64,000 nucleotides of DNA. Source: Cellulophaga omnivescoria (GTDB lineage Bacteria; Bacteroidota; Bacteroidia; Flavobacteriales; Flavobacteriaceae). Shown piece by piece: positions 1-64,000 of the stretch (position 1 is its first letter; each line of letters opens with the position of its first letter). The stretch is from assembly GCF_001999725.1 (NCBI RefSeq), contig NZ_MDDP01000017.1:1-64000 (forward strand), in the 5' to 3' direction. The notes under the pieces are model-generated. The model had not been told where the DNA came from. It was given only the letters and a program-made list of their open reading frames with translations, and did no database searches. Made by a program: the position numbers and the translations under genes.

Positions 1-115
1 TTAGTTTATTGTAATTGAGTTGAAAATTTCAGATGAATATGAAATAAAAAATCATAGTAACACTTATTCTTAATAAGAATTTTTAGCATTTTGATTAACT
101 TAAAATAATTTAGTT

Positions 116-742
116 TTGATAAAGATTGAAAAATTATGGAAATTACTAGTTGTAATACTTTTTTATAGCTGTCAAACAGAAAAAGTTTCCAAAACTTACA
201 ATATTGTTTTAAATGAAAAAAATGGACAGGATGCTATAATTTCTAAAGCGTATCCTACAAATAATTATGGAGATCATAAAGTGTTACATTTAATCTCTAG
301 AATTAAAAATGACAGTTTAAAAGATGATAACAGGTTTGTATTGGGCTTTGATATGCCTGAAATTAGTAGAGCGGCTGAAATAGATTCAGCTTTTATTTAC
401 TTATATAGGAATGATTTAAAAACGAATGGTGATGTTAATTTTTACGTTCAAAGGATAACTTATCCTTGGGTAGAAAATAGAATTACGTGGGATGGTCAGC
501 CATCAATAAGTAGAGAAAACGAGGTTATTGTTGATTCTTCTAGAGGAAAGCGAGAAAAGTACAAGATAGATATTTCTAATTTTATTAAGGGCTTTGCAAG
601 GAAAGAATATAGAAATTTAGGTTTTATGTTTAGATTAGTAAATGAGAATTCAAAAAATAATATGATAAGTTTTTACTCAAGTAATTCAGATGATTTAGCT
701 AAGAGACCAAAAGTAGAAATTAGGTACAAAGATAAGAAATAA
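116..742 (+). CDS. DNRLRE-domain lipoprotein
   Basis: A 208-residue exported lipoprotein. The N terminus is a short basic stretch, a hydrophobic run (LLVVILFYS) and a cysteine fitting a lipobox, followed by Q, T and E, so outer-membrane anchoring is likely. The body matches the DNRLRE pattern (beta-rich domain found in surface and polysaccharide-linked proteins): an ITYPWVENRITWDGQP segment and a C-terminal FYSSNSDDLAKRPKVEIRY segment, both typical. The start is a TTG; no ATG is available in frame upstream of the signal peptide. It is the first gene of the polysaccharide cluster, 42 bases before a glycosyltransferase, so a role in binding or modifying the polymer is inferred. The function is not known. 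Confidence 0.75.
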   Translation: MIKIEKLWKLLVVILFYSCQTEKVSKTYNIVLNEKNGQDAIISKAYPTNNYGDHKVLHLISRIKNDSLKDDNRFVLGFDMPEISRAAEIDSAFIYLYRNDLKTNGDVNFYVQRITYPWVENRITWDGQPSISRENEVIVDSSRGKREKYKIDISNFIKGFARKEYRNLGFMFRLVNENSKNNMISFYSSNSDDLAKRPKVEIRYKDKK

Positions 743-784
743 ATAACTTACAGTTTTATATAGTACTGACCTAAACCAATATAA

Positions 785-1975
785 ATGAGAAAACTTCACC
801 TTATTTCAGCAATGTATTCAACAAAGGGACATGGTTTTGAGTATGTCCGTAATTTTTGTGATAATTTAAAGAGTGAATTCAATATAATTCTACATTTAGC
901 CTCAGATACAGAGATAGACACTCCGCCTAATATAAAAGTTAATTACACTGGAGTAAATTATGTAAAAACAGACGCTAAGAATTTTGTTAAATACGGTAAG
1001 TTTGCACCATATTTTAGGGCAATTATGAAGCAATATGTTTCTTATTGTTACTATAAAAAAATAGTAAAGTCTGGTATTATTCAAAAGAATGATTTGGTAT
1101 ACATTATGGATTATGATGTTATTCCATTGTTAACCTTAATTAAAAAGTTAAATAAAAAAGGGGTAATAAAAACTTTTTTATGGATTCATAGTGCAAAGTT
1201 TCAGTCTAAGGATATAATTTACTCTTTATACAAAAGTGTTTTTAAATATATTTTTAATAATAAAATCTTAAATAACATTCAAGGTATAGTAGTAAATGGT
1301 AAATATATAAAGTCTGAAATTTCTAAATTTTTAAAAATTCAGGATCATAAAATACATATTATTCAATACCCTAGTTCTATCCCATTTAAAAAGGTTTCAA
1401 AACCCTTAGCTCGAAAAGAATTAGGGTTAAAACAAAATGATAATGTTATTCTTTTCTTTGGTATGCTGCGTAAAGATAAGAATATTGAGTTTACAATAGA
1501 AAATGTTTCTAAGTCTAATAAGGAACCAAAATTAATTATTGCTGGATCTGAAGCGTCGGTCACTAAAGAGGATATTGATAAGTGGATTACAAAGCATAAT
1601 ATGAAAAATTATATGCTTGATATAGATTATATTTCAGAAGAAAAAATGGCTTTATATTATAGTTGCAGTGATTTATTAATACTGACTTATGAGTTGGAGT
1701 CAGGTTCTCAAAGTGGTCCATTATCATTAGCTAGAGAATTTGAGTTACCGGCTTTAGTAACTAATACAGGAGAAATTGGGAAGTATGTAATAGATAATAA
1801 TGTTGGGCTTACTGCTGATGTTGTTGGAGAAAATTCATTTGTTAAAAAAATAGATTATTTTTTTAACATGAGTAATGATGAACAAGAGGGCTTAAAGAAA
1901 AGTTTGATAACGGCCAAGGATAAATTTTCTTGGAAAGAAGCTAAAAAGAAATACCTTATTTTGTTTGATGTCTAA
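785..1975 (+). CDS. Glycosyltransferase family 4 protein
   Basis: A 396-residue GT-B fold glycosyltransferase, probably adding a sugar to the lipid-linked polysaccharide repeat at the inner face of the membrane. The C-terminal half shows the expected features: a VILFFGMLRKDKNIE segment that starts the second Rossmann domain (near residue 222), then a donor-binding region around residues 300-325 with an E-x7-E-like arrangement (ESGSQSGPLSLARE) and a following LPALVTNTGEIGKYV loop. The N-terminal acceptor domain diverges, as is normal. The stop overlaps the next gene by 8 bases. Donor and acceptor sugars cannot be read from the sequence. Confidence 0.85.
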   Translation: MRKLHLISAMYSTKGHGFEYVRNFCDNLKSEFNIILHLASDTEIDTPPNIKVNYTGVNYVKTDAKNFVKYGKFAPYFRAIMKQYVSYCYYKKIVKSGIIQKNDLVYIMDYDVIPLLTLIKKLNKKGVIKTFLWIHSAKFQSKDIIYSLYKSVFKYIFNNKILNNIQGIVVNGKYIKSEISKFLKIQDHKIHIIQYPSSIPFKKVSKPLARKELGLKQNDNVILFFGMLRKDKNIEFTIENVSKSNKEPKLIIAGSEASVTKEDIDKWITKHNMKNYMLDIDYISEEKMALYYSCSDLLILTYELESGSQSGPLSLAREFELPALVTNTGEIGKYVIDNNVGLTADVVGENSFVKKIDYFFNMSNDEQEGLKKSLITAKDKFSWKEAKKKYLILFDV

Positions 1976-3245
1976 TATAAGTGACTTTTTTAAATCAACA
2001 AAGAGTTTAGGGAGAGATGTTTTAATTCTTTCGGTTGGGATTTTGTTAGCTCAAGTCATTCCATTATTACTGCAACCCTTTTTAAAAAGAACATTTTCAC
2101 CTGAGGATTTTGGAACATACGATGTATTCCTTAAGTCATTTTCTATTTTAGTAGCACTTTCATCCTTAAAATATGAAAATGCCATTCTGCTTCCAAAAAA
2201 AGACACTGACTCTAAACATGTACTTTACTTAAGTGTGATTATTAGTACAATTATTTGCTTGTTGTTATTTATCATAATATTAATTTTTAAAAATAGAGTA
2301 CATTACTACTTTAAGGAATTTTCTTTTTTAGCGATGTGCCTTTTACCAATTAGTGTTTATAGTTATTCAATTTTTAATACATTTAATATGTATTTAATCA
2401 GAAAGCAAAGGTTTTTGTTGTCTTCCTCGAGTAAAGTATCTAGACGTTTTTCAGAGGGCTTAATACAGTTTCTTTTTGGATATTTTAAAAATCCTAATGG
2501 TTTATTAATTGGTGATACAATAGGTAACACAGTTCAAGGCGCTTTTTCTTTTTGGAAAGTAAGATCAATGACTTCGTTAAAAAACATTAGCCTTATCAGG
2601 ATTAAGAAAGTAATGTATGAGTATAGAGAGTTGCCAGTATTTACTTTAATTCCTAATATTTTAAATACATTTGTATTAGGGTCGTTAACTTTCTTAATAC
2701 TAAGTAAGTTTGATATAAAAGAAGTGGGTTATCTGGAGTTTACCCAAAAAATATTAGCTATTCCGTCTGTATTTATATCTATTGCGATATCTCAAGTTGT
2801 TTTCCAGCGAGTTAGTCAACTAATTAACAAGAAAGAAAAAATTTTACCACTCTTATTGTCTGTGATTCTTATGTTATTATCATTTTCTACCTTGTTTATA
2901 TTGTTAATACAATTTTATGGAGAAGAAATATTTGTTTTCATAGGGGGAGAAGGCTGGGAAAATTCTGGGAAATATGCCAAAATATTAGTTTATGGGTCAG
3001 CAATAATGCTTATATTTTCACCTTTAGGAAAAGTACTAATTGCTTTGAAAAAATTTAAAATTAATTCACTATGGGAGATAAGTAAGTTTGCTGTAGTATT
3101 ATTTTTGTTTTATGCAGATGGTCTATCATTAATAATGTATTTAAAGCTCTATACTTGGATTATTCTATTGTTTTATTTAATTTATGGGGTTATTATAATA
3201 TACATGTCTTACAAATATCAAATTGAGGAAATTAAAGCTAAGTAA
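1968..3245 (+). CDS. Wzx-type oligosaccharide flippase (MOP superfamily)
   Basis: A 425-residue integral membrane protein with about 12 hydrophobic segments spread over its length, typical of polysaccharide biosynthesis (PST) flippases. Near the N terminus QPFLKRTFSPEDFGTYDVFLK is the usual hydrophilic loop after helix 1, where family members read pl..r..sp.dfG.y. The likely role is to move undecaprenyl-PP-linked repeat units across the inner membrane. I chose the ATG at 1968 over the TTG one codon earlier. The start overlaps the preceding gene by 8 bases and the stop overlaps the next by 23, so it is translated with its neighbours. Confidence 0.85.
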   Translation: MSNISDFFKSTKSLGRDVLILSVGILLAQVIPLLLQPFLKRTFSPEDFGTYDVFLKSFSILVALSSLKYENAILLPKKDTDSKHVLYLSVIISTIICLLLFIIILIFKNRVHYYFKEFSFLAMCLLPISVYSYSIFNTFNMYLIRKQRFLLSSSSKVSRRFSEGLIQFLFGYFKNPNGLLIGDTIGNTVQGAFSFWKVRSMTSLKNISLIRIKKVMYEYRELPVFTLIPNILNTFVLGSLTFLILSKFDIKEVGYLEFTQKILAIPSVFISIAISQVVFQRVSQLINKKEKILPLLLSVILMLLSFSTLFILLIQFYGEEIFVFIGGEGWENSGKYAKILVYGSAIMLIFSPLGKVLIALKKFKINSLWEISKFAVVLFLFYADGLSLIMYLKLYTWIILLFYLIYGVIIIYMSYKYQIEEIKAK

Positions 3246-4431
3246 AAGATTTTTTATAAATGCGCTTTTCACTATTTTTATTATTTCAGGAATAATAAAG
3301 TCAATATTTTTCTATATTGGAGTGCCTAGGTTCATAGATGTTACAGCTATTTCTGCTTTAATGATATTGTGTGATATTGTCTATGTTACAATAAAAAAGA
3401 AAGGAAAAATACTGATTAACAATAAGCAACTTGTCTATACATTTTTAATAATTTTTTTTCAATGTGTTGTTTTTATAAGTTTATTTTACACTGCATCTAC
3501 TGGTTTTGGTTACTATAAAAGTTTATTACTGATATTAAATATTATTGCTTTTATATATCCGATTTTTAGAAAAGAAATTACCATAGAATCCTTTTTTAGT
3601 CTCTTATATAATATTATAATTCCGTTTAGCGTATTTATTATTTTTTTGAATTTTGTAAGGTGGACTCCTTATAAAACGCTTATAAATATTGAAAGGGCAG
3701 ATGAAATAAGAGGTCATTACTTAACAATTGGAATGTTCTTAGGACTTATTGCTTATTATAATATTTGTTTTAGAAATCAGCTTAAGTCTAACTTTGATCT
3801 TAAGGTTGTATTACCTATATTTTTATTGGTTATTTCTAGTGCACGGGGACCTCTTATTTTTTTTATTATTACAATGCTCTTATTTTTTCTATTTAAAATA
3901 AAAAGTCTAAAATTAAGAATACGCAACACGAATTTGGTTTTTGGAGGAATTATAGCTTTGGTAATTTTTGCCACCCCATTAAGAAACCTTTTTTTTAATC
4001 TTTTTCAAAGAACATTTAATAGATTTTACGTAATGTTTAATTCTGATAGTGGAGGAGCTTCAATTAGCGGAAGGTTAGATTTTTTATCATTTTCTTTTGA
4101 TAGTATTACAGAAGGGCCAATACGTTTATTGTTTGGTTCAGGAATAGGTAGTTTTATGTTTTTGTATACAGGGAATGATGGTAGAGGGTATCCCCATAAT
4201 ATTTTAATAGAAAGTCTTTTTGAATTGGGTGTTTTGGGTTTTCTTATATTGTCAAGTTTTCTATTTTTCATATTTTTCTATAAAACAAAAAAAGTAACTT
4301 CTAAATTAATCTTAATATTTCTTATATTATGTTATTCAAAAACTGGAGGTTTAGAAGATATCCGAATTATATATGGAATGTATGCACTATACCTTAGTAG
4401 TCTATATTCACCTAAAGTAATAGAATTATAA
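3223..4431 (+). CDS. O-antigen polymerase/ligase family membrane protein (Wzy-like)
   Basis: A 402-residue polytopic membrane protein with about 10-11 hydrophobic helices and one large hydrophilic loop. The loop carries a Wzy_C-like signature: SGRLDFLSFSFDSI, then GSGIGSF, then GYPHNILIESLFELGVLG, the H-N-x3-E-x2-x-x-G block of O-antigen ligases and polymerases. The likely role is polymerising repeat units on the periplasmic face. The start is a TTG inside the 3' end of the flippase gene; the nearby ATG at 3259-3261 is out of frame. A second family member lies at 5545-6798, and which one polymerises and which ligates cannot be told. Confidence 0.8.
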   Translation: MRKLKLSKRFFINALFTIFIISGIIKSIFFYIGVPRFIDVTAISALMILCDIVYVTIKKKGKILINNKQLVYTFLIIFFQCVVFISLFYTASTGFGYYKSLLLILNIIAFIYPIFRKEITIESFFSLLYNIIIPFSVFIIFLNFVRWTPYKTLINIERADEIRGHYLTIGMFLGLIAYYNICFRNQLKSNFDLKVVLPIFLLVISSARGPLIFFIITMLLFFLFKIKSLKLRIRNTNLVFGGIIALVIFATPLRNLFFNLFQRTFNRFYVMFNSDSGGASISGRLDFLSFSFDSITEGPIRLLFGSGIGSFMFLYTGNDGRGYPHNILIESLFELGVLGFLILSSFLFFIFFYKTKKVTSKLILIFLILCYSKTGGLEDIRIIYGMYALYLSSLYSPKVIEL

Positions 4432-4436
4432 TCTTT

Positions 4437-5564
4437 ATGGCAAAAACAATACTACAACTTTCAAATGATTTTCCTGATCAAAAAATATATGTTAACCTTG
4501 TTAATAGATTGTCAAATTTTGGATATAATCAAATAGTTTATGTTCCTGTTAAGTGGGAAGATAAAATAGATGGAAATAGAGATGAAAGTATTAAAAATGT
4601 TGAATATCACTATTCATATATTCTTAAAAGATCTCTTTTGTTTAGATTACAGTATCATAAGAAAATCAATATTATATTGCAAGATCTTGAGAGTAAAGTG
4701 GATTTAAGAGAGGTGGATTTAATTCATGGACATTTCTTATTTAGTGACGGAGGAGTAGCTTATAAAATTAAAAAAAAGTATAATATTCCTTATGTAGTTA
4801 GTGTAAGAGCATCTGATATATTTACTTTTTTTAAATGGATGTTTCATTTAAGAAAATTTGGAAATAAAATAATGAATGAAGCGGAAAGAGTAATTTTCAT
4901 TAACCCATCATATGTTGAAATTTTTAAAGAAAAATATTTAAGTAAATTTCACTCAGATATTTTAAACAAAATCAGTGTCGTTCCTAACGCTATTGATGAC
5001 AAGTGGTTTTCTAATTTAGTAGTGCAAAAAAGAATTGTTGAGCCCATACGACTTTTGTATGTTGGTCGTATTGTTAAAAGAAAAAAACTAGATGTTGTTA
5101 TCAATGCTCTAAAAGAACTTAATAAAAAAAGTAAAAAAAAATATGTTCTGGAAGTTGTAGGAGATGGTAATTTTATACATACTGTTAAAAAGATGGCAGA
5201 CAATAACGTTATTTTTCATGGGCATATTTATAATTTTTCTAAACTTTTAGAAATATATAAAAGGAGTCAAATATTTGTTATGCCATCTATTAAGGAAACT
5301 TTTGGTTTAGTATATGTAGAAGCTCTTAGTCAAGGTTTACCTATAGTATTTTGTAAAGGAGAGGGTGTTGATGGTTTTTTTAAAGAAAACGAGGTAGGAG
5401 TATCTGTAAGGAACGATAGTGTGAATGATGTAATACGAGCAGTGGATTATATTGAAAAAGAATATGAGCAGCTTACTCAAAATACGCTGCAGCAATCAGA
5501 AAAATTTAATTGGGATGAATGCACAAAATCATTTATTGAGATTTATGAAAGGTCTTTTTATTAA
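4437..5564 (+). CDS. Glycosyltransferase family 4 protein
   Basis: A 375-residue GT-B glycosyltransferase. The N-terminal domain ends with VDLIHGHFLFSDGGVAYKI and PYVVSVRASD, the acceptor-side pattern of GT4 enzymes. The C-terminal domain begins at RLLYVGRIVKRKKLDVVINAL (about residue 205), followed by VVGDG, and the nucleotide-sugar site appears as MPSIKETFGLVYVEALSQGLPIV (about residues 285-307), where E-x-F-G-x3-x-E-A is the conserved motif. It starts 5 bases after the previous stop and overlaps the next gene by 20 bases. It is one of three glycosyltransferases that would build the repeat unit. Substrate unknown. Confidence 0.9.
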   Translation: MAKTILQLSNDFPDQKIYVNLVNRLSNFGYNQIVYVPVKWEDKIDGNRDESIKNVEYHYSYILKRSLLFRLQYHKKINIILQDLESKVDLREVDLIHGHFLFSDGGVAYKIKKKYNIPYVVSVRASDIFTFFKWMFHLRKFGNKIMNEAERVIFINPSYVEIFKEKYLSKFHSDILNKISVVPNAIDDKWFSNLVVQKRIVEPIRLLYVGRIVKRKKLDVVINALKELNKKSKKKYVLEVVGDGNFIHTVKKMADNNVIFHGHIYNFSKLLEIYKRSQIFVMPSIKETFGLVYVEALSQGLPIVFCKGEGVDGFFKENEVGVSVRNDSVNDVIRAVDYIEKEYEQLTQNTLQQSEKFNWDECTKSFIEIYERSFY

Positions 5565-6798
5565 AACTGAAAATAACGTACAAATTAATCTTTTTTGGAA
5601 TTTTATTCTCCTTGGTTTTGTTACATTACCTTTTGGAATACAGCCATCTAGTTTTTTATTTATTCTGTCAATGTTTTTTGGTGTTTCAAGTATTTTTATG
5701 ATTAAAAAAACATATAGTTTAGACATTATTAATTGGTCCTTTCCATTACTTTTTTTCCTTATGACTATAAGTCTCTATTATAGTTATGATGTTAAAGAAG
5801 GTCTTAAACTTATAGAAAGATCGTTACCTTTAATCATATTTCCTATTATTTTTATGTTTATTAGAGCAAATAAGGAGATTATAGATAAAGTATCTAAGGC
5901 ATTTATTTTTGGTATATTTATTACATTTATTTTTAATTTAATTAAAGCTTTTTACTCTTCTTTAACAATTAATGAAGAAGGAGTAAACTTCAATTCAGCA
6001 ATAAAAGCAGGTCTAAATATTGAAGAATCAATTATTGATGGAGGAAATTACTTTTTTGGTGGATACTTCTCTACCTTTATGCATCCAAGCTATGTAGGTT
6101 TATATGTTTTAGTGGGTATTATTTACACTTTAAAAAGTTCGTTATCAAGAAAAATAAAACTTTTCTTATTAATAACTCTATCAGTATATATCTTTTTTTT
6201 ATCTTCCAAATCAGCATTAGTTCTACTCTTGTTAATTGGTGTTATATTTTTAATCTATTACAAAAATTCTAGTCGAATAATTATTTTTAGTACTGTTGCT
6301 TTTTTGGGAATATTAGTTTTTATTAATCCAAGAATTAATCAAGGAATTAAAAGACTTAATGATTTTAATTTGAAAGAAAACCACAAGTATACTACATCTT
6401 CTCAATCAAGAATTTTATCTTGGAAAGTGGCACTAGATTTGATTGAGAAATCTCCTTTCCTAGGATATGGAGTTGGTGATGCAGATAAAGAATTACTAAT
6501 TGGGTATTTAAAATCAGATTATATTACAAATGCAGAAAATGAATATAATGCTCATAATCAATTTCTTCAAACAACTCTTCAGGTTGGTGTTCTGGGTTTA
6601 ATATTATTTTTATTACCATTTGCAGTAATAGGTTATAGAGTTTCAAATATATATAATCTAAGTATGCTTATTGTTTTAATAATATCATTAGTATTTGAAT
6701 CTATGCTTGTTAGGTACAATGGAATTATTTTCTATTCTATTGTAGTGCCCATATTGTTGAATAAATTAGATGTAACATGCAACAGTAAAAATATTTAA
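5545..6798 (+). CDS. O-antigen ligase family membrane protein
   Basis: A 417-residue membrane protein with about 11 predicted helices and a hydrophilic loop holding SSQSRILSWKVALDLIEKSPFLGYGVGDAD and then NAHNQFLQTTLQVGVLGLILF, the classic O-antigen ligase/polymerase (Wzy_C) block with its H-N-x-F/x-L core. A longer reading frame starts at 5452, but that would overlap the upstream glycosyltransferase by 113 bases; the ATG at 5545 gives a 20-base overlap and an N terminus that leads straight into helix 1. It is convergent with the DUF2264 gene, their stop codons overlapping by 4 bases. Ligation of polymer to a lipid or surface acceptor is one possible role. Confidence 0.8.
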   Translation: MKGLFIKTENNVQINLFWNFILLGFVTLPFGIQPSSFLFILSMFFGVSSIFMIKKTYSLDIINWSFPLLFFLMTISLYYSYDVKEGLKLIERSLPLIIFPIIFMFIRANKEIIDKVSKAFIFGIFITFIFNLIKAFYSSLTINEEGVNFNSAIKAGLNIEESIIDGGNYFFGGYFSTFMHPSYVGLYVLVGIIYTLKSSLSRKIKLFLLITLSVYIFFLSSKSALVLLLLIGVIFLIYYKNSSRIIIFSTVAFLGILVFINPRINQGIKRLNDFNLKENHKYTTSSQSRILSWKVALDLIEKSPFLGYGVGDADKELLIGYLKSDYITNAENEYNAHNQFLQTTLQVGVLGLILFLLPFAVIGYRVSNIYNLSMLIVLIISLVFESMLVRYNGIIFYSIVVPILLNKLDVTCNSKNI

Positions 6799-8042
6799 TA
6801 TTGTACTTGAAAATCTTTTTCGAAAGGTTTGCTGTTCCAAGCTTTTTTAGAAGTCCAATCTTCATCTTTTCCAGACCAAAATTTATCTGTTTTGTTTAAA
6901 CCAAGGGGTAAAAAACTTAGTGTAGTCATATATAAACTACCCCTTGATGTATAATAGTCTGCAAGTTCAGGTTGGTTGCCCCTAAACCCTAACTCTAACC
7001 ATCCGTCTTTATCAAAAACGTCATCAATAAATAGATTTTTTTTAATGGCTGTTAGAGCACATCTCACTTGCGCGGGTTTAATTTTTGTTGGTAATTTTTT
7101 TAATAAAGAAACGTGAGATAAGGTTTGAAATGCTCCCGTTCTGTATGTTATAGATCTTCCTATAACGGGATATGTTCCTTCAGGAGAAATCATTCTTTCT
7201 AATTGTACAGCAAATCTAATCATTCTTTTTAAAGATAAATCATACTCTTCCTCTTTTGTTAAGCCTTTCTTTACTAAAACGTTTAGTGTATCTACTAGCA
7301 TACTATGCATTACAAAGGAATTGTAATAATTAAAAGAAAACTTTACGCCATCCTTATACCAGCCGTCACCTATATACCAATCTTTATAATAATCAAGAGC
7401 TTCATCTACATATTTTTTTTCCCAATTTTCATCAATAGATAGTAAAAATATTTCTGTTATCGCTCTACAAAGTAACCAGTTGTTTTTATATGCTTTTCTT
7501 GTCCTTAATGCTTTTAACTCCTCTACAAATCTTTTTTTTGTAATTTCATCCAAAGGCTCCCAAAGTTGTTTTGGAGCTCTTAAGAATGCTTGTACAAGGT
7601 GTCCTGCATCTACTATTGGTTGTTTTTCTGTCCTGAAATTTAGATAATCCGGACTTGAAGGGTTGACCGCGTTTACCATTCCTTTCAAGAATACACTTCT
7701 TAATTTTTTCCTCATTTTACCCTCTTTACTTTCGTCGTCTGGTAAGGAAAGCCAAGGGGCAATTCCAGCAGCTGTTCTTGCAACTGCCTCTAAATAAGTG
7801 ACATTTTTACGACCATCGTAAGTAGGAGATTTGGTTGCAGGCATATTTTTTGCTAATGTTTCATTTGCCAAATTTGAAAAAACAGGATAAGAAATTTTAA
7901 AAAGTAGGTTACACCAATATGCCCTATCTTTGTCTCCACTTTTAGCTTTGTGTTTATGAGATTTAGCAGATATACTTTGAGGTTTTATAAAGGTAATAAT
8001 TCCAGATAAAGACATAGCTGTTATAAATTTTCTTCTAAGCAT
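6795..8042 (-). CDS. Exported DUF2264 (GH154-like) protein
   Basis: A 415-residue exported protein. The N terminus (MLRRKFITAMSLSG, then a hydrophobic run and SISAKS) looks like a signal peptide with a twin-arginine-like RRKF, so Tat or Sec export is possible. The mature part matches DUF2264: YLEAVARTAAGIAPWL, NNWLLCRAITEIFLL, WYKDGVKFSFNYYNSFVMHSMLVD and GTYPVIGRSITYRTGAFQTL, an alpha/alpha-toroid style protein. From memory, DUF2264 proteins include the GH154 beta-glucuronidases, which would suit a cluster that also encodes UDP-glucuronate decarboxylase. It is the only minus-strand gene in the cluster. Trimming or turnover of the cell's own uronate-containing polymer is an inference. Confidence 0.8.
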   Translation of the reverse strand: MLRRKFITAMSLSGIITFIKPQSISAKSHKHKAKSGDKDRAYWCNLLFKISYPVFSNLANETLAKNMPATKSPTYDGRKNVTYLEAVARTAAGIAPWLSLPDDESKEGKMRKKLRSVFLKGMVNAVNPSSPDYLNFRTEKQPIVDAGHLVQAFLRAPKQLWEPLDEITKKRFVEELKALRTRKAYKNNWLLCRAITEIFLLSIDENWEKKYVDEALDYYKDWYIGDGWYKDGVKFSFNYYNSFVMHSMLVDTLNVLVKKGLTKEEEYDLSLKRMIRFAVQLERMISPEGTYPVIGRSITYRTGAFQTLSHVSLLKKLPTKIKPAQVRCALTAIKKNLFIDDVFDKDGWLELGFRGNQPELADYYTSRGSLYMTTLSFLPLGLNKTDKFWSGKDEDWTSKKAWNSKPFEKDFQVQY

Positions 8043-8124
8043 AATTTTTTAATTTCTTTGTAAATTATAAAAAAGTCTAAAACATTTTTATCTAATTTAA
8101 TAAAAATAGCTCTAATTTTTTTAA

Positions 8125-8874
8125 ATGAATAACAAAGTTTCTATAGTGACGCCTGTATATAATTCTGAGAAGTTTGTCTCAGACTGTATACAATCTGTTC
8201 AGGATCAAACATATGAAAATTGGGAGCACATCTTGGTAGATGATTGTTCTTCAGATCTAAGTGCTTCTATTATTAAGGAATTTGCTAAGACAGATTCAAG
8301 GGTTATCTATGTGAAATTAAAGAAAAATAGTGGTGCTGGTGTTTCTAGAAATAAGGCAATTGAATTAGCAAGCGGGAGTTATATTGCATTTTTAGATAGT
8401 GATGATATTTGGCATAAGGATAAATTAGGTAGACAAATTGAATTTATGGTAAAAAATAAACACAATTTTTCCTTTTCTTCCTATGACGTAATTGATGAAA
8501 AGGGAAATGTATTGTCAAAGAGTAAAAAGGTGTTAAATCACGTTAATTATAATAGGGCATTATTTAAGAACCCTATTGGGTGTTTGACGGTTATTTATAA
8601 TTGTGATAGTCTAGGGAAGCATTATATGCCGTCAATTAGAAAGAGACAAGATTATGCATTATGGTTAAAGTTATTGAAGATTACCGATGCGTATGGATTA
8701 AATCTAAATTTAGCTTCTTATAGAATAGTGAATAACTCTATTTCCTCCAATAAACTAGATTTATTAAAATATGAATGGAAAATATATAGAGAAGAAGAAA
8801 AGCTTTCGTTTATTAAATCTTCTTTTTATTTATTTACAGCGGTTGTTTTAAAATTGAAATCTTATTTTTGTTAG
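8125..8874 (+). CDS. Glycosyltransferase family 2 protein
   Basis: A 249-residue GT-A fold transferase. Residues 1-100 carry the full GT2 core: VSIVTPVYNSEKFVSDCIQSV, ILVDDCSSD, a GAGVSRNKAIELASGSYIAFLDSDD stretch with the DxD metal site (DSDD), then IWHKDKL. A QDYALWLKL segment near residue 175 corresponds to the acceptor-side ED-like region (here RQDYALW). There is no strong membrane segment, so it is a cytosolic or peripheral enzyme. It is placed 20 bases before the initiating sugar transferase and probably adds an early sugar of the repeat unit. Substrate unknown. Confidence 0.92.
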   Translation: MNNKVSIVTPVYNSEKFVSDCIQSVQDQTYENWEHILVDDCSSDLSASIIKEFAKTDSRVIYVKLKKNSGAGVSRNKAIELASGSYIAFLDSDDIWHKDKLGRQIEFMVKNKHNFSFSSYDVIDEKGNVLSKSKKVLNHVNYNRALFKNPIGCLTVIYNCDSLGKHYMPSIRKRQDYALWLKLLKITDAYGLNLNLASYRIVNNSISSNKLDLLKYEWKIYREEEKLSFIKSSFYLFTAVVLKLKSYFC

Positions 8875-8893
8875 AAATTAGAGTACATAATTA

Positions 8894-10261
8894 ATGGCTA
8901 AACCTTCAATTTTAAATTCGGTCGAGAGAAAATTTATTCTTTTAATAGGTGACTTGTTAATTATTTTAGCGTCATTAAATTTACTTATTAATTTTGCTAT
9001 AGATAAACAATTTGTATCATTAAATCTTAAGGTCTTAATTTTTGCAATAGGGTTGCTTTTTTACTTAATGCTTGCATATATTCTTGACTTTTATAATTTA
9101 GAAAAAGTCTCTAAAAAAAAGTATTTACTTTCTCAGTCTCTATATATATCGGGGATATATGTGTTATCAATTTTTGTTTTCACTGTTATATTTTTTGATG
9201 TTAGCTTTTGGAGAATTCCTTTATTGTGTTTTTTGCTTTTAACTCCAGTTCAAATTGGATTATGGCGTTTTTTTTACCGTAATGTATTTAATATAATTCC
9301 AGTAACAAAAAATGTTTTATACGTTTATGACGAAAAAAACAAAGATGAAATAAAGGATGAAATAGCTAAAATTAACGGAACTGATTTAGAAACCTTTTAT
9401 AAAGTTAAGCTAACTCTTACTTCTAATCATAAGGAATTTACTAATAAGAAATCTATCTTAGAAGCCACAGATAAAATTGATACTTGGATAATAAATACAG
9501 ATAGTTACAATAATTTTTCTAAAGAATTAGAAAAAGCTATTATAATGGCAATGTTAAAAGGAAAAGAAGTCATTTCTTTTACTTCTTTTTATGAAAATAT
9601 GTATGAGGCTCTACCTATTAAATCTCATAACGATAGTTTTTATGAAATACTTCAGTTTAGAAATATTAAAATTAGATATTTATTAAGAATATTTAGTTTT
9701 TTGGTAAACTTTATGTTAGCGCTTTTTGTTGGACTATTTTTTGTGTTCACCATACCATTTGTTTTTATACTTAATTTGTTTTTCAACCGAGGTCCTTTGT
9801 TTTATTCACAGAAGAGAGTGGGTTTATATGGTAACGAATTTAAAATTTATAAATATAGATCAATGGTTACTGACGCTGAGAAATCTGGAGCAAAAATGGC
9901 TGTTAAAAACGATGCAAGAATAACACCTTTTGGAAGAATATTGAGGTTATTTAGAATTGATGAATTGCCTCAAATTATTTCGGTTATTAAAGGAGATATG
10001 CAGTTTATTGGTCCTAGGCCTGAACGAAAAGTTTTTGTTAAAGAACTAAATAAAATTGTTCCTTTTTATGATGTTAGACATTTGATTAGGCCTGGTATTA
10101 CAGGTTGGGCACAGGTAAAATATAAGTATGGTGAAAATTTAGATGATTCTATTAGAAAATTAGAGTATGATATGTATTACATTAAAAATAGGTCTATTAC
10201 TTTAGATTTAAGAATTATATTTAAAACGGTTACTACAGTTTTATTTTCAAGAGGAGTTTAA
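8894..10261 (+). CDS. Polyprenyl-phosphate sugar-1-phosphate transferase (initiating glycosyltransferase)
   Basis: A 455-residue bitopic/polytopic enzyme that would start repeat-unit assembly by moving a sugar-1-phosphate onto undecaprenyl phosphate. Residues 1-135 hold four or five membrane helices; a CoA-binding-like middle domain follows; a further helix at about 260-295 leads into the catalytic C terminus. That part shows the family motifs KRVGLYGNEFKIYKYRSM, FRIDELPQI, GPRPERKVFV and RHLIRPGITGWAQVKYKYG, ending in IFKTVTTVLFSRGV. This is the WbaP/WcaJ architecture. The sugar cannot be named. A stub resembling another transferase tail follows directly after the stop. Confidence 0.92.
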   Translation: MAKPSILNSVERKFILLIGDLLIILASLNLLINFAIDKQFVSLNLKVLIFAIGLLFYLMLAYILDFYNLEKVSKKKYLLSQSLYISGIYVLSIFVFTVIFFDVSFWRIPLLCFLLLTPVQIGLWRFFYRNVFNIIPVTKNVLYVYDEKNKDEIKDEIAKINGTDLETFYKVKLTLTSNHKEFTNKKSILEATDKIDTWIINTDSYNNFSKELEKAIIMAMLKGKEVISFTSFYENMYEALPIKSHNDSFYEILQFRNIKIRYLLRIFSFLVNFMLALFVGLFFVFTIPFVFILNLFFNRGPLFYSQKRVGLYGNEFKIYKYRSMVTDAEKSGAKMAVKNDARITPFGRILRLFRIDELPQIISVIKGDMQFIGPRPERKVFVKELNKIVPFYDVRHLIRPGITGWAQVKYKYGENLDDSIRKLEYDMYYIKNRSITLDLRIIFKTVTTVLFSRGV

Positions 10262-10262
10262 A

Positions 10263-10316
10263 ATCATAGTACAAACCGTACTTAACGCTGTTTCTGGAGA
10301 AGAAAAGGCATATTAA
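10263..10316 (+). pseudogene. Possible remnant of a sugar transferase C-terminal tail
   Basis: Immediately after the stop of the sugar transferase an open stretch of 17 codons and a stop reads [17 protein letters not shown]. This resembles the last residues of small sugar transferases (a D-I-K-I-I-x-x-T pattern followed by a GE-rich tail), but no start codon or upstream domain is present. I read it as the 3' end of a gene whose body was replaced when the upstream cluster was acquired. The resemblance is judged by eye, so chance is not excluded. Confidence 0.3.
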
Positions 10317-10324
10317 AAAATAGA

Positions 10325-11299
10325 ATGAAAAAAGTACTTATTACTGGAGCAGCAGGATTTTTAGGATCTCATTTATGCGACAGGTTCATAAAAGAGGGTT
10401 TCTACGTAATTGCAATGGACAATTTAATTACGGGAGACTTAAAAAATATTGAGCACCTTTTTCCATTAGAAAATTTTGAGTTTCAACATCATGATGTGTC
10501 TAAGTTTATTCATATTCCTGGTAAATTAGACTATATATTACATTTTGCATCACCAGCAAGTCCTATAGATTATTTAAAAATTCCTATCGAGACATTAAAG
10601 GTTGGTGCGTTAGGTACACATAATTTGCTTGGAGTAGCAAAAGAAAAAAATGCGACTATTTTGGTAGCTTCTACCTCAGAGGTGTACGGAGATCCATTAG
10701 TACACCCGCAAAACGAAGAATATTATGGTAATGTAAGTCCGGTTGGGCCACGTGGAGTTTACGACGAGGCTAAACGTTTTATGGAGTCTATTACTATGGC
10801 TTACCATCGTTTTCACGGACTAGATACGCGTATAGTTAGGATTTTTAATACCTACGGGCCTAGAATGCGACTAAACGATGGTCGTGTTGTACCAGCATTT
10901 ATGGGTCAGGCTTTACGAGGAGAAGATTTAACGGTGTTTGGCGACGGAAAGCAAACAAGGTCTTTCTGTTATATAGATGATCAAGTAGAGGGCATTTATA
11001 GGCTTCTAATGAGCAACTATAGCTATCCTGTTAACATTGGTAATCCACACGAAACTACAATAGGCGAATTTGCAGAAGAAATAATAAAACTTACTGGTAC
11101 AGAGCAAAAGGTAATTTACAAGCCTTTACCAACAGATGACCCAATGCAAAGACAACCAGATATTACTAAAGCAAAGGAACTGTTGGGTTGGGAACCTAGG
11201 GTTTCTAGGGAAGAAGGACTAAAAATTGTTTTCGACTACTTTAAGTCGTTATCCCCTGAAGAATTACAAGATAAAGAACATAGAGATTTTTCTAAATAG
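10325..11299 (+). CDS. uxs: UDP-glucuronate decarboxylase (UDP-xylose synthase)
   Basis: A 324-residue extended short-chain dehydrogenase that converts UDP-glucuronate to UDP-xylose with bound NAD. Residues 1-15 hold the Rossmann motif [10 protein letters not shown]. Catalytic residues appear as STSEVYGDP (Ser/Thr) and [15 protein letters not shown] (Tyr and Lys of YxxxK). Other family blocks are [45 protein letters not shown] and [15 protein letters not shown]. The length is standard for bacterial Uxs. It lies 63 bases after the sugar transferase and is the only nucleotide-sugar enzyme seen in the cluster, which suggests xylose or another product of UDP-glucuronate in the polymer. Its base composition looks more like the downstream genes than the upstream cluster. 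Confidence 0.93.
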
Positions 11300-11496
11300 A
11301 GAGACATAGAGACTAGAGTATAGAAAATAGAGAATAGATTAAAATGAGTTGGTCTTGCATCTAGAATCTATCAGCGCAGCGATCTTGTATCTATTTACCT
11401 TAACAGTAAGTCTATATTCTTATTTTTAACAGCGAAGCTATCTATACTCTCACTTCTTTTTTTCTTTTTTTTAAAGGATATTAATTTGCCTTACTG
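11300..11496. repeat. Non-coding repeat-like spacer with imperfect inverted and direct repeats
   Basis: The gap between uxs and purD holds no gene. It has a purine-rich left part (tagagactagagtatagaaa) and a right part with the complementary flavour (agctatctatactctcac), giving an imperfect inverted arrangement. Inside are two related copies of CAGCG[C/A]AGC[G/T]ATCT at about 11370-11385 and 11431-11444. A pyrimidine tract follows before the purD promoter. It looks like a dispersed extragenic element, but only one copy is in the window. Confidence 0.4.
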
Positions 11497-11504
11497 TATT
11501 TTTG
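11497..11504 (+). promoter_or_regulatory. Putative -7 element for purD
   Basis: TATTTTTG matches the Bacteroidota -7 consensus TAnnTTTG and ends 16 bases before the purD ATG. No convincing -33 TTG was seen at the normal distance. Confidence 0.4.
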
Positions 11505-11520
11505 GGCAAACTTTTACATT

Positions 11521-12792
11521 ATGAATATTCTTATCCTTGGATCTGGTGGTAGAGAACATACTATTGCCTGGAAACTAAATCAAAGTAAAAAGCTAAACAA
11601 ACTATTTGTAGCACCTGGTAATGCTGGTACTGCTTCAATAGCAAAAAATATACCAATTGGTGTTAATGATTTTCAAGCTATAAAAGAAGTTGTTCTTGCA
11701 GAACAGATAAATATGGTTGTTGTTGGCCCAGAAGACCCTTTGGTTAATGGTGTACATGATTTCTTTTTAAACGACATCGATTTAAAAAATATTCCAGTAA
11801 TTGGTCCGCAAAAAGCAGCCGCAACTTTAGAGGGTAGTAAAGATTTTGCTAAAGAATTTATGATGCGTCATAATATTCCTACTGCAGCATATAAAAGTTT
11901 TACAGCAGATACGTTGGCAGAAGGACAAGCGTTTTTAGAAACCTTAAAAGCTCCTTATGTTTTAAAAGCAGATGGTTTAGCAGCAGGTAAAGGTGTTTTA
12001 ATTTTACAAGATTTACAGGAAGCTAAAAAAGAACTTGCTTCTATGTTGGTAGATTCTAAATTTGGAGATGCTAGTACAACAGTTGTAATAGAGGAGTTTT
12101 TAGACGGTATAGAGCTTAGTGTTTTTGTGCTTACAGATGGTAAAAACTTTAAAGTATTGCCAACAGCTAAAGATTACAAGCGTATTGGCGAGGGTGATAC
12201 TGGTTTAAATACAGGCGGTATGGGTGCTATTTCTCCTGTTCCTTTTGCTAGTGATGAGTTTATGAGTAAAATACACAACCAAATTGTAAAACCAACGGTA
12301 GAAGGCCTTGCTAAAGATAATTTACCGTACAAAGGTTTTATTTTTATTGGGCTTATTAAAGTTGATAATGAACCAAAGGTTATAGAATACAATGTGCGCT
12401 TAGGAGATCCGGAAACTGAAGTTGTTTTACCACGTTTACAAAACGATTTAGTTGAGGTTTTTGAAGCTGTAGGCAACCAAACGTTAGATACCATTGATAT
12501 TAAAATTGATGAGCGTACGGCAACTACAGTTATGACAGTATCTGGTGGTTACCCTGAAGCTTATGAAAAAGGTAAAGAGATAACAGGCTTAGACTTAGTA
12601 GAGGGTTCTATTGTATTTCATGCAGGCACTAAGTTAGATGGTGATAAAGTGGTTACTAGTGGTGGCCGTGTAATGGCAGTAACATCGTTTGGAGCTAATT
12701 TTAAAGAGGCTTTAGCACAGTCGTATAAAAACGTAGAAAAGCTACATTTTGATAAAATAAACTATAGAAAAGATCTAGGTTTCGATTTGTAA
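11521..12792 (+). CDS. purD: Phosphoribosylamine-glycine ligase
   Basis: A 423-residue enzyme of purine synthesis, joining phosphoribosylamine and glycine with ATP to give GAR. It begins with the family signature MNILILGSGGREHTIAWKL and continues with VVGPEDPLVNGV and GPQKAAATLEGSKDFAKEFM. The ATP-grasp core shows VLKADGLAAGKGVLI (about residues 147-161), EEFLDGIELSVFVLTDG, KRIGEGDTGLNTGGMGAISPVPF and the metal-binding EYNVRLGDPETEVVLPRL. The C-terminal domain (TVMTVSGGYPEAYEKG) is complete. Length is normal. It stands alone, followed by a strong two-way terminator. Confidence 0.97.
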   Translation: MNILILGSGGREHTIAWKLNQSKKLNKLFVAPGNAGTASIAKNIPIGVNDFQAIKEVVLAEQINMVVVGPEDPLVNGVHDFFLNDIDLKNIPVIGPQKAAATLEGSKDFAKEFMMRHNIPTAAYKSFTADTLAEGQAFLETLKAPYVLKADGLAAGKGVLILQDLQEAKKELASMLVDSKFGDASTTVVIEEFLDGIELSVFVLTDGKNFKVLPTAKDYKRIGEGDTGLNTGGMGAISPVPFASDEFMSKIHNQIVKPTVEGLAKDNLPYKGFIFIGLIKVDNEPKVIEYNVRLGDPETEVVLPRLQNDLVEVFEAVGNQTLDTIDIKIDERTATTVMTVSGGYPEAYEKGKEITGLDLVEGSIVFHAGTKLDGDKVVTSGGRVMAVTSFGANFKEALAQSYKNVEKLHFDKINYRKDLGFDL

Positions 12793-12815
12793 AACCAAAA
12801 AAAAACAATAAAATA

Positions 12816-12856
12816 AAAACCCAACTAGTAACTACATAAGTAGCTAGTTGGGTTTT
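12816..12856. terminator. Bidirectional terminator between purD and the DUF6341 gene
   Basis: A perfect 13-bp stem (AAAACCCAACTAG at 12816-12828 pairing with CTAGTTGGGTTTT at 12844-12856). A and T tracts on the two sides let it work for both converging transcripts. Confidence 0.9.
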
Positions 12857-12908
12857 CTTAGTGTATGAGTAAATCTAATTTAGCCGGTACAGCTAATAAA
12901 AGATATTT

Positions 12909-13142
12909 TTAGATCTTAATAAATGAGTGTGCGTTAGCGCTCTTGTCTTCCTCGCCATTAGCAGCGTGCTCTTTAAGTTGTAACATCCAATATACCATTG
13001 CTATTGCACCAATAATCATAAAAATCCAGTTAAGTGTATTTGCAGCCCACCAGTTTTCTAATTCTAATGCTCTTAATAAATCTAAAGGAGCAAAAAGTAC
13101 ATCAACAAATAAATCCTCTATTGCTTTAAAAAATGTTTTCAT
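12909..13142 (-). CDS. Small membrane protein, DUF6341 family
   Basis: A 77-residue protein, MKTFFKAIEDLFVDVLFAPLD at the start, then ALELENWWAANTLNWIFMIIGAIAMVYWMLQL with one clear membrane helix, and a charged tail. This matches a small flavobacterial family (DUF6341) that has sometimes been mislabelled as uracil phosphoribosyltransferase; no such domain is present. A reading frame extends upstream to 13211, but the ATG at 13142 fits the family's N terminus and lies just after a good promoter. It is divergent from the DUF6427 gene, 41 bases apart. Function unknown. Confidence 0.8.
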   Translation of the reverse strand: MKTFFKAIEDLFVDVLFAPLDLLRALELENWWAANTLNWIFMIIGAIAMVYWMLQLKEHAANGEEDKSANAHSFIKI

Positions 13143-13163
13143 CTTATATGTATATTTACCGTG

Positions 13164-13193
13164 CAAAAATATAAAAACTCTAGATGATTTCAA
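13164..13193 (-). promoter_or_regulatory. Putative promoter of the DUF6341 gene
   Basis: On the minus strand TTG (13193-13191) is followed after 19 bases by TATTTTTG (13171-13164), a good match to the Bacteroidota -33/-7 promoter. It ends 21 bases before the start codon and overlaps the start of the divergent DUF6427 gene. Confidence 0.5.
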
Positions 13194-14122
13194 GCTTTTT
13201 TGGAAAAACAAAACCTATAAATTACATAATTGTACTTACTTTATTGTTGGTGTTTTATGGTACGGTACGTTTTTTTGGAGAGAATACCTTGTTTACACTG
13301 GGGTTAGTAGCTTCTAATATTGGTATAGTTGCAGCACTATTTTTTACAATTTTCCTTGTAAATTTTATTGTTAAACGTAATAAAATCACAAAGGCAAACT
13401 CTTTTGCTGTACTTTTTTATGGTTTATTATGTGTTTTTTTTCCTGCTTCTTTAACAGATACTAACGGTATCTTTTGCAGTTTTTTTATTGTTTTGGCTAC
13501 CCGAAAAATATTAAGTCTTAAATCATTAAAAGAAATTAAGTATAAAATTTTTGATGCATCTATGTGGATTATAGTAGCCAGCTTGTTTTATGATTGGGCT
13601 CTACTTTATCTTGTTTGGGTTTATATTGCTATTTATATTTATGAACCAAAAAATATTAGAAATTGGTTTTTACCATTATCTGCCTTGGTCACAGTTGCCT
13701 TAATTACATCTGCTGTTTTTGCAGTGCTTGGTAAGTTCAATTTTGTATTACAACACTATGTTTTTACATTAAATATTAACGCAGATATGTTTAGGGAGTG
13801 GAGCAAAAGCTCTGCAACTATAGTGTATTTAATTGTTGTAATTATTGTAGGTGTAGTAAGTAGTGTTAAACTTGGCAAAAGTGGTGTTGGTCGTTTGGCA
13901 AGTATGCGTTTAGTTGCTGTATCTTTTACCGTGGGTATTTTTATAACCTTATTTGAGACTTCTCTTGGTTATTTTCCAATAATGATTACTTTTTTTCCGG
14001 CAGCAGTCTTTTTAACCAATTACATAGAAATTTTACGTAAACCTCGTTTTAAAGAATTAAATCTTTTTATAGCTATTGTTGTACCAATAACGGTGTTTGT
14101 GTTTAAGGTTATACTAAAGTAA
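13184..14122 (+). CDS. DUF6427 family integral membrane protein
   Basis: A 312-residue polytopic membrane protein with about nine hydrophobic helices and short loops (for example IIVLTLLLVFYGTVRFF, IFCSFFIVLATRKI, WIIVASLFYDWALLYLVWVYIAIYIY). It starts MISSFFGKTKPINY, which I associate with DUF6427, a family found mostly in Flavobacteriia next to a DUF6341 gene, as here. The stop is 30 bases before the DUF4254 gene, so these genes plus the GT9 gene are probably one transcript. Its partners suggest an envelope role; no function is known. Confidence 0.75.
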   Translation: MISSFFGKTKPINYIIVLTLLLVFYGTVRFFGENTLFTLGLVASNIGIVAALFFTIFLVNFIVKRNKITKANSFAVLFYGLLCVFFPASLTDTNGIFCSFFIVLATRKILSLKSLKEIKYKIFDASMWIIVASLFYDWALLYLVWVYIAIYIYEPKNIRNWFLPLSALVTVALITSAVFAVLGKFNFVLQHYVFTLNINADMFREWSKSSATIVYLIVVIIVGVVSSVKLGKSGVGRLASMRLVAVSFTVGIFITLFETSLGYFPIMITFFPAAVFLTNYIEILRKPRFKELNLFIAIVVPITVFVFKVILK

Positions 14123-14152
14123 AATTGGTATATTTGCCTAAAATTTTACAGT

Positions 14153-14752
14153 ATGTTCAGTGATTTTGCCTTTAAAATATTTAATCAAAGTATAGATAAA
14201 TACCACGTTTTAGATAATGTATATCAATCTTTTGAAAACCCATATCCAAAAGACGAAATTGCCCATTTGTTGTATCGTAAAAACTGGATAGATACCGTAC
14301 AATGGCATTATGAGGACATCATAAGAGATCCTAATATAGACCCTGTAGATGCATTAGATTTAAAACGTAAAATTGACGCAAGTAATCAAGATAGGACAGA
14401 TTTGGTAGAGTATATAGATAGTTATTTTCTAAATAAATACCATACGGTACAAATTAAAGATAATGCTACAATAAATACAGAGAGTCCTGCTTGGGCAGTA
14501 GATAGATTGTCTATTTTGGCATTAAAGGTTTACCATATGCAGGAAGAAGCTACAAGAGCAGATGCTACTGAAGACCATAGGCAAAAGTGTAAAGCTAAAT
14601 TAGATGTATTATTAGAGCAGAAAAAAGACTTATCTACCGCAATAGATCAGCTATTAGCAGATATTGAAGCTGGTAACAAATATATGAAAGTGTACAAGCA
14701 AATGAAAATGTACAATGATGACGAGCTAAACCCAGTGCTTCGTGCAAACTAA
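14153..14752 (+). CDS. DUF4254 family protein
   Basis: A 199-residue soluble, largely helical protein without signal peptide. Segments such as NQSIDKYHVLD, IAHLLYRKNWIDTVQWHYEDIIRDPNID, NTESPAWAVDRLSILALKVYHM and a long charged helix near residues 135-175 match DUF4254. In this family a conserved W-H-x-E-D-x-x-R block (here QWHYEDIIR) is the main landmark. It overlaps the GT9 gene by 11 bases, a pairing that suggests a role in glycan or lipid A core assembly, but the function is unknown. Confidence 0.85.
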   Translation: MFSDFAFKIFNQSIDKYHVLDNVYQSFENPYPKDEIAHLLYRKNWIDTVQWHYEDIIRDPNIDPVDALDLKRKIDASNQDRTDLVEYIDSYFLNKYHTVQIKDNATINTESPAWAVDRLSILALKVYHMQEEATRADATEDHRQKCKAKLDVLLEQKKDLSTAIDQLLADIEAGNKYMKVYKQMKMYNDDELNPVLRAN

Positions 14753-15785
14753 GCATCAAGAGCACATATTAATAATTCGGTTGTCTGCAATGGGAGACGT
14801 TGCAATGACTGTGCCCGTTGTAAAAGGGTTGTTAATCCAAAATCCAGATTTAAAAATTACCATTTTAACAAGACGGTTTTTTACCCCAATGTTTGCACAA
14901 TTGCCTAACGTACAGGTTTATGAGGCAGACGTTAAGGGCAAACATAAAGGCGTAAACGGACTTTATAAATTGTTTAAAGAGCTAAAAGCGTTAAAAATAA
15001 CTGCGGTAGCTGATATTCATAACGTTTTACGATCTAACATTCTAAAACAGTTTTTTAAATTATCTGGTATTCCTTTTATACAAATTGATAAAGGCAGAGC
15101 CGATAAAAAAGCGTTAACGGCCAGTAAAAATAAAGTTTTTAAGCAGCTGAAAACTACGCAACAACGGTACGTTTCTGTTTTTAGTAAGTTAGGATTTCCC
15201 ATTAAGTTAGATGAATCTTGTGCTTTGACAAAAGAAAAACTGTCTGATACTGCTATTGCATTGCTGCCAAAAGAACCAAAAAAGTGGATAGGAATTGCAC
15301 CATTTGCTGCTTTTGAGGGTAAAACGTACCCTTTAGAGCTTATGGAACAAGTAGTAAGCAGTTTAAATACAACCAATGCTTATACTGTTATCCTTTTTGG
15401 AGGAGGAGATAAAGAAAAAGAAGTTTTAGATAGCTGGGAACAAACGTATAGCAATTGTGTTTCGGTGGTTAAAAAACTAAGATTTACAGAAGAACTCTCT
15501 TTAATCTCAAACCTAGACGTTATGTTAGCTATGGATAGCGGTAACGCACACCTAAGCGCAATGTTTGCGGTGCCAACAATAACACTTTGGGGAGTTACAC
15601 ACCCATTTGCTGGTTTTTACCCATTTGCGCAACAAAGCACAAATGCATTGTTAGCAAACAGAGAAAATTACCCACTTATACCAACATCTGTGTATGGCAA
15701 TAAATTTCCGCCTGGTTATGAAAAAGCAATGAAAACCATACTGCCAGACGATGTTGTACAAAAGGTTTTGGAGGTTGTTGGGTAA
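14742..15785 (+). CDS. Glycosyltransferase family 9 (heptosyltransferase-like)
   Basis: A 347-residue GT-B enzyme of the ADP-heptose:LPS heptosyltransferase family. The N-terminal signature is ILIIRLSAMGDVAMTVPVVKGL; the C-terminal donor site shows IGIAPFAAFEGKTYPLELMEQVV, ILFGGGDKEKEVL and LAMDSGNAHLSAMFAVPTITLWGVTHPFAGF, where the D-S-G-x2-H motif is diagnostic. The start is a GTG at 14742 overlapping the preceding gene; the next ATG would cut into the first strand. It probably adds a sugar to the lipid A core, but the donor is not certain in flavobacteria. Confidence 0.9.
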   Translation: MQTKHQEHILIIRLSAMGDVAMTVPVVKGLLIQNPDLKITILTRRFFTPMFAQLPNVQVYEADVKGKHKGVNGLYKLFKELKALKITAVADIHNVLRSNILKQFFKLSGIPFIQIDKGRADKKALTASKNKVFKQLKTTQQRYVSVFSKLGFPIKLDESCALTKEKLSDTAIALLPKEPKKWIGIAPFAAFEGKTYPLELMEQVVSSLNTTNAYTVILFGGGDKEKEVLDSWEQTYSNCVSVVKKLRFTEELSLISNLDVMLAMDSGNAHLSAMFAVPTITLWGVTHPFAGFYPFAQQSTNALLANRENYPLIPTSVYGNKFPPGYEKAMKTILPDDVVQKVLEVVG

Positions 15786-15859
15786 TTCGAAATAGCATAA
15801 ATGTTTTTAAATTTCTATTTTGAAAAACTTAAACATCGTTAAAAACGATAATTTAATCT

Positions 15860-16468
15860 CTACCGCTTAACAGCAATAGTTTTAAAGTAACTACGCAATT
15901 GCTGAATGTATTTGTAACGAAATAATTTTGCATTACCATTTATCATTAACACACGTACACCCATATAAGAAGACATTAAAAAGCTAGCAACAGCTTCACT
16001 ATCTACGTGGCGGTCTATATAACCGTCAGTTTTTCCTTTTTGTAAATTGGTAATCAAATTTACTTCCCACACCTTAAACATCTCTTTAAGGAGCTTTACA
16101 ATGGTTTCATTTTTGCCGCTAAACTCGGTCATAAAATTACTTAACACAAAGCCATTGTCTAATTGGTTGTGTTCTGCCGTTTCAAGAGCATTGTCAAAGC
16201 ACTTGTCTAAAATTACAGCAGGGTTTTCTAGTCCTTCAAAAGGAGCAATTAATTCGCTATATACTTTTGGGAAAATAATATTCTGTAAAATACTTATAAA
16301 AAATTCTTCCTTAGATTTAAAATGATAATAGAACGCCCCTTTTGATAAAGACAATACTTTTAGTATATCATCTACACTGGTATCATAATATCCATTTTTA
16401 TAAAATATTTCTAGACCAACAGACTGCATTCTTTGCATTGTGGCCATACGTTTTAAGTTCTTTTCCAT
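15860..16468 (-). CDS. TetR/AcrR family transcriptional regulator
   Basis: A 202-residue regulator. The DNA-binding N terminus spans residues 10-60: GLEIFYKNGYYDTSVDDILKVLSLSKGAFYYHFKSKEEFF, the standard TetR helix-turn-helix. The C-terminal ligand domain (residues 70-200) is helical and has no close named match I recognise. It is convergent with the GT9 gene and divergent from the DUF2064 gene across a 321-base gap. A 17-bp perfect palindrome 8 bases before its start codon points to self-repression. Whether it also controls the DUF2064/SusCD locus is open. Confidence 0.92.
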   Translation of the reverse strand: MEKNLKRMATMQRMQSVGLEIFYKNGYYDTSVDDILKVLSLSKGAFYYHFKSKEEFFISILQNIIFPKVYSELIAPFEGLENPAVILDKCFDNALETAEHNQLDNGFVLSNFMTEFSGKNETIVKLLKEMFKVWEVNLITNLQKGKTDGYIDRHVDSEAVASFLMSSYMGVRVLMINGNAKLFRYKYIQQLRSYFKTIAVKR

Positions 16469-16789
16469 TATAGCTTCTTTTTACAGTAAAAAGACTGGTT
16501 AGTTTGCTGCTTACTTTTTGTTTTGTAATCGCAACGTGTGTTTATAGGTGTAAATGGTATGGGGAACGACAAACTACACTATTTTTTAAATAAAAATATA
16601 GTTTACCCTAGTGTATAAACTACTTGGTTTGTTTTATTATTGTGCAAAAAAGGAAATAATTAACAAAAAATGTTTATTTAAAAGGAAATTTGTAGTAATT
16701 GTCTTATAATTAAAGATTGTTTATTATTTTCTGTATTATTTTTATAAAAGATTTTAAGGTTTTAGTTTTTTAACGACCAAGCAACCACA
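16469..16789. promoter_or_regulatory. Divergent control region between tetR and the DUF2064 gene
   Basis: These 321 bases hold no convincing gene. I see the palindrome at 16477-16493 next to tetR, an inverted repeat TAGTTTA/TAAACTA at 16599-16605 and 16616-16622 in the middle, and a very AT-rich stretch up to the DUF2064 start. No exact TAnnTTTG element was found for either gene. Confidence 0.4.
16477..16493. promoter_or_regulatory. Palindromic operator candidate for the TetR regulator
   Basis: CTTTTTACAGTAAAAAG is a perfect palindrome around a single central base. It sits 8 bases upstream of the tetR start codon, in the leader, which is a usual place for an autoregulatory site. Confidence 0.5.
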
Positions 16790-17488
16790 ATGAAACTACA
16801 CAATAACAAAACGGTTTTATTAGTTTTTTCTCTTTCCGCTAAATTAGAAGCAGAGAGGAAATCTGTATTCGGTGGTCATAAAAAAAGTGTTTCTAAGCAG
16901 TTTTTTAACCTCTTAATAAAAAATACGCTAAAGGTTGCAAATAATAGTGGTGTAGATGTTGTTTGGTTAGATGAAACACAACAAGAAGGATACACTTTTG
17001 CAGAGCGTTATACCAATGCTTACAAAAGCCTCTATGCTCAAGGTTACAACAATGTAATCTCTATAGGTAATGATACACCAAACCTTACTGCTAAACATAT
17101 ACAACAGGCCGTAGATGCCATGGCTACTAAAAAAGTAGTTTTTGGTCCGTCTAAAGATGGTGGTATTTACCTATTTGGTGTGCATAAAAGTATTTTTAAT
17201 GAAGATGCTTTTAAAAACCTACCGTGGTTAACATCAAAATTATCTAAAAAAATACACTACTTGGCAATTGCTAATAATGTGTCATTTACAATTTTAGAAA
17301 CATTACAAGATGTAGATACAACAAATGAAGCAATGCAATTTGCTTATTCAAACCCTAATTTGGTTTTAAGCAACTTTATAATTGCACATTTAAATTTTAA
17401 AGTAACACCCAAAGCTAATGCTGCTAGCGGTGTTATTACGTCTTTTTATTCAACTTCATTTTTACGTAGAGGTCCGCCTAATTTGTAA
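16790..17488 (+). CDS. DUF2064 family protein (GT-A-like fold)
   Basis: A 232-residue cytosolic protein of the DUF2064 family, related in fold to nucleotide-diphospho-sugar transferases. Recognisable parts are TVLLVFSLSAKLEAERKSV at the N terminus, AERYTNAYKSLYAQGYNNVISIGNDTPNLTAKHIQQAVDAM, where a D-x-P motif follows the strand, and KVVFGPSKDGGIYLFGVH, the family's G-P-x-x-D-G-G-x-Y-L. ETLQDVDTTNEAM near residue 170 matches the usual L-x-D-V-D-T block. It precedes susC by 97 bases on the same strand and may be co-transcribed. The reaction is unknown. Confidence 0.82.
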   Translation: MKLHNNKTVLLVFSLSAKLEAERKSVFGGHKKSVSKQFFNLLIKNTLKVANNSGVDVVWLDETQQEGYTFAERYTNAYKSLYAQGYNNVISIGNDTPNLTAKHIQQAVDAMATKKVVFGPSKDGGIYLFGVHKSIFNEDAFKNLPWLTSKLSKKIHYLAIANNVSFTILETLQDVDTTNEAMQFAYSNPNLVLSNFIIAHLNFKVTPKANAASGVITSFYSTSFLRRGPPNL

Positions 17489-17585
17489 ACTTTTTCATTC
17501 GGCATTTTTATAAGTAAGAACCAATTAAATTATAATTGGTGGTGACTGCTTATAAAATAATTTATCAACCTTATTACACTTAATT

Positions 17586-20500
17586 ATGAAAATAGCTATA
17601 ATGGCTGTAATGCAGCTGTTTGCCTTTACCGTATTTGCACAATCAAATACATATTCGTCTAAAATAGTAGACCAAGACAACCAACCTATACCTTTTGCTA
17701 CGGTAAAAGAAATAGGCAAAGAAAATTACACAACCACAACCATAGATGGCGACTTTACATTGCAAACTAGCTCTACTAGTTTTGTGATACAGGTTTCTTC
17801 TATTGGGTTTACAAGCAAAGAAATTACTATTACTAACGGTAATTTTCCGGCAAGTATTACACTAATGTCTTCTGATGAACAGTTAAACGAAATTGTAGTA
17901 ACTGCTTTGGGTATAGAAAGAGAAAAGCAATCCCTTGTTTCTGCTGTTACTAGGGTGTCATCAGATAAACTAACAGAAGTTACATTAACCAATGTGGTTA
18001 ATAGTTTAGCAGGCCAAGTTGCAGGTGTGCAAATTACTAATGGATCATCTGGTGTGGGTTCTTCATCTAGAATTGTTATACGTGGAGAAAATTCTTTAAG
18101 CGGAAGCAATCAGCCATTGTTTGTGGTAGATGGTGTGCCAATTAGTAATGAACAAATTACGAGCGACTTAGTAAACAACGGAGCTTTGCAAGAAGTAGAT
18201 TTTGGAAACGGTGGTTCTGAAATTTCTCCAGATGATATTGCATCAATCTCTATATTAAAAGGTGCTGGTTCTGCGGCACTTTATGGGGCAAGAGCGGCAA
18301 ACGGTGTTGTGGTTATAACTACAAAACGTGGTAAAAATAAGAAAGGATTTGGGGTTACTACCAGCAATTCACTTACGGTAGAAACCTTATTAACGTTGCC
18401 AGATTACCAAAATGTGTATGGTGGTGGGTCTAACGGCCAATACTCTTTCCAGAACGGTAAAGGTGCTGGTATAAATGATGGTGGTTTAAGTAGCTACGGC
18501 CCAAGATTGGATCAGGGCTTATTGGTAAATCAGTTTGATAGTCCTTCTGTAGACATTAACGGGAACCCTGTGCGTGCTGGTGATGTTATTTCGCGTACAA
18601 ATTCAGATGGTAGTTTTACACCTATAACTGCTACTCCTTGGGTATCTAACCCTAATAATGTGCGTAATTTTTTTGAAACGGGTATTACCAAACAAAACAA
18701 CATCGCCATTAACTCTTCTGGTGAAAACGGAAGCAGTAGATTGTCTTATAGTAATTTAAGAAACGAGGGCATTGTACCAAATACCGATTTAGATCGTGAT
18801 GGTATTTCGCTTAGTTTACATCAAAAATTAACAGAACAATTAAATGTAAACGCTTTTGTTAATTATATAAATACACGTAGTGGTAACAGGCCAAACCTTG
18901 GTTACGGTTATGAGAATCCTTTGTATGGTTTTAACTGGACAGGCAGGCAAGCAGATGTTTCTGCTTTAAAAAATTACTGGCAAGCAGGTCAGGAGGGAGT
19001 GCAGCATTATGATATTAATTACTTATGGCTTACAAACCCATATTTAACGGTTAATGAAAACACCAATAGTTTTAATAAAAATAGAGTTTTAGGTAATGTT
19101 TCTGCAGTTTATGATATTACAGATAAACTAAATGTTGCAGTACGCGCAGGCCTAGATACGTATGCAGACAAGCGCGAGTTTAGAAGAGCGGTGAGTACAA
19201 ATGCAAATCCGCAAGGTTCTTTTAGAGAAGATAATATAAGTTTTAGAGAGTTAAATACAGATATTTTGGTGTCTTATAAAGATGCTATAAACAACGATTT
19301 AAAATATACTGTTTCTGTAGGTGCAAACCGTTTTGATCAAGAAATAGAGTACAGCTACGCTGAAGCTTCACAACTAGCATTACCAGGGATTTACACCTTG
19401 GCAAATTCTAGAACTCCGCTTAAAGGAGATAGCAGATTGTTTGAAAAACGAATTAACAGTGTTTACGGTACCGGTAATTTATCTTATAAAGATGCTTTGT
19501 ATTTAGACCTTACCTATCGTAATGACTGGAGCAGTACATTGCCATCTAATAACAATTCGTTTGGGTATTATTCTGCAGGACTTAGTTTTGTGGCTAGTAG
19601 CTTTTTAAAATTACCAGAGCCAATATCTTACTTAAATTTTAGATTTAGTGCTGCAAGTGTTGGTAATGATACTAACCCGTACCAAAACACGCAAAACTTT
19701 TTATTTAATCAGAATTACGGATCTAATTTTAGGGTGACTAACGAGACGGTTTTAAAAAATGCAAATCTTAAACCAGAACGTCTTAATGCCTTTGAAGCAG
19801 GTATAGAGGCCTGGTTTTTTAATGGTAGATTGCAATTAGATGCTGCAGCGTACCAAAATACAAGTGTAGATCAAATTATATCTAGACCAATATCCGAATC
19901 TAGTGGTTTTGGTAGTTTTAACGTAAATGGTGGTAAAGTACAAACCACAGGTTTAGAGCTTTTACTTAGTGGTACCGTAATTAAAAATGCAGATTTTCAG
20001 TGGCAGAGTTCGGTAAACTTTTCTACGTTTAGAAGTAAGGTCAAGGAGTTGCCACAGGGTGTAGACCAGTTTGTAACTGGTACTGCCAATATATTTTCTG
20101 GCGGTGGCGGATCTAACTCTGTGTTTTATATAGCAAAAAAAGATGGCCGTGTTGGTGATATGTACGGTACAGGTTTTGTTGAGGTAGATGGGCAAATTGT
20201 ACACGACTCTAACGGGTTTCCTGTTCAAGATCCCAACTTACGTTTACTAGGAAATTATAACCCAGATTTTACAATGGGTTTTAATAACAAGTTTTCATAC
20301 AAAGGATTAGATTTTACTTTTTTATTTGATTGGCGTAAAGGTGGAACAATAGTTTCTAGAACAAAAGCACTAGGTAGTACGTCTGGCGTGTTAAAAGAAA
20401 CATTAGAAGGTAGAGAATCTGGTATTATTGGTGCTGGCGTTATAAATACAGGTACAGCAGATAACCCGCAATACGCACCAAATACAACAGTAGTGCCAGC

Positions 20501-20804
20501 CCAAGCTTACAACAATGCATTTTTTGATCGTGGTAATGAGGCTAGTGCGCTTTACAGTGCTTCTTATGTAAAATTAAGACAAGTAAGTGTATACTATAAT
20601 TTTCCTGCAAAAATTGTTGATGCCATAGGTTTTAATAAAATAAAAATAGGTTTGGTAGGTAGCAATTTATTGCTGTTTACAGAGAATCCGCATTTTGACC
20701 CAGAGTTAAATGCGTTGCAAGAGCAAAGCATTACTTATGGTGTAGAAGATTTTTCATACCCTTCTACCAGAAGCTTTGGAGTTAGTTTAAAAACCGAATT
20801 TTAA
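17586..20804 (+). CDS. SusC/RagA-family TonB-linked outer membrane transporter
   Basis: A 1072-residue TonB-dependent transporter that would import a ligand captured by the SusD partner. After a signal peptide (MKIAIMAVMQLFAFTVFAQ) comes a CarboxypepD_reg-like domain (about 22-100: VDQDNQPIPFATVKEIG), then the plug with VVTALGIEREKQSLVSAV, SLAGQVAGVQIT, IVIRGENSLSG, PLFVVDGVPI and ISILKGAGSAALYGARAANGVVVITTKRG (up to about residue 240). The rest is a barrel, ending SFGVSLKTEF with a C-terminal aromatic residue. The size is usual. SusD follows 13 bases later, then a nucleoside hydrolase and a kinase, pointing to a nucleoside-like ligand. Confidence 0.95.
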   Translation: MKIAIMAVMQLFAFTVFAQSNTYSSKIVDQDNQPIPFATVKEIGKENYTTTTIDGDFTLQTSSTSFVIQVSSIGFTSKEITITNGNFPASITLMSSDEQLNEIVVTALGIEREKQSLVSAVTRVSSDKLTEVTLTNVVNSLAGQVAGVQITNGSSGVGSSSRIVIRGENSLSGSNQPLFVVDGVPISNEQITSDLVNNGALQEVDFGNGGSEISPDDIASISILKGAGSAALYGARAANGVVVITTKRGKNKKGFGVTTSNSLTVETLLTLPDYQNVYGGGSNGQYSFQNGKGAGINDGGLSSYGPRLDQGLLVNQFDSPSVDINGNPVRAGDVISRTNSDGSFTPITATPWVSNPNNVRNFFETGITKQNNIAINSSGENGSSRLSYSNLRNEGIVPNTDLDRDGISLSLHQKLTEQLNVNAFVNYINTRSGNRPNLGYGYENPLYGFNWTGRQADVSALKNYWQAGQEGVQHYDINYLWLTNPYLTVNENTNSFNKNRVLGNVSAVYDITDKLNVAVRAGLDTYADKREFRRAVSTNANPQGSFREDNISFRELNTDILVSYKDAINNDLKYTVSVGANRFDQEIEYSYAEASQLALPGIYTLANSRTPLKGDSRLFEKRINSVYGTGNLSYKDALYLDLTYRNDWSSTLPSNNNSFGYYSAGLSFVASSFLKLPEPISYLNFRFSAASVGNDTNPYQNTQNFLFNQNYGSNFRVTNETVLKNANLKPERLNAFEAGIEAWFFNGRLQLDAAAYQNTSVDQIISRPISESSGFGSFNVNGGKVQTTGLELLLSGTVIKNADFQWQSSVNFSTFRSKVKELPQGVDQFVTGTANIFSGGGGSNSVFYIAKKDGRVGDMYGTGFVEVDGQIVHDSNGFPVQDPNLRLLGNYNPDFTMGFNNKFSYKGLDFTFLFDWRKGGTIVSRTKALGSTSGVLKETLEGRESGIIGAGVINTGTADNPQYAPNTTVVPAQAYNNAFFDRGNEASALYSASYVKLRQVSVYYNFPAKIVDAIGFNKIKIGLVGSNLLLFTENPHFDPELNALQEQSITYGVEDFSYPSTRSFGVSLKTEF

Positions 20805-20817
20805 GAAGTAAAAAAAG

Positions 20818-22266
20818 ATGAAAAAATATATAAAGCTATTTGTAGCAACCGCAGTAGCAAGCACTATTTTTACTGCTTGTACTAACGATTTTGAAGAAAA
20901 AAACACCAATCCTAATGCGCCAGAAAGTGTAGATCCGCAGTTTTTGTTAACCAATGTGGTTTCTGTATCATCAGACCTTAGCGCCTATCAACAAGGTTTT
21001 AGGCAAGCTAATTATTTGGCGCAATTTGCAGCAAGTATAGAGTTTGAGCGTATAGACCGTTATGAAATGGGATCTAATAGTGAGTACTGGAGTGCTATTT
21101 TTAGATTATTATCAGATATTAAATCGATGAAAGCCTCACCAGCGGCAAACGATGCTTACGTGGCTGTTGGTGATATTATGCAGAGTTACCTTTTTTCTCA
21201 GTTAACAGACCTTTGGGGTGATGTGCCTTACACAGAAGCAGTAGCAGCTTTAGATGGTACTTTTTCTCCAAAGTATGATACACAGGAAAGTATATATTCA
21301 GATGCCGAAACGGGAATATTGGCAGTGCTTAAAAAAGCAGTTAACACGCTTGAAAATACAAACAACGTAATTCAGGGTGATGTTATGTTTCAAGGAGATT
21401 TAGAGAAGTGGGTGCGTTTTGCAAACTCGCTTCAAGTACGTTACTTATTACGTATTAGTAAAAGAACAACAGATTTTACAGATTTACAAACTTTGGCAGA
21501 TTCTGGTAAGTTAATGCAGTCTAATGCAGACAATGCCGTTGTGCCTTATTTGGCATCTGCTCCTAACCAGTTTCCTATGTTTAACGCAGCTTTAGGGTTG
21601 TACCAAGAGCATACAATGACAAAAACAGTAGAAACTATATTAACTGCTTGGGATGATCCTCGTATTGCTGTACTTTACAAGCCTACAGCGGCAAGTAAAA
21701 ACTCTACCACACCAGAATACAAAGGATTGCAAAACGGACAATCTAGTAGCACCATAAATGCAAGTGGTATAGATTTAAACAACATATCTTTATTTGGCAG
21801 TATTTTTAGAGATGTTGCAGACGGTGTAGATGCGCAATTTATGCAGTATTCAGAAGTGCAATTTGCACTTGCCGAAGCGGCATCTAGAGGTTATATTACA
21901 GGAGATGCAAATACGTATTACCAAAATGCTGTTACAGCTAGTTTTGAGTATTACAATACACCAATCCCTGATGATTATTTTACTAGGCCAGCAATTTCTT
22001 TAGATGGCACTGCAAATGATTTAGAAAAAATATTAACTCAAAAGTGGTTAAGTTTAATTAATATTGGCCATGAAGCTTGGTTTAATGTACGTAGAACCGG
22101 GATTCCAAATTTAGAGGCTGGTCCCGATAATTTTAATAATGACAAATATCCCGTTCGGTATTTGTATCCAGAGTCAGAGCAAGCTACCAATAGCGCAAAT
22201 TATAAAGAAGCTGTTGATCGTATTGGTGGGGATAATATAAACAGCAAAGGCTGGTGGGAAAAATAG
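20818..22266 (+). CDS. SusD/RagB-like surface lipoprotein
   Basis: A 482-residue lipoprotein that would cap the SusC barrel and bind ligand. The lipobox is at the end of a short signal peptide (STIFTAC, cysteine near residue 21). The helical core fits the SusD-like family that pairs with large SusC proteins (PF12771-type): NTNPNAPESVDPQFLLTNV, NYLAQFAASIEFERIDRYEMGS, YVAVGDIMQSYLFSQLTDLWGDVPYTEAV, KWVRFANSLQVRYLLRIS and ILTQKWLSLINIGHEAWFNVRRTG with the conserved W-FNVRRTG end. One base separates its stop from the nucleoside hydrolase start. Ligand is inferred only from neighbours. Confidence 0.93.
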   Translation: MKKYIKLFVATAVASTIFTACTNDFEEKNTNPNAPESVDPQFLLTNVVSVSSDLSAYQQGFRQANYLAQFAASIEFERIDRYEMGSNSEYWSAIFRLLSDIKSMKASPAANDAYVAVGDIMQSYLFSQLTDLWGDVPYTEAVAALDGTFSPKYDTQESIYSDAETGILAVLKKAVNTLENTNNVIQGDVMFQGDLEKWVRFANSLQVRYLLRISKRTTDFTDLQTLADSGKLMQSNADNAVVPYLASAPNQFPMFNAALGLYQEHTMTKTVETILTAWDDPRIAVLYKPTAASKNSTTPEYKGLQNGQSSSTINASGIDLNNISLFGSIFRDVADGVDAQFMQYSEVQFALAEAASRGYITGDANTYYQNAVTASFEYYNTPIPDDYFTRPAISLDGTANDLEKILTQKWLSLINIGHEAWFNVRRTGIPNLEAGPDNFNNDKYPVRYLYPESEQATNSANYKEAVDRIGGDNINSKGWWEK

Positions 22267-22267
22267 A

Positions 22268-23344
22268 ATGATAATTATGAAACAAAAAATTAAACTAATT
22301 GGTATTTTGCTTGTGTTTATGGTGTTTGCGGCTTGTAAAGAAGAGGCTAAGAACGTTACCGTAGAAGTAAAACAAGAGGCAAAAACAGAAGCTGCTGATG
22401 AAGCAAAGCCAAGCGGAATTGTAAACGGAGTAAAACAAGTTTGGATAGACGCAGATTTAGCTGTTGGAAAAAAGAATATAGAAAAACCTGGCTATTCTGA
22501 TGTAGATGATGGCTATGCGGTTTTGCAATTATTACAGGCCAAAAACGTAAAAATTAACGGTTTAAGTACTGTTTTTGGTAACAACAGCGTAGAAAATGCT
22601 TTTGCTATTGGCAACTACATAAGTAAGGAGTTTGCAGCACAAAAAATTAAAGTTTATAAAGGTGCTGGTGCTGCAATTAATTTAGACAGTGTGGTAACTA
22701 ATGATGCTGTAGAGGCAATGGCTGCAGCATTAAAAAAGCAGCCATTAACTATTTTGGCAATTGGCCCCGCCACTAATGTTGGTTTACTACTATTAAAATA
22801 TCCAGAGTTACAATCTCAAATAGTTGAGGTTGTTTTAGTAGCTGGTCGTAGAACCCCTTTGGACTATTTTAAAATAGGAAACAAAGGTGTGTTGGCTAAG
22901 GATTTAAATTTTGATTTAGACAACACAGCATTTAGAATATTATTAGAAAATAATGTCCCGTTGGTTTTTTGTCCTTATGAAATTTCTAGTAAGGTTTGGA
23001 TAAAACAAAACGACCTTGAAGCATTAAAATCTACAACACCTGCTATGAAATGGTTGGCAACCGCATCACAGCCTTGGATAGAGCAATGGAAAAATCAGGG
23101 AGCAGAAGGTTTTAATCCGTTTGATGTTTTGGCTAGCCATTATATCATTGCCCCAGAAGATATTATAACAGAACCTTTACAGGCCCGTTTGGAGATTAAT
23201 TTAGATGATACTGTAAAAGAGAATAAGAATAGGGTCTACAAATCTTATTTATTGTGCACAAAAGAAGGTGGTGCAGCAGTAACTTATTGTTACGATGTAG
23301 TGCCTAATTACCATCAGAAATTAATGGAAACATTTAAAAAATAG
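22268..23344 (+). CDS. Lipoprotein nucleoside hydrolase (IUNH family)
   Basis: A 358-residue exported enzyme likely to split a nucleoside into base and sugar. The signal peptide ends in VFMVFAAC, so it is a lipoprotein. The catalytic fold follows a 35-residue acidic linker: VWIDADLAVGKKNIEKPGYSDVDDGYAVLQLL carries the calcium/ribose aspartates, but with about ten extra residues inside the usual DTDPGxDDAxA signature. Later blocks are GLSTVFGNNSVENAFAIGNYI, LTILAIGPATNVGLLLLKYPEL, VVLVAGRR and EGFNPFDVLASHYI, which supplies the final aspartate. A second possible start is the ATG at 22277. It sits directly between susD and a kinase gene. Confidence 0.88.
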   Translation: MIIMKQKIKLIGILLVFMVFAACKEEAKNVTVEVKQEAKTEAADEAKPSGIVNGVKQVWIDADLAVGKKNIEKPGYSDVDDGYAVLQLLQAKNVKINGLSTVFGNNSVENAFAIGNYISKEFAAQKIKVYKGAGAAINLDSVVTNDAVEAMAAALKKQPLTILAIGPATNVGLLLLKYPELQSQIVEVVLVAGRRTPLDYFKIGNKGVLAKDLNFDLDNTAFRILLENNVPLVFCPYEISSKVWIKQNDLEALKSTTPAMKWLATASQPWIEQWKNQGAEGFNPFDVLASHYIIAPEDIITEPLQARLEINLDDTVKENKNRVYKSYLLCTKEGGAAVTYCYDVVPNYHQKLMETFKK

Positions 23345-23348
23345 TATC

Positions 23349-24335
23349 GTGATAAAATTAAACAACAATATAGAGGATTTAACCCTTTACTTAAAAAGTA
23401 AAGATTGGTTAACTAATAACGAGTCCATTGTTGCTGTAGAAAAGCCTGGAGATGGTAATATGAATTTTACGCTGCGTATTACTACAGAAACCAGATCTTT
23501 TATTATTAAACAAAGTAGAGAATATGTAGAAAAATATCCGCAGGTTGCCGCTCCAGAAGACCGGGTATTAATGGAGGCCAAATTTTATAAAATAATAGAA
23601 AAGGTTCCTAACTTAAAAGAAATGATGCCTACATTAATTGGCTTAGATAAAGCTAACAATGTTATGGTTATGAATGATCTTGGTAATGGGTCAGATTTTA
23701 CATATTTGTATCAATTAGGAAAACAATTTTTAGAAGAGGATTTGTATGCTGTTGTAGATTTTGCAGCTACATTGCATACCAGTATTACAGTCCACACACA
23801 AGAGGACAGAATTACCAATACTAAAATGCGAGCTCTTAACCATGAACATATTTTTAATTACCCATATGTATTAAATAATGGTATTAATTTAGATGATATT
23901 TTACCAGGGTTGCAAAAAGAAGCAGAACGTTTTAAGACAGATGAACCTTTAAAAAAAGCTGTAAAAGAACTTGGAGATTTGTATTTACAAGATGGTAATA
24001 CGTTGCTGCACGGAGATTATTTTCCTGGTAGTTGGTTGGCAACTGTACAAGGTTTAAAAGTTATAGATCCTGAGTTTTGTTTTTTTGGTAAGCCCGAATT
24101 TGAAATTGGCGTTTTACTAGCACATTTAAAAATGGCAAATCAGGCTAACACATTAATAGAAAAAGCTGTAGATAGATATAAGTCCTTAGCAGATTTAGAT
24201 ACGGTATTATGCTATAAATTTATGGGAATAGAAATACTGCGTAGAATTATTGGTTTAGCACAGTTACCATTAGAAATTAATTTAGAAAAAAGAGTGAAAT
24301 TACTTAATGAGGCACGCAAAATTTTAGTGAATTAA
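23349..24335 (+). CDS. Phosphotransferase family protein, methylthioribose-kinase-like
   Basis: A 328-residue kinase with the aminoglycoside/choline kinase fold. The closest pattern I recognise is S-methyl-5-thioribose kinase (MtnK): KPGDGNMNFTLRI near residue 32 (nucleotide loop), SFIIKQSREYVEKYP with the ATP-binding lysine, VMVMNDLG, NHEHIFNYPYVLNNG, then the catalytic block LLHGDYFPGSWL and metal-binding KVIDPEFCFFGKPEFEIGVLLAHL. MtnK enzymes read HGDLHTGS where this has HGDYFPGS. The start is a GTG, 4 bases after the hydrolase stop. Together they suggest phosphorylation of a sugar freed from a nucleoside, perhaps methylthioribose or ribose. Substrate not proven. Confidence 0.82.
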   Translation: MIKLNNNIEDLTLYLKSKDWLTNNESIVAVEKPGDGNMNFTLRITTETRSFIIKQSREYVEKYPQVAAPEDRVLMEAKFYKIIEKVPNLKEMMPTLIGLDKANNVMVMNDLGNGSDFTYLYQLGKQFLEEDLYAVVDFAATLHTSITVHTQEDRITNTKMRALNHEHIFNYPYVLNNGINLDDILPGLQKEAERFKTDEPLKKAVKELGDLYLQDGNTLLHGDYFPGSWLATVQGLKVIDPEFCFFGKPEFEIGVLLAHLKMANQANTLIEKAVDRYKSLADLDTVLCYKFMGIEILRRIIGLAQLPLEINLEKRVKLLNEARKILVN

Positions 24336-24366
24336 GTACGTTTTTTAATTAATACACAAAAACATT

Positions 24367-24390
24367 AAAACCAACTGCGTAGTTGGTTTT
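24367..24390 (+). terminator. Terminator after the SusCD-nucleoside locus
   Basis: A 10-bp stem AAAACCAACT/AGTTGGTTTT with a GCGT loop followed by a T-rich run, 31 bases after the kinase stop. Confidence 0.85.
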
Positions 24391-24543
24391 TGTTTTTTAT
24401 AAATGTATTAATCAATAACAAATGTCTATAAGCGTTGGCTTTTTTAGGTTGATTGCATCAAAATTTAATTATAGTGTCAAAAAAATATAAGCAACAAACC
24501 AATCAGTTTAAAAAAAGAAGTACTTTTTAATAGCATTTTGTAG

Positions 24544-24551
24544 TAAATTTG
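24544..24551 (+). promoter_or_regulatory. Putative -7 element for the patatin-like gene
   Basis: TAAATTTG matches TAnnTTTG and lies 16 bases before the ATG at 24568. The -33 element is weak (TTTA at 24517-24520, spacer 23). Confidence 0.4.
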
Positions 24552-24567
24552 AAGAAAAATAGGCTAA

Positions 24568-25350
24568 ATGAACGCTAAAATTACTACATCAAAATCTATT
24601 GGTCTTGTGCTTTCTGGAGGAGGTGTGCGTGGTATGGCGCACATTGGGTTAATAAAGGCAATGAATGAGTTTGAAATAGATGCTAAAGCTGTTTCTGGAA
24701 GTAGTGTAGGAGCCTTGGTGGGTGCTTTGTACGCTAATGGAAGTTCTATAGATGATATGCTTAGGTTTTTTAAAGAAACACCGCTTTTTCATTACCATTA
24801 TTTAACCATTGCAAAAGCAGGTTTTTTAGATACAGAAAAATATGTTGCCTTATTTGCAAAATACTTTCCTGAGAATGCTTTTTCAGCATTAAAAAGAGAG
24901 TTGCATATTGTAGCAACCAACCTACAAGAGGGTGACGAAGAATTTTTTTCTGATGGAGAATTAATTAGGCCTATGTTGGCTTCGGCTGCTTTACCTCCTG
25001 TTTTTTCACCAATAGAAATTAATGGTAATTTATACGCAGATGGTGGTATAATGAACAATTTTCCGTTAGAGCCATTGCTAAATACATGCGATTATATTAT
25101 TGGGAGCAATGTATCTATTGTTGCAAGGTTAGATAAAAAAGACCTTAAAAACTCATTACAGCTTACGGGTAGGGTAACCGGTTTAATGATATACGCATCT
25201 GCAAAAAAAAAGCTTAGTGCTTGTAATATGCTGTTGGAATCTAAAGAGGTAGACAAAATAGGTTTGTTAGACCGCAAGGGTATAGAAAAAGCATTTGTTA
25301 TTGGTTATGATGCTGCCTGTAGAGCTTTAGAAGCTCAATTAAAGGAATAA
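24568..25350 (+). CDS. Patatin-like phospholipase (RssA-type)
   Basis: A 260-residue serine hydrolase with a Ser-Asp dyad, expected to cleave acyl esters of lipids. Residues 11-20 form the oxyanion loop (LVLSGGGVRGMAH), the nucleophile elbow is VSGSSVGALVGALYANG (GxSxG near residue 42), and the dyad aspartate is in YADGGIMNNFPLEPLL (DGG near residue 157). The size fits the single-domain RssA/YlbK group, and there is no signal peptide, so it acts in the cytosol or at the inner membrane. It stands alone between two terminators and has its own promoter. Confidence 0.92.
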   Translation: MNAKITTSKSIGLVLSGGGVRGMAHIGLIKAMNEFEIDAKAVSGSSVGALVGALYANGSSIDDMLRFFKETPLFHYHYLTIAKAGFLDTEKYVALFAKYFPENAFSALKRELHIVATNLQEGDEEFFSDGELIRPMLASAALPPVFSPIEINGNLYADGGIMNNFPLEPLLNTCDYIIGSNVSIVARLDKKDLKNSLQLTGRVTGLMIYASAKKKLSACNMLLESKEVDKIGLLDRKGIEKAFVIGYDAACRALEAQLKE

Positions 25351-25353
25351 AAA

Positions 25354-25379
25354 AAGTCGTTCTAGATATAGAACGACTT
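25354..25379. terminator. Bidirectional terminator between the patatin-like and reductase genes
   Basis: An 11-bp perfect stem AAGTCGTTCTA/TAGAACGACTT with a GATA loop, with A-rich and T-rich flanks, located between two convergent genes. Confidence 0.9.
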
Positions 25380-25401
25380 GGTATTTTTTTAGATGCTGTT
25401 T

Positions 25402-26451
25402 TTAAACATCATCAAAATCTACTTTTAATGTAGGTGTTGTTGCGTGTGCTTGGCACGTTAAAATTAATCCTTCTTCAATTTCACCATCCGTTAAAATCTG
25501 GTTTTTAACCATTTCTGCTTTACCATCTGTAACGCGAGCAATACAACTACTGCAAACACCACCTTGGCAAGAGTATGGTGCATCTATATTTTCTTTTAAA
25601 ACAGCATCTAAAACAATTGTGCTTTTATCCATCTCAAAAGTAAATTCCTCATCATCTACAATAACAGTAACTGCCGTTTTTCCGCCTTCTTTAACAGGCA
25701 TTTCGTCTTTAATTTCTGTAGTTGTAAAAAGTTCAAAATGTATTTTGTCTTCGCTAACTTCGTTTTCCTTTAAAGTATCAGAAACTGTATTAATCATAGC
25801 CTCTGGACCGCAAAGATAAAAATCATCAAAAGCAATATCTTTATGTTTGTTTTTAGTAATGTAGTTAACTGTAGACCTCTCTATTCTTCCAAAAATAGAG
25901 TTTTCATCCTGTTCTTGGCTATAAATAAAGTATACAAAAAATCGGTTATTATATTCTAGTTGAAGCTTGGCTAAGTCTGTGTGAAACATTGTTTCTTCAA
26001 AAGATTTGTTACCGTATGCTAAAACAAATTTGTTTTCTGGGTTGCTGTCTAATACAGACCTTGCAATACTAATAATAGGTGTTATACCACTACCAGCAGC
26101 AAAAGCGGCAACATTTTTAACGGCATCTGTAGGTTTAAAAACAAACCTACCTTCTGGAGGCATAACTTCTAGAACATCACCTTCTTTAAGTTTAGAATGT
26201 GCAAAGTCTGAGAAACCGCCATTATCTACTTTTTTAACACCAATGGTAATACAATCTTTTTTAGGAGAAGAACTAATAGAATACGCTCTACGCAATTCTT
26301 TGCCTTTAATTTCTTTTTTAATAGTGATGTATTGACCAGATATAAACTTAAAAGTCTGAATTAAGTCTTTAGGAATAGCAAATGTTATTGCTACAGAACT
26401 AGGTGTTAAAGCCTTTATATGTTGTACCGTTAACGGATGAAAATGATTCAT
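25402..26451 (-). CDS. PaaE-like ferredoxin/FAD oxidoreductase
   Basis: A 349-residue NAD(P)H-dependent electron-transfer protein. The N-terminal FAD domain shows FISGQYITI and RRAYSISSSP; the NAD(P) domain shows AAGSGITPIISIA and YLCGPEAMI; the C-terminal plant-type ferredoxin carries the [2Fe-2S] ligands in PYSCQGGVCSSCIARV and a last cysteine in LILTCQAH. This order is that of the reductase component of phenylacetyl-CoA epoxidase (PaaE) and related reductases. No paa genes are nearby, so the electron acceptor is unknown. A longer frame begins at 26478, but the ATG at 26451 (MNHFHPLTVQHIK) fits the family and the promoter just upstream. Confidence 0.9.
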   Translation of the reverse strand: MNHFHPLTVQHIKALTPSSVAITFAIPKDLIQTFKFISGQYITIKKEIKGKELRRAYSISSSPKKDCITIGVKKVDNGGFSDFAHSKLKEGDVLEVMPPEGRFVFKPTDAVKNVAAFAAGSGITPIISIARSVLDSNPENKFVLAYGNKSFEETMFHTDLAKLQLEYNNRFFVYFIYSQEQDENSIFGRIERSTVNYITKNKHKDIAFDDFYLCGPEAMINTVSDTLKENEVSEDKIHFELFTTTEIKDEMPVKEGGKTAVTVIVDDEEFTFEMDKSTIVLDAVLKENIDAPYSCQGGVCSSCIARVTDGKAEMVKNQILTDGEIEEGLILTCQAHATTPTLKVDFDDV

Positions 26452-26467
26452 AAAAAAATATTTTCTA

Positions 26468-26475
26468 CAAAAATA
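26468..26475 (-). promoter_or_regulatory. Putative -7 element for the PaaE-like gene
   Basis: On the minus strand TATTTTTG matches TAnnTTTG, 16 bases before the start codon at 26451. No clear -33 element. Confidence 0.4.
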
Positions 26476-26517
26476 CACATTGCCCTTTTGATAAAAAACC
26501 TAGTTTGCTAAAATTTA

Positions 26518-26553
26518 ATACATAGAATTCTTATGCATAAGAAAATTATGTAT
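26518..26553. promoter_or_regulatory. 36-bp symmetric operator candidate upstream of padR
   Basis: A perfect 16-bp palindrome TTCTTATGCATAAGAA (26528-26543) is flanked at equal distance by ATACATA (26518-26524) and TATGTAT (26547-26553), all centred on the same point. PadR regulators commonly bind ATGT/ACAT-type inverted repeats, and this site lies between padR and the divergent reductase gene. It runs into TATATTCG (26551-26558), a one-mismatch -7 element for padR. Confidence 0.6.
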
Positions 26554-26638
26554 ATATTCGTAATAACAATTTTACTGCTAAAAGTTGTTATAGAAATAGG
26601 AGATGTTTGTTTTAAAAGCAAAATAAGAGAACAGAAAA

Positions 26639-26977
26639 ATGGGAAATTCTAAATTATACAAGGGTAGTTTAAATACTATTATTTTAAAGTTGCTTGAAGA
26701 AAAAGGCAAGATGTATGGGTATGAAATTACACAAAAAGTAAAAGAGTTAACCAAAGGAGAACTTAAAATTACGGAAGGTGCATTATACCCTGCCTTACAT
26801 AAATTAGAAGCGGAAGGACTTTTAGATGTTGAGGTTGCAAAGGTTGATAATCGTTTGCGTAAATATTACAAGCTAACTGAAGCAGGTGAAAAAGAAACCG
26901 TTAACAGGTTAGCAGAGTTAGAGGAGTTTATACGTAGTATGCAAAATTTAGTAAACCCTAAATGGAGTATAGAGTAG
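26639..26977 (+). CDS. PadR family transcriptional regulator
   Basis: A 112-residue winged-helix regulator. The PadR pattern is complete: LYKGSLNTIILKLLEEKGKMYGYEITQKVKEL, then LKITEGALYPALHKLEAEGLL (recognition helix) and the wing VDNRLRKYYKLTEAGEKE, with a C-terminal helix for dimerisation. It is four bases ahead of the first of three tandem membrane-protein genes and heads an operon that ends in an ABC exporter. Small PadR proteins of this kind often control such exporters and respond to membrane-active compounds, which is the likely role here. Confidence 0.94.
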   Translation: MGNSKLYKGSLNTIILKLLEEKGKMYGYEITQKVKELTKGELKITEGALYPALHKLEAEGLLDVEVAKVDNRLRKYYKLTEAGEKETVNRLAELEEFIRSMQNLVNPKWSIE

Positions 26978-26981
26978 AGGT

Positions 26982-27614
26982 ATGAAATTAACTAAGGAAG
27001 AGATTCAATTTATAGACACCTATCTTAAAAATTCTGATATTATGTTTACAGATGTCAGAACAGAAATGGTAGACCATGTTGCTACTGCGGTATTAGAAAA
27101 AATGGAAGAAGAAAACCATACGTTTTATGACGCTTTTAAGGCGTATATGGTTGTGCATAAAAAAGATTTATTAAAGTACAATAAGCAGTTTAAAAAAACT
27201 ACAGATAAAATAGTACTTAAATCGCTTTTTAAAAAGTTTACAGCACCATTAAATATCTGTATTATGGTAGCTAGCTCTTTTCTTTTAATACAGTTTTTTC
27301 CTTTGGGAGATAAGAAGTTTCTAAAATTTGTACTATTTGGTTTTTTAATAATTGCTATACTAGTATATTTCTTCATAGGGTTAAAACAGCGTGGGCAACG
27401 TTTATCTGGAATTGAAAGAACTGGACTTATACTTACTTTAAGTTTCCAACTATATAACGCTTTTCAAAACCCTTTTTTTAATGAAAAATCTGTAATTATA
27501 AACGACTACTATTTTACCTTGGTTTTTGTTTTATTACTGGGGCTGTCTACTGCGTTTATTGCGGTGATTCTAGATCTTCATAAAAAATATACCAATCATT
27601 ATACTATTGTTTAA
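26982..27614 (+). CDS. PadR-operon membrane protein, paralog 1
   Basis: A 210-residue protein that I cannot assign to a named function. An N-terminal helical domain of about 65 residues starts MKLTKEEIQFIDTYL and continues with FTDVRTEMVDHVATAVLEKM; the rest holds four hydrophobic helices (for example LNICIMVASSFLLIQFF, FVLFGFLIIAILVYFFIGL). The next two genes have the same layout and the same opening. The soluble head may be a regulatory or protein-binding part, and the small membrane domain resembles what PadR partners such as DUF1700 proteins show in other phyla. This comparison is by architecture only. Confidence 0.8.
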   Translation: MKLTKEEIQFIDTYLKNSDIMFTDVRTEMVDHVATAVLEKMEEENHTFYDAFKAYMVVHKKDLLKYNKQFKKTTDKIVLKSLFKKFTAPLNICIMVASSFLLIQFFPLGDKKFLKFVLFGFLIIAILVYFFIGLKQRGQRLSGIERTGLILTLSFQLYNAFQNPFFNEKSVIINDYYFTLVFVLLLGLSTAFIAVILDLHKKYTNHYTIV

Positions 27615-27615
27615 T

Positions 27616-28347
27616 ATGAAACTAACCAAAGAACAAATAGAATTTATAGATGATTATCTTATTAAAAATAAGGTGAAATATTGGGATGTTCGTATGGAGC
27701 TTTTAGACCATATTAGTAATGAGGTAGAAGCTCTAATGAAAGTAGGATCTAGTTTTACCAATGCAATGCAAGCAGTTCATATTAAATTTGGTAATGATTT
27801 AACTATAAAAAGACTTAACAAGGAAAATACCGGTTGGGATACTTTCCCTAGCTTGTATGCAGATTCGTCTGGTTATAAGGAGTTTATTGAAGAAAAAAGA
27901 CAGGGGTTAACTAAGGGTTTTGGAAAGCTTCAAAGAAAAGCCTTAAGGCTGTTTTTCACCAATGCTAAGTCACTAATACTATACGCTTGTGTGCTCATAG
28001 TATTTTTATATACCAAAGAGTTTTTTACTGTAAAAACAATGCATAAGACTTTATTATTGCTATTAATGGTAATGGCATTAACTCCGTGTTTAGTTTCATT
28101 ATTTAATCTAAAAAATACATTTAAGTCATTAACTATAAATACTGCTTTATTATCTAGTACTTCTGGAGTTAGTTTTGTTAATGGATTGTTGCTTGCGCCC
28201 AAAATATTATTAGAAGAAGGAGAGCAACTATCACCTATTTATATGTTTATAGTATTGGCGTTGTTGTTTCCTTTTTTCTATATATCTATTCAATTGTTTG
28301 TTAATCAACTTAAAAAATACAAATCAATTTATAAAAGATTAGTATGA
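27616..28347 (+). CDS. PadR-operon membrane protein, paralog 2
   Basis: A 243-residue protein with the same N-terminal head as its neighbours (MKLTKEQIEFIDDYL, KYWDVRMELLDHISNEVEALM), followed by a basic stretch and four membrane helices. An upstream TTG at 27607 is in frame, but the ATG at 27616 gives the conserved MKLTKEQ start and lies two bases after the previous stop. Its stop overlaps the next start as ATGA, so the pair is coupled in translation. The sequence between the head and the first helix (about residues 70-110) is longer than in paralog 1. Function unknown. Confidence 0.8.
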   Translation: MKLTKEQIEFIDDYLIKNKVKYWDVRMELLDHISNEVEALMKVGSSFTNAMQAVHIKFGNDLTIKRLNKENTGWDTFPSLYADSSGYKEFIEEKRQGLTKGFGKLQRKALRLFFTNAKSLILYACVLIVFLYTKEFFTVKTMHKTLLLLLMVMALTPCLVSLFNLKNTFKSLTINTALLSSTSGVSFVNGLLLAPKILLEEGEQLSPIYMFIVLALLFPFFYISIQLFVNQLKKYKSIYKRLV

Positions 28348-29042
28348 AGCTAACCAAAGAACAAATAGAAGAATTGTACGCATTTACCCGAAAACATTAT
28401 GTGGTGCATTATGATTTGCAGACCGAGCTAGTAGATCATTTAAGTAATGGTATAGAAGAACAATGGCAACAAAATCCAAATTTATCTTTTGATAATGCTT
28501 TAGGAGTTGAGTTTAAAAAATTTGGTGTTTTTGGTTTTATGGATGTTGTAGAAAAACGCCAAAAAGCTATGAACAAACGTTACAGAAAAATACTTTTTAG
28601 GTTTGTTAAAGAGTGGTTTCAGTTGCCAAAGCTGTTAACCACTATTGCAATTTTTATGGGCTTTTTTCTGGTGCTTCACTTAAAGCAAGCATCATATGTA
28701 TTAATGGGTTCAATACTAATTTTAGTAGCTGTAGATTTTTATCATCAATTTAAAAGAAGAAAAAAAGAGAAAAAACAAAAGCAGAAAAAAGAAAAGCTGT
28801 TTATGTTAGAAGCTATGATTGGCGATACCAGAAATGGCTTTTCTGTAATAACATTTTCTAATGTTTTTAATATTGTAAATACTATGCGTTTTAATTTTAG
28901 TGACTTGCATAGTTACTGGTTGGCACTTATTGCCATAGCTGCTACTTTACTATGTTTAACTTTTTACATTACTTCTTATGTAATGCCTAGTAAAGCTAAA
29001 GAATTGTTAGAAGAAACGTACCCAGAATACAATTTAATTTAA
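28344..29042 (+). CDS. PadR-operon membrane protein, paralog 3
   Basis: A 232-residue third copy: MKLTKEQIEELYAFTRKH, then VHYDLQTELVDHLSNGIEEQW, aligning with D-V-R-x-E-L-V-D-H of the other two. Four hydrophobic helices follow, with a lysine-rich cytosolic loop (about residues 132-152) between helices two and three. The start codon overlaps the stop of paralog 2. It is more diverged in the head than the first two, which suggests an old duplication. It is 61 bases ahead of the DUF5687 gene. Function unknown. Confidence 0.8.
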   Translation: MKLTKEQIEELYAFTRKHYVVHYDLQTELVDHLSNGIEEQWQQNPNLSFDNALGVEFKKFGVFGFMDVVEKRQKAMNKRYRKILFRFVKEWFQLPKLLTTIAIFMGFFLVLHLKQASYVLMGSILILVAVDFYHQFKRRKKEKKQKQKKEKLFMLEAMIGDTRNGFSVITFSNVFNIVNTMRFNFSDLHSYWLALIAIAATLLCLTFYITSYVMPSKAKELLEETYPEYNLI

Positions 29043-29103
29043 AATAGTGTAACAAATTGGCATTTGTTGCCACTAACAAAATATAATTAATCAACCTAAA
29101 ATT

Positions 29104-30576
29104 ATGTTAAAACACTTTTTAAGCCTGCAATGGAAGTCCTTTTTTAGGTCGGCTTCTTTTAAAACTAACCTGGCACTAAAAATATTTATGGGCTTTTTTG
29201 CGCTGTACTTTATTGTGGTGTTCCTTTCAATGGGAGTTGGCTCTTTTTATCTTATAAAAAAGGCAGATATGGGAGATCCACTAGAGGTGGTAAACAAATA
29301 CCTAATATACCTTTTTGTATTAGATTTGCTAATTAGGTATATGTTACAAAAAATGCCTGTAGCCAACATTAAGCCTTTATTGTATTTACCCTTTGAAAAA
29401 GCACAGGTTGTAAATTACTCTTTAGGAAAAACAATTGCTTCCTTTTTTAATTGGGGTTATGCATTTTTCTTTTTGCCATTTTCTATTGTATTGCTAATAG
29501 AGGGTTATAATCCGCTTGGTGTGGTAGCTTGGCACTTTGGTATTTTTGCACTTATTTATTGTAGTAATTTTATAAATATATTAGTTAACAATAAGGACAG
29601 TGTTTTTTACCCAGTAATAGCTGTTTTTGTAGCACTGGGAGCTTGCCATTACTTTGGTGTTTTTGATATTACTAACTACACTGCGCCATTTTTTAATGGA
29701 TTATATAACGCTCCTTGGATGGTTATTTTTCCTTGGATAGCGGTTATTGGTTTGTATTACGCTGCATTTAATTACTTTATAAAAAATATGTATTTAGATG
29801 CTGGTTTGCAAACAAAGCACGCTATAGCAAAAACAGAAGATTTGTCATTCTTAGATAAATTTGGAAGTACAGGAACCTTTTTAAAGAACGATATTAAACT
29901 TATAAAAAGAAATAAAAGACCAAAAACAGCTGGTTTAATGAGTTTTCTATTCTTGTTTTATGGCTTATTATTTGGGTCGGGAGCTGTTGAGGTATATAAT
30001 GGACCAGTTTGGCAAATATTTGGTGGAATATTTGTTTCGGGTGGTTTCTTATTCACATTTGGACAGTTTGTGCCAAGTTGGGATAGTGCGTATTACCAAT
30101 TAATGATGAGTCAGAATATAAAGTACAGAGACTACATTACCTCTAAATGGTATTTGGTGGTAATTGCCACTTTAATTAGTACTGTTTTGGCTTCTTTTTA
30201 TTTATTTTTTGGCATAAACGCATACCTAGCCGTATTGGTTGGTGCAATTTATAATATTGGTGTAAACTCACATTTAGTGTTATTGGGTGGTGCCTTTATA
30301 AAAATGCCTATAGATTTAACATCAAATAAAAAAGCCTTTGGAGATAAACAGGCTTTTAATATGAAAACAATGTTATTATCATTGCCTAAACTTTTACTGC
30401 CAATGATAATTTTTGCTGCCGGATATTACCTAGTAAACCCAACAACAGGCTATGTACTTGTTGCAGCGGCTGGTATATTAGGACTAGCATTTAGAAATAT
30501 AGTTTTTAATAAGATTGAGAAAATCTACAAAAAAGAAAAGTATAAAACTATACACGCATACAAACAAAAAGCATAA
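29104..30576 (+). CDS. DUF5687 family membrane protein (ABC exporter permease)
   Basis: A 490-residue integral membrane protein with about 12 hydrophobic helices. The start MLKHFLSLQWKSFFRSASFKTNLALKIFMGFFALYF and the middle motif LKNDIKLIKRNKRPKTAGLMSFLFLFYGLLFG fit DUF5687, a Bacteroidota family encoded next to an ABC ATPase. Here the ATPase follows 43 bases later. The pair would form an export-type ABC transporter of unknown cargo. It probably belongs to the padR operon, with three small membrane proteins upstream. Confidence 0.87.
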   Translation: MLKHFLSLQWKSFFRSASFKTNLALKIFMGFFALYFIVVFLSMGVGSFYLIKKADMGDPLEVVNKYLIYLFVLDLLIRYMLQKMPVANIKPLLYLPFEKAQVVNYSLGKTIASFFNWGYAFFFLPFSIVLLIEGYNPLGVVAWHFGIFALIYCSNFINILVNNKDSVFYPVIAVFVALGACHYFGVFDITNYTAPFFNGLYNAPWMVIFPWIAVIGLYYAAFNYFIKNMYLDAGLQTKHAIAKTEDLSFLDKFGSTGTFLKNDIKLIKRNKRPKTAGLMSFLFLFYGLLFGSGAVEVYNGPVWQIFGGIFVSGGFLFTFGQFVPSWDSAYYQLMMSQNIKYRDYITSKWYLVVIATLISTVLASFYLFFGINAYLAVLVGAIYNIGVNSHLVLLGGAFIKMPIDLTSNKKAFGDKQAFNMKTMLLSLPKLLLPMIIFAAGYYLVNPTTGYVLVAAAGILGLAFRNIVFNKIEKIYKKEKYKTIHAYKQKA

Positions 30577-30619
30577 ATAAGTAGCTCTGTTAAGAGTATA
30601 ACCATAAAAAACAAAAACC

Positions 30620-31360
30620 ATGATAAAAGCACAGAACCTTACAAAAACATACGGCGCAGCTACGGTTTTAAATATAGAAAATTTAGAAATTCCAAAAGGA
30701 CAATGTTTTGGTCTTGTAGGTAATAACGGAGCAGGAAAAACAACATTTTTTAGTTTGTTGTTAGATCTTATTCAGCCTTCTACAGGGCAAATAATAAATA
30801 ACAATGTACAAGTAAATACCAGTGAAGATTGGAAACCATTTACTTCTGCATTTATAGATGAATCTTTTTTAATTGGCTACCTAACACCAGAAGAGTATTT
30901 TTATTTTATTGGTGAGTTAAGAGGACAAAACAAAGCAGATGTAGATGCACTTGTTAATAGTTTTGAAGATTTTTTTCACGGAGAGATATTAAATCAAAAA
31001 AAATATTTAAGAGATTTATCTAAGGGAAACCAAAAGAAAGCTGGTATTGTAGCTTCTTTTATTGGTAGTCCAGAGTTGGTAATTTTAGATGAACCTTTTG
31101 CAAATTTAGATCCAACAACGCAAATAAGACTAAAAGGTATAATTAAAAATTTGGCAGCAAATCAAAATACCACAGTTTTGGTTTCTAGCCATGATCTAAG
31201 TCATGTTACAGAGGTATGTGAGCGTATTGTAGTGTTGGATAAAGGTGAACTGGTTAAAGATATAAAAACATCTGCAGCAACTTTAAAAGAGTTAGAAATT
31301 TTCTTTTCAGGTGCAGAGGCTCCAGATGCAGCAGTTGCTGTTTTTGAAGATGAGGAATAA
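30620..31360 (+). CDS. ABC transporter ATP-binding protein
   Basis: A 246-residue ABC ATPase that would drive the DUF5687 permease. The motifs are complete: Walker A GLVGNNGAGKTTFF (about residues 33-46), the signature LSKGNQKKAGIVASFIG in which the classic LSGGQ reads LSKGN, Walker B LVILDEPFANLDP, and the switch histidine in VLVSSHDLSHV. The short C-terminal extension is alanine-rich and acidic. LSKGN-type signatures are common in ATPases of the ABC-2 type. A strong terminator follows the stop, closing the operon. Confidence 0.95.
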   Translation: MIKAQNLTKTYGAATVLNIENLEIPKGQCFGLVGNNGAGKTTFFSLLLDLIQPSTGQIINNNVQVNTSEDWKPFTSAFIDESFLIGYLTPEEYFYFIGELRGQNKADVDALVNSFEDFFHGEILNQKKYLRDLSKGNQKKAGIVASFIGSPELVILDEPFANLDPTTQIRLKGIIKNLAANQNTTVLVSSHDLSHVTEVCERIVVLDKGELVKDIKTSAATLKELEIFFSGAEAPDAAVAVFEDEE

Positions 31361-31397
31361 ATAGTTGCTTTAATTAAAACAAGACTTTATAAAATTT

Positions 31398-31437
31398 AAA
31401 GGTCCATCAAATTGTATAAAATTTGATGGGCCTTTTT
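31398..31437 (+). terminator. Terminator of the padR-ABC operon
   Basis: A 15-bp stem with one G-T pair (31398-31412 with 31421-31435, core CCATCAAAT/ATTTGATGG) followed by TTTTT. Confidence 0.88.
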
Positions 31438-31518
31438 AGTTGTTGAGCTCATCAAACCAAATAAATAAAAATAAATAGTAAATTTATGCACCTTAAACAT
31501 AATAATACCGCGGTTTTT

Positions 31519-31526
31519 TAGTTTTG
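31519..31526 (+). promoter_or_regulatory. Putative -7 element for sprE
   Basis: TAGTTTTG matches TAnnTTTG, 23 bases before the TTG start codon of sprE. No clear -33 element. Confidence 0.4.
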
Positions 31527-31549
31527 TTTAGGTAAGAATAGATACAATT

Positions 31550-34096
31550 TTGAAGCTTCAAACTAAAATTATAGGAACAGTAGCGCTAGCAGCATTAGTC
31601 TTTAATGCCTGTTCTACTAAAAAGAACGCCTTTGTTAACAGAGAGTGGCACGCATTAAATACAAAATTTAATGTGCTCTATAACGGTAATATTGCTTTTG
31701 AAAAGGGCAGAGAAGAATTAAATGCCAATTACAAAGATAATTATTGGGATTTATTACCAATAGAGCGTTTAGAAGTTACAGATGATGTTAAACTAGATTC
31801 AGAAAATAACAATCCAAATTTTGTAATAGCAGAAGAAAAAGCAACAAAAGCCATACAAAAACATAGTATGGTTATTAAAGATAGGGAGCGTAACCCGCAA
31901 ACAGATGAGGCTTACTTACTTTTAGGAAAAGCACGTTATTTTGATCAGCGTTTTATTCCGGCTCAAGAGGCTTTTAATTATGTGCTTAAAAATTACATAC
32001 AGAGCGATAAGTTTAACGAGGCTCGTATTTGGAGAGAAAAAACCAATGTGCGTTTAGAGAATGATGAGCTTGCTATTAAAAACTTAAAAAAGCTTTTTAA
32101 ATATGACGACTTATCTGACCAAGAATATGCAGACGCAAGAGCGGTTATGGCTCAGGCATATATTAATTTAAATGCTCCAGATACTGCAATTCAGCAATTA
32201 AAAAGAGCATCGGTCTACACAAAAAAACAAGAAGAAAAAGGAAGGTATTATTTTATAATTGGACAGTTGTACAATCAGCTTAACAAAAAAGATAGTGCCA
32301 ATTATGCCTTTGATAAAATTATAGATTTAAACAGAAAATCTCCTCGTGTTTATTTTATTAATGCGCACTTGCAAAAAATAATGAACACAGCTGTTACTGC
32401 CAGTAACAAAGAGGAAATGTTAGAGTATTTAACAGATTTAGAAGAGAACAGAGAAAATAGGCCGTTTTTAGATAAAATATACAGGCAAAAAGCACAGTTT
32501 TTTTTAAATCAAGAACAAGATAGTTTGGCCTTGGTTTATTTTGATAAATCTTTGCGCGCTACCACAAACGATAATAAATTAAACGCACTTAATTATGAGA
32601 ATTTAGGTGAGTATTATTTTGATAAAAATAACTACAAACAAGCTGGGGCGTATTTTGATAGTACACTTACCAATTTGGTAGAAACCAGTAAAAAGCACCG
32701 TTTAATTAAAAAGAAATTAGACAATTTAGAAGATGTTGTAAAGTATGAAGATATTGTGCAGTATACAGACAGTGTTGTAACTATTTACAATTTGCCTAAA
32801 GAGAAGCAAATAACTTATTTTCAAAAATTTATTGAAGATAAAAAAGCAAAGGAAGAGGCGGCTGCAAAAAAAGAAAAAGAGCGTCAAAACGCAGGTATAG
32901 CAGCTTTTGCTAATACCAAAGCAGGTAAACAAAATAAGGGCAAATTTTATTTTTACAATATTACAAGTTTAGGTTATGGTAAAACCGATTTTAAAACCGC
33001 TTGGGGTTCTCGTAAACTAGAGGATAATTGGCGTTGGTCTAACAAAAATGTGGTATTGCAAACTAATGATGATACTGCAGTTGCTGGTAACGCATCTAAT
33101 GCTATTGTAGAAGAAGGACAAGAGTATAAGGTAGATTATTATATGGATAAATTACCAACTAGTGATGCGGTAATAGATAGCTTAAAAAAGGAGCGCAATT
33201 TTGCAAACTACCAATTAGGGTTAATTTATAAAGAAAAATTTAAAGAAAACCTTTTGGCAGCTGGTAAACTAGAGTCGGTTTTAAAGTCTAACCCAGAGGA
33301 GCGATTAATACTACCATCTAAGTATAATTTATATAAAATATATGAAGAATCTGGCAGTAATTTAGCCGCTGCAATGAAACAAGATATTATAGCAAACCAC
33401 CAAGGTTCTAGATATGCAGAGGTGTTGTTAAATCCTAAAGCAATTTTAGAAGGGTCTGCAGACACTCCAAACGCTAGGTACACAAGATTGTATAAAATGT
33501 TTCAGAACCAAGAGTACTTAAAAGTTATTACTGGTGCAGAAGAAAACATTAACAGATATACAGGAGATGAAATTGCACCTAAGTTTGAGATGTTAAAAGC
33601 AATGGCAACCGGAAGAATAGAAGGTTTTGAAGCCTTTAAGGAGGCATTAAATTATGTAGCGCTTAATTATCCAAATAATCCAGAGGGTAAAAGAGCACAG
33701 GAAATGATTAAATATCAAATTCCACAATTAGAGAAATCAGATTTTGTAGATCAATCTACTAATGCAAAGGGTACCTGGAAAGTGGTTTTCCCTTTTAGTA
33801 GAAATAATGATGCAGCAGCTAATGAGTTGTACAAACTGCTAAATAAATCTGTAGAAGATTTAAAATATAAAAATAAAGTATCTAAAGATATTTACAATTT
33901 AGAGCAACAATTTGTAGTGGTACATGGGTTTGCCTCAGAAGAATTTGCATTGGGATATGCAGAATTATTAAAAAATAATAAAGATTACAAGGTTGGTCAT
34001 CAGAATTTTGTAATTTTATCCAACAACTACAAAGTTGTGCAAGTACACAAAAAATTAAACGAGTATAAAAAAACACTATTAATCCCAAAACCGTAA
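31550..34096 (+). CDS. sprE: SprE/PorW-type lipoprotein of type IX secretion and gliding
   Basis: An 848-residue lipoprotein with tetratricopeptide repeats, matching the SprE/PorW family needed for type IX secretion and gliding motility in Bacteroidota. The signal peptide ends in ALVFNAC, and the family opening follows: TKKNAFVNREWHALNTKFNVLYNGNIAFEKG. TPR-like repeats run from about residue 110 to 390 (EAYLLLGKARYFDQRFIPAQEAFNYVL and similar), a charged coiled segment lies near 430-450, and more repeats fill the C-terminal half. The start is a TTG; no ATG is suitably placed. Bactofilin and ATP synthase genes follow on the same strand. Confidence 0.88.
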   Translation: MKLQTKIIGTVALAALVFNACSTKKNAFVNREWHALNTKFNVLYNGNIAFEKGREELNANYKDNYWDLLPIERLEVTDDVKLDSENNNPNFVIAEEKATKAIQKHSMVIKDRERNPQTDEAYLLLGKARYFDQRFIPAQEAFNYVLKNYIQSDKFNEARIWREKTNVRLENDELAIKNLKKLFKYDDLSDQEYADARAVMAQAYINLNAPDTAIQQLKRASVYTKKQEEKGRYYFIIGQLYNQLNKKDSANYAFDKIIDLNRKSPRVYFINAHLQKIMNTAVTASNKEEMLEYLTDLEENRENRPFLDKIYRQKAQFFLNQEQDSLALVYFDKSLRATTNDNKLNALNYENLGEYYFDKNNYKQAGAYFDSTLTNLVETSKKHRLIKKKLDNLEDVVKYEDIVQYTDSVVTIYNLPKEKQITYFQKFIEDKKAKEEAAAKKEKERQNAGIAAFANTKAGKQNKGKFYFYNITSLGYGKTDFKTAWGSRKLEDNWRWSNKNVVLQTNDDTAVAGNASNAIVEEGQEYKVDYYMDKLPTSDAVIDSLKKERNFANYQLGLIYKEKFKENLLAAGKLESVLKSNPEERLILPSKYNLYKIYEESGSNLAAAMKQDIIANHQGSRYAEVLLNPKAILEGSADTPNARYTRLYKMFQNQEYLKVITGAEENINRYTGDEIAPKFEMLKAMATGRIEGFEAFKEALNYVALNYPNNPEGKRAQEMIKYQIPQLEKSDFVDQSTNAKGTWKVVFPFSRNNDAAANELYKLLNKSVEDLKYKNKVSKDIYNLEQQFVVVHGFASEEFALGYAELLKNNKDYKVGHQNFVILSNNYKVVQVHKKLNEYKKTLLIPKP

Positions 34097-34103
34097 TAAA
34101 AAT

Positions 34104-34523
34104 ATGTTTTCAGACAAAAATAAACCTAGAGATGTTGTAGATATGGGCGGCCAGCCTAACAGAATTGGAAAAAACACCAAAATTAAAGGTGATATAGTTT
34201 CAGAAGCCGATTTTAGAATTGACGGTAAGTTAGATGGTAACGTAAAAACATCTGGTAAGGTAGTTATTGGCAAAGATGGCTACATTCACGGAAAGGTAGA
34301 GTGTGTAAATGCAGACATAGAAGGCGGTTTTAACGGTGAGTTATTAGTATCTGACTTATTATCATTAAAATCTTCAGCAGTAATAGAAGGTACGGTTTCT
34401 GTATCTAAGCTTGCTGTAGAGCCTGGTGCTACTTTTAATGCATCATGTGTTATGGGAGGTAAAAACGGAGCCTTATCTGGCGCTAAACAAGCTTCAGCTG
34501 GTGGAACTTCCAAAGCTTCCTAA
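34104..34523 (+). CDS. Bactofilin (polymer-forming cytoskeletal protein)
   Basis: A 139-residue bactofilin. The beta-helical core spans about residues 20-115 with the regular six-residue ladder (NRIGKNTKIKGDIVSEADF, RIDGKLDGNVKTSGKVVIG, GYIHGKVECVNADIEGGF, NGELLVSDLLSLKSSAVIEGTV). Both ends are short and unstructured, with an alanine, glycine and serine-rich tail. Such proteins polymerise without nucleotide at the membrane and help shape the cell or position envelope machines. It starts 7 bases after sprE, and the atpZ-like gene begins within its last codons. Confidence 0.93.
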   Translation: MFSDKNKPRDVVDMGGQPNRIGKNTKIKGDIVSEADFRIDGKLDGNVKTSGKVVIGKDGYIHGKVECVNADIEGGFNGELLVSDLLSLKSSAVIEGTVSVSKLAVEPGATFNASCVMGGKNGALSGAKQASAGGTSKAS

Positions 34524-34737
34524 TAACAATAAGCCAAACCACTTAAAAAATGCCGCAATGCTATCTGGTATTGCTTTTCAAATGGGAGCTATAATATACT
34601 TAGCTCATAAAGTAGGTGTGTGGTTGGATGGCTATTATAACATCAAAAACGAAATTTTTACTATAATTGCTACACTTTCTGGTGTAGCAATTTCTATTTT
34701 TGCGGTAGTTACACAATTAAAAAAAATTAAATTCTAA
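34501..34737 (+). CDS. AtpZ/AtpI-family protein
   Basis: A 78-residue protein with two membrane helices (LSGIAFQMGAIIYLAHKVGVWLDG and IFTIIATLSGVAISIFAVVTQL), the layout of AtpZ/AtpI proteins that accompany ATP synthase and are thought to assist c-ring assembly or ion supply. The true start is uncertain: the frame opens at 34426 inside the bactofilin gene, and the GTG at 34501 gives a basic, asparagine-rich N terminus before helix 1 of normal length, overlapping bactofilin by 23 bases. An ATG at 34558 would start within helix 1. Its stop overlaps the next ATG. Confidence 0.75.
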   Translation: MELPKLPNNNKPNHLKNAAMLSGIAFQMGAIIYLAHKVGVWLDGYYNIKNEIFTIIATLSGVAISIFAVVTQLKKIKF

Positions 34738-35129
34738 TGGCAAACCATAAGTTGCTTATCTATTTTTTTATCACAATTCTTATTTCTTTAGCGGTAGCTT
34801 TTGGTGTTCATCTATTGGTACTAGATGATATGCAAAAACCTTTATTTGGTAATAAAATTGTGCTTTCTTATGTTATTAATTTTGTGTTGGTAACTGCAAT
34901 ATTTACAATTATTTACCTGTTAAGAAACCAATTTAAAACACAATTAGGTATATTTTTTATAGTAGGCAGTGCCATAAAATTTCTTTTCTTTTTTATGCTT
35001 TTTTACCCATCTTTTAATGCAGATGACAATATTAACTTAACTGAATTTGCTTCTTTTTTTGTCCCGTACAGTATATGTTTGCTGATAGAGACATTTTTTA
35101 TTGCTAAAGTGCTCAAAAACTTAGATTAA
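34737..35129 (+). CDS. Four-helix membrane protein of the atp locus, DUF6168-like
   Basis: A 130-residue protein with four hydrophobic helices (LLIYFFITILISLAVAFGVHLLVL; YVINFVLVTAIFTIIYLL; LGIFFIVGSAIKFLFFFMLFY; FFVPYSICLLIETFFIAKVL). Its position between an AtpZ-like gene and atpB, and its helix pattern, recall the AtpI-type accessory proteins; the flavobacterial family is DUF6168 as far as I recall. Its ATG shares a base with the upstream TAA, so translation is coupled. A role in ATP synthase assembly is an inference from place. Confidence 0.72.
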   Translation: MANHKLLIYFFITILISLAVAFGVHLLVLDDMQKPLFGNKIVLSYVINFVLVTAIFTIIYLLRNQFKTQLGIFFIVGSAIKFLFFFMLFYPSFNADDNINLTEFASFFVPYSICLLIETFFIAKVLKNLD

Positions 35130-35205
35130 CGTTTTAAAATGATGCGGTTTATGGTTGGTGTTAAAATAATCAAAAAAAGGTTTTTTTCTTTTTGACAGAA
35201 AAGCG

Positions 35206-35213
35206 TACATTTG
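35206..35213 (+). promoter_or_regulatory. Putative -7 element for the atp genes
   Basis: TACATTTG matches TAnnTTTG, 35 bases before the atpB ATG at 35249. It supports the shorter atpB start, since a frame open from 35192 would begin upstream of it. Confidence 0.45.
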
Positions 35214-35248
35214 CACCGATTTTTAGAGACCGATATTTTTTGAGCAAT

Positions 35249-36364
35249 ATGCGAAATACATTTTTTAGTAAAATTATTTTAGTCACGGCACTTGTGTTTA
35301 GTTTGGGTTCTTTTGCGAACGACAACAATGAGCCACAAGAAAATGATTCACAAGTAAATAGTAGCGAAGAGATTCAGGCTTACATTAGCCATCACTTAGC
35401 AGATTCACACGACTTCACTTTGTATTCTTATACAAATGATGAAGGGGAGCGTGAGCACTTTGGTTTTCCGTTGCCAGTTATTGTTTGGACAAGTCAAGGT
35501 CTTAAGACGTTTATGTCTTCAGAATTTCACCATAATGATGATGGTCATGTTATTGTTGATAAGGATGGTGTTAAGTTAACCAAAATTCACAGTAAAATAT
35601 ATGAGTTAGAAGAAGGGGCTACAGCAGTTTCTTTTGACGAGGAGCACCATGCTACAAATGCACATAAAGTTTGGGATTTTTCAATTACCAAAACAGTTGT
35701 AGGTATTTTGTTGGCAGGTTTGTTAATGCTTTGGGGCTTTAGCTCATTAGCTAGAGGGTATAAAAAGAGCCCAATCCCAACAGGTTTTGGTCGTGTTTTA
35801 GAGCCGCTAGTATTATACGTAAGAGATGAAATTGCAAGACCAAATATTGGTGAAAAGCACTACCGTAAGTTTATGGGCTTTTTGTTAACGGTATTCTTTT
35901 TTATCTGGATATTAAACTTGTTAGGTTTAACTCCAATAGGTTTTAATGTTACAGGACAAATAGCGGTAACAGTTTGTTTGGCTTTATTTACATTTTTTAT
36001 TGTACAATTTAACGGTAATAAAGATTACTGGAAACATATTTTCTGGATGCCTGGTGTTCCAGTTTTAATGAAAATAGCTTTAATTCCAATAGAGGTGTTG
36101 GGTATGTTAACAAAGCCATTTTCTTTATTAATTCGTTTATTTGCTAACATTACTGCTGGTCACGCCGTAGTTATGGGCTTAGTAGCTGTAACATTTACAG
36201 CAAGAGAAGCTTTAGGTGTTGGTGGTAGTTTAGGTGTATCATTCTTTTTAACGTTATTCATTTCTTTAATAGAAATTTTAGTAGCGTTTTTACAGGCCTT
36301 TATTTTTACAATGTTGTCTTCATTGTTTATTGGTATGGCTGTAGAAGAGCATGATCACCATTAA
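35249..36364 (+). CDS. atpB: ATP synthase F0 subunit a
   Basis: A 371-residue subunit a, the stator channel of F0. Unlike the proteobacterial form it begins with a signal peptide (MRNTFFSKIILVTALVFSLGSFA) and a 110-residue periplasmic domain, usual in Bacteroidota. The membrane core has helices from about residue 150; the last part carries LLIRLFANITAGHAVVMGLVAV with the essential arginine of the proton path, and LVAFLQAFIFTMLSSLFIGMAVEEHDHH. An open frame runs upstream to a TTG at 35192, but the ATG at 35249 gives the signal peptide and is downstream of the promoter. It heads atpBEFHAG. Confidence 0.95.
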   Translation: MRNTFFSKIILVTALVFSLGSFANDNNEPQENDSQVNSSEEIQAYISHHLADSHDFTLYSYTNDEGEREHFGFPLPVIVWTSQGLKTFMSSEFHHNDDGHVIVDKDGVKLTKIHSKIYELEEGATAVSFDEEHHATNAHKVWDFSITKTVVGILLAGLLMLWGFSSLARGYKKSPIPTGFGRVLEPLVLYVRDEIARPNIGEKHYRKFMGFLLTVFFFIWILNLLGLTPIGFNVTGQIAVTVCLALFTFFIVQFNGNKDYWKHIFWMPGVPVLMKIALIPIEVLGMLTKPFSLLIRLFANITAGHAVVMGLVAVTFTAREALGVGGSLGVSFFLTLFISLIEILVAFLQAFIFTMLSSLFIGMAVEEHDHH

Positions 36365-36397
36365 TTTTAGTTATAAATAAGAGTTTGTTTAATTTAA

Positions 36398-36604
<207 letters not shown>

Positions 36605-36625
36605 GGACAAAAACAACAATCGCAT

Positions 36626-36648
36626 TCCTGTAACGGTTGGTTACAGGA
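36626..36648 (+). other. Intercistronic stem-loop after atpE
   Basis: A 9-bp stem TCCTGTAAC/GTTACAGGA with a five-base loop (extendable by CAT/ATG with one bulge) lies between atpE and atpF. There is no T run after it, so it is more likely an mRNA stability or processing element than a terminator. Confidence 0.65.
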
Positions 36649-36698
36649 TGTGTTTGTAATTAAACAAAAAACAAAAAGAATATAATTTATATTTTATA

Positions 36699-37199
36699 AT
36701 GGATCAGTTATTAAACGATTTTTCGCCTGGGTTGTTTTTCATGTTACTAATAATTTTATTAGTACTTATCTTCTTAATGGTTAAGTTTGCATGGAAACCA
36801 ATAATGAACGCTTTAAATGAAAGAGAAGACGGTATTAAAAGCGCTTTAGAAGAGGCAGAAAATGCACGTAAAGAAATGCAAAATCTGCAAGCAGATAACG
36901 AAAGGTTATTGCAAGAAGCACGTGCAGAACGTGATGCTATGTTAAAAGAAGCACGCGAAATAAAAGAAAAAATTGTTGCAGATGCAAAAGAGCAGTCTAT
37001 TATAGAAGGCGATAAAATAATTGCACAAGCACAAGCTACTATAGAAAGCGAAAAGAAAGCAGCAGTAGCAGATATTAAAAACCAAGTAGCTAACTTATCT
37101 GTAGAAATTGCAGAAAAAGTTATTAAGGAGCAATTGTCTAATAATGACAAGCAACTTAAGTTGGTAGAAGATATGGTAGGCGATATTAAGCTAAACTAA
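36699..37199 (+). CDS. atpF: ATP synthase F0 subunit b
   Basis: A 166-residue peripheral stalk subunit. One N-terminal membrane helix (SPGLFFMLLIILLVLIFLMVKFAWKPI) leads into a long charged coiled coil (ALNEREDGIKSALEEAENARKEMQ and onward to about residue 150), the typical b-subunit form. It links the stator in F0 to F1 through the delta subunit, whose gene follows 9 bases later. Length is normal, and only one b-type gene is present, so it likely acts as a homodimer. Confidence 0.96.
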   Translation: MDQLLNDFSPGLFFMLLIILLVLIFLMVKFAWKPIMNALNEREDGIKSALEEAENARKEMQNLQADNERLLQEARAERDAMLKEAREIKEKIVADAKEQSIIEGDKIIAQAQATIESEKKAAVADIKNQVANLSVEIAEKVIKEQLSNNDKQLKLVEDMVGDIKLN

Positions 37200-37208
37200 T
37201 AAGAAAAA

Positions 37209-37748
37209 ATGAACGAGTCTAGAGCAGCTATTAGATACGCAAAAGCCATTTTAAACCAAGCGGTTGAAGGTAAGGCTACAGATGCAGTTGAAAAAGACAT
37301 GCATTCTGTTGTGCAAACAATTTCTGACAGCAAGGAACTTCAAGATGTATTGGCTAGCCCAATAATTAAAGGAGATGTAAAAAAGAATGCTTTGCTAGCT
37401 GTTTTTACAGGAAGTCATACTATTACAGAAGGACTTATTTCTTTGCTTGTAGATAATAAGAGAGTATCACTTTTAAAAGATGTTGCTCAGCACTATATTG
37501 TTTTAAACGAAAAGCTTAAAGGAGAAGAAGCAGCAGTAGTAACAACTGCAGTTGCTTTAACTAAAGATTTAGAAGAAAAAGTTTTGGAGCAATTAACAAA
37601 ATTAACTGGTAAAAAAGTAGCTATAACAAATGTTATAGATGAAAGTATTATTGGTGGTTTTGTATTAAGAATTGGCGATTTGCAATACAATGCAAGTGTA
37701 GCTAATAAATTAAATAGTTTAAAAAGAGAATTTTCAAACAGTCTATAG
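37209..37748 (+). CDS. atpH: ATP synthase F1 subunit delta
   Basis: A 179-residue delta subunit (OSCP family) that joins the F1 head to the b stalk. The N-terminal helical domain begins SRAAIRYAKAILNQAV, and the C-terminal domain has VTTAVALTKDLEEKVLEQLTKLTGKKVAI, followed by the family's VIDESIIGGFVLRIGDLQYNASVANKLNSLKREF, which is the standard OSCP ending. It lies between atpF and atpA in the usual order. Confidence 0.96.
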   Translation: MNESRAAIRYAKAILNQAVEGKATDAVEKDMHSVVQTISDSKELQDVLASPIIKGDVKKNALLAVFTGSHTITEGLISLLVDNKRVSLLKDVAQHYIVLNEKLKGEEAAVVTTAVALTKDLEEKVLEQLTKLTGKKVAITNVIDESIIGGFVLRIGDLQYNASVANKLNSLKREFSNSL

Positions 37749-37793
37749 TCTTTGGTTTACACTACGGACTTTGTAAATATTAATTAAAACAAC

Positions 37794-39374
37794 ATGGCAG
37801 GAGTAAAAGCCGCTGAAGTATCAGCAATTTTAAAGCAACAGTTATCAGGATTTGACGCTAGCGCATCTTTAGATGAAGTAGGGTCAGTATTACAAGTAGG
37901 TGATGGTATTGTACGCGCTTACGGATTAGCTAACGCTCAATACGGAGAGTTAGTAGAATTTGAAGGTGGTTTAGAAGGTATAGTACTTAACTTAGAAGAA
38001 GATAACGTTGGTATTGTATTATTAGGTGGTTCTAAAGGAGTTAAAGAAGGCTCTACTGTAAAACGTACAAACCGTATTGCATCTGTAAAAGTAGGTGAAG
38101 GTATTGTTGGTCGTGTTGTAGATACTTTAGGTAACCCAATAGATGGTAAAGGACCAATTGCTGGAGAAACTTATGAGATGCCATTAGAGCGTAAAGCTCC
38201 GGGTGTTGTATATCGTGAGCCAGTAACTGAGCCATTACAAACAGGTATTAAAGCAATTGATGCTATGATTCCAGTTGGTAGAGGTCAGCGTGAGTTGGTA
38301 ATTGGAGATAGACAAACGGGTAAAACTACTGTTTGTATTGATGCCATCTTAAATCAAAAAGAATTTTACGATGCAGGTAACCCTGTATATTGTATATATG
38401 TTGCTGTAGGTCAAAAGGCTTCTACAGTAGCTTTAATTGCTAAAACATTAGAAGAAAAAGGTGCTTTAGCTTACACAACAATAGTAGCTGCAAACGCATC
38501 AGATCCTGCTGCAATGCAAGTTTATGCTCCTTTTACAGGTGCTTCTATTGGAGAGTATTTTAGAGATACCGGTAGACCAGCTTTAATTGTTTTTGATGAT
38601 TTATCTAAACAAGCTGTTGCTTACCGTGAGGTATCTTTATTATTACGTCGTCCTCCAGGACGTGAGGCATACCCTGGTGATGTATTTTACCTACACTCTA
38701 GATTATTAGAGCGTTCTGCAAGAGTTATTAATGATGATAGCATTGCTAAGGATATGAATGATTTACCAGAGTCTTTAAAGCCAATGGTAAAAGGTGGTGG
38801 TTCTTTAACTGCTTTACCAATTATTGAAACTCAGGCTGGTGACGTTTCTGCATATATCCCAACAAACGTAATTTCTATTACAGACGGACAAATTTTCTTA
38901 GATGGAGATTTATTTAACTCAGGTGTACGTCCGGCAATTAACGTAGGTATATCTGTATCTCGTGTTGGTGGTTCTGCACAAATTAAATCAATGAAAAAAG
39001 TATCTGGTACTTTAAAGCTAGATCAGGCTCAGTATCGTGAATTAGAAGCGTTTGCTAAGTTTGGATCAGATTTAGATGCATCTACTTTAAACGTTATTGA
39101 AAAAGGTAAGCGTAATGTGGAGATCTTAAAACAAGCTCAAAACGATCCTTACACTGTAGAAGATCAGGTAGCAGTAATTTATGCAGGTTCTAAAAACTTG
39201 TTAAGAGATGTGCCTGTAGAAAAAGTAAAAGAATTTGAAGCTGAATACGTAGAATTTTTAAATGCTAAGCATAGAGATGTTTTAGATACGTTAAAAGCAG
39301 GTAAATTAACTGACGAGGTTACAGATACTTTGGTAGCTGTGTGTAAAGATCTTTCAGCAAAATATAAAGCATAG
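37794..39374 (+). CDS. atpA: ATP synthase F1 subunit alpha
   Basis: A 526-residue alpha subunit. The P-loop is at about residues 164-178 ([20 protein letters not shown]), and the alpha-type signatures [31 protein letters not shown] and [38 protein letters not shown] follow, with the arginine finger in the SVSRVG block. Domains and length are complete. The beta partner (atpD) is not in this window; in flavobacteria atpD and atpC commonly sit elsewhere. Confidence 0.98.
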
Positions 39375-39432
39375 TCCTTATCTTTTGTAAAAATACAATA
39401 AGAAAAGGGTATTTAAATTAGACTAATCAATC

Positions 39433-39460
39433 CCTCTCCTTTTGGAGAGGTTAGGAGAGG
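39433..39460 (+). repeat. Stem-loop with repeated GGAGAGG in the atpA-atpG spacer
   Basis: CCTCTCC (39433-39439) pairs with GGAGAGG (39444-39450) across a TTTT loop, and GGAGAGG is repeated at 39454-39460 just before the atpG start. The form resembles short dispersed extragenic repeats seen in flavobacterial genomes. The second purine block may also help ribosome binding. Confidence 0.5.
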
Positions 39461-39465
39461 AAAAT

Positions 39466-40335
39466 ATGGCAAACTTAAAAGAAATACGTAACAGAATAGC
39501 ATCAGTTTCTTCAACTATGCAGATTACCAGCGCAATGAAAATGGTGTCTGCTGCAAAGTTAAAGAAGGCGCAAGATGCAATTACTGCAATGAGGCCTTAT
39601 TCTGATAAATTAACTGAGCTTTTACAAAGTTTAAGTGCTAATTTAGATGCGGATTCTGGTAGTAAGTTTTCTGAAGAGAGAGAGATTAATAAGGTTTTAA
39701 TAGTTTCTATTACTTCTAACCGTGGTTTGTGTGGTGCATTTAATTCTAACATACTTAAGCAAAGTGTTTCTTTAGCAGAAAACACATATGCTGGTAAGGA
39801 AGTAGAGTTTCTTGCTATAGGAAAAAAATCTAACGATTTTCTTTCTAAAAATTACAATGTAATTGCTAATCATAGTGCTGTTTATGACGATTTAACTTTT
39901 GATAATGTTGCTGCAATAGCAGAGAATTTAATGGAGTTATTTGTTAATGGTGCTTATGATAAAATTGAGGTTGTTTATAATAAATTTAAAAACGCCGCAA
40001 CGCAAATCGTAATTACTGAACAATTTTTGCCTATTGTAGCTGTAGCTTCAAATAAAGAGGTTTCTGCTAATAACACAGATTATATTTACGATCCTTCTGA
40101 AAAAGAAATTGTAGAACAATTAATACCAAAGTCTTTAAAAACACAATTATACAAAGGTGTAAGAGATTCTTTTGCTAGTGAGCATGGAGCACGTATGACG
40201 GCAATGCACAAAGCAACAGATAACGCAACAGAGCTTAGAGACCAGTTAAAGTTAACGTATAACAAAGCAAGGCAAGCGGCTATTACTAATGAAATATTAG
40301 AAATTGTTGGTGGTGCAGAAGCTTTAAATAACTAA
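39466..40335 (+). CDS. atpG: ATP synthase F1 subunit gamma
   Basis: A 289-residue gamma subunit, the central rotor shaft. The N-terminal coiled-coil begins ANLKEIRNRIASVSSTMQITSAMKMVSAAKLKKAQ and the C-terminal one ends with SEHGARMTAMHKATDNATELRDQLKLTYNKARQAAITNEILEIVGGAEAL, both diagnostic. ITSNRGLCGAFNSNI lies in the Rossmann-like middle. The frame opens 8 codons upstream at 39442 inside a repeat, but the ATG at 39466 gives the family start. It is the last gene of this atp cluster, followed by a terminator. Confidence 0.97.
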   Translation: MANLKEIRNRIASVSSTMQITSAMKMVSAAKLKKAQDAITAMRPYSDKLTELLQSLSANLDADSGSKFSEEREINKVLIVSITSNRGLCGAFNSNILKQSVSLAENTYAGKEVEFLAIGKKSNDFLSKNYNVIANHSAVYDDLTFDNVAAIAENLMELFVNGAYDKIEVVYNKFKNAATQIVITEQFLPIVAVASNKEVSANNTDYIYDPSEKEIVEQLIPKSLKTQLYKGVRDSFASEHGARMTAMHKATDNATELRDQLKLTYNKARQAAITNEILEIVGGAEALNN

Positions 40336-40422
40336 AAATTAGTTTACTGTAAGCCATTTGTGATAAACTAAATTTATGGCTTAAGTCTGATTTATTACGT
40401 AACTAGACGAATAATATAACTT

Positions 40423-40447
40423 AAAACCTCACTTTTCGTGAGGTTTT
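40423..40447 (+). terminator. Terminator of the atp cluster
   Basis: A perfect 10-bp stem AAAACCTCAC/GTGAGGTTTT with loop TTTTC, followed by a T-rich run, 88 bases after atpG. Confidence 0.92.
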
Positions 40448-40485
40448 TGTTTTTTTGAAATCTTTTAAAAAGAAATACTTGGCAT

Positions 40486-40493
40486 TAAATTTG
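40486..40493 (+). promoter_or_regulatory. Putative -7 element for the lipoprotein gene at 40530
   Basis: TAAATTTG matches TAnnTTTG, 36 bases before the ATG at 40530. A TTTG lies 28 bases upstream, further than usual. Confidence 0.35.
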
Positions 40494-40529
40494 TCATTGT
40501 ATCTTTATAAATATCTAAATACCCCCATT

Positions 40530-41033
40530 ATGAAAAATTCAATTTTTAGTATACTTGTTGTTTTAGGAATGTTAAGTAGCTGTTCTTCACAAAAGAATTT
40601 AGTAGATTCTGCTCCGTTTGAAATTGGTAAAGCATATTGCCAAGATTGGTATGGTGGCAAAGAAGAATCTGGCGCAGGGGTAGAGTTAAAAGTTCCGGTT
40701 GCAAATCTAGATGGTTACAGGGTTAATTCTATTTACTTTAGAGGTCAACAGTCCTATGTAAAAGTTATAAACGAAGAAGGTCAGAAGTTTGTAGTTGCAA
40801 CAATGACTGCAAAAACTATGGTTCCTCCTAAAGATATTATTATGCATTCAGACCCAAAACAGGAATTGGGCAACAAGCCAGCTGCCAAAAAACTGCAAAA
40901 AGATTTTCCTTTTGAGTTGGCTTACGATGAAGCTATTTTAAGTTATTACAAAGGCGATGTAATAAACTATGTTAAGATTAAGGACATAAAGCACAAGCAG
41001 GCTATTATTTATCCTTCTAGATCTAAGGAGTAA
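40530..41033 (+). CDS. Hypothetical lipoprotein
   Basis: A 167-residue lipoprotein of unknown function. The signal peptide MKNSIFSILVVLGMLSSC ends in a lipobox, followed by SSQK. The mature part is predicted mostly beta, with segments such as GKAYCQDWYGGKEESGAGVELKVPV and YRVNSIYFRGQQSYVKVI and no named domain that I recognise. A frame is open to 40455, but the ATG at 40530 yields a clean signal peptide and lies downstream of the likely promoter. It precedes a flippase gene by 53 bases and may be transcribed with it. Confidence 0.75.
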   Translation: MKNSIFSILVVLGMLSSCSSQKNLVDSAPFEIGKAYCQDWYGGKEESGAGVELKVPVANLDGYRVNSIYFRGQQSYVKVINEEGQKFVVATMTAKTMVPPKDIIMHSDPKQELGNKPAAKKLQKDFPFELAYDEAILSYYKGDVINYVKIKDIKHKQAIIYPSRSKE

Positions 41034-41086
41034 GACTTTGTTTGCTAGGGTATAAATAACTACTTTTAAACTCTAATTAAACGCTA

Positions 41087-42547
41087 TTGAATCCTTTTAA
41101 AAAACTTTTTAAGCAAACCTTTGTGTATGGCTTGGCAACAGTGTTGCCCAGAATGCTGTCTTTCCTTTTGGTTCGTGTGTACACAGATGTTATGGATCCG
41201 GATCTTTATGGCCAGGTTTCCGTTATTTTTGCTTGGTTTGCAATTTTTAATGTGTTTTTAGCATATGGTATGGAAACAGCCTTTTTTAGGTTTTACCATA
41301 AGCATAATGATAAAGAAAAGGTGGTCTCTACCTCATTAATTTCTATAGCTGTTTCTACTCTAACTTTTTTTGTTGTAGCATTGGTATTAAAAAATCCTTT
41401 AGCAAGTTTTGCAGGTATTAGAGAGGAGTTTATTACCTACGCAATTTTTATACTGTCTTTAGATGCTTTGGTGATTATCCCTTTTGCATGGCTTAGAGCT
41501 ACAGAAAAGCCAATGAAGTATGCAATTATTAAAATTGTTAATATTTGCATTAACCTTGGATTAAATCTATTCTTTTTACTGTTGTTACCTAAGCTTGTAG
41601 CTGGTACTACAAATTCTGTTTTTACATCAATCTATAAAGAAGATTTTCAAATTTCATATATATTTATATCAAACTTAATTGCAAGCGGAGTAACATTAGT
41701 TTTAATGTTGGGCTTATATCTTAAGAGTAAATATGTTTTTGATAAAGTATTGTGGCGTGCTATGATGAAATATGCAGGGCCTGTTTTATTGGCAGGTATT
41801 GCGTTTACAATTAATGAGGTTTTTGATAAAATTTTGCTAGAATGGCTTTTGCCAAATAACATAGCAGAGGCAGAAGTTGGTAAATATGCGGCTTGTTATA
41901 AATTGGCATTATTTATGACGCTGTTTGCCACTGCTTTTAGAATGGGAATAGAACCTTTCTTTTTTAGTCATTCTAACGCTAAAAACCCACAAAAAGCATA
42001 TGCTCAAATTACCAATTATTTTGTAATACTAGGGAGTGTAATTTTGCTTGCTGTAGTGGTTTTTGCAGATGTTTTAAAACTTTTGTTTGTAGATAATTCT
42101 GAGTATTGGGAAGCTATGAAGATAGTTCCGTTAATTGTTTTGGCAAACTTCTTTTTGGGAATTTACCACAACTTATCTGTGTGGTATAAAGTAACTGATA
42201 AAACACGTTACGGTGCTTTTATATCTGTTATTGGTGCAGTTGTAACTATTGTAATTAATGTAGCACTTATTTCTACCTTAAGTTATATGGCATCTGCAAT
42301 TGCAACGGTGTTAGCTTACGGTACAATGATGGTATTATCTTATTGGTTTGGAAAAAAAAATTACCCAATACCATATAACATGCGTAAAATAATATTCTAT
42401 TTTACGTTATCTGTGGTGTTTTCAATTCTATCTTTTTATATTTTTAATAGAAATTTATGGGTTGGTTGTTCACTATTACTGGTGTTTTTAGGGTTAGTGT
42501 ACAAAATGGAAAATGAAATATTACGAAAAATAATAAAGAAAAAATGA
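41087..42547 (+). CDS. Lipopolysaccharide/oligosaccharide flippase (MOP superfamily)
   Basis: A 486-residue polytopic protein with 14 or so hydrophobic segments, a member of the polysaccharide biosynthesis family. The N terminus [45 protein letters not shown] is well conserved in flavobacterial homologs, which supports the TTG start at 41087 in the absence of a suitable ATG. Unlike the flippase at 1968, it stands outside any glycosyltransferase cluster and is joined to dut, so it may be a core-genome flippase for a basic envelope glycan. It overlaps dut by four bases (ATGA). Confidence 0.88.
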
Positions 42548-42978
42548 CAATCAAAATAATTAATAGATCTGCACACGCAACTCCTAGTTATGAAACTTTG
42601 GCTTCAGCAGGAATGGACTTAAGAGCCAATATTATAGAACCTATTACGTTAAAACCTTTACAAAGGGCAATTATAAAAACCGGGCTTTTTATAGAGTTGC
42701 CTGTTGGTTATGAGGCTCAAGTACGACCACGAAGCGGATTAGCAGCTAAAAAAGGTGTTACGGTTTTAAATGCACCTGGTACTGTAGATGCAGATTACAG
42801 AGGGGAAATAGGTGTAATTTTAGTTAACCTTTCGGAGGAAGACTTTACTGTAGAAAACGGAGAGCGTATTGCACAACTAGTAATTGCTAAACACGAAAGA
42901 GCAGAATGGATAGAGGTTACAGAATTATCTGAAACAGCTAGAGGTGAAGGTGGTTTTGGTAGCACTGGTACAAAATAA
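42544..42978 (+). CDS. dut: dUTP diphosphatase
   Basis: A 144-residue trimeric dUTPase that hydrolyses dUTP to dUMP, protecting DNA from uracil and feeding dTMP synthesis. All five family motifs are visible: AGMDLRA (1), [11 protein letters not shown] (2), [17 protein letters not shown] (3), [11 protein letters not shown] (4) and [10 protein letters not shown] (5). Motif 3 holds the catalytic aspartate. The start overlaps the flippase stop. Length is normal. Confidence 0.97.
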
Positions 42979-43047
42979 ATAATATAAACATAAACCATAA
43001 TTAATATAAGCTTGCGTAAGTATGCTTAGATTTAAAAAAAGAAAAAA

Positions 43048-44064
43048 ATGAAAATTATAGTTCCAATGGCGGGTAGAGGTTCCCGTCTTAGACCACATAC
43101 ATTAACAGTTCCTAAGCCATTAATTCCTATAGCCGGTAAGCCAATTGTGCACCGTTTAGTGAGTGATATAGCTAAAGTTTTAGATGAGCCAATTGAAGAA
43201 GTAGCTTTCATATTAGGAGACCCTGCATTTTTTGGAGATGATGTTATAGCTAGTTTAAAAGCTTTAGCAGAGAGTTTAGGTGCAAAAGCATCTATTTATA
43301 GGCAAGACCAACCTTTAGGCACAGGACACGCTATAATGTGTGCTAAAGACTCTTTAAGTGGGCCGGCTGTAATTGCTTATGCAGATACCCTTATTAGAGC
43401 GGATTTTGACTTAGATAAAACGGCAGATAGTGTTATTTGGGTAAAACAAGTAGAAAAACCTGAAGCTTTTGGGGTTGTTAAACTAAATGATAAAAACGAA
43501 ATTGTAGAATTAGTAGAGAAACCAGAGGAATTTGTATCTGACCTAGCTGTTATTGGAATATACTACTTTAAAGATGTTGCTGTTTTAAAAAATGAATTGC
43601 AGCACGTTTTAGATAATAACATTATTAATGGTGGAGAGTACCAAATTAATGATGGTATTAAACAAATGATGCAAAAGGGTAAAAAGTTTGTTTCTGGTAA
43701 GGTTGATGAATGGATGGACTGCGGAAATAAAAATGTTACCGTAGAAACCAATATGCGTATGTTAGGCTTTTTAGAAAAAGATGGTGAGGCATTAGTTTCT
43801 AAATCTGTTACATTAGAAAATGCAAATATTATAGAGCCTTGTTACATAGGAGAAAACGTAGTGCTAAAAAACACCACTGTTGGCCCTTATGTATCTGTAG
43901 GGGATAATACGGTTATAGAAAACTCAACAATAAAAAATAGCTTAATACAAACCAATAGCAAAATTGAAAATGCAAATTTAGATAATGCAATGGTTGGTAA
44001 CCACGTAAAATACAATGGCAATTATGAAACAATTAGCATTGGAGATTACTCGGTTTTAGAATAA
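43048..44064 (+). CDS. Sugar-phosphate nucleotidyltransferase
   Basis: A 338-residue enzyme with an N-terminal nucleotidyltransferase domain and a C-terminal left-handed beta helix. The activation loop is MKIIVPMAGRGSRLRPHTLTVPKPLIPIAGKPIVH; QPLGTGHAIMCAKD and AYADTLI follow, the last carrying the metal-binding D in place of the usual GD, and EKPEAFGVVKL and NGGEYQINDGI complete the substrate site. The hexapeptide-like C terminus (IGENVVLKNTTVGPYVSVGDNTVIENSTI) resembles glucose-1-phosphate thymidylyl- or uridylyltransferases and GlmU-like proteins. It is the usual neighbour of dut in this group. Exact nucleotide and sugar are not clear. Confidence 0.88.
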   Translation: MKIIVPMAGRGSRLRPHTLTVPKPLIPIAGKPIVHRLVSDIAKVLDEPIEEVAFILGDPAFFGDDVIASLKALAESLGAKASIYRQDQPLGTGHAIMCAKDSLSGPAVIAYADTLIRADFDLDKTADSVIWVKQVEKPEAFGVVKLNDKNEIVELVEKPEEFVSDLAVIGIYYFKDVAVLKNELQHVLDNNIINGGEYQINDGIKQMMQKGKKFVSGKVDEWMDCGNKNVTVETNMRMLGFLEKDGEALVSKSVTLENANIIEPCYIGENVVLKNTTVGPYVSVGDNTVIENSTIKNSLIQTNSKIENANLDNAMVGNHVKYNGNYETISIGDYSVLE

Positions 44065-44087
44065 AAACAAGTTGTAAAATGCATTTT

Positions 44088-44116
44088 AACCCCATAAAAT
44101 TACCTTTTATGGGGTT
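44088..44116 (+). terminator. Terminator after the nucleotidyltransferase gene
   Basis: A 12-bp stem AACCCCATAAAA/TTTTATGGGGTT with a five-base loop, followed by a T run. Confidence 0.92.
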
Positions 44117-44259
44117 TTTTTGTGTTTTTTACACATCAAAAAAGCTATAATTCACCTACAAAACTCCTGTTTTTCACAACAATACAGGTCTCAAATTGTT
44201 ACAAATCAGTCATTTGTATGTTAATTTGCATATGAACATCAAATCATAAATGTTTAATT

Positions 44260-45378
44260 ATGCACACTAACCCCCAAATACAACCTACCTATAAGCAAAT
44301 TATTTGCTTTATTTTATGCTTATCATTTTTGCAAATAAATGCACAAAACTTAGTTAAAAATCCGAGTTTTGAGTATTCTAAAAAATGTAGTAAAAAGCCA
44401 GGAAACTTTCAAAAAGATGTGTTGGATTGGCGTACGCCATCTGACGGTAGTACAGATTATTACAGCGATTGTAGCCCAGAAATGAGTACTAACCATAATT
44501 TTATTGGTAGGCAACAAGTTTATGAAGGTAAAGCTTTTGCGGGCTTTTATATGCTTGGTCCAGACAATTACAGAGAATATATTACAGGTTCATTAGCTAA
44601 AACATTAGAAAAAGGAAAAAAATATAAAGTATCATTTATGGTTAGCCTTGCAGATAAGGCGGGTTTAGCTGTTGATGAATTTCAGATTTTATTTACTGAA
44701 AAATCTCCAAAGTGGAGTACTAAAAAAAGTATTGCTATAGATTATGTAAATAATTCTGAAGAAATACGATTGTTAAGAGTGAGATCTGCTAATGGATACA
44801 CTAATAGCAGAACTTGGACAAATGTATCAATTACATTTATAGCCAATGGAACAGAAAGCTTTGTTACCTTAGGTAATTTTAAAAGAGATAAACGAACTAG
44901 GACAAAAGTGGTTAATGACAGGTTGCGTAAAGCTTCTTATTATTATATTGATAATGTTTCTGTTAGCGAGTATGAGGGCATTAATCTAGATGAAATATAT
45001 GTAATTAAAGATTTAATGTTTACTACGGATAGTTATATCATAAATCCAGAAGCAAAAGGGCAATTAAGAGAGTTGGTTAGGCATTTAAAAAGAAACCCGC
45101 ATTTAAATGTTACTATATTTGGGCACTCAGATAATGAAGGAGATGCAAAATACAACAAGCTACTGTCTTTAAACAGGGCAAAATCTGTTGGAGAATTTTT
45201 ATTAGACAATGGTTTAACTTTTGATCGTATTAATTGGAAGGGTTACGGAGATCAAATTCCTTTAGCAAGTAATAACGACGAAAAAGGAAGGCTAATGAAC
45301 AGGAGAGTGGAGTTTGTGGTATCTGAAAATAAATATGATACCTATGTTAATAATGGCTTTGAAGAAGATAAAGAGTAA
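44260..45378 (+). CDS. OmpA-family outer membrane protein
   Basis: A 372-residue exported protein. After an N-terminal extension and signal peptide (IICFILCLSFLQINAQ) comes a beta-sandwich-like region beginning NLVKNPSFEYSKKCSKKPGNFQ, common to flavobacterial surface proteins with a carbohydrate-binding-like fold (to about residue 240). The C terminus is an OmpA domain for peptidoglycan binding: HLNVTIFGHSDNEGDAKYNKLLSLNRAKSVGEFLLDNGL and GYGDQIPLASNNDEKGRLMNRRVEFVV, with the conserved N-x2-L-S-x-x-R-A and R-x-x-N-R-R-V-E. A role in envelope linkage is likely. Confidence 0.9.
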   Translation: MHTNPQIQPTYKQIICFILCLSFLQINAQNLVKNPSFEYSKKCSKKPGNFQKDVLDWRTPSDGSTDYYSDCSPEMSTNHNFIGRQQVYEGKAFAGFYMLGPDNYREYITGSLAKTLEKGKKYKVSFMVSLADKAGLAVDEFQILFTEKSPKWSTKKSIAIDYVNNSEEIRLLRVRSANGYTNSRTWTNVSITFIANGTESFVTLGNFKRDKRTRTKVVNDRLRKASYYYIDNVSVSEYEGINLDEIYVIKDLMFTTDSYIINPEAKGQLRELVRHLKRNPHLNVTIFGHSDNEGDAKYNKLLSLNRAKSVGEFLLDNGLTFDRINWKGYGDQIPLASNNDEKGRLMNRRVEFVVSENKYDTYVNNGFEEDKE

Positions 45379-45398
45379 AATTTTAAGTTATTCATAAA

Positions 45399-45428
45399 AA
45401 AAACCTCTTCGGTAATGAAGAGGTTTTT
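45399..45428. terminator. Bidirectional terminator between the OmpA-family gene and pepP
   Basis: A 12-bp stem AAAAACCTCTTC/GAAGAGGTTTTT with a six-base loop between convergent genes. Confidence 0.93.
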
Positions 45429-45450
45429 ACTATTAAAACAAATTTTAATG

Positions 45451-46746
45451 CTACTTTGCTTGCATTAATTCTTCAATTTCATCTGCCTCTATAGGAATGT
45501 TTGCCATTAAGTTGAAGGGTTCCCCTTTTTCTTGTATTACTACATCATCTTCCAATCTTATGCCTAAATTTTCATTAGGAATGTAAATACCAGGCTCTAC
45601 TGTAAATACCATATTTGCTTTCATTGGGGTTTTTAGTTCTCCATAATCATGGGTGTTTAAACCAATGTGGTGGCTGGTTCCGTGCATAAAATATTTTTTG
45701 TATGCAGGCCAGTTTTTATCTTCGTTTTGTACATCTGCTTTGTCTAGTAAGCCAAGTCCTAACAACTCACTGGTCATTAATTTACCTACTTCTTTGTGGT
45801 ATTCTGCCCAAATAGTTCCTGGAACAAGCATTTTTGTAGCTTCATTTTTAACACGTAAAACTGCGTTGTAAACTTCTTTTTGTCTTTTAGTAAACTTACC
45901 ACTTACAGGGATACTTCTACTTAAATCACTAGAGTAGTTTGCGTATTCTGCAGCAACATCCATAAGTATTACATCGCCATCCTTGCACTGTTGGTTGTTT
46001 TCTATGTAATGTAATACGTTTGCATTAGCACCAGAAGCAATAATTGGGGTGTATGCAAAGCCTTTAGAGCGGTTGCGTACAAACTCGTGTAGCAATTCCG
46101 CTTCAATTTCATATTCCCAAACACCTGGCTTTACAAAACTTAATAAACGTTTAAAACCTTTTTCTGTAATGTTACAGGCTTCTTGCATTAATGCTAATTC
46201 CTCAGGCTCTTTAACACCTCTAATATTTTGCATTATAGGGAAACTCTTTGCCCATTGGTGAGCAGGGTAATCAGCTTTACATTTTTTTATAAATCGGTCT
46301 TCCCTTGTTTCTGTTTCTACAGCTTGCCTGTAGTGTTCATTGGTGTCAAAGTAAACTGTTTCTGCCTCTGTCATTACATCAAAGAAAACTTTGTCAAAAT
46401 CAGATAACCAATAAACTGTTTCTATTCCAGATACTTCTGTAGCGCGCTCTTTGGTAAGTTTTTCACCTTCCCATACCGCAATATGTTCATTTGTTTCCCG
46501 TACAAATAAAATTTCTTTATGTTTGGGGTTAAGTGCATCAGGAAAAAGAATCAAAATAGTTTCTTCTTGGTCGGCACCTGTTAGGTAAAAAATATTTCTA
46601 TTTTGCTCAAAAGGCATTGTGCTATCTGCACCAATAGGGTATATGTCATTAGAATTAAAAACAGCAACACTCTTAGGCTTCATTTGCGCCATAAACTTTT
46701 TGCGGTTTTTCACGAATAATTTAGAATCGATTTGATTGTATTTCAT
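45451..46746 (-). CDS. pepP: Xaa-Pro aminopeptidase (aminopeptidase P, M24B)
   Basis: A 431-residue metallopeptidase removing N-terminal residues that precede proline. The N-terminal creatinase-like domain (to about residue 170) includes the sequence FEQNRNIFYLTGADQEETILIL. The pita-bread catalytic domain shows the dimetal ligands: DVAAEYANYSSDLSRSIPV (two aspartates), FMHGTSHHIGLNTHD (histidine), VFTVEPGIYI (glutamate) and GIRLEDDVVI (glutamate). No signal peptide, so it is cytosolic. It is a single gene, divergent from the BNR-protein gene. Confidence 0.95.
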   Translation of the reverse strand: MKYNQIDSKLFVKNRKKFMAQMKPKSVAVFNSNDIYPIGADSTMPFEQNRNIFYLTGADQEETILILFPDALNPKHKEILFVRETNEHIAVWEGEKLTKERATEVSGIETVYWLSDFDKVFFDVMTEAETVYFDTNEHYRQAVETETREDRFIKKCKADYPAHQWAKSFPIMQNIRGVKEPEELALMQEACNITEKGFKRLLSFVKPGVWEYEIEAELLHEFVRNRSKGFAYTPIIASGANANVLHYIENNQQCKDGDVILMDVAAEYANYSSDLSRSIPVSGKFTKRQKEVYNAVLRVKNEATKMLVPGTIWAEYHKEVGKLMTSELLGLGLLDKADVQNEDKNWPAYKKYFMHGTSHHIGLNTHDYGELKTPMKANMVFTVEPGIYIPNENLGIRLEDDVVIQEKGEPFNLMANIPIEADEIEELMQAK

Positions 46747-46906
46747 TTCTTAATTTTTCTGTTGTTATATTGAAATTTTAGAGGCAAAATCGCATAAAAT
46801 TTCAAGATGTATCCAAAAGTAATGAATATCTATTTTTGTGCATAAGAAAACATATCTTTTAGTGTCTTTTTAACGTATTTGGGGCATCAAATAACTAACA
46901 GATAAA

Positions 46907-46914
46907 TATGTTTG
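46907..46914 (+). promoter_or_regulatory. Possible -7 element for the BNR-repeat gene
   Basis: TATGTTTG matches TAnnTTTG with TTTG 25 bases upstream (46878-46881). It would leave a leader of about 100 bases before the ATG at 47024. The rest of the 277-base divergent gap shows no gene I trust. Confidence 0.3.
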
Positions 46915-47023
46915 TACAGGTAGCAAAAAATTATTTTGGCATAACACCCTTTATTTATAACTTCCGTAAATTATTTAATTAGACTAATTAAGAGAACAAA
47001 ACCTAACGAACAAAACCAAAAAA

Positions 47024-49876
47024 ATGAGAAAAAGTTTATCCTTGTGCATTTTATTTACCAGTGCATTAAGCTTTGCGCAGCCAACGGCAACTCCCCAAAA
47101 CGTTGTAGAAAATGCGTTAATGCAAAAAAAGCAAATGGAAGAATCTTCTGTTGTAAAAAATATAACATTTACTAATATTGGGCCTACGGTAATGAGTGGC
47201 CGTATTGTAGATGTAGCCGTTAACCCTAATAAACCAACTGAGTTTTATGCGGCATATGCGTCTGGTGGTTTATGGTATACCAACAATAATGGCACAACTT
47301 TTACTCCGATTATGGACAATGCAAGCACGCAAAATATAGGAGATATTGCCGTAGACTGGCAATCTGGAACTATATGGATTGGTACAGGAGAAAATAATTC
47401 GTCTAGATCTTCTTATGCTGGTGTGGGATTATTAAAATCTACAGATAAAGGTAAAACTTGGCAGAATATGGGTTTGGTAGATGCGCACCATATTGGCCGT
47501 ATTTTAATTAATCCAGAAAATACTAATGAGGTTGTTGTGGGTGCAACAGGGCATTTATACTCTGCTAATGAGGAGCGTGGTATTTATAAAACTACAGATG
47601 GTGGTAAAACTTGGAAAAAAACACTTTTTGTAAATGATGTTACTGGTATTATAGACGTTGCTATGGTGCCAACTAACTTTAATGTACAATATGCAGCTGC
47701 TTGGGAAAAAGACCGTAAAGCTTGGAATTTTTCTGGTAACGGCTCTAATTCTGCTATTTATAAAAGCACGGATGGTGGTAGTAGCTGGACCAAAATTACA
47801 ACTAAGGAAAGTGGTTTTCCAACTGGAGAAGGTGTTGGTAGAATTGGTTTAGCCGTTTTTGATGAAAACACTGTTTACGCTGTACATGATAGCCAGTTTA
47901 GAAGACCTGCAGAAGAAAAGAAAAAAGATAAAACTACGGATTTGGTTAAGGACGATTTTAAAACAATGTCAACCAAAGAATTTTTGGCTTTGTCTGACTC
48001 TAAGCTTAATAATTTTTTAAAAACAAACGGTTTTCATGAAAAGCATAGAGCGCCAAATGTTAAGCAAATGGTACGTGTTGGTACTGTTAAACCAATAGAT
48101 ATTGCTAAGTATTTAGAAGATGCCAACTCTATGTTGTTTGATACGCCTGTTGTTGGAGCAGAAGTATATAGGAGTGATAATGCAGGGAAGACTTGGAAAA
48201 AAACAAACCAAGAGCATATAGATAATTTGTTTTATAGTTATGGTTATTACTTTGCACAAATAAGAGTACACCCTAAAAATAAAGATGAAATTTACTTAGC
48301 TGGTGTACCGCTAATAAAATCTAATGACGGTGGTAAAACTTTTAATAATATTGATGGTCCAAATGTACACTCGGACCATCACGCACTATGGATTAATCCA
48401 GATTTAAAAGGACATTTAATTAATGGTAATGACGGAGGAATAAATATATCTTACGATGATGGTAAGAATTGGATAAAAAATAATTCACCAGCTGTTGGTC
48501 AGTTTTATGCAATTAATGTAGATGATGAAAAACCATATAATGTGTATGGTGGTTTGCAAGATAACGGAGTTTGGGTTGGAGCCAATAATGCAAGAGAAAG
48601 TGTAAGATGGCACCAAACAGGTAAGTACCCTTGGCAAAGTTTAATGGGTGGTGATGGTATGCAAGTGCAGATAGATAGTAGAAATGCTAATATCGTTTAT
48701 ACAGGTTTTCAGTTTGGAAACTATTTTAGAATAGACAGAGAAAATGATTCTCAAAAATACATTCAGCCTAAACATAATTTAGGAGAGAGTCCTTATCGTT
48801 TTAATTGGCAAACACCAATATTATTATCCTCTCACAACCAAGATATTTTATATTTAGGAGGTAATAAATTACACCGTTCTTTTAATAAAGGAGATGATTG
48901 GGAAACTATTTCTGACGATTTAACAAATGGAGGTAAAAAAGGAAATGTAGCATATGGTACGTTAACAACAATATCAGAATCTCCTTTTACCTTTGGATTG
49001 CTCTACACAGGTAGTGATGACGGAGCCATACAACTTACTAAAAATGGCGGCGCTTCATGGGAAAAAATAAGTGATAACCTTAAAAACGAGGAGCTTTGGG
49101 TGTCTAGAGTAGTTGCGTCTGCCCATAAAAAAGAACGTGTTTATGTAACTTTAAATGGTTACAGATGGGATGATTATACACCATACGTATATGTAAGTGA
49201 TGATTATGGTAAAAGCTGGAAAAATATTGGTGGTAACATACCTGCTTCTCCCGTAAATGTTATTATTGAAGATCCTGAAAATGAAAATTTATTATTTGTA
49301 GGTACAGATAACGGTTTGTATGTGTCTTTTAATAAGGGAAATACTTGGGAATTATTTACTAATGGTATGCCTGCTGTAGCCGTACATGATTTGGTAATAC
49401 AAACTACAGCAAAAGATTTATTGGTTGGTACGCATGGTAGAAGCATTTATAAAACTAATATTGCCAAGCTTCAGGAAATGACACCTAAAATGTTGGCTAA
49501 AAAATTACACCTGTTTAAACCAGAAAGCATTAAACATTCTAGCAGATGGGGTAATGCTCAATCAACAAGGTTTAGACCAAATACGCCTGGAGTAGATATT
49601 AGTTTTTACGCAAATAAACAAGGCAGTTTTACCGCTCGTATTTTAACTATGAACAATACAGAAGTTAGCTCTGTAACCGTAGATGGTGAAAAAGGGTTTA
49701 ATGTGTTATCTTATGATGTTGCTTTTTCTAAAACAGGAAAATCTAACTTTCTAAAAAAGAATAAAGTAAAGTTGCAACAAGCTAAAGACGGAAAAACATA
49801 CTTGCCTAAAGGGGTGTATAAAATAGAGTTGTCTGGTAATGGGTCTAATACAACTACCAATTTTGAAATAAAATAA
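47024..49876 (+). CDS. Secreted BNR-repeat beta-propeller protein
   Basis: A 950-residue exported protein with a signal peptide (MRKSLSLCILFTSALSFAQ). It carries about ten Asp-box (BNR) repeats, for example STDKGKTWQ, TTDGGKTWKK, STDGGSSWTK, SDNAGKTWKK, SNDGGKTFNN, SFNKGDDWET and SDDYGKSWKN, which form one or two beta propellers of the sortilin/VPS10-like kind. An inserted charged stretch (about residues 300-330) and a C-terminal beta domain of about 120 residues follow. Such proteins are often labelled glycosyl hydrolase or exo-alpha-sialidase, but I see no sialidase catalytic set. No lipobox. Exact role unknown. Confidence 0.87.
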   Translation: MRKSLSLCILFTSALSFAQPTATPQNVVENALMQKKQMEESSVVKNITFTNIGPTVMSGRIVDVAVNPNKPTEFYAAYASGGLWYTNNNGTTFTPIMDNASTQNIGDIAVDWQSGTIWIGTGENNSSRSSYAGVGLLKSTDKGKTWQNMGLVDAHHIGRILINPENTNEVVVGATGHLYSANEERGIYKTTDGGKTWKKTLFVNDVTGIIDVAMVPTNFNVQYAAAWEKDRKAWNFSGNGSNSAIYKSTDGGSSWTKITTKESGFPTGEGVGRIGLAVFDENTVYAVHDSQFRRPAEEKKKDKTTDLVKDDFKTMSTKEFLALSDSKLNNFLKTNGFHEKHRAPNVKQMVRVGTVKPIDIAKYLEDANSMLFDTPVVGAEVYRSDNAGKTWKKTNQEHIDNLFYSYGYYFAQIRVHPKNKDEIYLAGVPLIKSNDGGKTFNNIDGPNVHSDHHALWINPDLKGHLINGNDGGINISYDDGKNWIKNNSPAVGQFYAINVDDEKPYNVYGGLQDNGVWVGANNARESVRWHQTGKYPWQSLMGGDGMQVQIDSRNANIVYTGFQFGNYFRIDRENDSQKYIQPKHNLGESPYRFNWQTPILLSSHNQDILYLGGNKLHRSFNKGDDWETISDDLTNGGKKGNVAYGTLTTISESPFTFGLLYTGSDDGAIQLTKNGGASWEKISDNLKNEELWVSRVVASAHKKERVYVTLNGYRWDDYTPYVYVSDDYGKSWKNIGGNIPASPVNVIIEDPENENLLFVGTDNGLYVSFNKGNTWELFTNGMPAVAVHDLVIQTTAKDLLVGTHGRSIYKTNIAKLQEMTPKMLAKKLHLFKPESIKHSSRWGNAQSTRFRPNTPGVDISFYANKQGSFTARILTMNNTEVSSVTVDGEKGFNVLSYDVAFSKTGKSNFLKKNKVKLQQAKDGKTYLPKGVYKIELSGNGSNTTTNFEIK

Positions 49877-49897
49877 ATATACCTATTGTTACATTTT

Positions 49898-49926
49898 AAA
49901 AGCCAAGATTAATTTCTTGGCTTTTT
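49898..49926 (+). terminator. Terminator after the BNR-repeat gene
   Basis: An 11-bp stem AAAAGCCAAGA/TCTTGGCTTTT with a short AT loop and a following T run. Confidence 0.9.
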
Positions 49927-49974
49927 CTTATGTTAAAAAACCTATAAATACTAAAGTCTAATTTTTTAAAGCCT

Positions 49975-49982
49975 TAGTTTTG
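49975..49982 (+). promoter_or_regulatory. Putative -7 element for the outer membrane protein gene
   Basis: TAGTTTTG matches TAnnTTTG and lies 37 bases before the ATG at 50020. No clear -33. Confidence 0.35.
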
Positions 49983-50019
49983 CATCCTTTTTATTTTTAT
50001 TAATTTTTTATAATACTAA

Positions 50020-50874
50020 ATGCGTATATTTTATATACTGCTCTTTATTTTAAGCGTAGTAGCATCTGCTTACGGACAAGAGAATCTGACTTTAAGTACA
50101 GATTCTAAAAAAGGCAAATTATACTTTTATTGGGGTTGGAATACCGCCCAGTACTCTTCATCTGATATTGAATTTAAAGGGGAGGACCATAATTTTGTAT
50201 TAAAGAATGTAAAATCTCATGACCATGATTTAAGGTGGAAAGTTAGTGAGCATTTAAATCCTGGCCGTTTAACCATACCTCAATTTAATTTTAGAGTGGG
50301 TTATTTTTTAAATGATCACTGGGATATTTCTATTGGTACAGACCATATGAAATATGTAGTAAATGATTTGCAAACAGTAAAAATTTCTGGCTATATAAAG
50401 GGTACAGGTACTGTTTATGATGGTGTTTATGATAATGATGATATTGTAATTGATCAAGAAAGCTTTTTAGAGTTTGAACATACTGATGGATTAAACTATG
50501 TAAATGTTGGTCTTAGAAGAAATGATAAACTAGCTAGCTTAACTAGCTTTGCTGACCTTAATTTGCTGGTTGGTGTAAATGCGGGCGTATTAATACCTAA
50601 AACAAATTCAGATTTACTTAATAAAGGTAAAAATGATGAGTTTCATTTAGCAGGTTATGGTGTAGGCGCTACAGGAGGCTTAAACTTAACGCTATTTAAG
50701 GTCTTTTTTATTCAGACCGAATTAAAAAGTGGTTATATAAATTTGCCAAGTATTATTACCACACCTGTAGATACAGATAGAGGAAAACAAGATTTTCTGT
50801 TCTCTCAATGGAATGTAGTCTTTGGGGGATACATAAATCTGAACAAAAAACATAAAGCCAAAAACAAAAAATAG
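50020..50874 (+). CDS. Outer membrane beta-barrel protein, function unknown
   Basis: A 284-residue exported protein. The signal peptide is MRIFYILLFILSVVASAYGQ. The mature chain has alternating short beta strands with aromatic girdles (KLYFYWGWNTAQYSSSDI, FNFRVGYFLNDHWDISIGTDHMKYVV, TGGLNLTLFKVFFIQTELKSGYINLP, FSQWNVVFGGYINL), the pattern of a small outer membrane barrel, perhaps 10-12 strands. It ends with a lysine-rich tail. No named family is obvious. It stands alone with its own promoter and shares a terminator with the convergent peroxidase gene. Confidence 0.75.
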   Translation: MRIFYILLFILSVVASAYGQENLTLSTDSKKGKLYFYWGWNTAQYSSSDIEFKGEDHNFVLKNVKSHDHDLRWKVSEHLNPGRLTIPQFNFRVGYFLNDHWDISIGTDHMKYVVNDLQTVKISGYIKGTGTVYDGVYDNDDIVIDQESFLEFEHTDGLNYVNVGLRRNDKLASLTSFADLNLLVGVNAGVLIPKTNSDLLNKGKNDEFHLAGYGVGATGGLNLTLFKVFFIQTELKSGYINLPSIITTPVDTDRGKQDFLFSQWNVVFGGYINLNKKHKAKNKK

Positions 50875-50885
50875 TTTTTGGCTTT
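50854..50885. terminator. Bidirectional terminator overlapping the barrel-protein stop
   Basis: A 12-bp stem AAAGCCAAAAAC (50854-50865) with GTTTTTGGCTTT (50874-50885). It includes the last codons and stop of the plus-strand gene and ends 6 bases before the stop of the convergent peroxidase gene. Confidence 0.88.
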
Positions 50886-50890
50886 ACTTT

Positions 50891-52720
50891 TTAATTTAAA
50901 TTGGCTACCGAATTATCGGTTAATGTTTGCATAAAAGCTATAATGTCTTTTTGTTCTTTTTCTGTGAGGTTTAATTCATCAAAAGGTAACGTTTGGTGAT
51001 CTAAACTAAAGCCTAAACCAGCACCACCTCCTAAATTGTAAAAGTTAACAACCTCTTCTAAGGTGTTGTAAATGCCATTATGCATGTATGGCGCTGTTAA
51101 AGCAATGTTTCTAACAGTTGGTGTTTTAAACATTTTGTCGTGTAAGTCTTCTTCAAAAACCCAGTAAAAACCTCTGTCGCTATCTAATACTTTGTTTCTG
51201 CTTGTTTTTGGTACTCCAATAACTTCTTTTTCCGTTTCTTTAAAAAATGGAGGCACTGTACCATTAGTTAATGGTATAAAATGGCATGTTGCACAAAGTG
51301 CTTTGCCCATAAACAAATTGAAACCATTTTTTTCTTCAGCTGTAAAACTACTTGTTTCACCGCGCATATCTTTGTCAAATTTAGAATTAAAACCAATTAA
51401 GGTTGATACATAAACAGATATAGCTCTAACGGTTTCTCTATTACTATTAGGTACAACTCCAAATGTATTTTTAAATAATGTTATGTAACTAGTGTCTTTT
51501 AATATGTTCCCAGAAAACCTGTGTACATTAGTGTTAAACTCTTTATCGTTTTTAAAAACAGCGCTTATTTGGTCGTCTATGGTATTAGCCCTACCGTCCC
51601 AAAAAAAAGCTTTTTGGTAAATGCTATTAAGTAAAGTAGGAGTGTTTCTTTCTAATAAAGCTTTGCTATTATCTTTGCCTAAAGCTAGTCCGTCTGTATA
51701 CCCTTTGTTGGGCAAGTGGCAGGTTGCGCAAGACATTGTGCCGTCACTAGAAAGTTTTTTATCAAAAAATAACTTTTTACCTAAGGCAATTTTCTCTTGA
51801 GAAGGGTTTCTGTCATTTACATCTAAAAAGTAATTTACGTTAAAACTATCTTCTTCAAAAAAAGTAGGTGCATTAAAATTATACGGATAGGCATTAGTTT
51901 TTCCATCCCAAAGTTGAGATGTTTGTCTTATTTCTACCCAGTTTTTTGTAATTGGGTTTAGGTAATCTCTTATAAAAGTATACCTATCAAATTTTATAAA
52001 ATCAGAATTGTTATTAATAAATGTTACTGCCTTATTTATATTTTTAATAAAATCTTTATCTAACTTATTGTTTTTTTGCTGTATTAAGGGCTGTAATGTT
52101 AATTTGTATACTTGCTGTAAGCTTTGTAATGAAACTGTAGTTTCTTTTATGCTTTTACCTGTTACTGGAGTGTCAAAACCTGCCATAGCTAAGCTTGCAA
52201 TGCGCATTAGTTGTTGGTGCGTGCCAATAAAAAAGCGTTTAGGGGTTAAGTCTCTTTTTTTAATATTTTCTTTTAAGTTGTTTACAAATCCTTTTTGGTA
52301 ATATAATTCTCTTAAAAAATCCTTTTGGTTGCCATCTTCTGCAAAAAGTGTTTCTTCTATTTTTTGTAAACCAACAGGGGAAACTATTCTTCCACTGTCG
52401 TCATTATAAGTGGGTAAAGCTGGCCCGTTTGCTTTGTGTGTTACAGATGGGTTTAAAGCGCCTGCAAAAGGTTCTGCCTTTTTAAATGCAATACGTAACT
52501 CAAAAAATAGAGATTTTGCCAAACTGTCATTGTACTTTACAGTGTTTAGCGTGTCTATTAAATTGCCAGCTTTTGTAATGTGTTTTAGGTAATATTCTTG
52601 TGCGGCTTTCCATTTAACATCGTTTTCAGTAATAGTTTTTGTATAGCCTTGTTGTTTTTCTTTACATGCAGATAAAGCAAACAGAATAACAATTACTAGT
52701 TTATAAATTTTATTAGGCAT
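50891..52720 (-). CDS. Dihaem cytochrome c peroxidase (MauG/CcpA family) lipoprotein
   Basis: A 609-residue lipoprotein with lipobox LFALSAC. The C-terminal half is the dihaem peroxidase domain: haem sites MSCATCHLPNKG (Cys331-His335) and ALCATCHFIPLTNG (Cys476-His480), ERNTPTLLNSIYQKAFFWDGRANTIDDQ between them, and KTPTVRNIALTAPYMHNGIYNTLEEVV after. The first 270 residues are a helical domain without a haem site, resembling the imelysin-like N terminus of such fusions. It would act in the periplasm, reducing peroxide or oxidising a partner. A hairpin separates it from the upstream PhoX-like gene. Confidence 0.92.
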   Translation of the reverse strand: MPNKIYKLVIVILFALSACKEKQQGYTKTITENDVKWKAAQEYYLKHITKAGNLIDTLNTVKYNDSLAKSLFFELRIAFKKAEPFAGALNPSVTHKANGPALPTYNDDSGRIVSPVGLQKIEETLFAEDGNQKDFLRELYYQKGFVNNLKENIKKRDLTPKRFFIGTHQQLMRIASLAMAGFDTPVTGKSIKETTVSLQSLQQVYKLTLQPLIQQKNNKLDKDFIKNINKAVTFINNNSDFIKFDRYTFIRDYLNPITKNWVEIRQTSQLWDGKTNAYPYNFNAPTFFEEDSFNVNYFLDVNDRNPSQEKIALGKKLFFDKKLSSDGTMSCATCHLPNKGYTDGLALGKDNSKALLERNTPTLLNSIYQKAFFWDGRANTIDDQISAVFKNDKEFNTNVHRFSGNILKDTSYITLFKNTFGVVPNSNRETVRAISVYVSTLIGFNSKFDKDMRGETSSFTAEEKNGFNLFMGKALCATCHFIPLTNGTVPPFFKETEKEVIGVPKTSRNKVLDSDRGFYWVFEEDLHDKMFKTPTVRNIALTAPYMHNGIYNTLEEVVNFYNLGGGAGLGFSLDHQTLPFDELNLTEKEQKDIIAFMQTLTDNSVANLN

Positions 52721-52741
52721 TTGTAGCGGTATTTATATAGT

Positions 52742-52777
52742 AAAAAGTCCCTGTATCAGACGATACAGGGATCTTTT
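52742..52777 (-). terminator. Terminator or attenuator between the PhoX-like and peroxidase genes
   Basis: A 9-bp stem CCCTGTATC/GATACAGGG with AGAC loop and complementary A/T-rich flanks. Both neighbouring genes run on the minus strand, so it lies inside a co-directional pair, only 20 bases before the peroxidase start codon. Confidence 0.82.
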
Positions 52778-52797
52778 TAGTAAATATATGTTTTGTT

Positions 52798-54372
52798 TTA
52801 TCTAGGTAAACCTTTAATTATTACAATTTGAGAACCTTCTAGGTAAGGAGAGTCTCCTAGCCAAGGGTGTTGTAAAGATTGTGTACCACCATCTACACCA
52901 GCAAAATCATTACTTTTCCAGTAGTGTGGTTGTAATGCCAACATAAAAGTATCTGGCTCTCCAATTTTATCAGATATATCTATTAATGAACCAAATTCTC
53001 CGCTTAAACCAGTGGTTTTGTTTATAGCCAAATCATTTCTAACAACTAATTCTAATACTTTTCTAGAGTTGTTGCCCTCTAAATCCGATTGATAAATATA
53101 AGCAGCATGACCTCTATTAAAAGAGTTAGGGTCTTCTTGTGTGTAAATGTAGTTTTCTGTTACGCAAATGTTGTCTGGGCTTTGTAGCATTGCTAAATTA
53201 CCATCCATATTATTTGTGTCTGTGTTACCGCTTATTACTTGTGTTAGTTTACCTTCTAATGGGTTTGTAGCATCTAGTTCTAATTTATAAACAGTTCCCC
53301 AGTCGTTATAAGTACCTCTACCTGGTCCACGACCCGTTACTGCAAAGTAAACGTTTCTTGCATTATCGTCTCCTCCTTTTTGGTAATCTACATCTTCTAC
53401 TCTCATAAATTGAGATGCAAAAACGTCATTACAAGCTGTTTCCATTTCTTCTACAGTTAAACTAGAACCGTTTACAATTTCTACAAACTCTATGTCATAT
53501 GTTTCTTGAAAGTCTAAGTTGCCTTCGTTGTATTGCGTGTCTGCAGCTGCTGCCATTACCGCACCGGCGCCATCAGATACTTGCTTTAAGCGTAAAACAT
53601 AAATTTTTCCACCAGTTAAATCAGCGTCACCAGCAGTAGAATGATACATAATAACTTGTCCTTCCGAACCAGATGAATCATCATCCCCACCAATAATTAC
53701 TGTTTGCCCTGCATAAGTGCCTTGTGGTAAAGGAGTGGCATTTTCCCAAGCAAATTCACCCAATGCATCTAAACCAAAATCTGCAGTTGGCGTAGGAGTT
53801 TCTACCAAGGGATCTATTCCTTTTACATCAAAATTAAAAGCTTCAGAAGCAGATAAAAATAAATCTTTATCACCACCATGAATTTCTTTTTCCCACATAG
53901 TACCAGAACACTGGCGGGCATAATCTGCCACACTAGAGTTTAGTAAGTAAGTTGCATCAGTTATATTAAATTCTTTGTCTAATGACAATCTTGCTACAGC
54001 AAAATGATCTTCAAAATTTACTACATATTCGTAGCCATCTCCATTTTTAATTAATCCGGCACCATCTGCACCGCCACCAATTCTAAAGTCGCTACCGCCA
54101 AAGTTTAATACATCGCTAGAGCTTACTAAAGAATAAGCTTCTACAAAGTTAAATTGACCATCTACGGCAACTAAAGGTTTCATATTAGATTTATTTTCAA
54201 AAATAGTTGCAGGCGGTGTATAATCTTCACCGTCCTCACCATCTTGACCGTTAATGCCGTCAATACCATCTTTTCCGTTAGTGCCATCTAATCCATCTTC
54301 TGGATTACAACTCATAATGCTTGCTCCTATTAAAGAGAATACAAAAGTTTTAACTAATAATTTTTTATACAT
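52798..54372 (-). CDS. PhoX-like lipoprotein with collagen-like linker
   Basis: A 524-residue lipoprotein. The signal peptide MYKKLLVKTFVFSLIGASIMSC ends in a lipobox at Cys22. Residues 27-50 are eight G-x-x triplets (GLDGTNGKDG and onward), a collagen-like spacer. The rest resembles the PhoX/DUF839 beta-propeller family: NVYFAVTGRGPGRGTYNDWGTVYKLEL, LAMLQSPDNICVTENYIYTQEDPNS and YIYQSDLEGNNSRKVLEL. PhoX enzymes are calcium-dependent phosphatases; catalytic residues cannot be confirmed here. A frame is open to 54432, but the ATG at 54372 fits the signal peptide and promoter. Confidence 0.8.
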   Translation of the reverse strand: MYKKLLVKTFVFSLIGASIMSCNPEDGLDGTNGKDGIDGINGQDGEDGEDYTPPATIFENKSNMKPLVAVDGQFNFVEAYSLVSSSDVLNFGGSDFRIGGGADGAGLIKNGDGYEYVVNFEDHFAVARLSLDKEFNITDATYLLNSSVADYARQCSGTMWEKEIHGGDKDLFLSASEAFNFDVKGIDPLVETPTPTADFGLDALGEFAWENATPLPQGTYAGQTVIIGGDDDSSGSEGQVIMYHSTAGDADLTGGKIYVLRLKQVSDGAGAVMAAAADTQYNEGNLDFQETYDIEFVEIVNGSSLTVEEMETACNDVFASQFMRVEDVDYQKGGDDNARNVYFAVTGRGPGRGTYNDWGTVYKLELDATNPLEGKLTQVISGNTDTNNMDGNLAMLQSPDNICVTENYIYTQEDPNSFNRGHAAYIYQSDLEGNNSRKVLELVVRNDLAINKTTGLSGEFGSLIDISDKIGEPDTFMLALQPHYWKSNDFAGVDGGTQSLQHPWLGDSPYLEGSQIVIIKGLPR

Positions 54373-54736
54373 TTTTTTAGTGTTGTTGGTTATTATTTCT
54401 CGCAGAGCAAAAGTATTATTCAACAGCACCAATATTGTTAACTCACTATGGTGTTTGTATTAAGTAAATTTTGTGTTAATGTTACTATTTTAAGTTAAGG
54501 TTACTAATTGTAATTATTCTTAATAACAGATGTTAATAAACAAACCAAATAGTTTGTTATTATATTATCTTTTTTTTGATGAGTATCATCTACACACCAT
54601 TAAATATTATTAAAGTACGATAAAATGCTTACTCGGTTAGATATTGACTGGGTAAATGGTAAGGTGCAAACTAATTGGTTTGTAAATTGAAGTTTAAATT
54701 TTTAATGTTTTGTATTTTAATTTGAAAAATTAACTC
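54373..54736. promoter_or_regulatory. Control region upstream of the PhoX-like gene
   Basis: These 364 bases hold no convincing gene. On the minus strand TACTTTTG (54415-54408) fits the -7 consensus, 35 bases before the start at 54372. An inverted repeat AACAAAC/GTTTGTT (54539-54545 and 54552-54558) lies further up. A 21-codon open frame on the plus strand (54625-54690) is noted but not called. Confidence 0.4.
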
Positions 54737-55711
54737 TTATTTGGCCAATTCTCCAATATGAAAAAGTGCTTCCCCTTGGTTAACTACTGCTTGATGGTTA
54801 ATGCAAAAAACACAACCATTAAATGGAGCTTTAATTTCTTTATTTCGTTTAGAAAACGCATCTGTAACAATACCAATAACAGCCCCTTTTTTGATATCAC
54901 TACCATTCTTAATTTTAGGCAAAAACATACCAGCGGTAGGAGCTCTTAACCATTTTCTGTTGGTTAAGTGTACTGTTTCTTCTTTTTCAGCTAATAGTGC
55001 CTCAGTTTTATTAATCATTTTAAAATGATGTAAAATGTTTAAAATTCCCTGTACTCCTTGTTCTATTGAATATTCATCAAAACGCATGCTTTCCCCAGCT
55101 TCGTACACAATGGTTGGTATGCCCTTGGTAAAAGCAGTTTTTCTAAAAGATTTAGGTATTAGGTCCGATGAAAAAGTAAAGGGAGCATTAAAAATAGTAG
55201 CAAGCTCTTCACTGTCTTTGTCTGTTGCTGTATAACGAGTTTGAGGATAATTAGATCTACTTCCGCCACCAGTATGTAAATCCACTCCAAAATCTATTTG
55301 AGGAAAAATTTCTTTTGTAAAGTGATATGCTATTCTACTTGCTAATGATCCAGATTTAGAACCAGGAAAGCTTCTATTAACGTCTTTTCCATCTGGTAAT
55401 TCTCTAGAAAAATGTATAAATCCAAATATATTTAAAATGGGTACTGCTATAATGCATCCTTTTGTAACGTTAAAATACTTTTTGTCTAGCATTCTACGTA
55501 CAATTTCAATGCCGTTTATTTCATCGCCATGTAAACCCGCTTGCACCAATAATGTTGGCCCAGGGTTTTTTGAGTTAAACACGTATATAGGTATATCTAT
55601 AATAGTACCAGTAGGTAATCTATCAATTTTTATACTTACCAGTTTTTCTTGTCCTGGTTTTACACTTTCAGTACCAATGGTTATGGTTTTATTTTCGTCT
55701 TTTAAAAGCAT
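54737..55711 (-). CDS. Succinylglutamate desuccinylase/aspartoacylase family protein
   Basis: A 324-residue M14-type zinc hydrolase. Zinc ligands and core motifs are VQAGLHGDEINGIEIVRRM (H-x2-E), FGVDLHTGGGSRSNYPQTRY (third histidine) and PTIVYEAGESMRFDEY with a likely catalytic glutamate. The last 75 residues (KWLRAPTAGMFLPKIKNGSDIKKGAVIGIVTD, then APFNGCVFC) form a lipoyl-like beta-barrel without the lysine. Related proteins remove N-acyl groups from amino acids. Its start overlaps the rimK gene by 23 bases, so the two act together in all likelihood, perhaps editing amino-acid or peptide tails. Confidence 0.9.
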   Translation of the reverse strand: MLLKDENKTITIGTESVKPGQEKLVSIKIDRLPTGTIIDIPIYVFNSKNPGPTLLVQAGLHGDEINGIEIVRRMLDKKYFNVTKGCIIAVPILNIFGFIHFSRELPDGKDVNRSFPGSKSGSLASRIAYHFTKEIFPQIDFGVDLHTGGGSRSNYPQTRYTATDKDSEELATIFNAPFTFSSDLIPKSFRKTAFTKGIPTIVYEAGESMRFDEYSIEQGVQGILNILHHFKMINKTEALLAEKEETVHLTNRKWLRAPTAGMFLPKIKNGSDIKKGAVIGIVTDAFSKRNKEIKAPFNGCVFCINHQAVVNQGEALFHIGELAK

Positions 55712-56579
55712 TTTTTTCTACGTATTCAATAATTTTTTTGGCAACATTAACGCCTGTTGCACTTTCTATGCCTTCTAACCCTGGAGATGCATTAACCTCA
55801 ATAAGTAAAGGACCGTTTTTAGATCGTATTAAATCTACACCAGCAACACCAAGGTCTAGTTGTTTTACTGCTCTAAGTGCTATTTTACATTCATAAGCAG
55901 TAGGTTCTATAGCTTGCACGGTTGCGCCTCTATGTACATTAGATCTAAATTCGCCAGCTTCACTGGTTCTTTTCATACTAGCAACAATTTTGTTGCCAAC
56001 AATAAAAATTCTTATGTCTTCTCCGTTAGATTCTTTAATAAATTTTTGTATCAAGATACTTGTATCCATTTTGTAAAAAGTATCTATTATAGATTTTGCA
56101 GATTTTTCTGTTTCTGCTAGTATTACACCTAAACCTTGTGTGCCTTCTTGCAACTTAATAATTACTGGTGTTCCACCAAGCAGTGCTATTTGAGACTCTA
56201 TGTTATTTGGGTTTATAGAAAATAAAGTTTCTGGAACAGGTACGCCACATCTTGCCATTATTTGTAATGTTTTTACCTTGTTTCTTGCTTTTAAAATACT
56301 TAAAGATTTTACAGTGGTAAAAACACCATTTAGTTCAAACTCCCTAACTACAGCTGCACCGTGCCTGGTTACTTTATTCCCTATTCTAGGAATAATAGCA
56401 TCAAACTCATTGGTAATGTCTTCTTCGTTTAAATAAATTTTAGGAGTAGTTGCTCCTAACTTTACAGAGCATTTGGTGTGGTCTACGAGCTCTATATAAT
56501 GCCCGCGCTTTTCTGCTTCTTGTGCAATTCTTCGTGTAGAGTACACGCCCATACTAACAGAAAGTAAGCCAATGTCCAT
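55689..56579 (-). CDS. rimK: RimK family ATP-grasp ligase
   Basis: A 296-residue ATP-grasp enzyme of the RimK family, which adds glutamate residues to ribosomal protein S6 or forms related peptide bonds. Family blocks: DAIIPRIGNKVTRHGAAVVREFELNGV, KVKTLQIMARCGVPVPETLF, PVIIKLQEGTQGLGVILAE (ATP loop), FIKESNGEDIRIFIVGNKIVASMKR, and the metal-binding LLIEVNASPGLEGIESATG near the C terminus. There is no DUF785 (RimB) or S6 gene nearby; instead an AstE-like hydrolase gene overlaps its 3' end. Substrate therefore uncertain. Confidence 0.93.
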   Translation of the reverse strand: MDIGLLSVSMGVYSTRRIAQEAEKRGHYIELVDHTKCSVKLGATTPKIYLNEEDITNEFDAIIPRIGNKVTRHGAAVVREFELNGVFTTVKSLSILKARNKVKTLQIMARCGVPVPETLFSINPNNIESQIALLGGTPVIIKLQEGTQGLGVILAETEKSAKSIIDTFYKMDTSILIQKFIKESNGEDIRIFIVGNKIVASMKRTSEAGEFRSNVHRGATVQAIEPTAYECKIALRAVKQLDLGVAGVDLIRSKNGPLLIEVNASPGLEGIESATGVNVAKKIIEYVEKNAFKRRK

Positions 56580-56611
56580 TTTTTACTCTTAAATTTTCTA
56601 TGAATATCGGT

Positions 56612-56644
56612 CAAAAATAGTAATTAACAGAATTGTTAATCAAA
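56612..56644 (-). promoter_or_regulatory. rimK promoter with an embedded inverted repeat
   Basis: On the minus strand TTTG (56644-56641) and TATTTTTG (56619-56612) are 21 bases apart, an excellent -33/-7 match. ATTAACA (56623-56629) and TGTTAAT (56634-56640) form an inverted repeat exactly between the two elements, as expected for a repressor site. Confidence 0.6.
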
Positions 56645-56689
56645 GTTTCTTTAAAATAATTCTAAATACGTTACATATTTTAAGCAAAG

Positions 56690-56721
56690 TTTGTTGATAA
56701 CTTAATTGAGTCGTAAATTTG
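56690..56721 (+). promoter_or_regulatory. sdhCAB promoter
   Basis: TTTG (56690-56693) and TAAATTTG (56714-56721) are 20 bases apart, matching the Bacteroidota -33/-7 pattern, with the sdhC ATG 20 bases downstream. Confidence 0.62.
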
Positions 56722-56741
56722 TAAAACAAAACTAACAACAA

Positions 56742-57419
56742 ATGAGCGGATTTTTTAAATCTTCAATTGGTAGAAAGTATGCGATGGCGCTTTCTGCTTT
56801 ATTTTTAATGTTTTTTCTACTTCAGCATTTTGCTATTAATGTTTTATCGGTGTTTAGTCCAAACGCGTTTAATGAGGCTTCTCATTTTATGGGTACTTTT
56901 TGGGCGGTACAGTATTTATTACAACCGATATTAATTTTTGGAGTAATGTACCATTTTATTATGGGCTTTATTTTAGAATTTAAAAATAGACAAGCAAGGG
57001 TTGTAAAGTATGCAAAAAACAATGGAGCGGCTAATTCTAGCTGGATGAGTAGAAACATGATTTATAGCGGTTTAGCTATCCTTGGTTTCTTAGTATTACA
57101 TTTTATTGATTTCTGGTTACCAGAAATAAACACCAAATACATCCAAGGCGATATGTCTGGATTGTTAGCGGATGGTGAAGGTTTTCGTTATTACGAAGAG
57201 CTTACACACAAGTTTGTTAACCCAATAAGAGTTGGCGCTTATGTTTTGGCATTTGTGTTTTTATCTTTACACCTTATGCACGGATTTAGTTCTGCGTTTC
57301 AATCTTCTGGAGTTAGCTCTATGAGAAAACAAAAGCTTCAGGCTTTTGGTAAGGCTTATGCTATAATAATTCCTTTAGGATTTATTTTTATAGCCCTTTT
57401 TCATCATTTTAATCATTAA
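56742..57419 (+). CDS. sdhC: Succinate dehydrogenase cytochrome b subunit
   Basis: A 225-residue membrane anchor with five helices, the b558 type that binds two haems and is typical of Bacteroidota, epsilonproteobacteria and Bacillus. Candidate haem histidines lie in FFLLQHFAINVL, GVMYHFIMGFILEF, LGFLVLHFIDFWL and FLSLHLMHGFSSAF. It moves electrons between succinate oxidation and menaquinone. It starts the sdhCAB operon behind a good promoter, 14 bases before sdhA. Confidence 0.95.
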   Translation: MSGFFKSSIGRKYAMALSALFLMFFLLQHFAINVLSVFSPNAFNEASHFMGTFWAVQYLLQPILIFGVMYHFIMGFILEFKNRQARVVKYAKNNGAANSSWMSRNMIYSGLAILGFLVLHFIDFWLPEINTKYIQGDMSGLLADGEGFRYYEELTHKFVNPIRVGAYVLAFVFLSLHLMHGFSSAFQSSGVSSMRKQKLQAFGKAYAIIIPLGFIFIALFHHFNH

Positions 57420-57433
57420 TAATATAGTATCAT

Positions 57434-59449
57434 ATGTCTGTATTAGATTCTAAAGTACCTAAAGGCCCGCTTAAAACAAAGTGGACCGATTATAAAAACC
57501 ACATAGATTTAGTTAACCCTGCTAACAAACGTAATATAGATGTTATAGTTGTTGGTACTGGTTTGGCTGGTGGTTCTGCTGCTGCTACGTTAGCGGAGTT
57601 GGGCTACAACGTTAAAACATTTTGCTACCAAGATTCTCCGCGTAGAGCGCACTCTATTGCTGCACAAGGTGGTATAAATGCAGCAAAAAATTATCAAGGA
57701 GATGGAGATTCTACCTACCGTTTATTTTATGATACAATTAAAGGTGGTGATTACCGTTCTCGCGAAGCAAACGTTTATCGTTTGGCTGAGGTATCAGCAA
57801 ATATAATAGACCAGTGTGTTGCTCAAGGTGTTCCTTTTGCACGTGATTACGGTGGTTTGTTAGATAACCGTTCTTTTGGAGGCGTATTGGTTTCAAGAAC
57901 TTTTTACGCTAAAGGACAAACAGGACAACAGTTATTATTGGGAGCATATTCTGCAATGAACAGACAAATTGCGCGTGGTAAAATTACTCCGTTCAATCGT
58001 CATGAAATGCTAGACGTTGTAAAAGTAGACGGTAAAGCTCGTGGTATTATTGCTCGTAACTTGGTTACTGGTGAAATAGAACGTCATTCTGCTCATGCAG
58101 TAGTAATTGCCTCTGGTGGTTATGGTAATGTTTATTTCTTATCTACCAATGCAATGGGTTCTAATGCAACAGCAGCCTGGAAAATACATAAAAAGGGGGC
58201 GTTTTTTGCAAACCCTTGCTATACGCAAATTCACCCAACTTGTATTCCTCGTTCAGGAGACTATCAGTCTAAATTAACTTTGATGTCTGAGTCTTTACGT
58301 AACGATGGACGTATTTGGGTGCCTAAAAATATTGAAGATGTTAAAGCAATTCGTGAGGGTAAGAAAAAGCCAACCGATTTGTCTGAAGATGAAAGAGATT
58401 ATTACTTAGAAAGAAGATATCCTGCATTTGGTAACCTGGTACCACGTGATGTTGCATCTAGAGCGGCTAAAGAACGTTGTGATGCTGGTTACGGTGTAAA
58501 TGCAACGGGTGAAGCTGTTTATTTAGATTTTGCATCAGCTATTGAGCGTTATGGTAAAGAGCAAGCAAAAATTCACAATATTCAAAATCCATCTAAACAA
58601 AAAGTTTACGATTTAGGTAAGGCTATAGTTGAGGCTAAATACGGTAACTTGTTCCAGATGTATGAGAAAATTGTAGATCAAGATCCATACAAAACGCCAA
58701 TGATGATATATCCTGCAGTTCACTACACAATGGGTGGTGTATGGGTAGATTACAATTTAATGACTACTGTAGACGGTTTATACTGTATTGGTGAGGCTAA
58801 CTTCTCTGATCACGGTGCAAACAGGCTTGGAGCTTCTGCTTTAATGCAAGGTTTAGCAGATGGTTATTTTGTGTTGCCTTACACAATTGGTGATTATTTA
58901 TCTCACGAGATTAGAACAGGTAAAATACCTACTAACACACCAGAGTTTGATGCTGCTGAAAAAGAGGTTAAAGATAAAATTGATTTCTTTGTAAATAACA
59001 ATGGTAAGCATTCTGTAGATTATTACCACAAGAAATTAGGTAACATAATGTGGGAGAAATGCGGTATGTCTCGTAACGCAGAAGGCTTAAAAGAAGCTAT
59101 GGCAGAGATTAAGGCATTACGCGAAGATTTTTATAAAAACGTAAGTGTTCCTGGTAATGCAAATGAATTAAATGCCGAGTTAGAAAAAGCTGGACGTGTT
59201 GCAGACTTCTTAGAGCTAGGTGAGTTATTTGCTAAAGATGCACTTGTTAGAGAAGAATCATGTGGAGGACACTTTAGAGAAGAATCTGTAGAGTTAGATG
59301 GAGAACAAAAAGGAGAGGCAAAGCGTAATGATAAAGAGTTTGCATTTGTTTCTGCATGGGAATATAAGGGAGAACCTGGCGAGGCTGTACTTCATAAAGA
59401 GGAGCTAGAGTTTAATGAAATTGAATTAAAACAACGTTCATACAAATAA
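57434..59449 (+). CDS. sdhA: Succinate dehydrogenase/fumarate reductase flavoprotein subunit
   Basis: A 671-residue flavoprotein that oxidises succinate in the citric acid cycle. The dinucleotide fold reads [22 protein letters not shown] (about residues 35-56), and the covalent FAD histidine is in [24 protein letters not shown]. Active-site parts include [26 protein letters not shown], and [12 protein letters not shown], with [20 protein letters not shown] at the end of the FAD domain. The large size (about 670 rather than 590) is usual for the Bacteroidota enzyme. Genes C, A and B follow with short gaps. Confidence 0.97.
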
Positions 59450-59459
59450 GATAGGCATT

Positions 59460-60206
59460 ATGAATTTAACACTTAAAATTTGGCGTCAAAAAGACGCTCA
59501 GTCGAAAGGTAAGATGGTCGATTATAAAGTGACTGAGATCTCAGAACATATGTCTTTCTTGGAAATGATGGATGTTTTAAACGAGCAATTAATTAATTCT
59601 GGTGAAGAGCCAGTAGCTTTTGATCACGACTGTCGTGAGGGTATTTGTGGAATGTGCTCTATGTTTATAAATGGTGAAGCGCACGGTCCAGATAGAGGAG
59701 TTACTACTTGCCAGTTGCATATGCGTATGTTTAAAGATGGTGATACAATTACTATAGAGCCTTTTAGAGCAAAAGCTTTTCCTGTTTTAAAAGATTTAGT
59801 TGTAGATAGAGGTGCTTTTGACCGTATACAGCATGCAGGTGGTTATATATCTGTAAACACTTCTGGTAATACGCAAGATGCTAATGCTATTCCTATTTCT
59901 AAACACGCTGCAGATGAAGCTATGGATGCTGCAACTTGTATTGGTTGCGGTGCTTGTGTGGCAAGTTGCAAAAACTCTTCAGCTATGTTATTTGTTGGCG
60001 CTAAAGTATCTCAATATGCATTATTACCACAAGGACAAGTAGAGGCTGTAGACCGTGTTAAAAATATGGTTGCTCAGATGGATTTAGAAGGTTTTGGTAA
60101 CTGTACCAATACTGGAGCTTGTGAAGTAGAATGTCCTAAAGGAATTTCTTTAGAAAACATTGCACGTATGAACCGTGAGTTTTTAGCTGCAAATATTAAA
60201 GGTTAA
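59460..60206 (+). CDS. sdhB: Succinate dehydrogenase/fumarate reductase iron-sulfur subunit
   Basis: A 248-residue iron-sulfur protein that passes electrons from FAD to the haems. The N-terminal [2Fe-2S] domain has its cysteines in [18 protein letters not shown] and TTCQLHMR; the C-terminal domain carries [14 protein letters not shown] and [18 protein letters not shown] for the [4Fe-4S] and [3Fe-4S] centres. It is complete and of normal length. A strong terminator follows. Confidence 0.97.
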
Positions 60207-60230
60207 GCTATACGCTACTACTATAAAATT

Positions 60231-60263
60231 AAAAATCCCAAGTTGTTACAACTTGGGATTTTT
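60231..60263. terminator. Bidirectional terminator after sdhB
   Basis: A 14-bp stem AAAAATCCCAAGTT/AACTTGGGATTTTT with a GTTAC loop between sdhB and the convergent thioredoxin-fold gene. Confidence 0.93.
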
Positions 60264-60278
60264 TTATTCCTCTTAGTT

Positions 60279-60821
60279 CTATTTTGCGTAATTTGGAATA
60301 TAAGTGTTTCCTGTTACAATAGCTTCTAAGTCTTTTTCTATGCTTATTATTGGGGATTCTACAATTCGGTTTACTTCCTTACCATTTTTGTACAAAATAA
60401 AAGTAGGCACACGTGTAATATTTAACCCTTTTTCTTCTCCTCCGGGACTTTTTTTATAGTTGTTCTTGGCGTTGTCTACCGCAACAATACTAAAATTTTC
60501 CATTGGAAAATTTGCGGCTTCTAGTACTTTGTAAAAAGGAGGTGTTTCTCTTTTGCTATCTCCGCACCAAGTGCCCATAAACGCAACAATTTTGTAATGT
60601 TTAAGTTCTTTTTCTATACGTTTAATGGTTTCTGTATCTACCTTATAATTATTGTAATTTGGTGTAAACCAATTTGCAAAGGTGTTTTTTGTTAAGTCTG
60701 ATTTGCTAATTTTTCCTAATAGTCGCTCTTTGTTGTTGTGGTCTTTTGGTACTTGTGCAGATACAACCATTGTAAAAAATAACAATACTAAAATTTGTGT
60801 GGTGTGTTTAATGTTTTTCAT
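60279..60821 (-). CDS. Exported thioredoxin-fold protein with a single cysteine
   Basis: A 180-residue exported protein with signal peptide MKNIKHTTQILVLLFFTMVVSAQ. The thioredoxin fold is clear: IVAFMGTWCGDSKRETPPFYKVL at the active site and NITRVPTFILYKNGKEV with the cis-proline. The usual CxxC is replaced by C-G-D-S (Cys86), and no other cysteine is present in the whole protein, so it cannot form the normal intramolecular disulfide. It may act as a monothiol reductase, a peroxidase-like protein or a binding protein. A 13-base palindrome ACGTAATTTACGT (60838-60850) lies just upstream of its start. Confidence 0.87.
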   Translation of the reverse strand: MKNIKHTTQILVLLFFTMVVSAQVPKDHNNKERLLGKISKSDLTKNTFANWFTPNYNNYKVDTETIKRIEKELKHYKIVAFMGTWCGDSKRETPPFYKVLEAANFPMENFSIVAVDNAKNNYKKSPGGEEKGLNITRVPTFILYKNGKEVNRIVESPIISIEKDLEAIVTGNTYIPNYAK

Positions 60822-60967
60822 TCTAATAATATTTAGTACGTAATTTACGTGCCTTTATCGAGCAAATCAAGCGTTTTAAGCCTATTTTAATATAATTTAA
60901 TGTAAACTTATCTGTTAATTATATATTTTGTATTAAAGGGCTTTAGTTTTGTTTGCTGTTAGAATAA

Positions 60968-61003
60968 AAAAGGAGCTACATTTATTAAAATGTAGCTCCT
61001 TTT
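60968..61003 (-). terminator. Strong terminator downstream of the small gene
   Basis: A perfect 16-bp stem (60968-60983 with 60988-61003, core GGAGCTACA/TGTAGCTCC) and a four-base loop, with A and T flanks. It lies 22 bases beyond the stop of the small frame at 61026-61127 and would end transcripts coming from the sco genes or from that frame. Confidence 0.93.
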
Positions 61004-61025
61004 AATGTCTTCAGTTTAAACTCAT

Positions 61026-61127
61026 TTATGAGAACATAAATAGTTTTTTCGTTAAGCTAATAACTCCAGAAAAGAAACTTTTCTTGTAAATTACTTTCTC
61101 TGATGTTGGGTAAATTTGGGTATTCAT
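61026..61127 (-). CDS. Candidate small protein (33 residues)
   Basis: An open frame of 33 codons plus stop, starting ATG and beginning MNTQIYPTSEKVIYKKSFFSG (first part) and ending with LTKKLFMFS. It has a basic middle and an amphipathic, hydrophobic C-terminal half. It is preceded in frame by a stop one codon upstream of ATT, so the start is fixed. It fills the space between scoB and a strong terminator whose stem begins 22 bases after the stop, as expected for a real last gene. No homolog is known to me and no exact promoter element was found. Confidence 0.45.
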   Translation of the reverse strand: MNTQIYPTSEKVIYKKSFFSGVISLTKKLFMFS

Positions 61128-61213
61128 AATCTAGGTTGTTAAAAGTTTTAATTTGGGGTTAAACTTATTATACTTTGTAAATATATATTTGATAGTTATA
61201 ATTTTAAAACAAT

Positions 61214-61247
61214 TGTTGTATAACTAAACTTTTGTGTTGTATAACTA
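61214..61247. promoter_or_regulatory. Tandem 13-bp direct repeat between scoB and the small gene
   Basis: TGTTGTATAACTA occurs exactly twice, at 61214-61226 and 61235-61247, with starts 21 bases apart (two helical turns). It lies 11 bases past the scoB stop and 87 bases before the small frame's start on the minus strand. Paired direct repeats with this spacing suit a regulator binding one DNA face. Confidence 0.45.
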
Positions 61248-61257
61248 CATTTTTTGC

Positions 61258-61911
61258 CTAAATATCCATCTCAGGAACTTCGCCATTTATAATTAATGTG
61301 CCTTTAGTTGCTTGTTTTATTTGGTCTACTGTTACGCCAGGAGCTCTTTCTAAAAGTAAGAATCCATCTTTTGTGACCTCTAAAACTGCTAAGTTTGTTA
61401 CTATTTTTTTTACGCATCCCACACCAGTTAGGGGTAAGGTGCATTTATCTAGTAATTTAGATTCTCCTGCTCTGTTTGTATGCATCATTGCAACAATAAT
61501 ATTTTCTGCAGATGCAACTAGGTCCATTGCTCCTCCCATACCTTTTACCATCTTTCCAGGTATTTTCCAGTTTGCTATATCGCCATTTTCTGCAACTTCC
61601 ATAGCACCTAAAATTGTAAGGTCTACATGTTGGCCTCTTATCATACCAAAACTTGTTGCAGAGTCAAAAAATGAAGCGCCTGGCAAAGTTGTTATAGTTT
61701 GCTTGCCAGCATTAATGATATCGGCATCTTCTTCGCCTTCAAAAGGAAAGGGCCCCATACCTAAAACTCCATTTTCACTCTGAAACTCAACACTTATATT
61801 GTTATTTACAAAATTGGCAACTAAAGTAGGTATGCCAATACCCAGATTTACATAAAATCCGTCTTGTACTTCCTTTGCTATTCGTTTAGCTATTCCGTTT
61901 TTATCTAGCAT
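61258..61911 (-). CDS. scoB: 3-oxoacid CoA-transferase subunit B
   Basis: A 217-residue beta subunit of the succinyl-CoA:3-oxoacid (acetoacetate) CoA-transferase, which activates acetoacetate using succinyl-CoA. Family blocks are [27 protein letters not shown], the catalytic glutamate in [45 protein letters not shown] and [19 protein letters not shown]. Its partner scoA lies upstream, separated by a small membrane-protein gene. Together they link ketone-type and branched-chain metabolism to the citric acid cycle. Confidence 0.95.
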
Positions 61912-61950
61912 AATAGTTACTATAAAATTGAATATTTTTATTTTGATAAG

Positions 61951-62289
61951 CTACCTGCGTCTTATCATATATTTGTTAAAGGCGTTTGTAGCACTACTTT
62001 CTACAGTCATAAATATTATGGGAATACCTACTGCAACTGTTCCGATAGCGCCAAAAATAGACCATAAGATTATTGCAGTGACAAGGCCAATTACGGCGCC
62101 TATTACTATTAGTTTTTTGTCTTGTACTGCGGTAATTTTATTTATATGTACTTTTTCTTTAGAATTACAACTTGAGCAATTAGCATCAAAACTATCACCA
62201 ATTTTCATATGTAAATCTCCTCTGGTTGCAATTACTGGTGTGTAGTAATTTGTTGCTTTGCAAGAAGGGCATCTATATGCTAATTTCAT
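61951..62289 (-). CDS. Zinc-ribbon membrane protein between scoA and scoB
   Basis: A 112-residue protein of unknown function. An N-terminal zinc ribbon has two CxxC knuckles (Cys7/Cys10 in RCPSCKATNYY and Cys38/Cys41 in ANCSSCNSKEK), followed by two membrane helices (KLIVIGAVIGLVTAIILWSIFG and GTVAVGIPIIFMTVESS) and a basic tail. It is placed 11 bases after scoA and 39 bases before scoB on the same strand, so all three share a transcript. The function has no evident link to CoA transfer; it may just ride in the operon. Confidence 0.78.
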   Translation of the reverse strand: MKLAYRCPSCKATNYYTPVIATRGDLHMKIGDSFDANCSSCNSKEKVHINKITAVQDKKLIVIGAVIGLVTAIILWSIFGAIGTVAVGIPIIFMTVESSATNAFNKYMIRRR

Positions 62290-62300
62290 ATGCTATGTTA

Positions 62301-62999
62301 CTATTTGGTTCTTACAGTGCGTTGCTCTATTCTTTTTTGATAATCTTTTCCTTGAAAAATACGTTGTACAAATATTCCTGGAACGTGAATTTCGTTTGGG
62401 TCTAAGCTTCCGGCTGGTAGTAATTCTTCAACCTCTGCAACAGTTATTGTAGCTGCGCCACACATTACTGCATTAAAGTTACGTGCTGTTCCTTTAAATA
62501 TAAGATTACCAGCTTCATCACCCTTCCAGGCTTTTACAAAAGCAAAATCTGCTTTAGCAGCTTCTTCTAAAACATACATTTTACCATTAAACTCCCTTGT
62601 TTCTTTACCTTCTGCTACCTCTGTGCCGTAACCTGCTGGTGTATAGAATGCTGGAAAACCAGATTGAGCTGCTCTACATTTTTCTGCTAAGGTACCTTGT
62701 GGTGTTAACTCTACTTCTAGTTCGCCACTCAACATTTGTCTCTCAAACTCATCATTTTCCCCTACGTATGAAGACACCATTTTTTTTACTTGTCTTTTTT
62801 GTAGTAGTAAACCAAGTCCAAAATCGTCTACACCTGCATTATTAGAGATACAGGTAATGCCTTTAACGTTTAGGTTTACTAGTTCTTGTATTGCATTTTC
62901 TGGTATGCCGCATAATCCAAAACCACCAACCATAAAAGTCATATTGTCTTTTACACCTTTTAATGCTTCTTTAACGTTTGTTACTGTTTTTCTAATCAT
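62301..62999 (-). CDS. scoA: 3-oxoacid CoA-transferase subunit A
   Basis: A 232-residue alpha subunit of the same CoA-transferase as scoB. It begins [36 protein letters not shown], followed by [71 protein letters not shown] and [27 protein letters not shown], all typical of the type I CoA-transferase alpha chain. Full length. It starts 16 bases after the stop of the penicillin-binding protein gene. Confidence 0.96.
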
Positions 63000-63015
63000 T
63001 TTAAATAAGAATTAG

Positions 63016-64000
63016 TTAAAAATCAAGATCGTCTATATCGTCGTCCACACGTTGGTCTTGTTGCATTTCTTTTCTAACCTTGTCGCAATCTACATTTATA
63101 GATAAGTCTTTTGGTTTAGTAAATGCTTTGTCTGATATACCCAAATCTTTATTTGCGTAGTTTGCTTTCATATACATACCCCAAATTGGTAAAGCCATAG
63201 CTGCACCTTGGCCATAGGTTATACTTTTAAAATGTGTTGCTCTATCTTCGCCGCCAACCCAAACACCAGTAACTAGGTTTGGTACCATACCCATAAACCA
63301 ACCATCACTTTGGTTTTGTGTAGTTCCTGTTTTACCAGCAATAGGATTGCTAAGTTCATAAGGGTAGCCAGTCATAACTTCTTTGTAGTCTCTTCTGTTC
63401 GCTTGATATTTATGTCTTAGCCTTGTTCCTGAGCCACCTTGGGTAACACCTTCCATTAAATTTACAACGGCATAAGCAACGTCTTTACTCATAACATCTC
63501 TTGTTTCTGGGGTGTACTCGTATAACACAGTGCCGTTTTTATCTTCAATTCTTGTAACCATTACAGGTTTTACATATACGCCTTGGTTTGCAAATGCGCC
63601 ATATGCGCCAACCATTTCATACACACTCATATCTGCCGTACCTAAAGCAATAGAAGGTACTTCTGGTAATTCTTTAGAAATGCCTAATTTTTTTGCCATT
63701 TGTACTACTGGCGCAGGTCCAACTTCATCTATTAATTTTGCAGTAACAGAGTTTACGGAATTTGCTAATGCGTGTTTAAGCGTCATCATTTTTCCTGAAT
63801 ACTTGCCATCTGAGTTTTTAGGACACCAAGCGTCTGTATTACCGTGTTTTCCAGCTGCAATACAATGTTGAGTGTCCATAATAGAATCACATGGAGATAA
63901 ACGCAATTGGTCTATAGCGGCAGCATACACAAACGGTTTAAATGTAGAACCAGCTTGTCTAGATCCGCTATACACATTGTCATACTGAAAATACTTATAG
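63016..64000 (-). CDS. Class A penicillin-binding protein, C-terminal part (cut by window edge)
   Basis: The gene runs off the right edge, leaving about 328 codons of the transpeptidase domain of a PBP1A-type enzyme that cross-links peptidoglycan. The frame reads through to the edge (YKYFQYDN before VYSGSRQAGSTFKPFVYAAAIDQL), so the GTG inside is not the true start. The active-site serine is in GSTFKP (S-x-x-K), with ALANSVNSVTAKLIDEVG giving the SxN motif and IAGKTGTTQNQSDGWFMGMVPNLVTGVWVGGED the KTG motif. The C terminus ends in an acidic tail. The glycosyltransferase domain lies outside the window. Confidence 0.93.
   Translation of the reverse strand, partial: YKYFQYDNVYSGSRQAGSTFKPFVYAAAIDQLRLSPCDSIMDTQHCIAAGKHGNTDAWCPKNSDGKYSGKMMTLKHALANSVNSVTAKLIDEVGPAPVVQMAKKLGISKELPEVPSIALGTADMSVYEMVGAYGAFANQGVYVKPVMVTRIEDKNGTVLYEYTPETRDVMSKDVAYAVVNLMEGVTQGGSGTRLRHKYQANRRDYKEVMTGYPYELSNPIAGKTGTTQNQSDGWFMGMVPNLVTGVWVGGEDRATHFKSITYGQGAAMALPIWGMYMKANYANKDLGISDKAFTKPKDLSINVDCDKVRKEMQQDQRVDDDIDDLDF

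Follow-up and report, generated by a model that had tools for sequence, protein, structure and literature searches.

A SusC/SusD-ribosidase-kinase locus of Cellulophaga omnivescoria as a candidate salvage system for C5-modified ribosides

In a 64,000-nucleotide stretch of the Cellulophaga omnivescoria genome (here called the window), we found a five-gene locus that might salvage a riboside modified at C5, pass its ribose-1-phosphate to the TIGR04282 enzyme and thereby replace the supply by ArsM and ArsS. We consider this reading about as probable as all others together. The most likely riboside would be of algal origin, either an arsenosugar or a 5'-arsinoyl nucleoside. We infer the substrate, the product and the direction of the pathway; gene content, protein families, folds, co-occurrence and a switch of compartment were established by computation.

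The five genes at 16790-24335 encode a DUF2064 protein (DUF2064A), SusC, SusD, a nucleoside-hydrolase-family ribosidase (NH) and a kinase (KIN), head to tail on the + strand and separated by 97, 13, 1 and 4 bases in this order (Table 1). The order given in the preliminary description was thus confirmed, and its proposal of a SusCD locus for a riboside is supported. The adjacent TIGR04056 protein and SusD-family lipoprotein form a SusC/SusD transport pair. The co-occurrence of the genes, which had been suggested as a check, was borne out: beyond Cellulophaga, the locus is conserved as far as Algoriphagus, Marivirga and Membranihabitans. Among 99 KIN loci, 33 have a SusC of at least 55% identity near KIN, 33 have a DUF2064 of the window's type near SusC or another TonB receptor, and 63 have an NH-family or ADP-ribosyl-glycohydrolase gene within two genes of KIN on the same strand; because of these neighbour counts, the arrangement of the five genes is not due to chance. 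The KIN neighbours in Gemmatimonadota and Latescibacterota include a mannose-6-phosphate-isomerase-like gene and an SDR. An Rfam search of the window returned no riboswitch or other RNA element above the gathering scores.

Table 1. Features of the locus and its upstream region (positions within the window).
Feature	Position	Strand	Evidence
TetR-family regulator, divergent	15860-16468	-	PF00440 1.8e-11
Candidate operator AGACTGGTTAGTTT	16492-16505	+	TetR/DUF2064 intergenic region; repeats in relatives; weak
DUF2064A	16790-17488	+	PF09837 6e-19; TIGR04282 90 bits, cut-off 134
SusC/RagA TonB-dependent outer-membrane transporter	17586-20804	+	TIGR04056 596 bits, cut-off 368
SusD-like surface lipoprotein	20818-22266	+	PF12771 (SusD-like_2) 315 bits; best PDB homologue 3ejn 3e-43
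NH, nucleoside-hydrolase-family ribosidase, exported lipoprotein (predicted)	22268-23344	+	PF01156 4e-31
KIN, MTRK-like sugar 1-kinase, predicted cytosolic	23349-24335	+	TIGR01767 125 bits, cut-off 275

No regulator had been recognized in the cluster at first. A TetR gene, however, lies divergently and directly upstream, and the Cellulophaga/Maribacter loci L047-L053, as well as L128, keep a TetR gene in the same divergent position next to the operon; its placement and its retention in close relatives therefore make it a candidate regulator. The putative operator belongs to AGACT-N4-AG(G/T)CT-like repeats, which recur at the aligned position in L050, L052 and L053, and the pattern matches the window twice against 0.36 expected, a weak signal. 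DUF2064A, which is always located beside the outer-membrane transporter, has a CofC-like nucleotidyltransferase fold as judged by its AlphaFold model (pLDDT 86.7; closest PDB match 3cgx). A KTRL motif near the N-terminus is found in all B-type DUF2064 proteins of the listed loci and in none of the A type.

The motifs of KIN were previously matched to methylthioribose kinase (MTRK), and this likeness stands for fold and motifs but not at the level of the equivalog, as its score of 124.8 bits against TIGR01767 is below the cut-off of 275. A sequence search of the PDB matched only the MTRK entries 2pyw and 2olc, and the KIN model (pLDDT 93.9) superimposes on MTRK structures with Z-scores of about 32-35 (31.6-34.6, the highest to 2pyw). 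Kinship with choline or aminoglycoside kinases, set beforehand as grounds for abandoning the assignment, was ruled out by fold scores, with Z at most 18.6 for the choline kinase LicA and at most 17.9 for APH-type chains; the APH profile gave 33 bits. According to the motif definitions and the role of the W-loop in PMC2194712, GXGNXN, HGD, DPEF (DXE) and E..RR show no variation among 31 KIN sequences, whereas the W-loop, which caps the 5-substituent (the methylthio group in MTRK), is replaced and its Trp is absent. By structure, KIN is MTRK-like, and its sequence retains the motifs for ribose-1-phosphorylation.

NH was expected to be a lipoprotein, and indeed its N-terminus, MIIMKQKIKLIGILLVFMVFAACKE, is a lipoprotein signal with a lipobox. 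It scores 109 bits against IU_nuc_hydro (PF01156), above the Pfam cut-off. In the active-site alignment, the equivalents of the Ca-site residues D242 and N168 are kept in 33/33 SusCD-type NHs. In all of these, the HD-motif His, the general acid in IU-type nucleoside hydrolases, is F (HD becomes FD), and the equivalent of E166, the Glu expected to bind the 5'-OH, is D. The same His is replaced by W, F or Y in 18/18 other KIN-linked NHs. An aromatic residue in place of the catalytic His also occurs in purine-specific nucleoside hydrolases, and an ordinary purine nucleoside is therefore a possible substrate of NH.

The cluster was noted earlier to lack an inner-membrane permease. We found no YnjB elsewhere in the window's genome either, which counts against the salvage reading. 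In many relatives, a YnjBCD-like ABC importer is inserted before NH-KIN in the same operon, and this explains the missing permease. NH has no signal peptide in 14/14 importer-bearing loci, whereas it is exported in 17/19 importer-free loci and signal-less in 2/19; the compartment of cleavage therefore changes together with the presence of the importer. The signal state changed at least four times on the NH tree. A tree-based sign test fell short of significance because the independent pairs, two of them on starred branches, were too few, but all of them pointed the same way. The pairing of importer with cytosolic ribosidase, as opposed to exported ribosidase without importer, presents a clean case of a reaction moved between compartments.

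The link of the locus to TIGR04282, a CofC-like family named for arsenosugar biosynthesis, and to arsenosugar genes was not foreseen in the preliminary description. TIGR04282 was present exactly when ArsS or KIN was present in 199/199 Flavobacteriaceae genomes, and among the 52 ArsS-negative ones, the 11 with KIN were the same 11 that have TIGR04282 (Fisher p=1.7e-11). The rule was replicated in 65 further Bacteroidia genomes with three exceptions: G241 and G318 carry TIGR04282 without ArsS or KIN, and G437 carries KIN without TIGR04282. The 51 ArsS-negative genomes of this set comprised seven with both TIGR04282 and KIN, two with TIGR04282 only, one with KIN only and 41 with neither (p=2.4e-6). 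A phylum-wide rule was rejected, as outside Bacteroidia TIGR04282 often occurs in genomes that have neither ArsS nor KIN. In the window's genome, KIN is on contig C9, and TIGR04282 (208 bits) and TIGR04283 (242 bits), both above cut-off, are on C12, where rhodanese, PNP and DUF547 genes also adjoin TIGR04282; the co-occurrence of KIN and TIGR04282 is therefore not mere linkage.

Neither ArsM (NF038099) nor ArsS (TIGR04167) exceeded its cut-off in the window's genome (best E-values 6e-8 and 3e-10), and no arsenosugar ArsM did so in the 11 ArsS-negative genomes with KIN and TIGR04282, nine of which kept TIGR04283, against 0/15 controls. ArsS is less frequent in Flavobacteriaceae genomes with KIN (11/22) than in those without (136/177), a depletion that fits replacement of ArsS but would also fit a different niche. 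Membership of KIN in an ordinary arsenosugar biosynthesis cluster was ruled out by this depletion and by the lack of ArsM and ArsS in the window's genome. Physical associations also exist: G063 combines ArsS, TIGR04169, DUF2064A, a TonB receptor, the YnjBCD-like ABC genes, a radical SAM gene, rhodanese, TIGR04282, PNP, DUF547 and GT in one operon, SusCD-NH-KIN lies immediately 5' of rhodanese-DUF2064B-PNP in Psychroflexus, and KIN adjoins AsSugarArsM clusters at seven loci.

We propose that the riboside would cross the outer membrane through SusC/SusD and be cleaved by NH, in the periplasm in the case of the window; in relatives, the ABC importer would take in the intact riboside for cleavage in the cytosol. 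KIN would phosphorylate the freed 5-modified ribose at C1, and the sugar-1-phosphate would go to TIGR04282, the CofC-like nucleotidyltransferase whose gene lies in another part of the genome. Salvage would thus replace the de novo supply by ArsM and ArsS found in other Flavobacteriaceae, and because TIGR04282 would be fed in place of that supply, an arsenosugar or a 5'-arsinoyl nucleoside would be the most likely riboside.

The locus could instead serve plain nucleoside or ribose scavenging as a marine variant of Bacteroides rus; NH would then free ribose from ordinary nucleosides, and KIN would convert it to ribose-1-phosphate as a carbon source. NH does belong to PF01156, and the aromatic residue replacing its catalytic His is in keeping with purine-specific enzymes. 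The Rus PUL (BT2803-2809) follows the same logic of SusCD, nucleoside hydrolase and kinase (PMC12596196). Ordinary nucleosides, which had been among the suggested substrates, are nevertheless less favoured because KIN is not a ribokinase but an MTRK-type enzyme acting on C1, with the ribose-binding RR motif, a remodelled loop and a pocket built for a 5-substituent, and because NH lacks the catalytic His and has a changed 5'-OH-binding Glu in all 33 SusCD-type sequences; the rule joining TIGR04282 to ArsS or KIN would also be left unexplained. We regard plain scavenging as unlikely. A role in salvaging methylthioadenosine or 5'-deoxyadenosine, in which KIN would be a true kinase of methylthioribose or 5-deoxyribose, is the least probable of the alternatives and quite improbable, even though the nearest solved relatives of KIN are methylthioribose kinases and the core motifs are conserved. 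The next enzyme, mtnA, was absent from all 23 genomes searched, 22 of them KIN-bearing, and present in control genomes, so a role in methionine salvage was rejected and a methylthio-nucleoside as its substrate, suggested earlier, is not supported; the sub-threshold TIGR01767 score and the replaced W-loop also argue against it.

A non-arsenic 5-modified riboside, with ArsS and KIN both supplying a TIGR04282 pathway to another product, appears a little less likely still than plain scavenging. The co-occurrence rule and gene neighbourhoods by themselves say nothing of arsenic, and ArsS occurs in 147 genomes but arsenosugar ArsM in 116, a difference of 31. TIGR04282 and ArsS were named from gene context and in vitro work on ArsS, and the actual pathway may involve a different element or substituent. 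Against this stand the AsSugarArsM neighbours of KIN (566 bits, cut-off 400) and the adenosyl-arsenical formed by ArsS in vitro, a result for which PMC12159101 serves here as the citing source.

Algae turn most inorganic arsenic into arsenosugars (PMC5387034). Within the literature searched, we found no paper joining arsenosugars and nucleoside hydrolases and, for arsenosugar degradation by Flavobacteria, an algal-food review only. To our knowledge, no bacterial genes dismantling or recycling arsenosugars are known. We tentatively suggest, at less than even confidence, that the SusC/SusD locus scavenges algal arsenosugars or arsenonucleosides, that 5-arsinoyl-ribose 1-phosphate returns to arsenosugar assembly, and that salvage replaces ArsM/ArsS in successive Bacteroidia lineages. 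If true, arsenosugar recycling would acquire a defined gene set, a predicted reaction order and culturable strains, TIGR04282 would have a predicted substrate (5-modified ribose-1-phosphate), and a function other than methionine salvage would be assigned to KIN. Should arsenic turn out to be wrong, the dependence of TIGR04282 on ArsS or KIN would still mark an unknown salvage route in Bacteroidia.

Of the known systems, the ribose- and nucleoside-scavenging Rus PUL of B. thetaiotaomicron shares the SusC/SusD pair, the nucleoside-hydrolase step and a sugar kinase with our locus, which differs in its MTRK-type kinase, the lack of a ribokinase gene within the locus, the additional DUF2064A, the importer of relatives and the link to TIGR04282. 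MtnK (2OLC, 2PUN, 2PYW) shares the fold and the GXGNXN, HGD, DXE and E..RR motifs with KIN, whereas KIN has only 19-23% identity to it, lacks the W-loop Trp and adjoins a ribosidase in a genome without mtnA. The relatives' importer matches E. coli YnjB at 32% identity (NF008633 359 bits, cut-off 203), with the difference that its permease is split into two genes and that the window's genome lacks it; we know of no substrate for E. coli YnjBCD. The arsenosugar biosynthesis cluster (ArsM NF038099, ArsS TIGR04167, TIGR04169, TIGR04282, TIGR04283) has TIGR04282 and TIGR04283 in common with the window's genome, and its neighbours are common to relatives of the locus, but where that cluster has ArsM and ArsS, the window's genome has genes for uptake, a ribosidase and a kinase instead.

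The five genes of the operon lie head to tail, with gaps of 13, 1 and 4 bases downstream of SusC, and all five assignments were backed by family searches. A divergent TetR gene sits immediately upstream and neighbours the operon in close relatives as well.

Coordinates of the operon and of features observed in related loci
Feature	Sequence	Position	Strand	Basis
DUF2064-SusC-SusD-NH lipoprotein-kinase, five genes	window	16790-24335	+	ORFs
DUF2064, type A	window	16790-17488		
Operon with ABC importer, without kinase	L128 (G001)	5057-15976		
ynjABCDE	L141 (E. coli)	3516-8775		
133-aa protein after SusD	L072	17553-17951		
Radical SAM family c23	L072	11008-11952		
Radical SAM family c23	L127	14286-15227		

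The kinase scored 125 bits against the methylthioribose (MTR) kinase model, short of that model's curated equivalog cut-off (275). In the PDB, it had no sequence relatives other than the MTR kinases 2pyw and 2olc. Its AlphaFold model (pLDDT 93.9) matched MTR kinases with Z scores of 32-35, as opposed to at most 18.6 for choline, aminoglycoside and N-acetylhexosamine kinases. The GXGNXN G-loop, HGD, DPEF and E..RR were kept in all 31 aligned kinases. In MTR kinase, the HGD aspartate polarises ribose O1, the RR pair touches the ribose and a W-loop caps the 5-methylthio group (PMC2194712). With these motifs kept, model and alignment give good support to an assignment as a kinase acting on C1 of a ribose, and the invariant Y-P loop replacing the Trp of MTR kinase suggests a 5-substituent other than methylthio. 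Methionine salvage was ruled out as the role of the kinase because mtnA was absent from 22/22 genomes carrying it.

In an alignment with E. coli RihA, the 33 SusCD-linked ribosidases of the nucleoside hydrolase (NH) family all retained the Asp of the Ca site and the Asn that binds ribose. In every one, the HD-motif His was replaced by Phe and the equivalent of Glu166 (C. fasciculata numbering), which contacts the 5'-OH in that enzyme, by Asp; two further kinase-adjacent NH subfamilies carried an aromatic residue for the His (18/18). These alterations argue against a classic inosine-uridine hydrolase and would fit a 5'-modified substrate whose leaving group is either a purine held by stacking or something other than a base.

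Of 199 Flavobacteriaceae genomes, each from a different genus, 22 had a relative of the kinase. The species-genome collection yielded 95 stretches with such relatives, ranging over Cellulophaga, Maribacter, Kriegella, Psychroflexus, Salegentibacter, Leeuwenhoekiella, Marivirga, Algoriphagus and Membranihabitans, with more remote ones in Spirosoma, Runella and non-Bacteroidota MAGs. Among 99 distinct kinase loci, SusC (at least 55% identity) was nearby in 33, SusD in 32 and window-type DUF2064 in 33, and 63 had an NH-family or ADP-ribosyl-glycohydrolase gene no more than two genes away in the same orientation. Gene content was kept across lineages while the order was rearranged, which indicates selection on the gene set rather than inherited synteny. 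Kinases of the SusCD loci and of TonB-receptor versions formed one fully supported group of 35. A second group (L029-L042) accompanies an exported ADP-ribosyl-glycohydrolase (PF03747) upstream of rhodanese-TIGR04282-PNP, and some of its loci also encode a GH32 enzyme or another exported NH. The kinase seems to serve another purpose in MAGs of Gemmatimonadota and Latescibacterota (L109-L114), where a mannose-6-phosphate-isomerase-like gene and an SDR come after it. Downstream of SusD, a conserved 133-aa protein with no match in Pfam or NCBIfam is encoded in several loci of Algoriphagus and Marivirga, and a radical SAM family (c23), matching no NCBIfam equivalog above cut-off, occurs in nine kinase loci and an operon of genome G063.

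Among the 199 Flavobacteriaceae, 158 had the CofC-like 'arsenosugar biosynthesis' family TIGR04282 and 147 had ArsS above cut-off, and TIGR04282 was present exactly where ArsS or the kinase was, without exception. Of 52 genomes lacking ArsS, 11 had both TIGR04282 and the kinase, 41 neither and none only one (p=1.7e-11; p=1e-8 in more complete genomes only). Predicted beforehand for 65 new Bacteroidia genomes, the rule gave, among 51 without ArsS, seven with both, one with the kinase alone, two with TIGR04282 alone and 41 with neither (p=2.4e-6); outside Bacteroidia, TIGR04282 often occurs without either partner. The window's genome lacks ArsS and arsenosugar ArsM and carries rhodanese, TIGR04282, PNP, DUF547 and TIGR04283 on contig 12, the window being on contig 9. 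TIGR04283 exceeded its cut-off in 9/11 kinase-positive, ArsS-negative genomes against 0/15 controls. The G063 operon combines ArsS, TIGR04169, window-type DUF2064, a TonB receptor, an ABC importer and TIGR04282, and in several Flavobacteriaceae the kinase lies immediately upstream of rhodanese-TIGR04282-PNP-ArsM.

ArsS moves an adenosyl group onto arsenic, according to a passage of PMC12159101 citing Cheng et al. 2021. Loss of adenine from the adenosyl-arsenical would give 5-arsinoyl-ribose, whose 1-phosphate TIGR04282 would activate; this sugar could come either from ArsM/ArsS synthesis or from import, ribosidase and kinase. Such a scheme would account for the either/or rule, the MTR-type kinase, the changed ribosidase pocket and the absence of ArsM and ArsS. 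5-Dimethylarsinoyl-ribofuranosides are abundant in algae (PMC10456119; PMC5387034), and the window's genome has its close relatives in Cellulophaga. We put the chance that the locus is a salvage route supplying TIGR04282 at about even; arsenic as the substituent is a more tentative proposal, somewhat on the improbable side.

The KTRL motif separates two types of DUF2064: it is missing from all those next to SusC, a TonB receptor or the importer (type A, as in the window) and present in all those next to rhodanese or PNP (type B). The type A model adopts a CofC-like nucleotidyltransferase fold, with 3cgx as its best match in the PDB and guanylyltransferases next, and we can only guess at a binding or regulatory function. 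At the C-terminus of type A, the window's protein included, a conserved (R/K)(G/A)(P/S)P follows a variable, low-confidence stretch.

The lack of an inner-membrane permease noted in the preliminary description holds for the window's operon but not for all related ones: in 16 kinase loci, an ABC importer is encoded near the kinase by four genes, mostly directly upstream of NH-kinase. They comprise a YnjB-type binding protein (359 bits against NF008633; cut-off 203), an ATPase and a pair of permeases. With the importer, the ribosidase had no signal (14/14) and started a few residues before the catalytic motif; without it, an N-terminal extension carried a signal or lipobox by a simple rule in 17/19 (Fisher p=1.5e-7), and one of the two misses, L060, resembles a signal peptide by eye. 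On the NH tree, each trait changed four times, and together. The riboside would thus enter intact and be cleaved in the cytosol where the importer is present; without it, as in the window, cleavage would be periplasmic and the product would then enter. In genome G001, an operon in the window's genomic setting (L128) has the importer and a cytosolic NH but has lost the kinase, and a second-type kinase lies elsewhere beside rhodanese-DUF2064B-PNP.

The surprise initially expressed at a non-glycan SusCD system was only partly justified, because the Rus PUL is already known to scavenge ribose and nucleosides through SusCD (a passage of PMC12596196, citing Glowacki et al. 2020). We found no earlier description of the MTR-type kinase, of the switch in compartment or of the kinase taking the place of ArsS. 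The E. coli ynjABCDE genes, which encode the YnjBCD importer together with an AhpD-like protein and a rhodanese, recall the G063 operon with its AhpD-like TIGR04169, ArsS, importer and rhodanese. The substrate of E. coli YnjBCD may be worth seeking among 5-modified ribosides.
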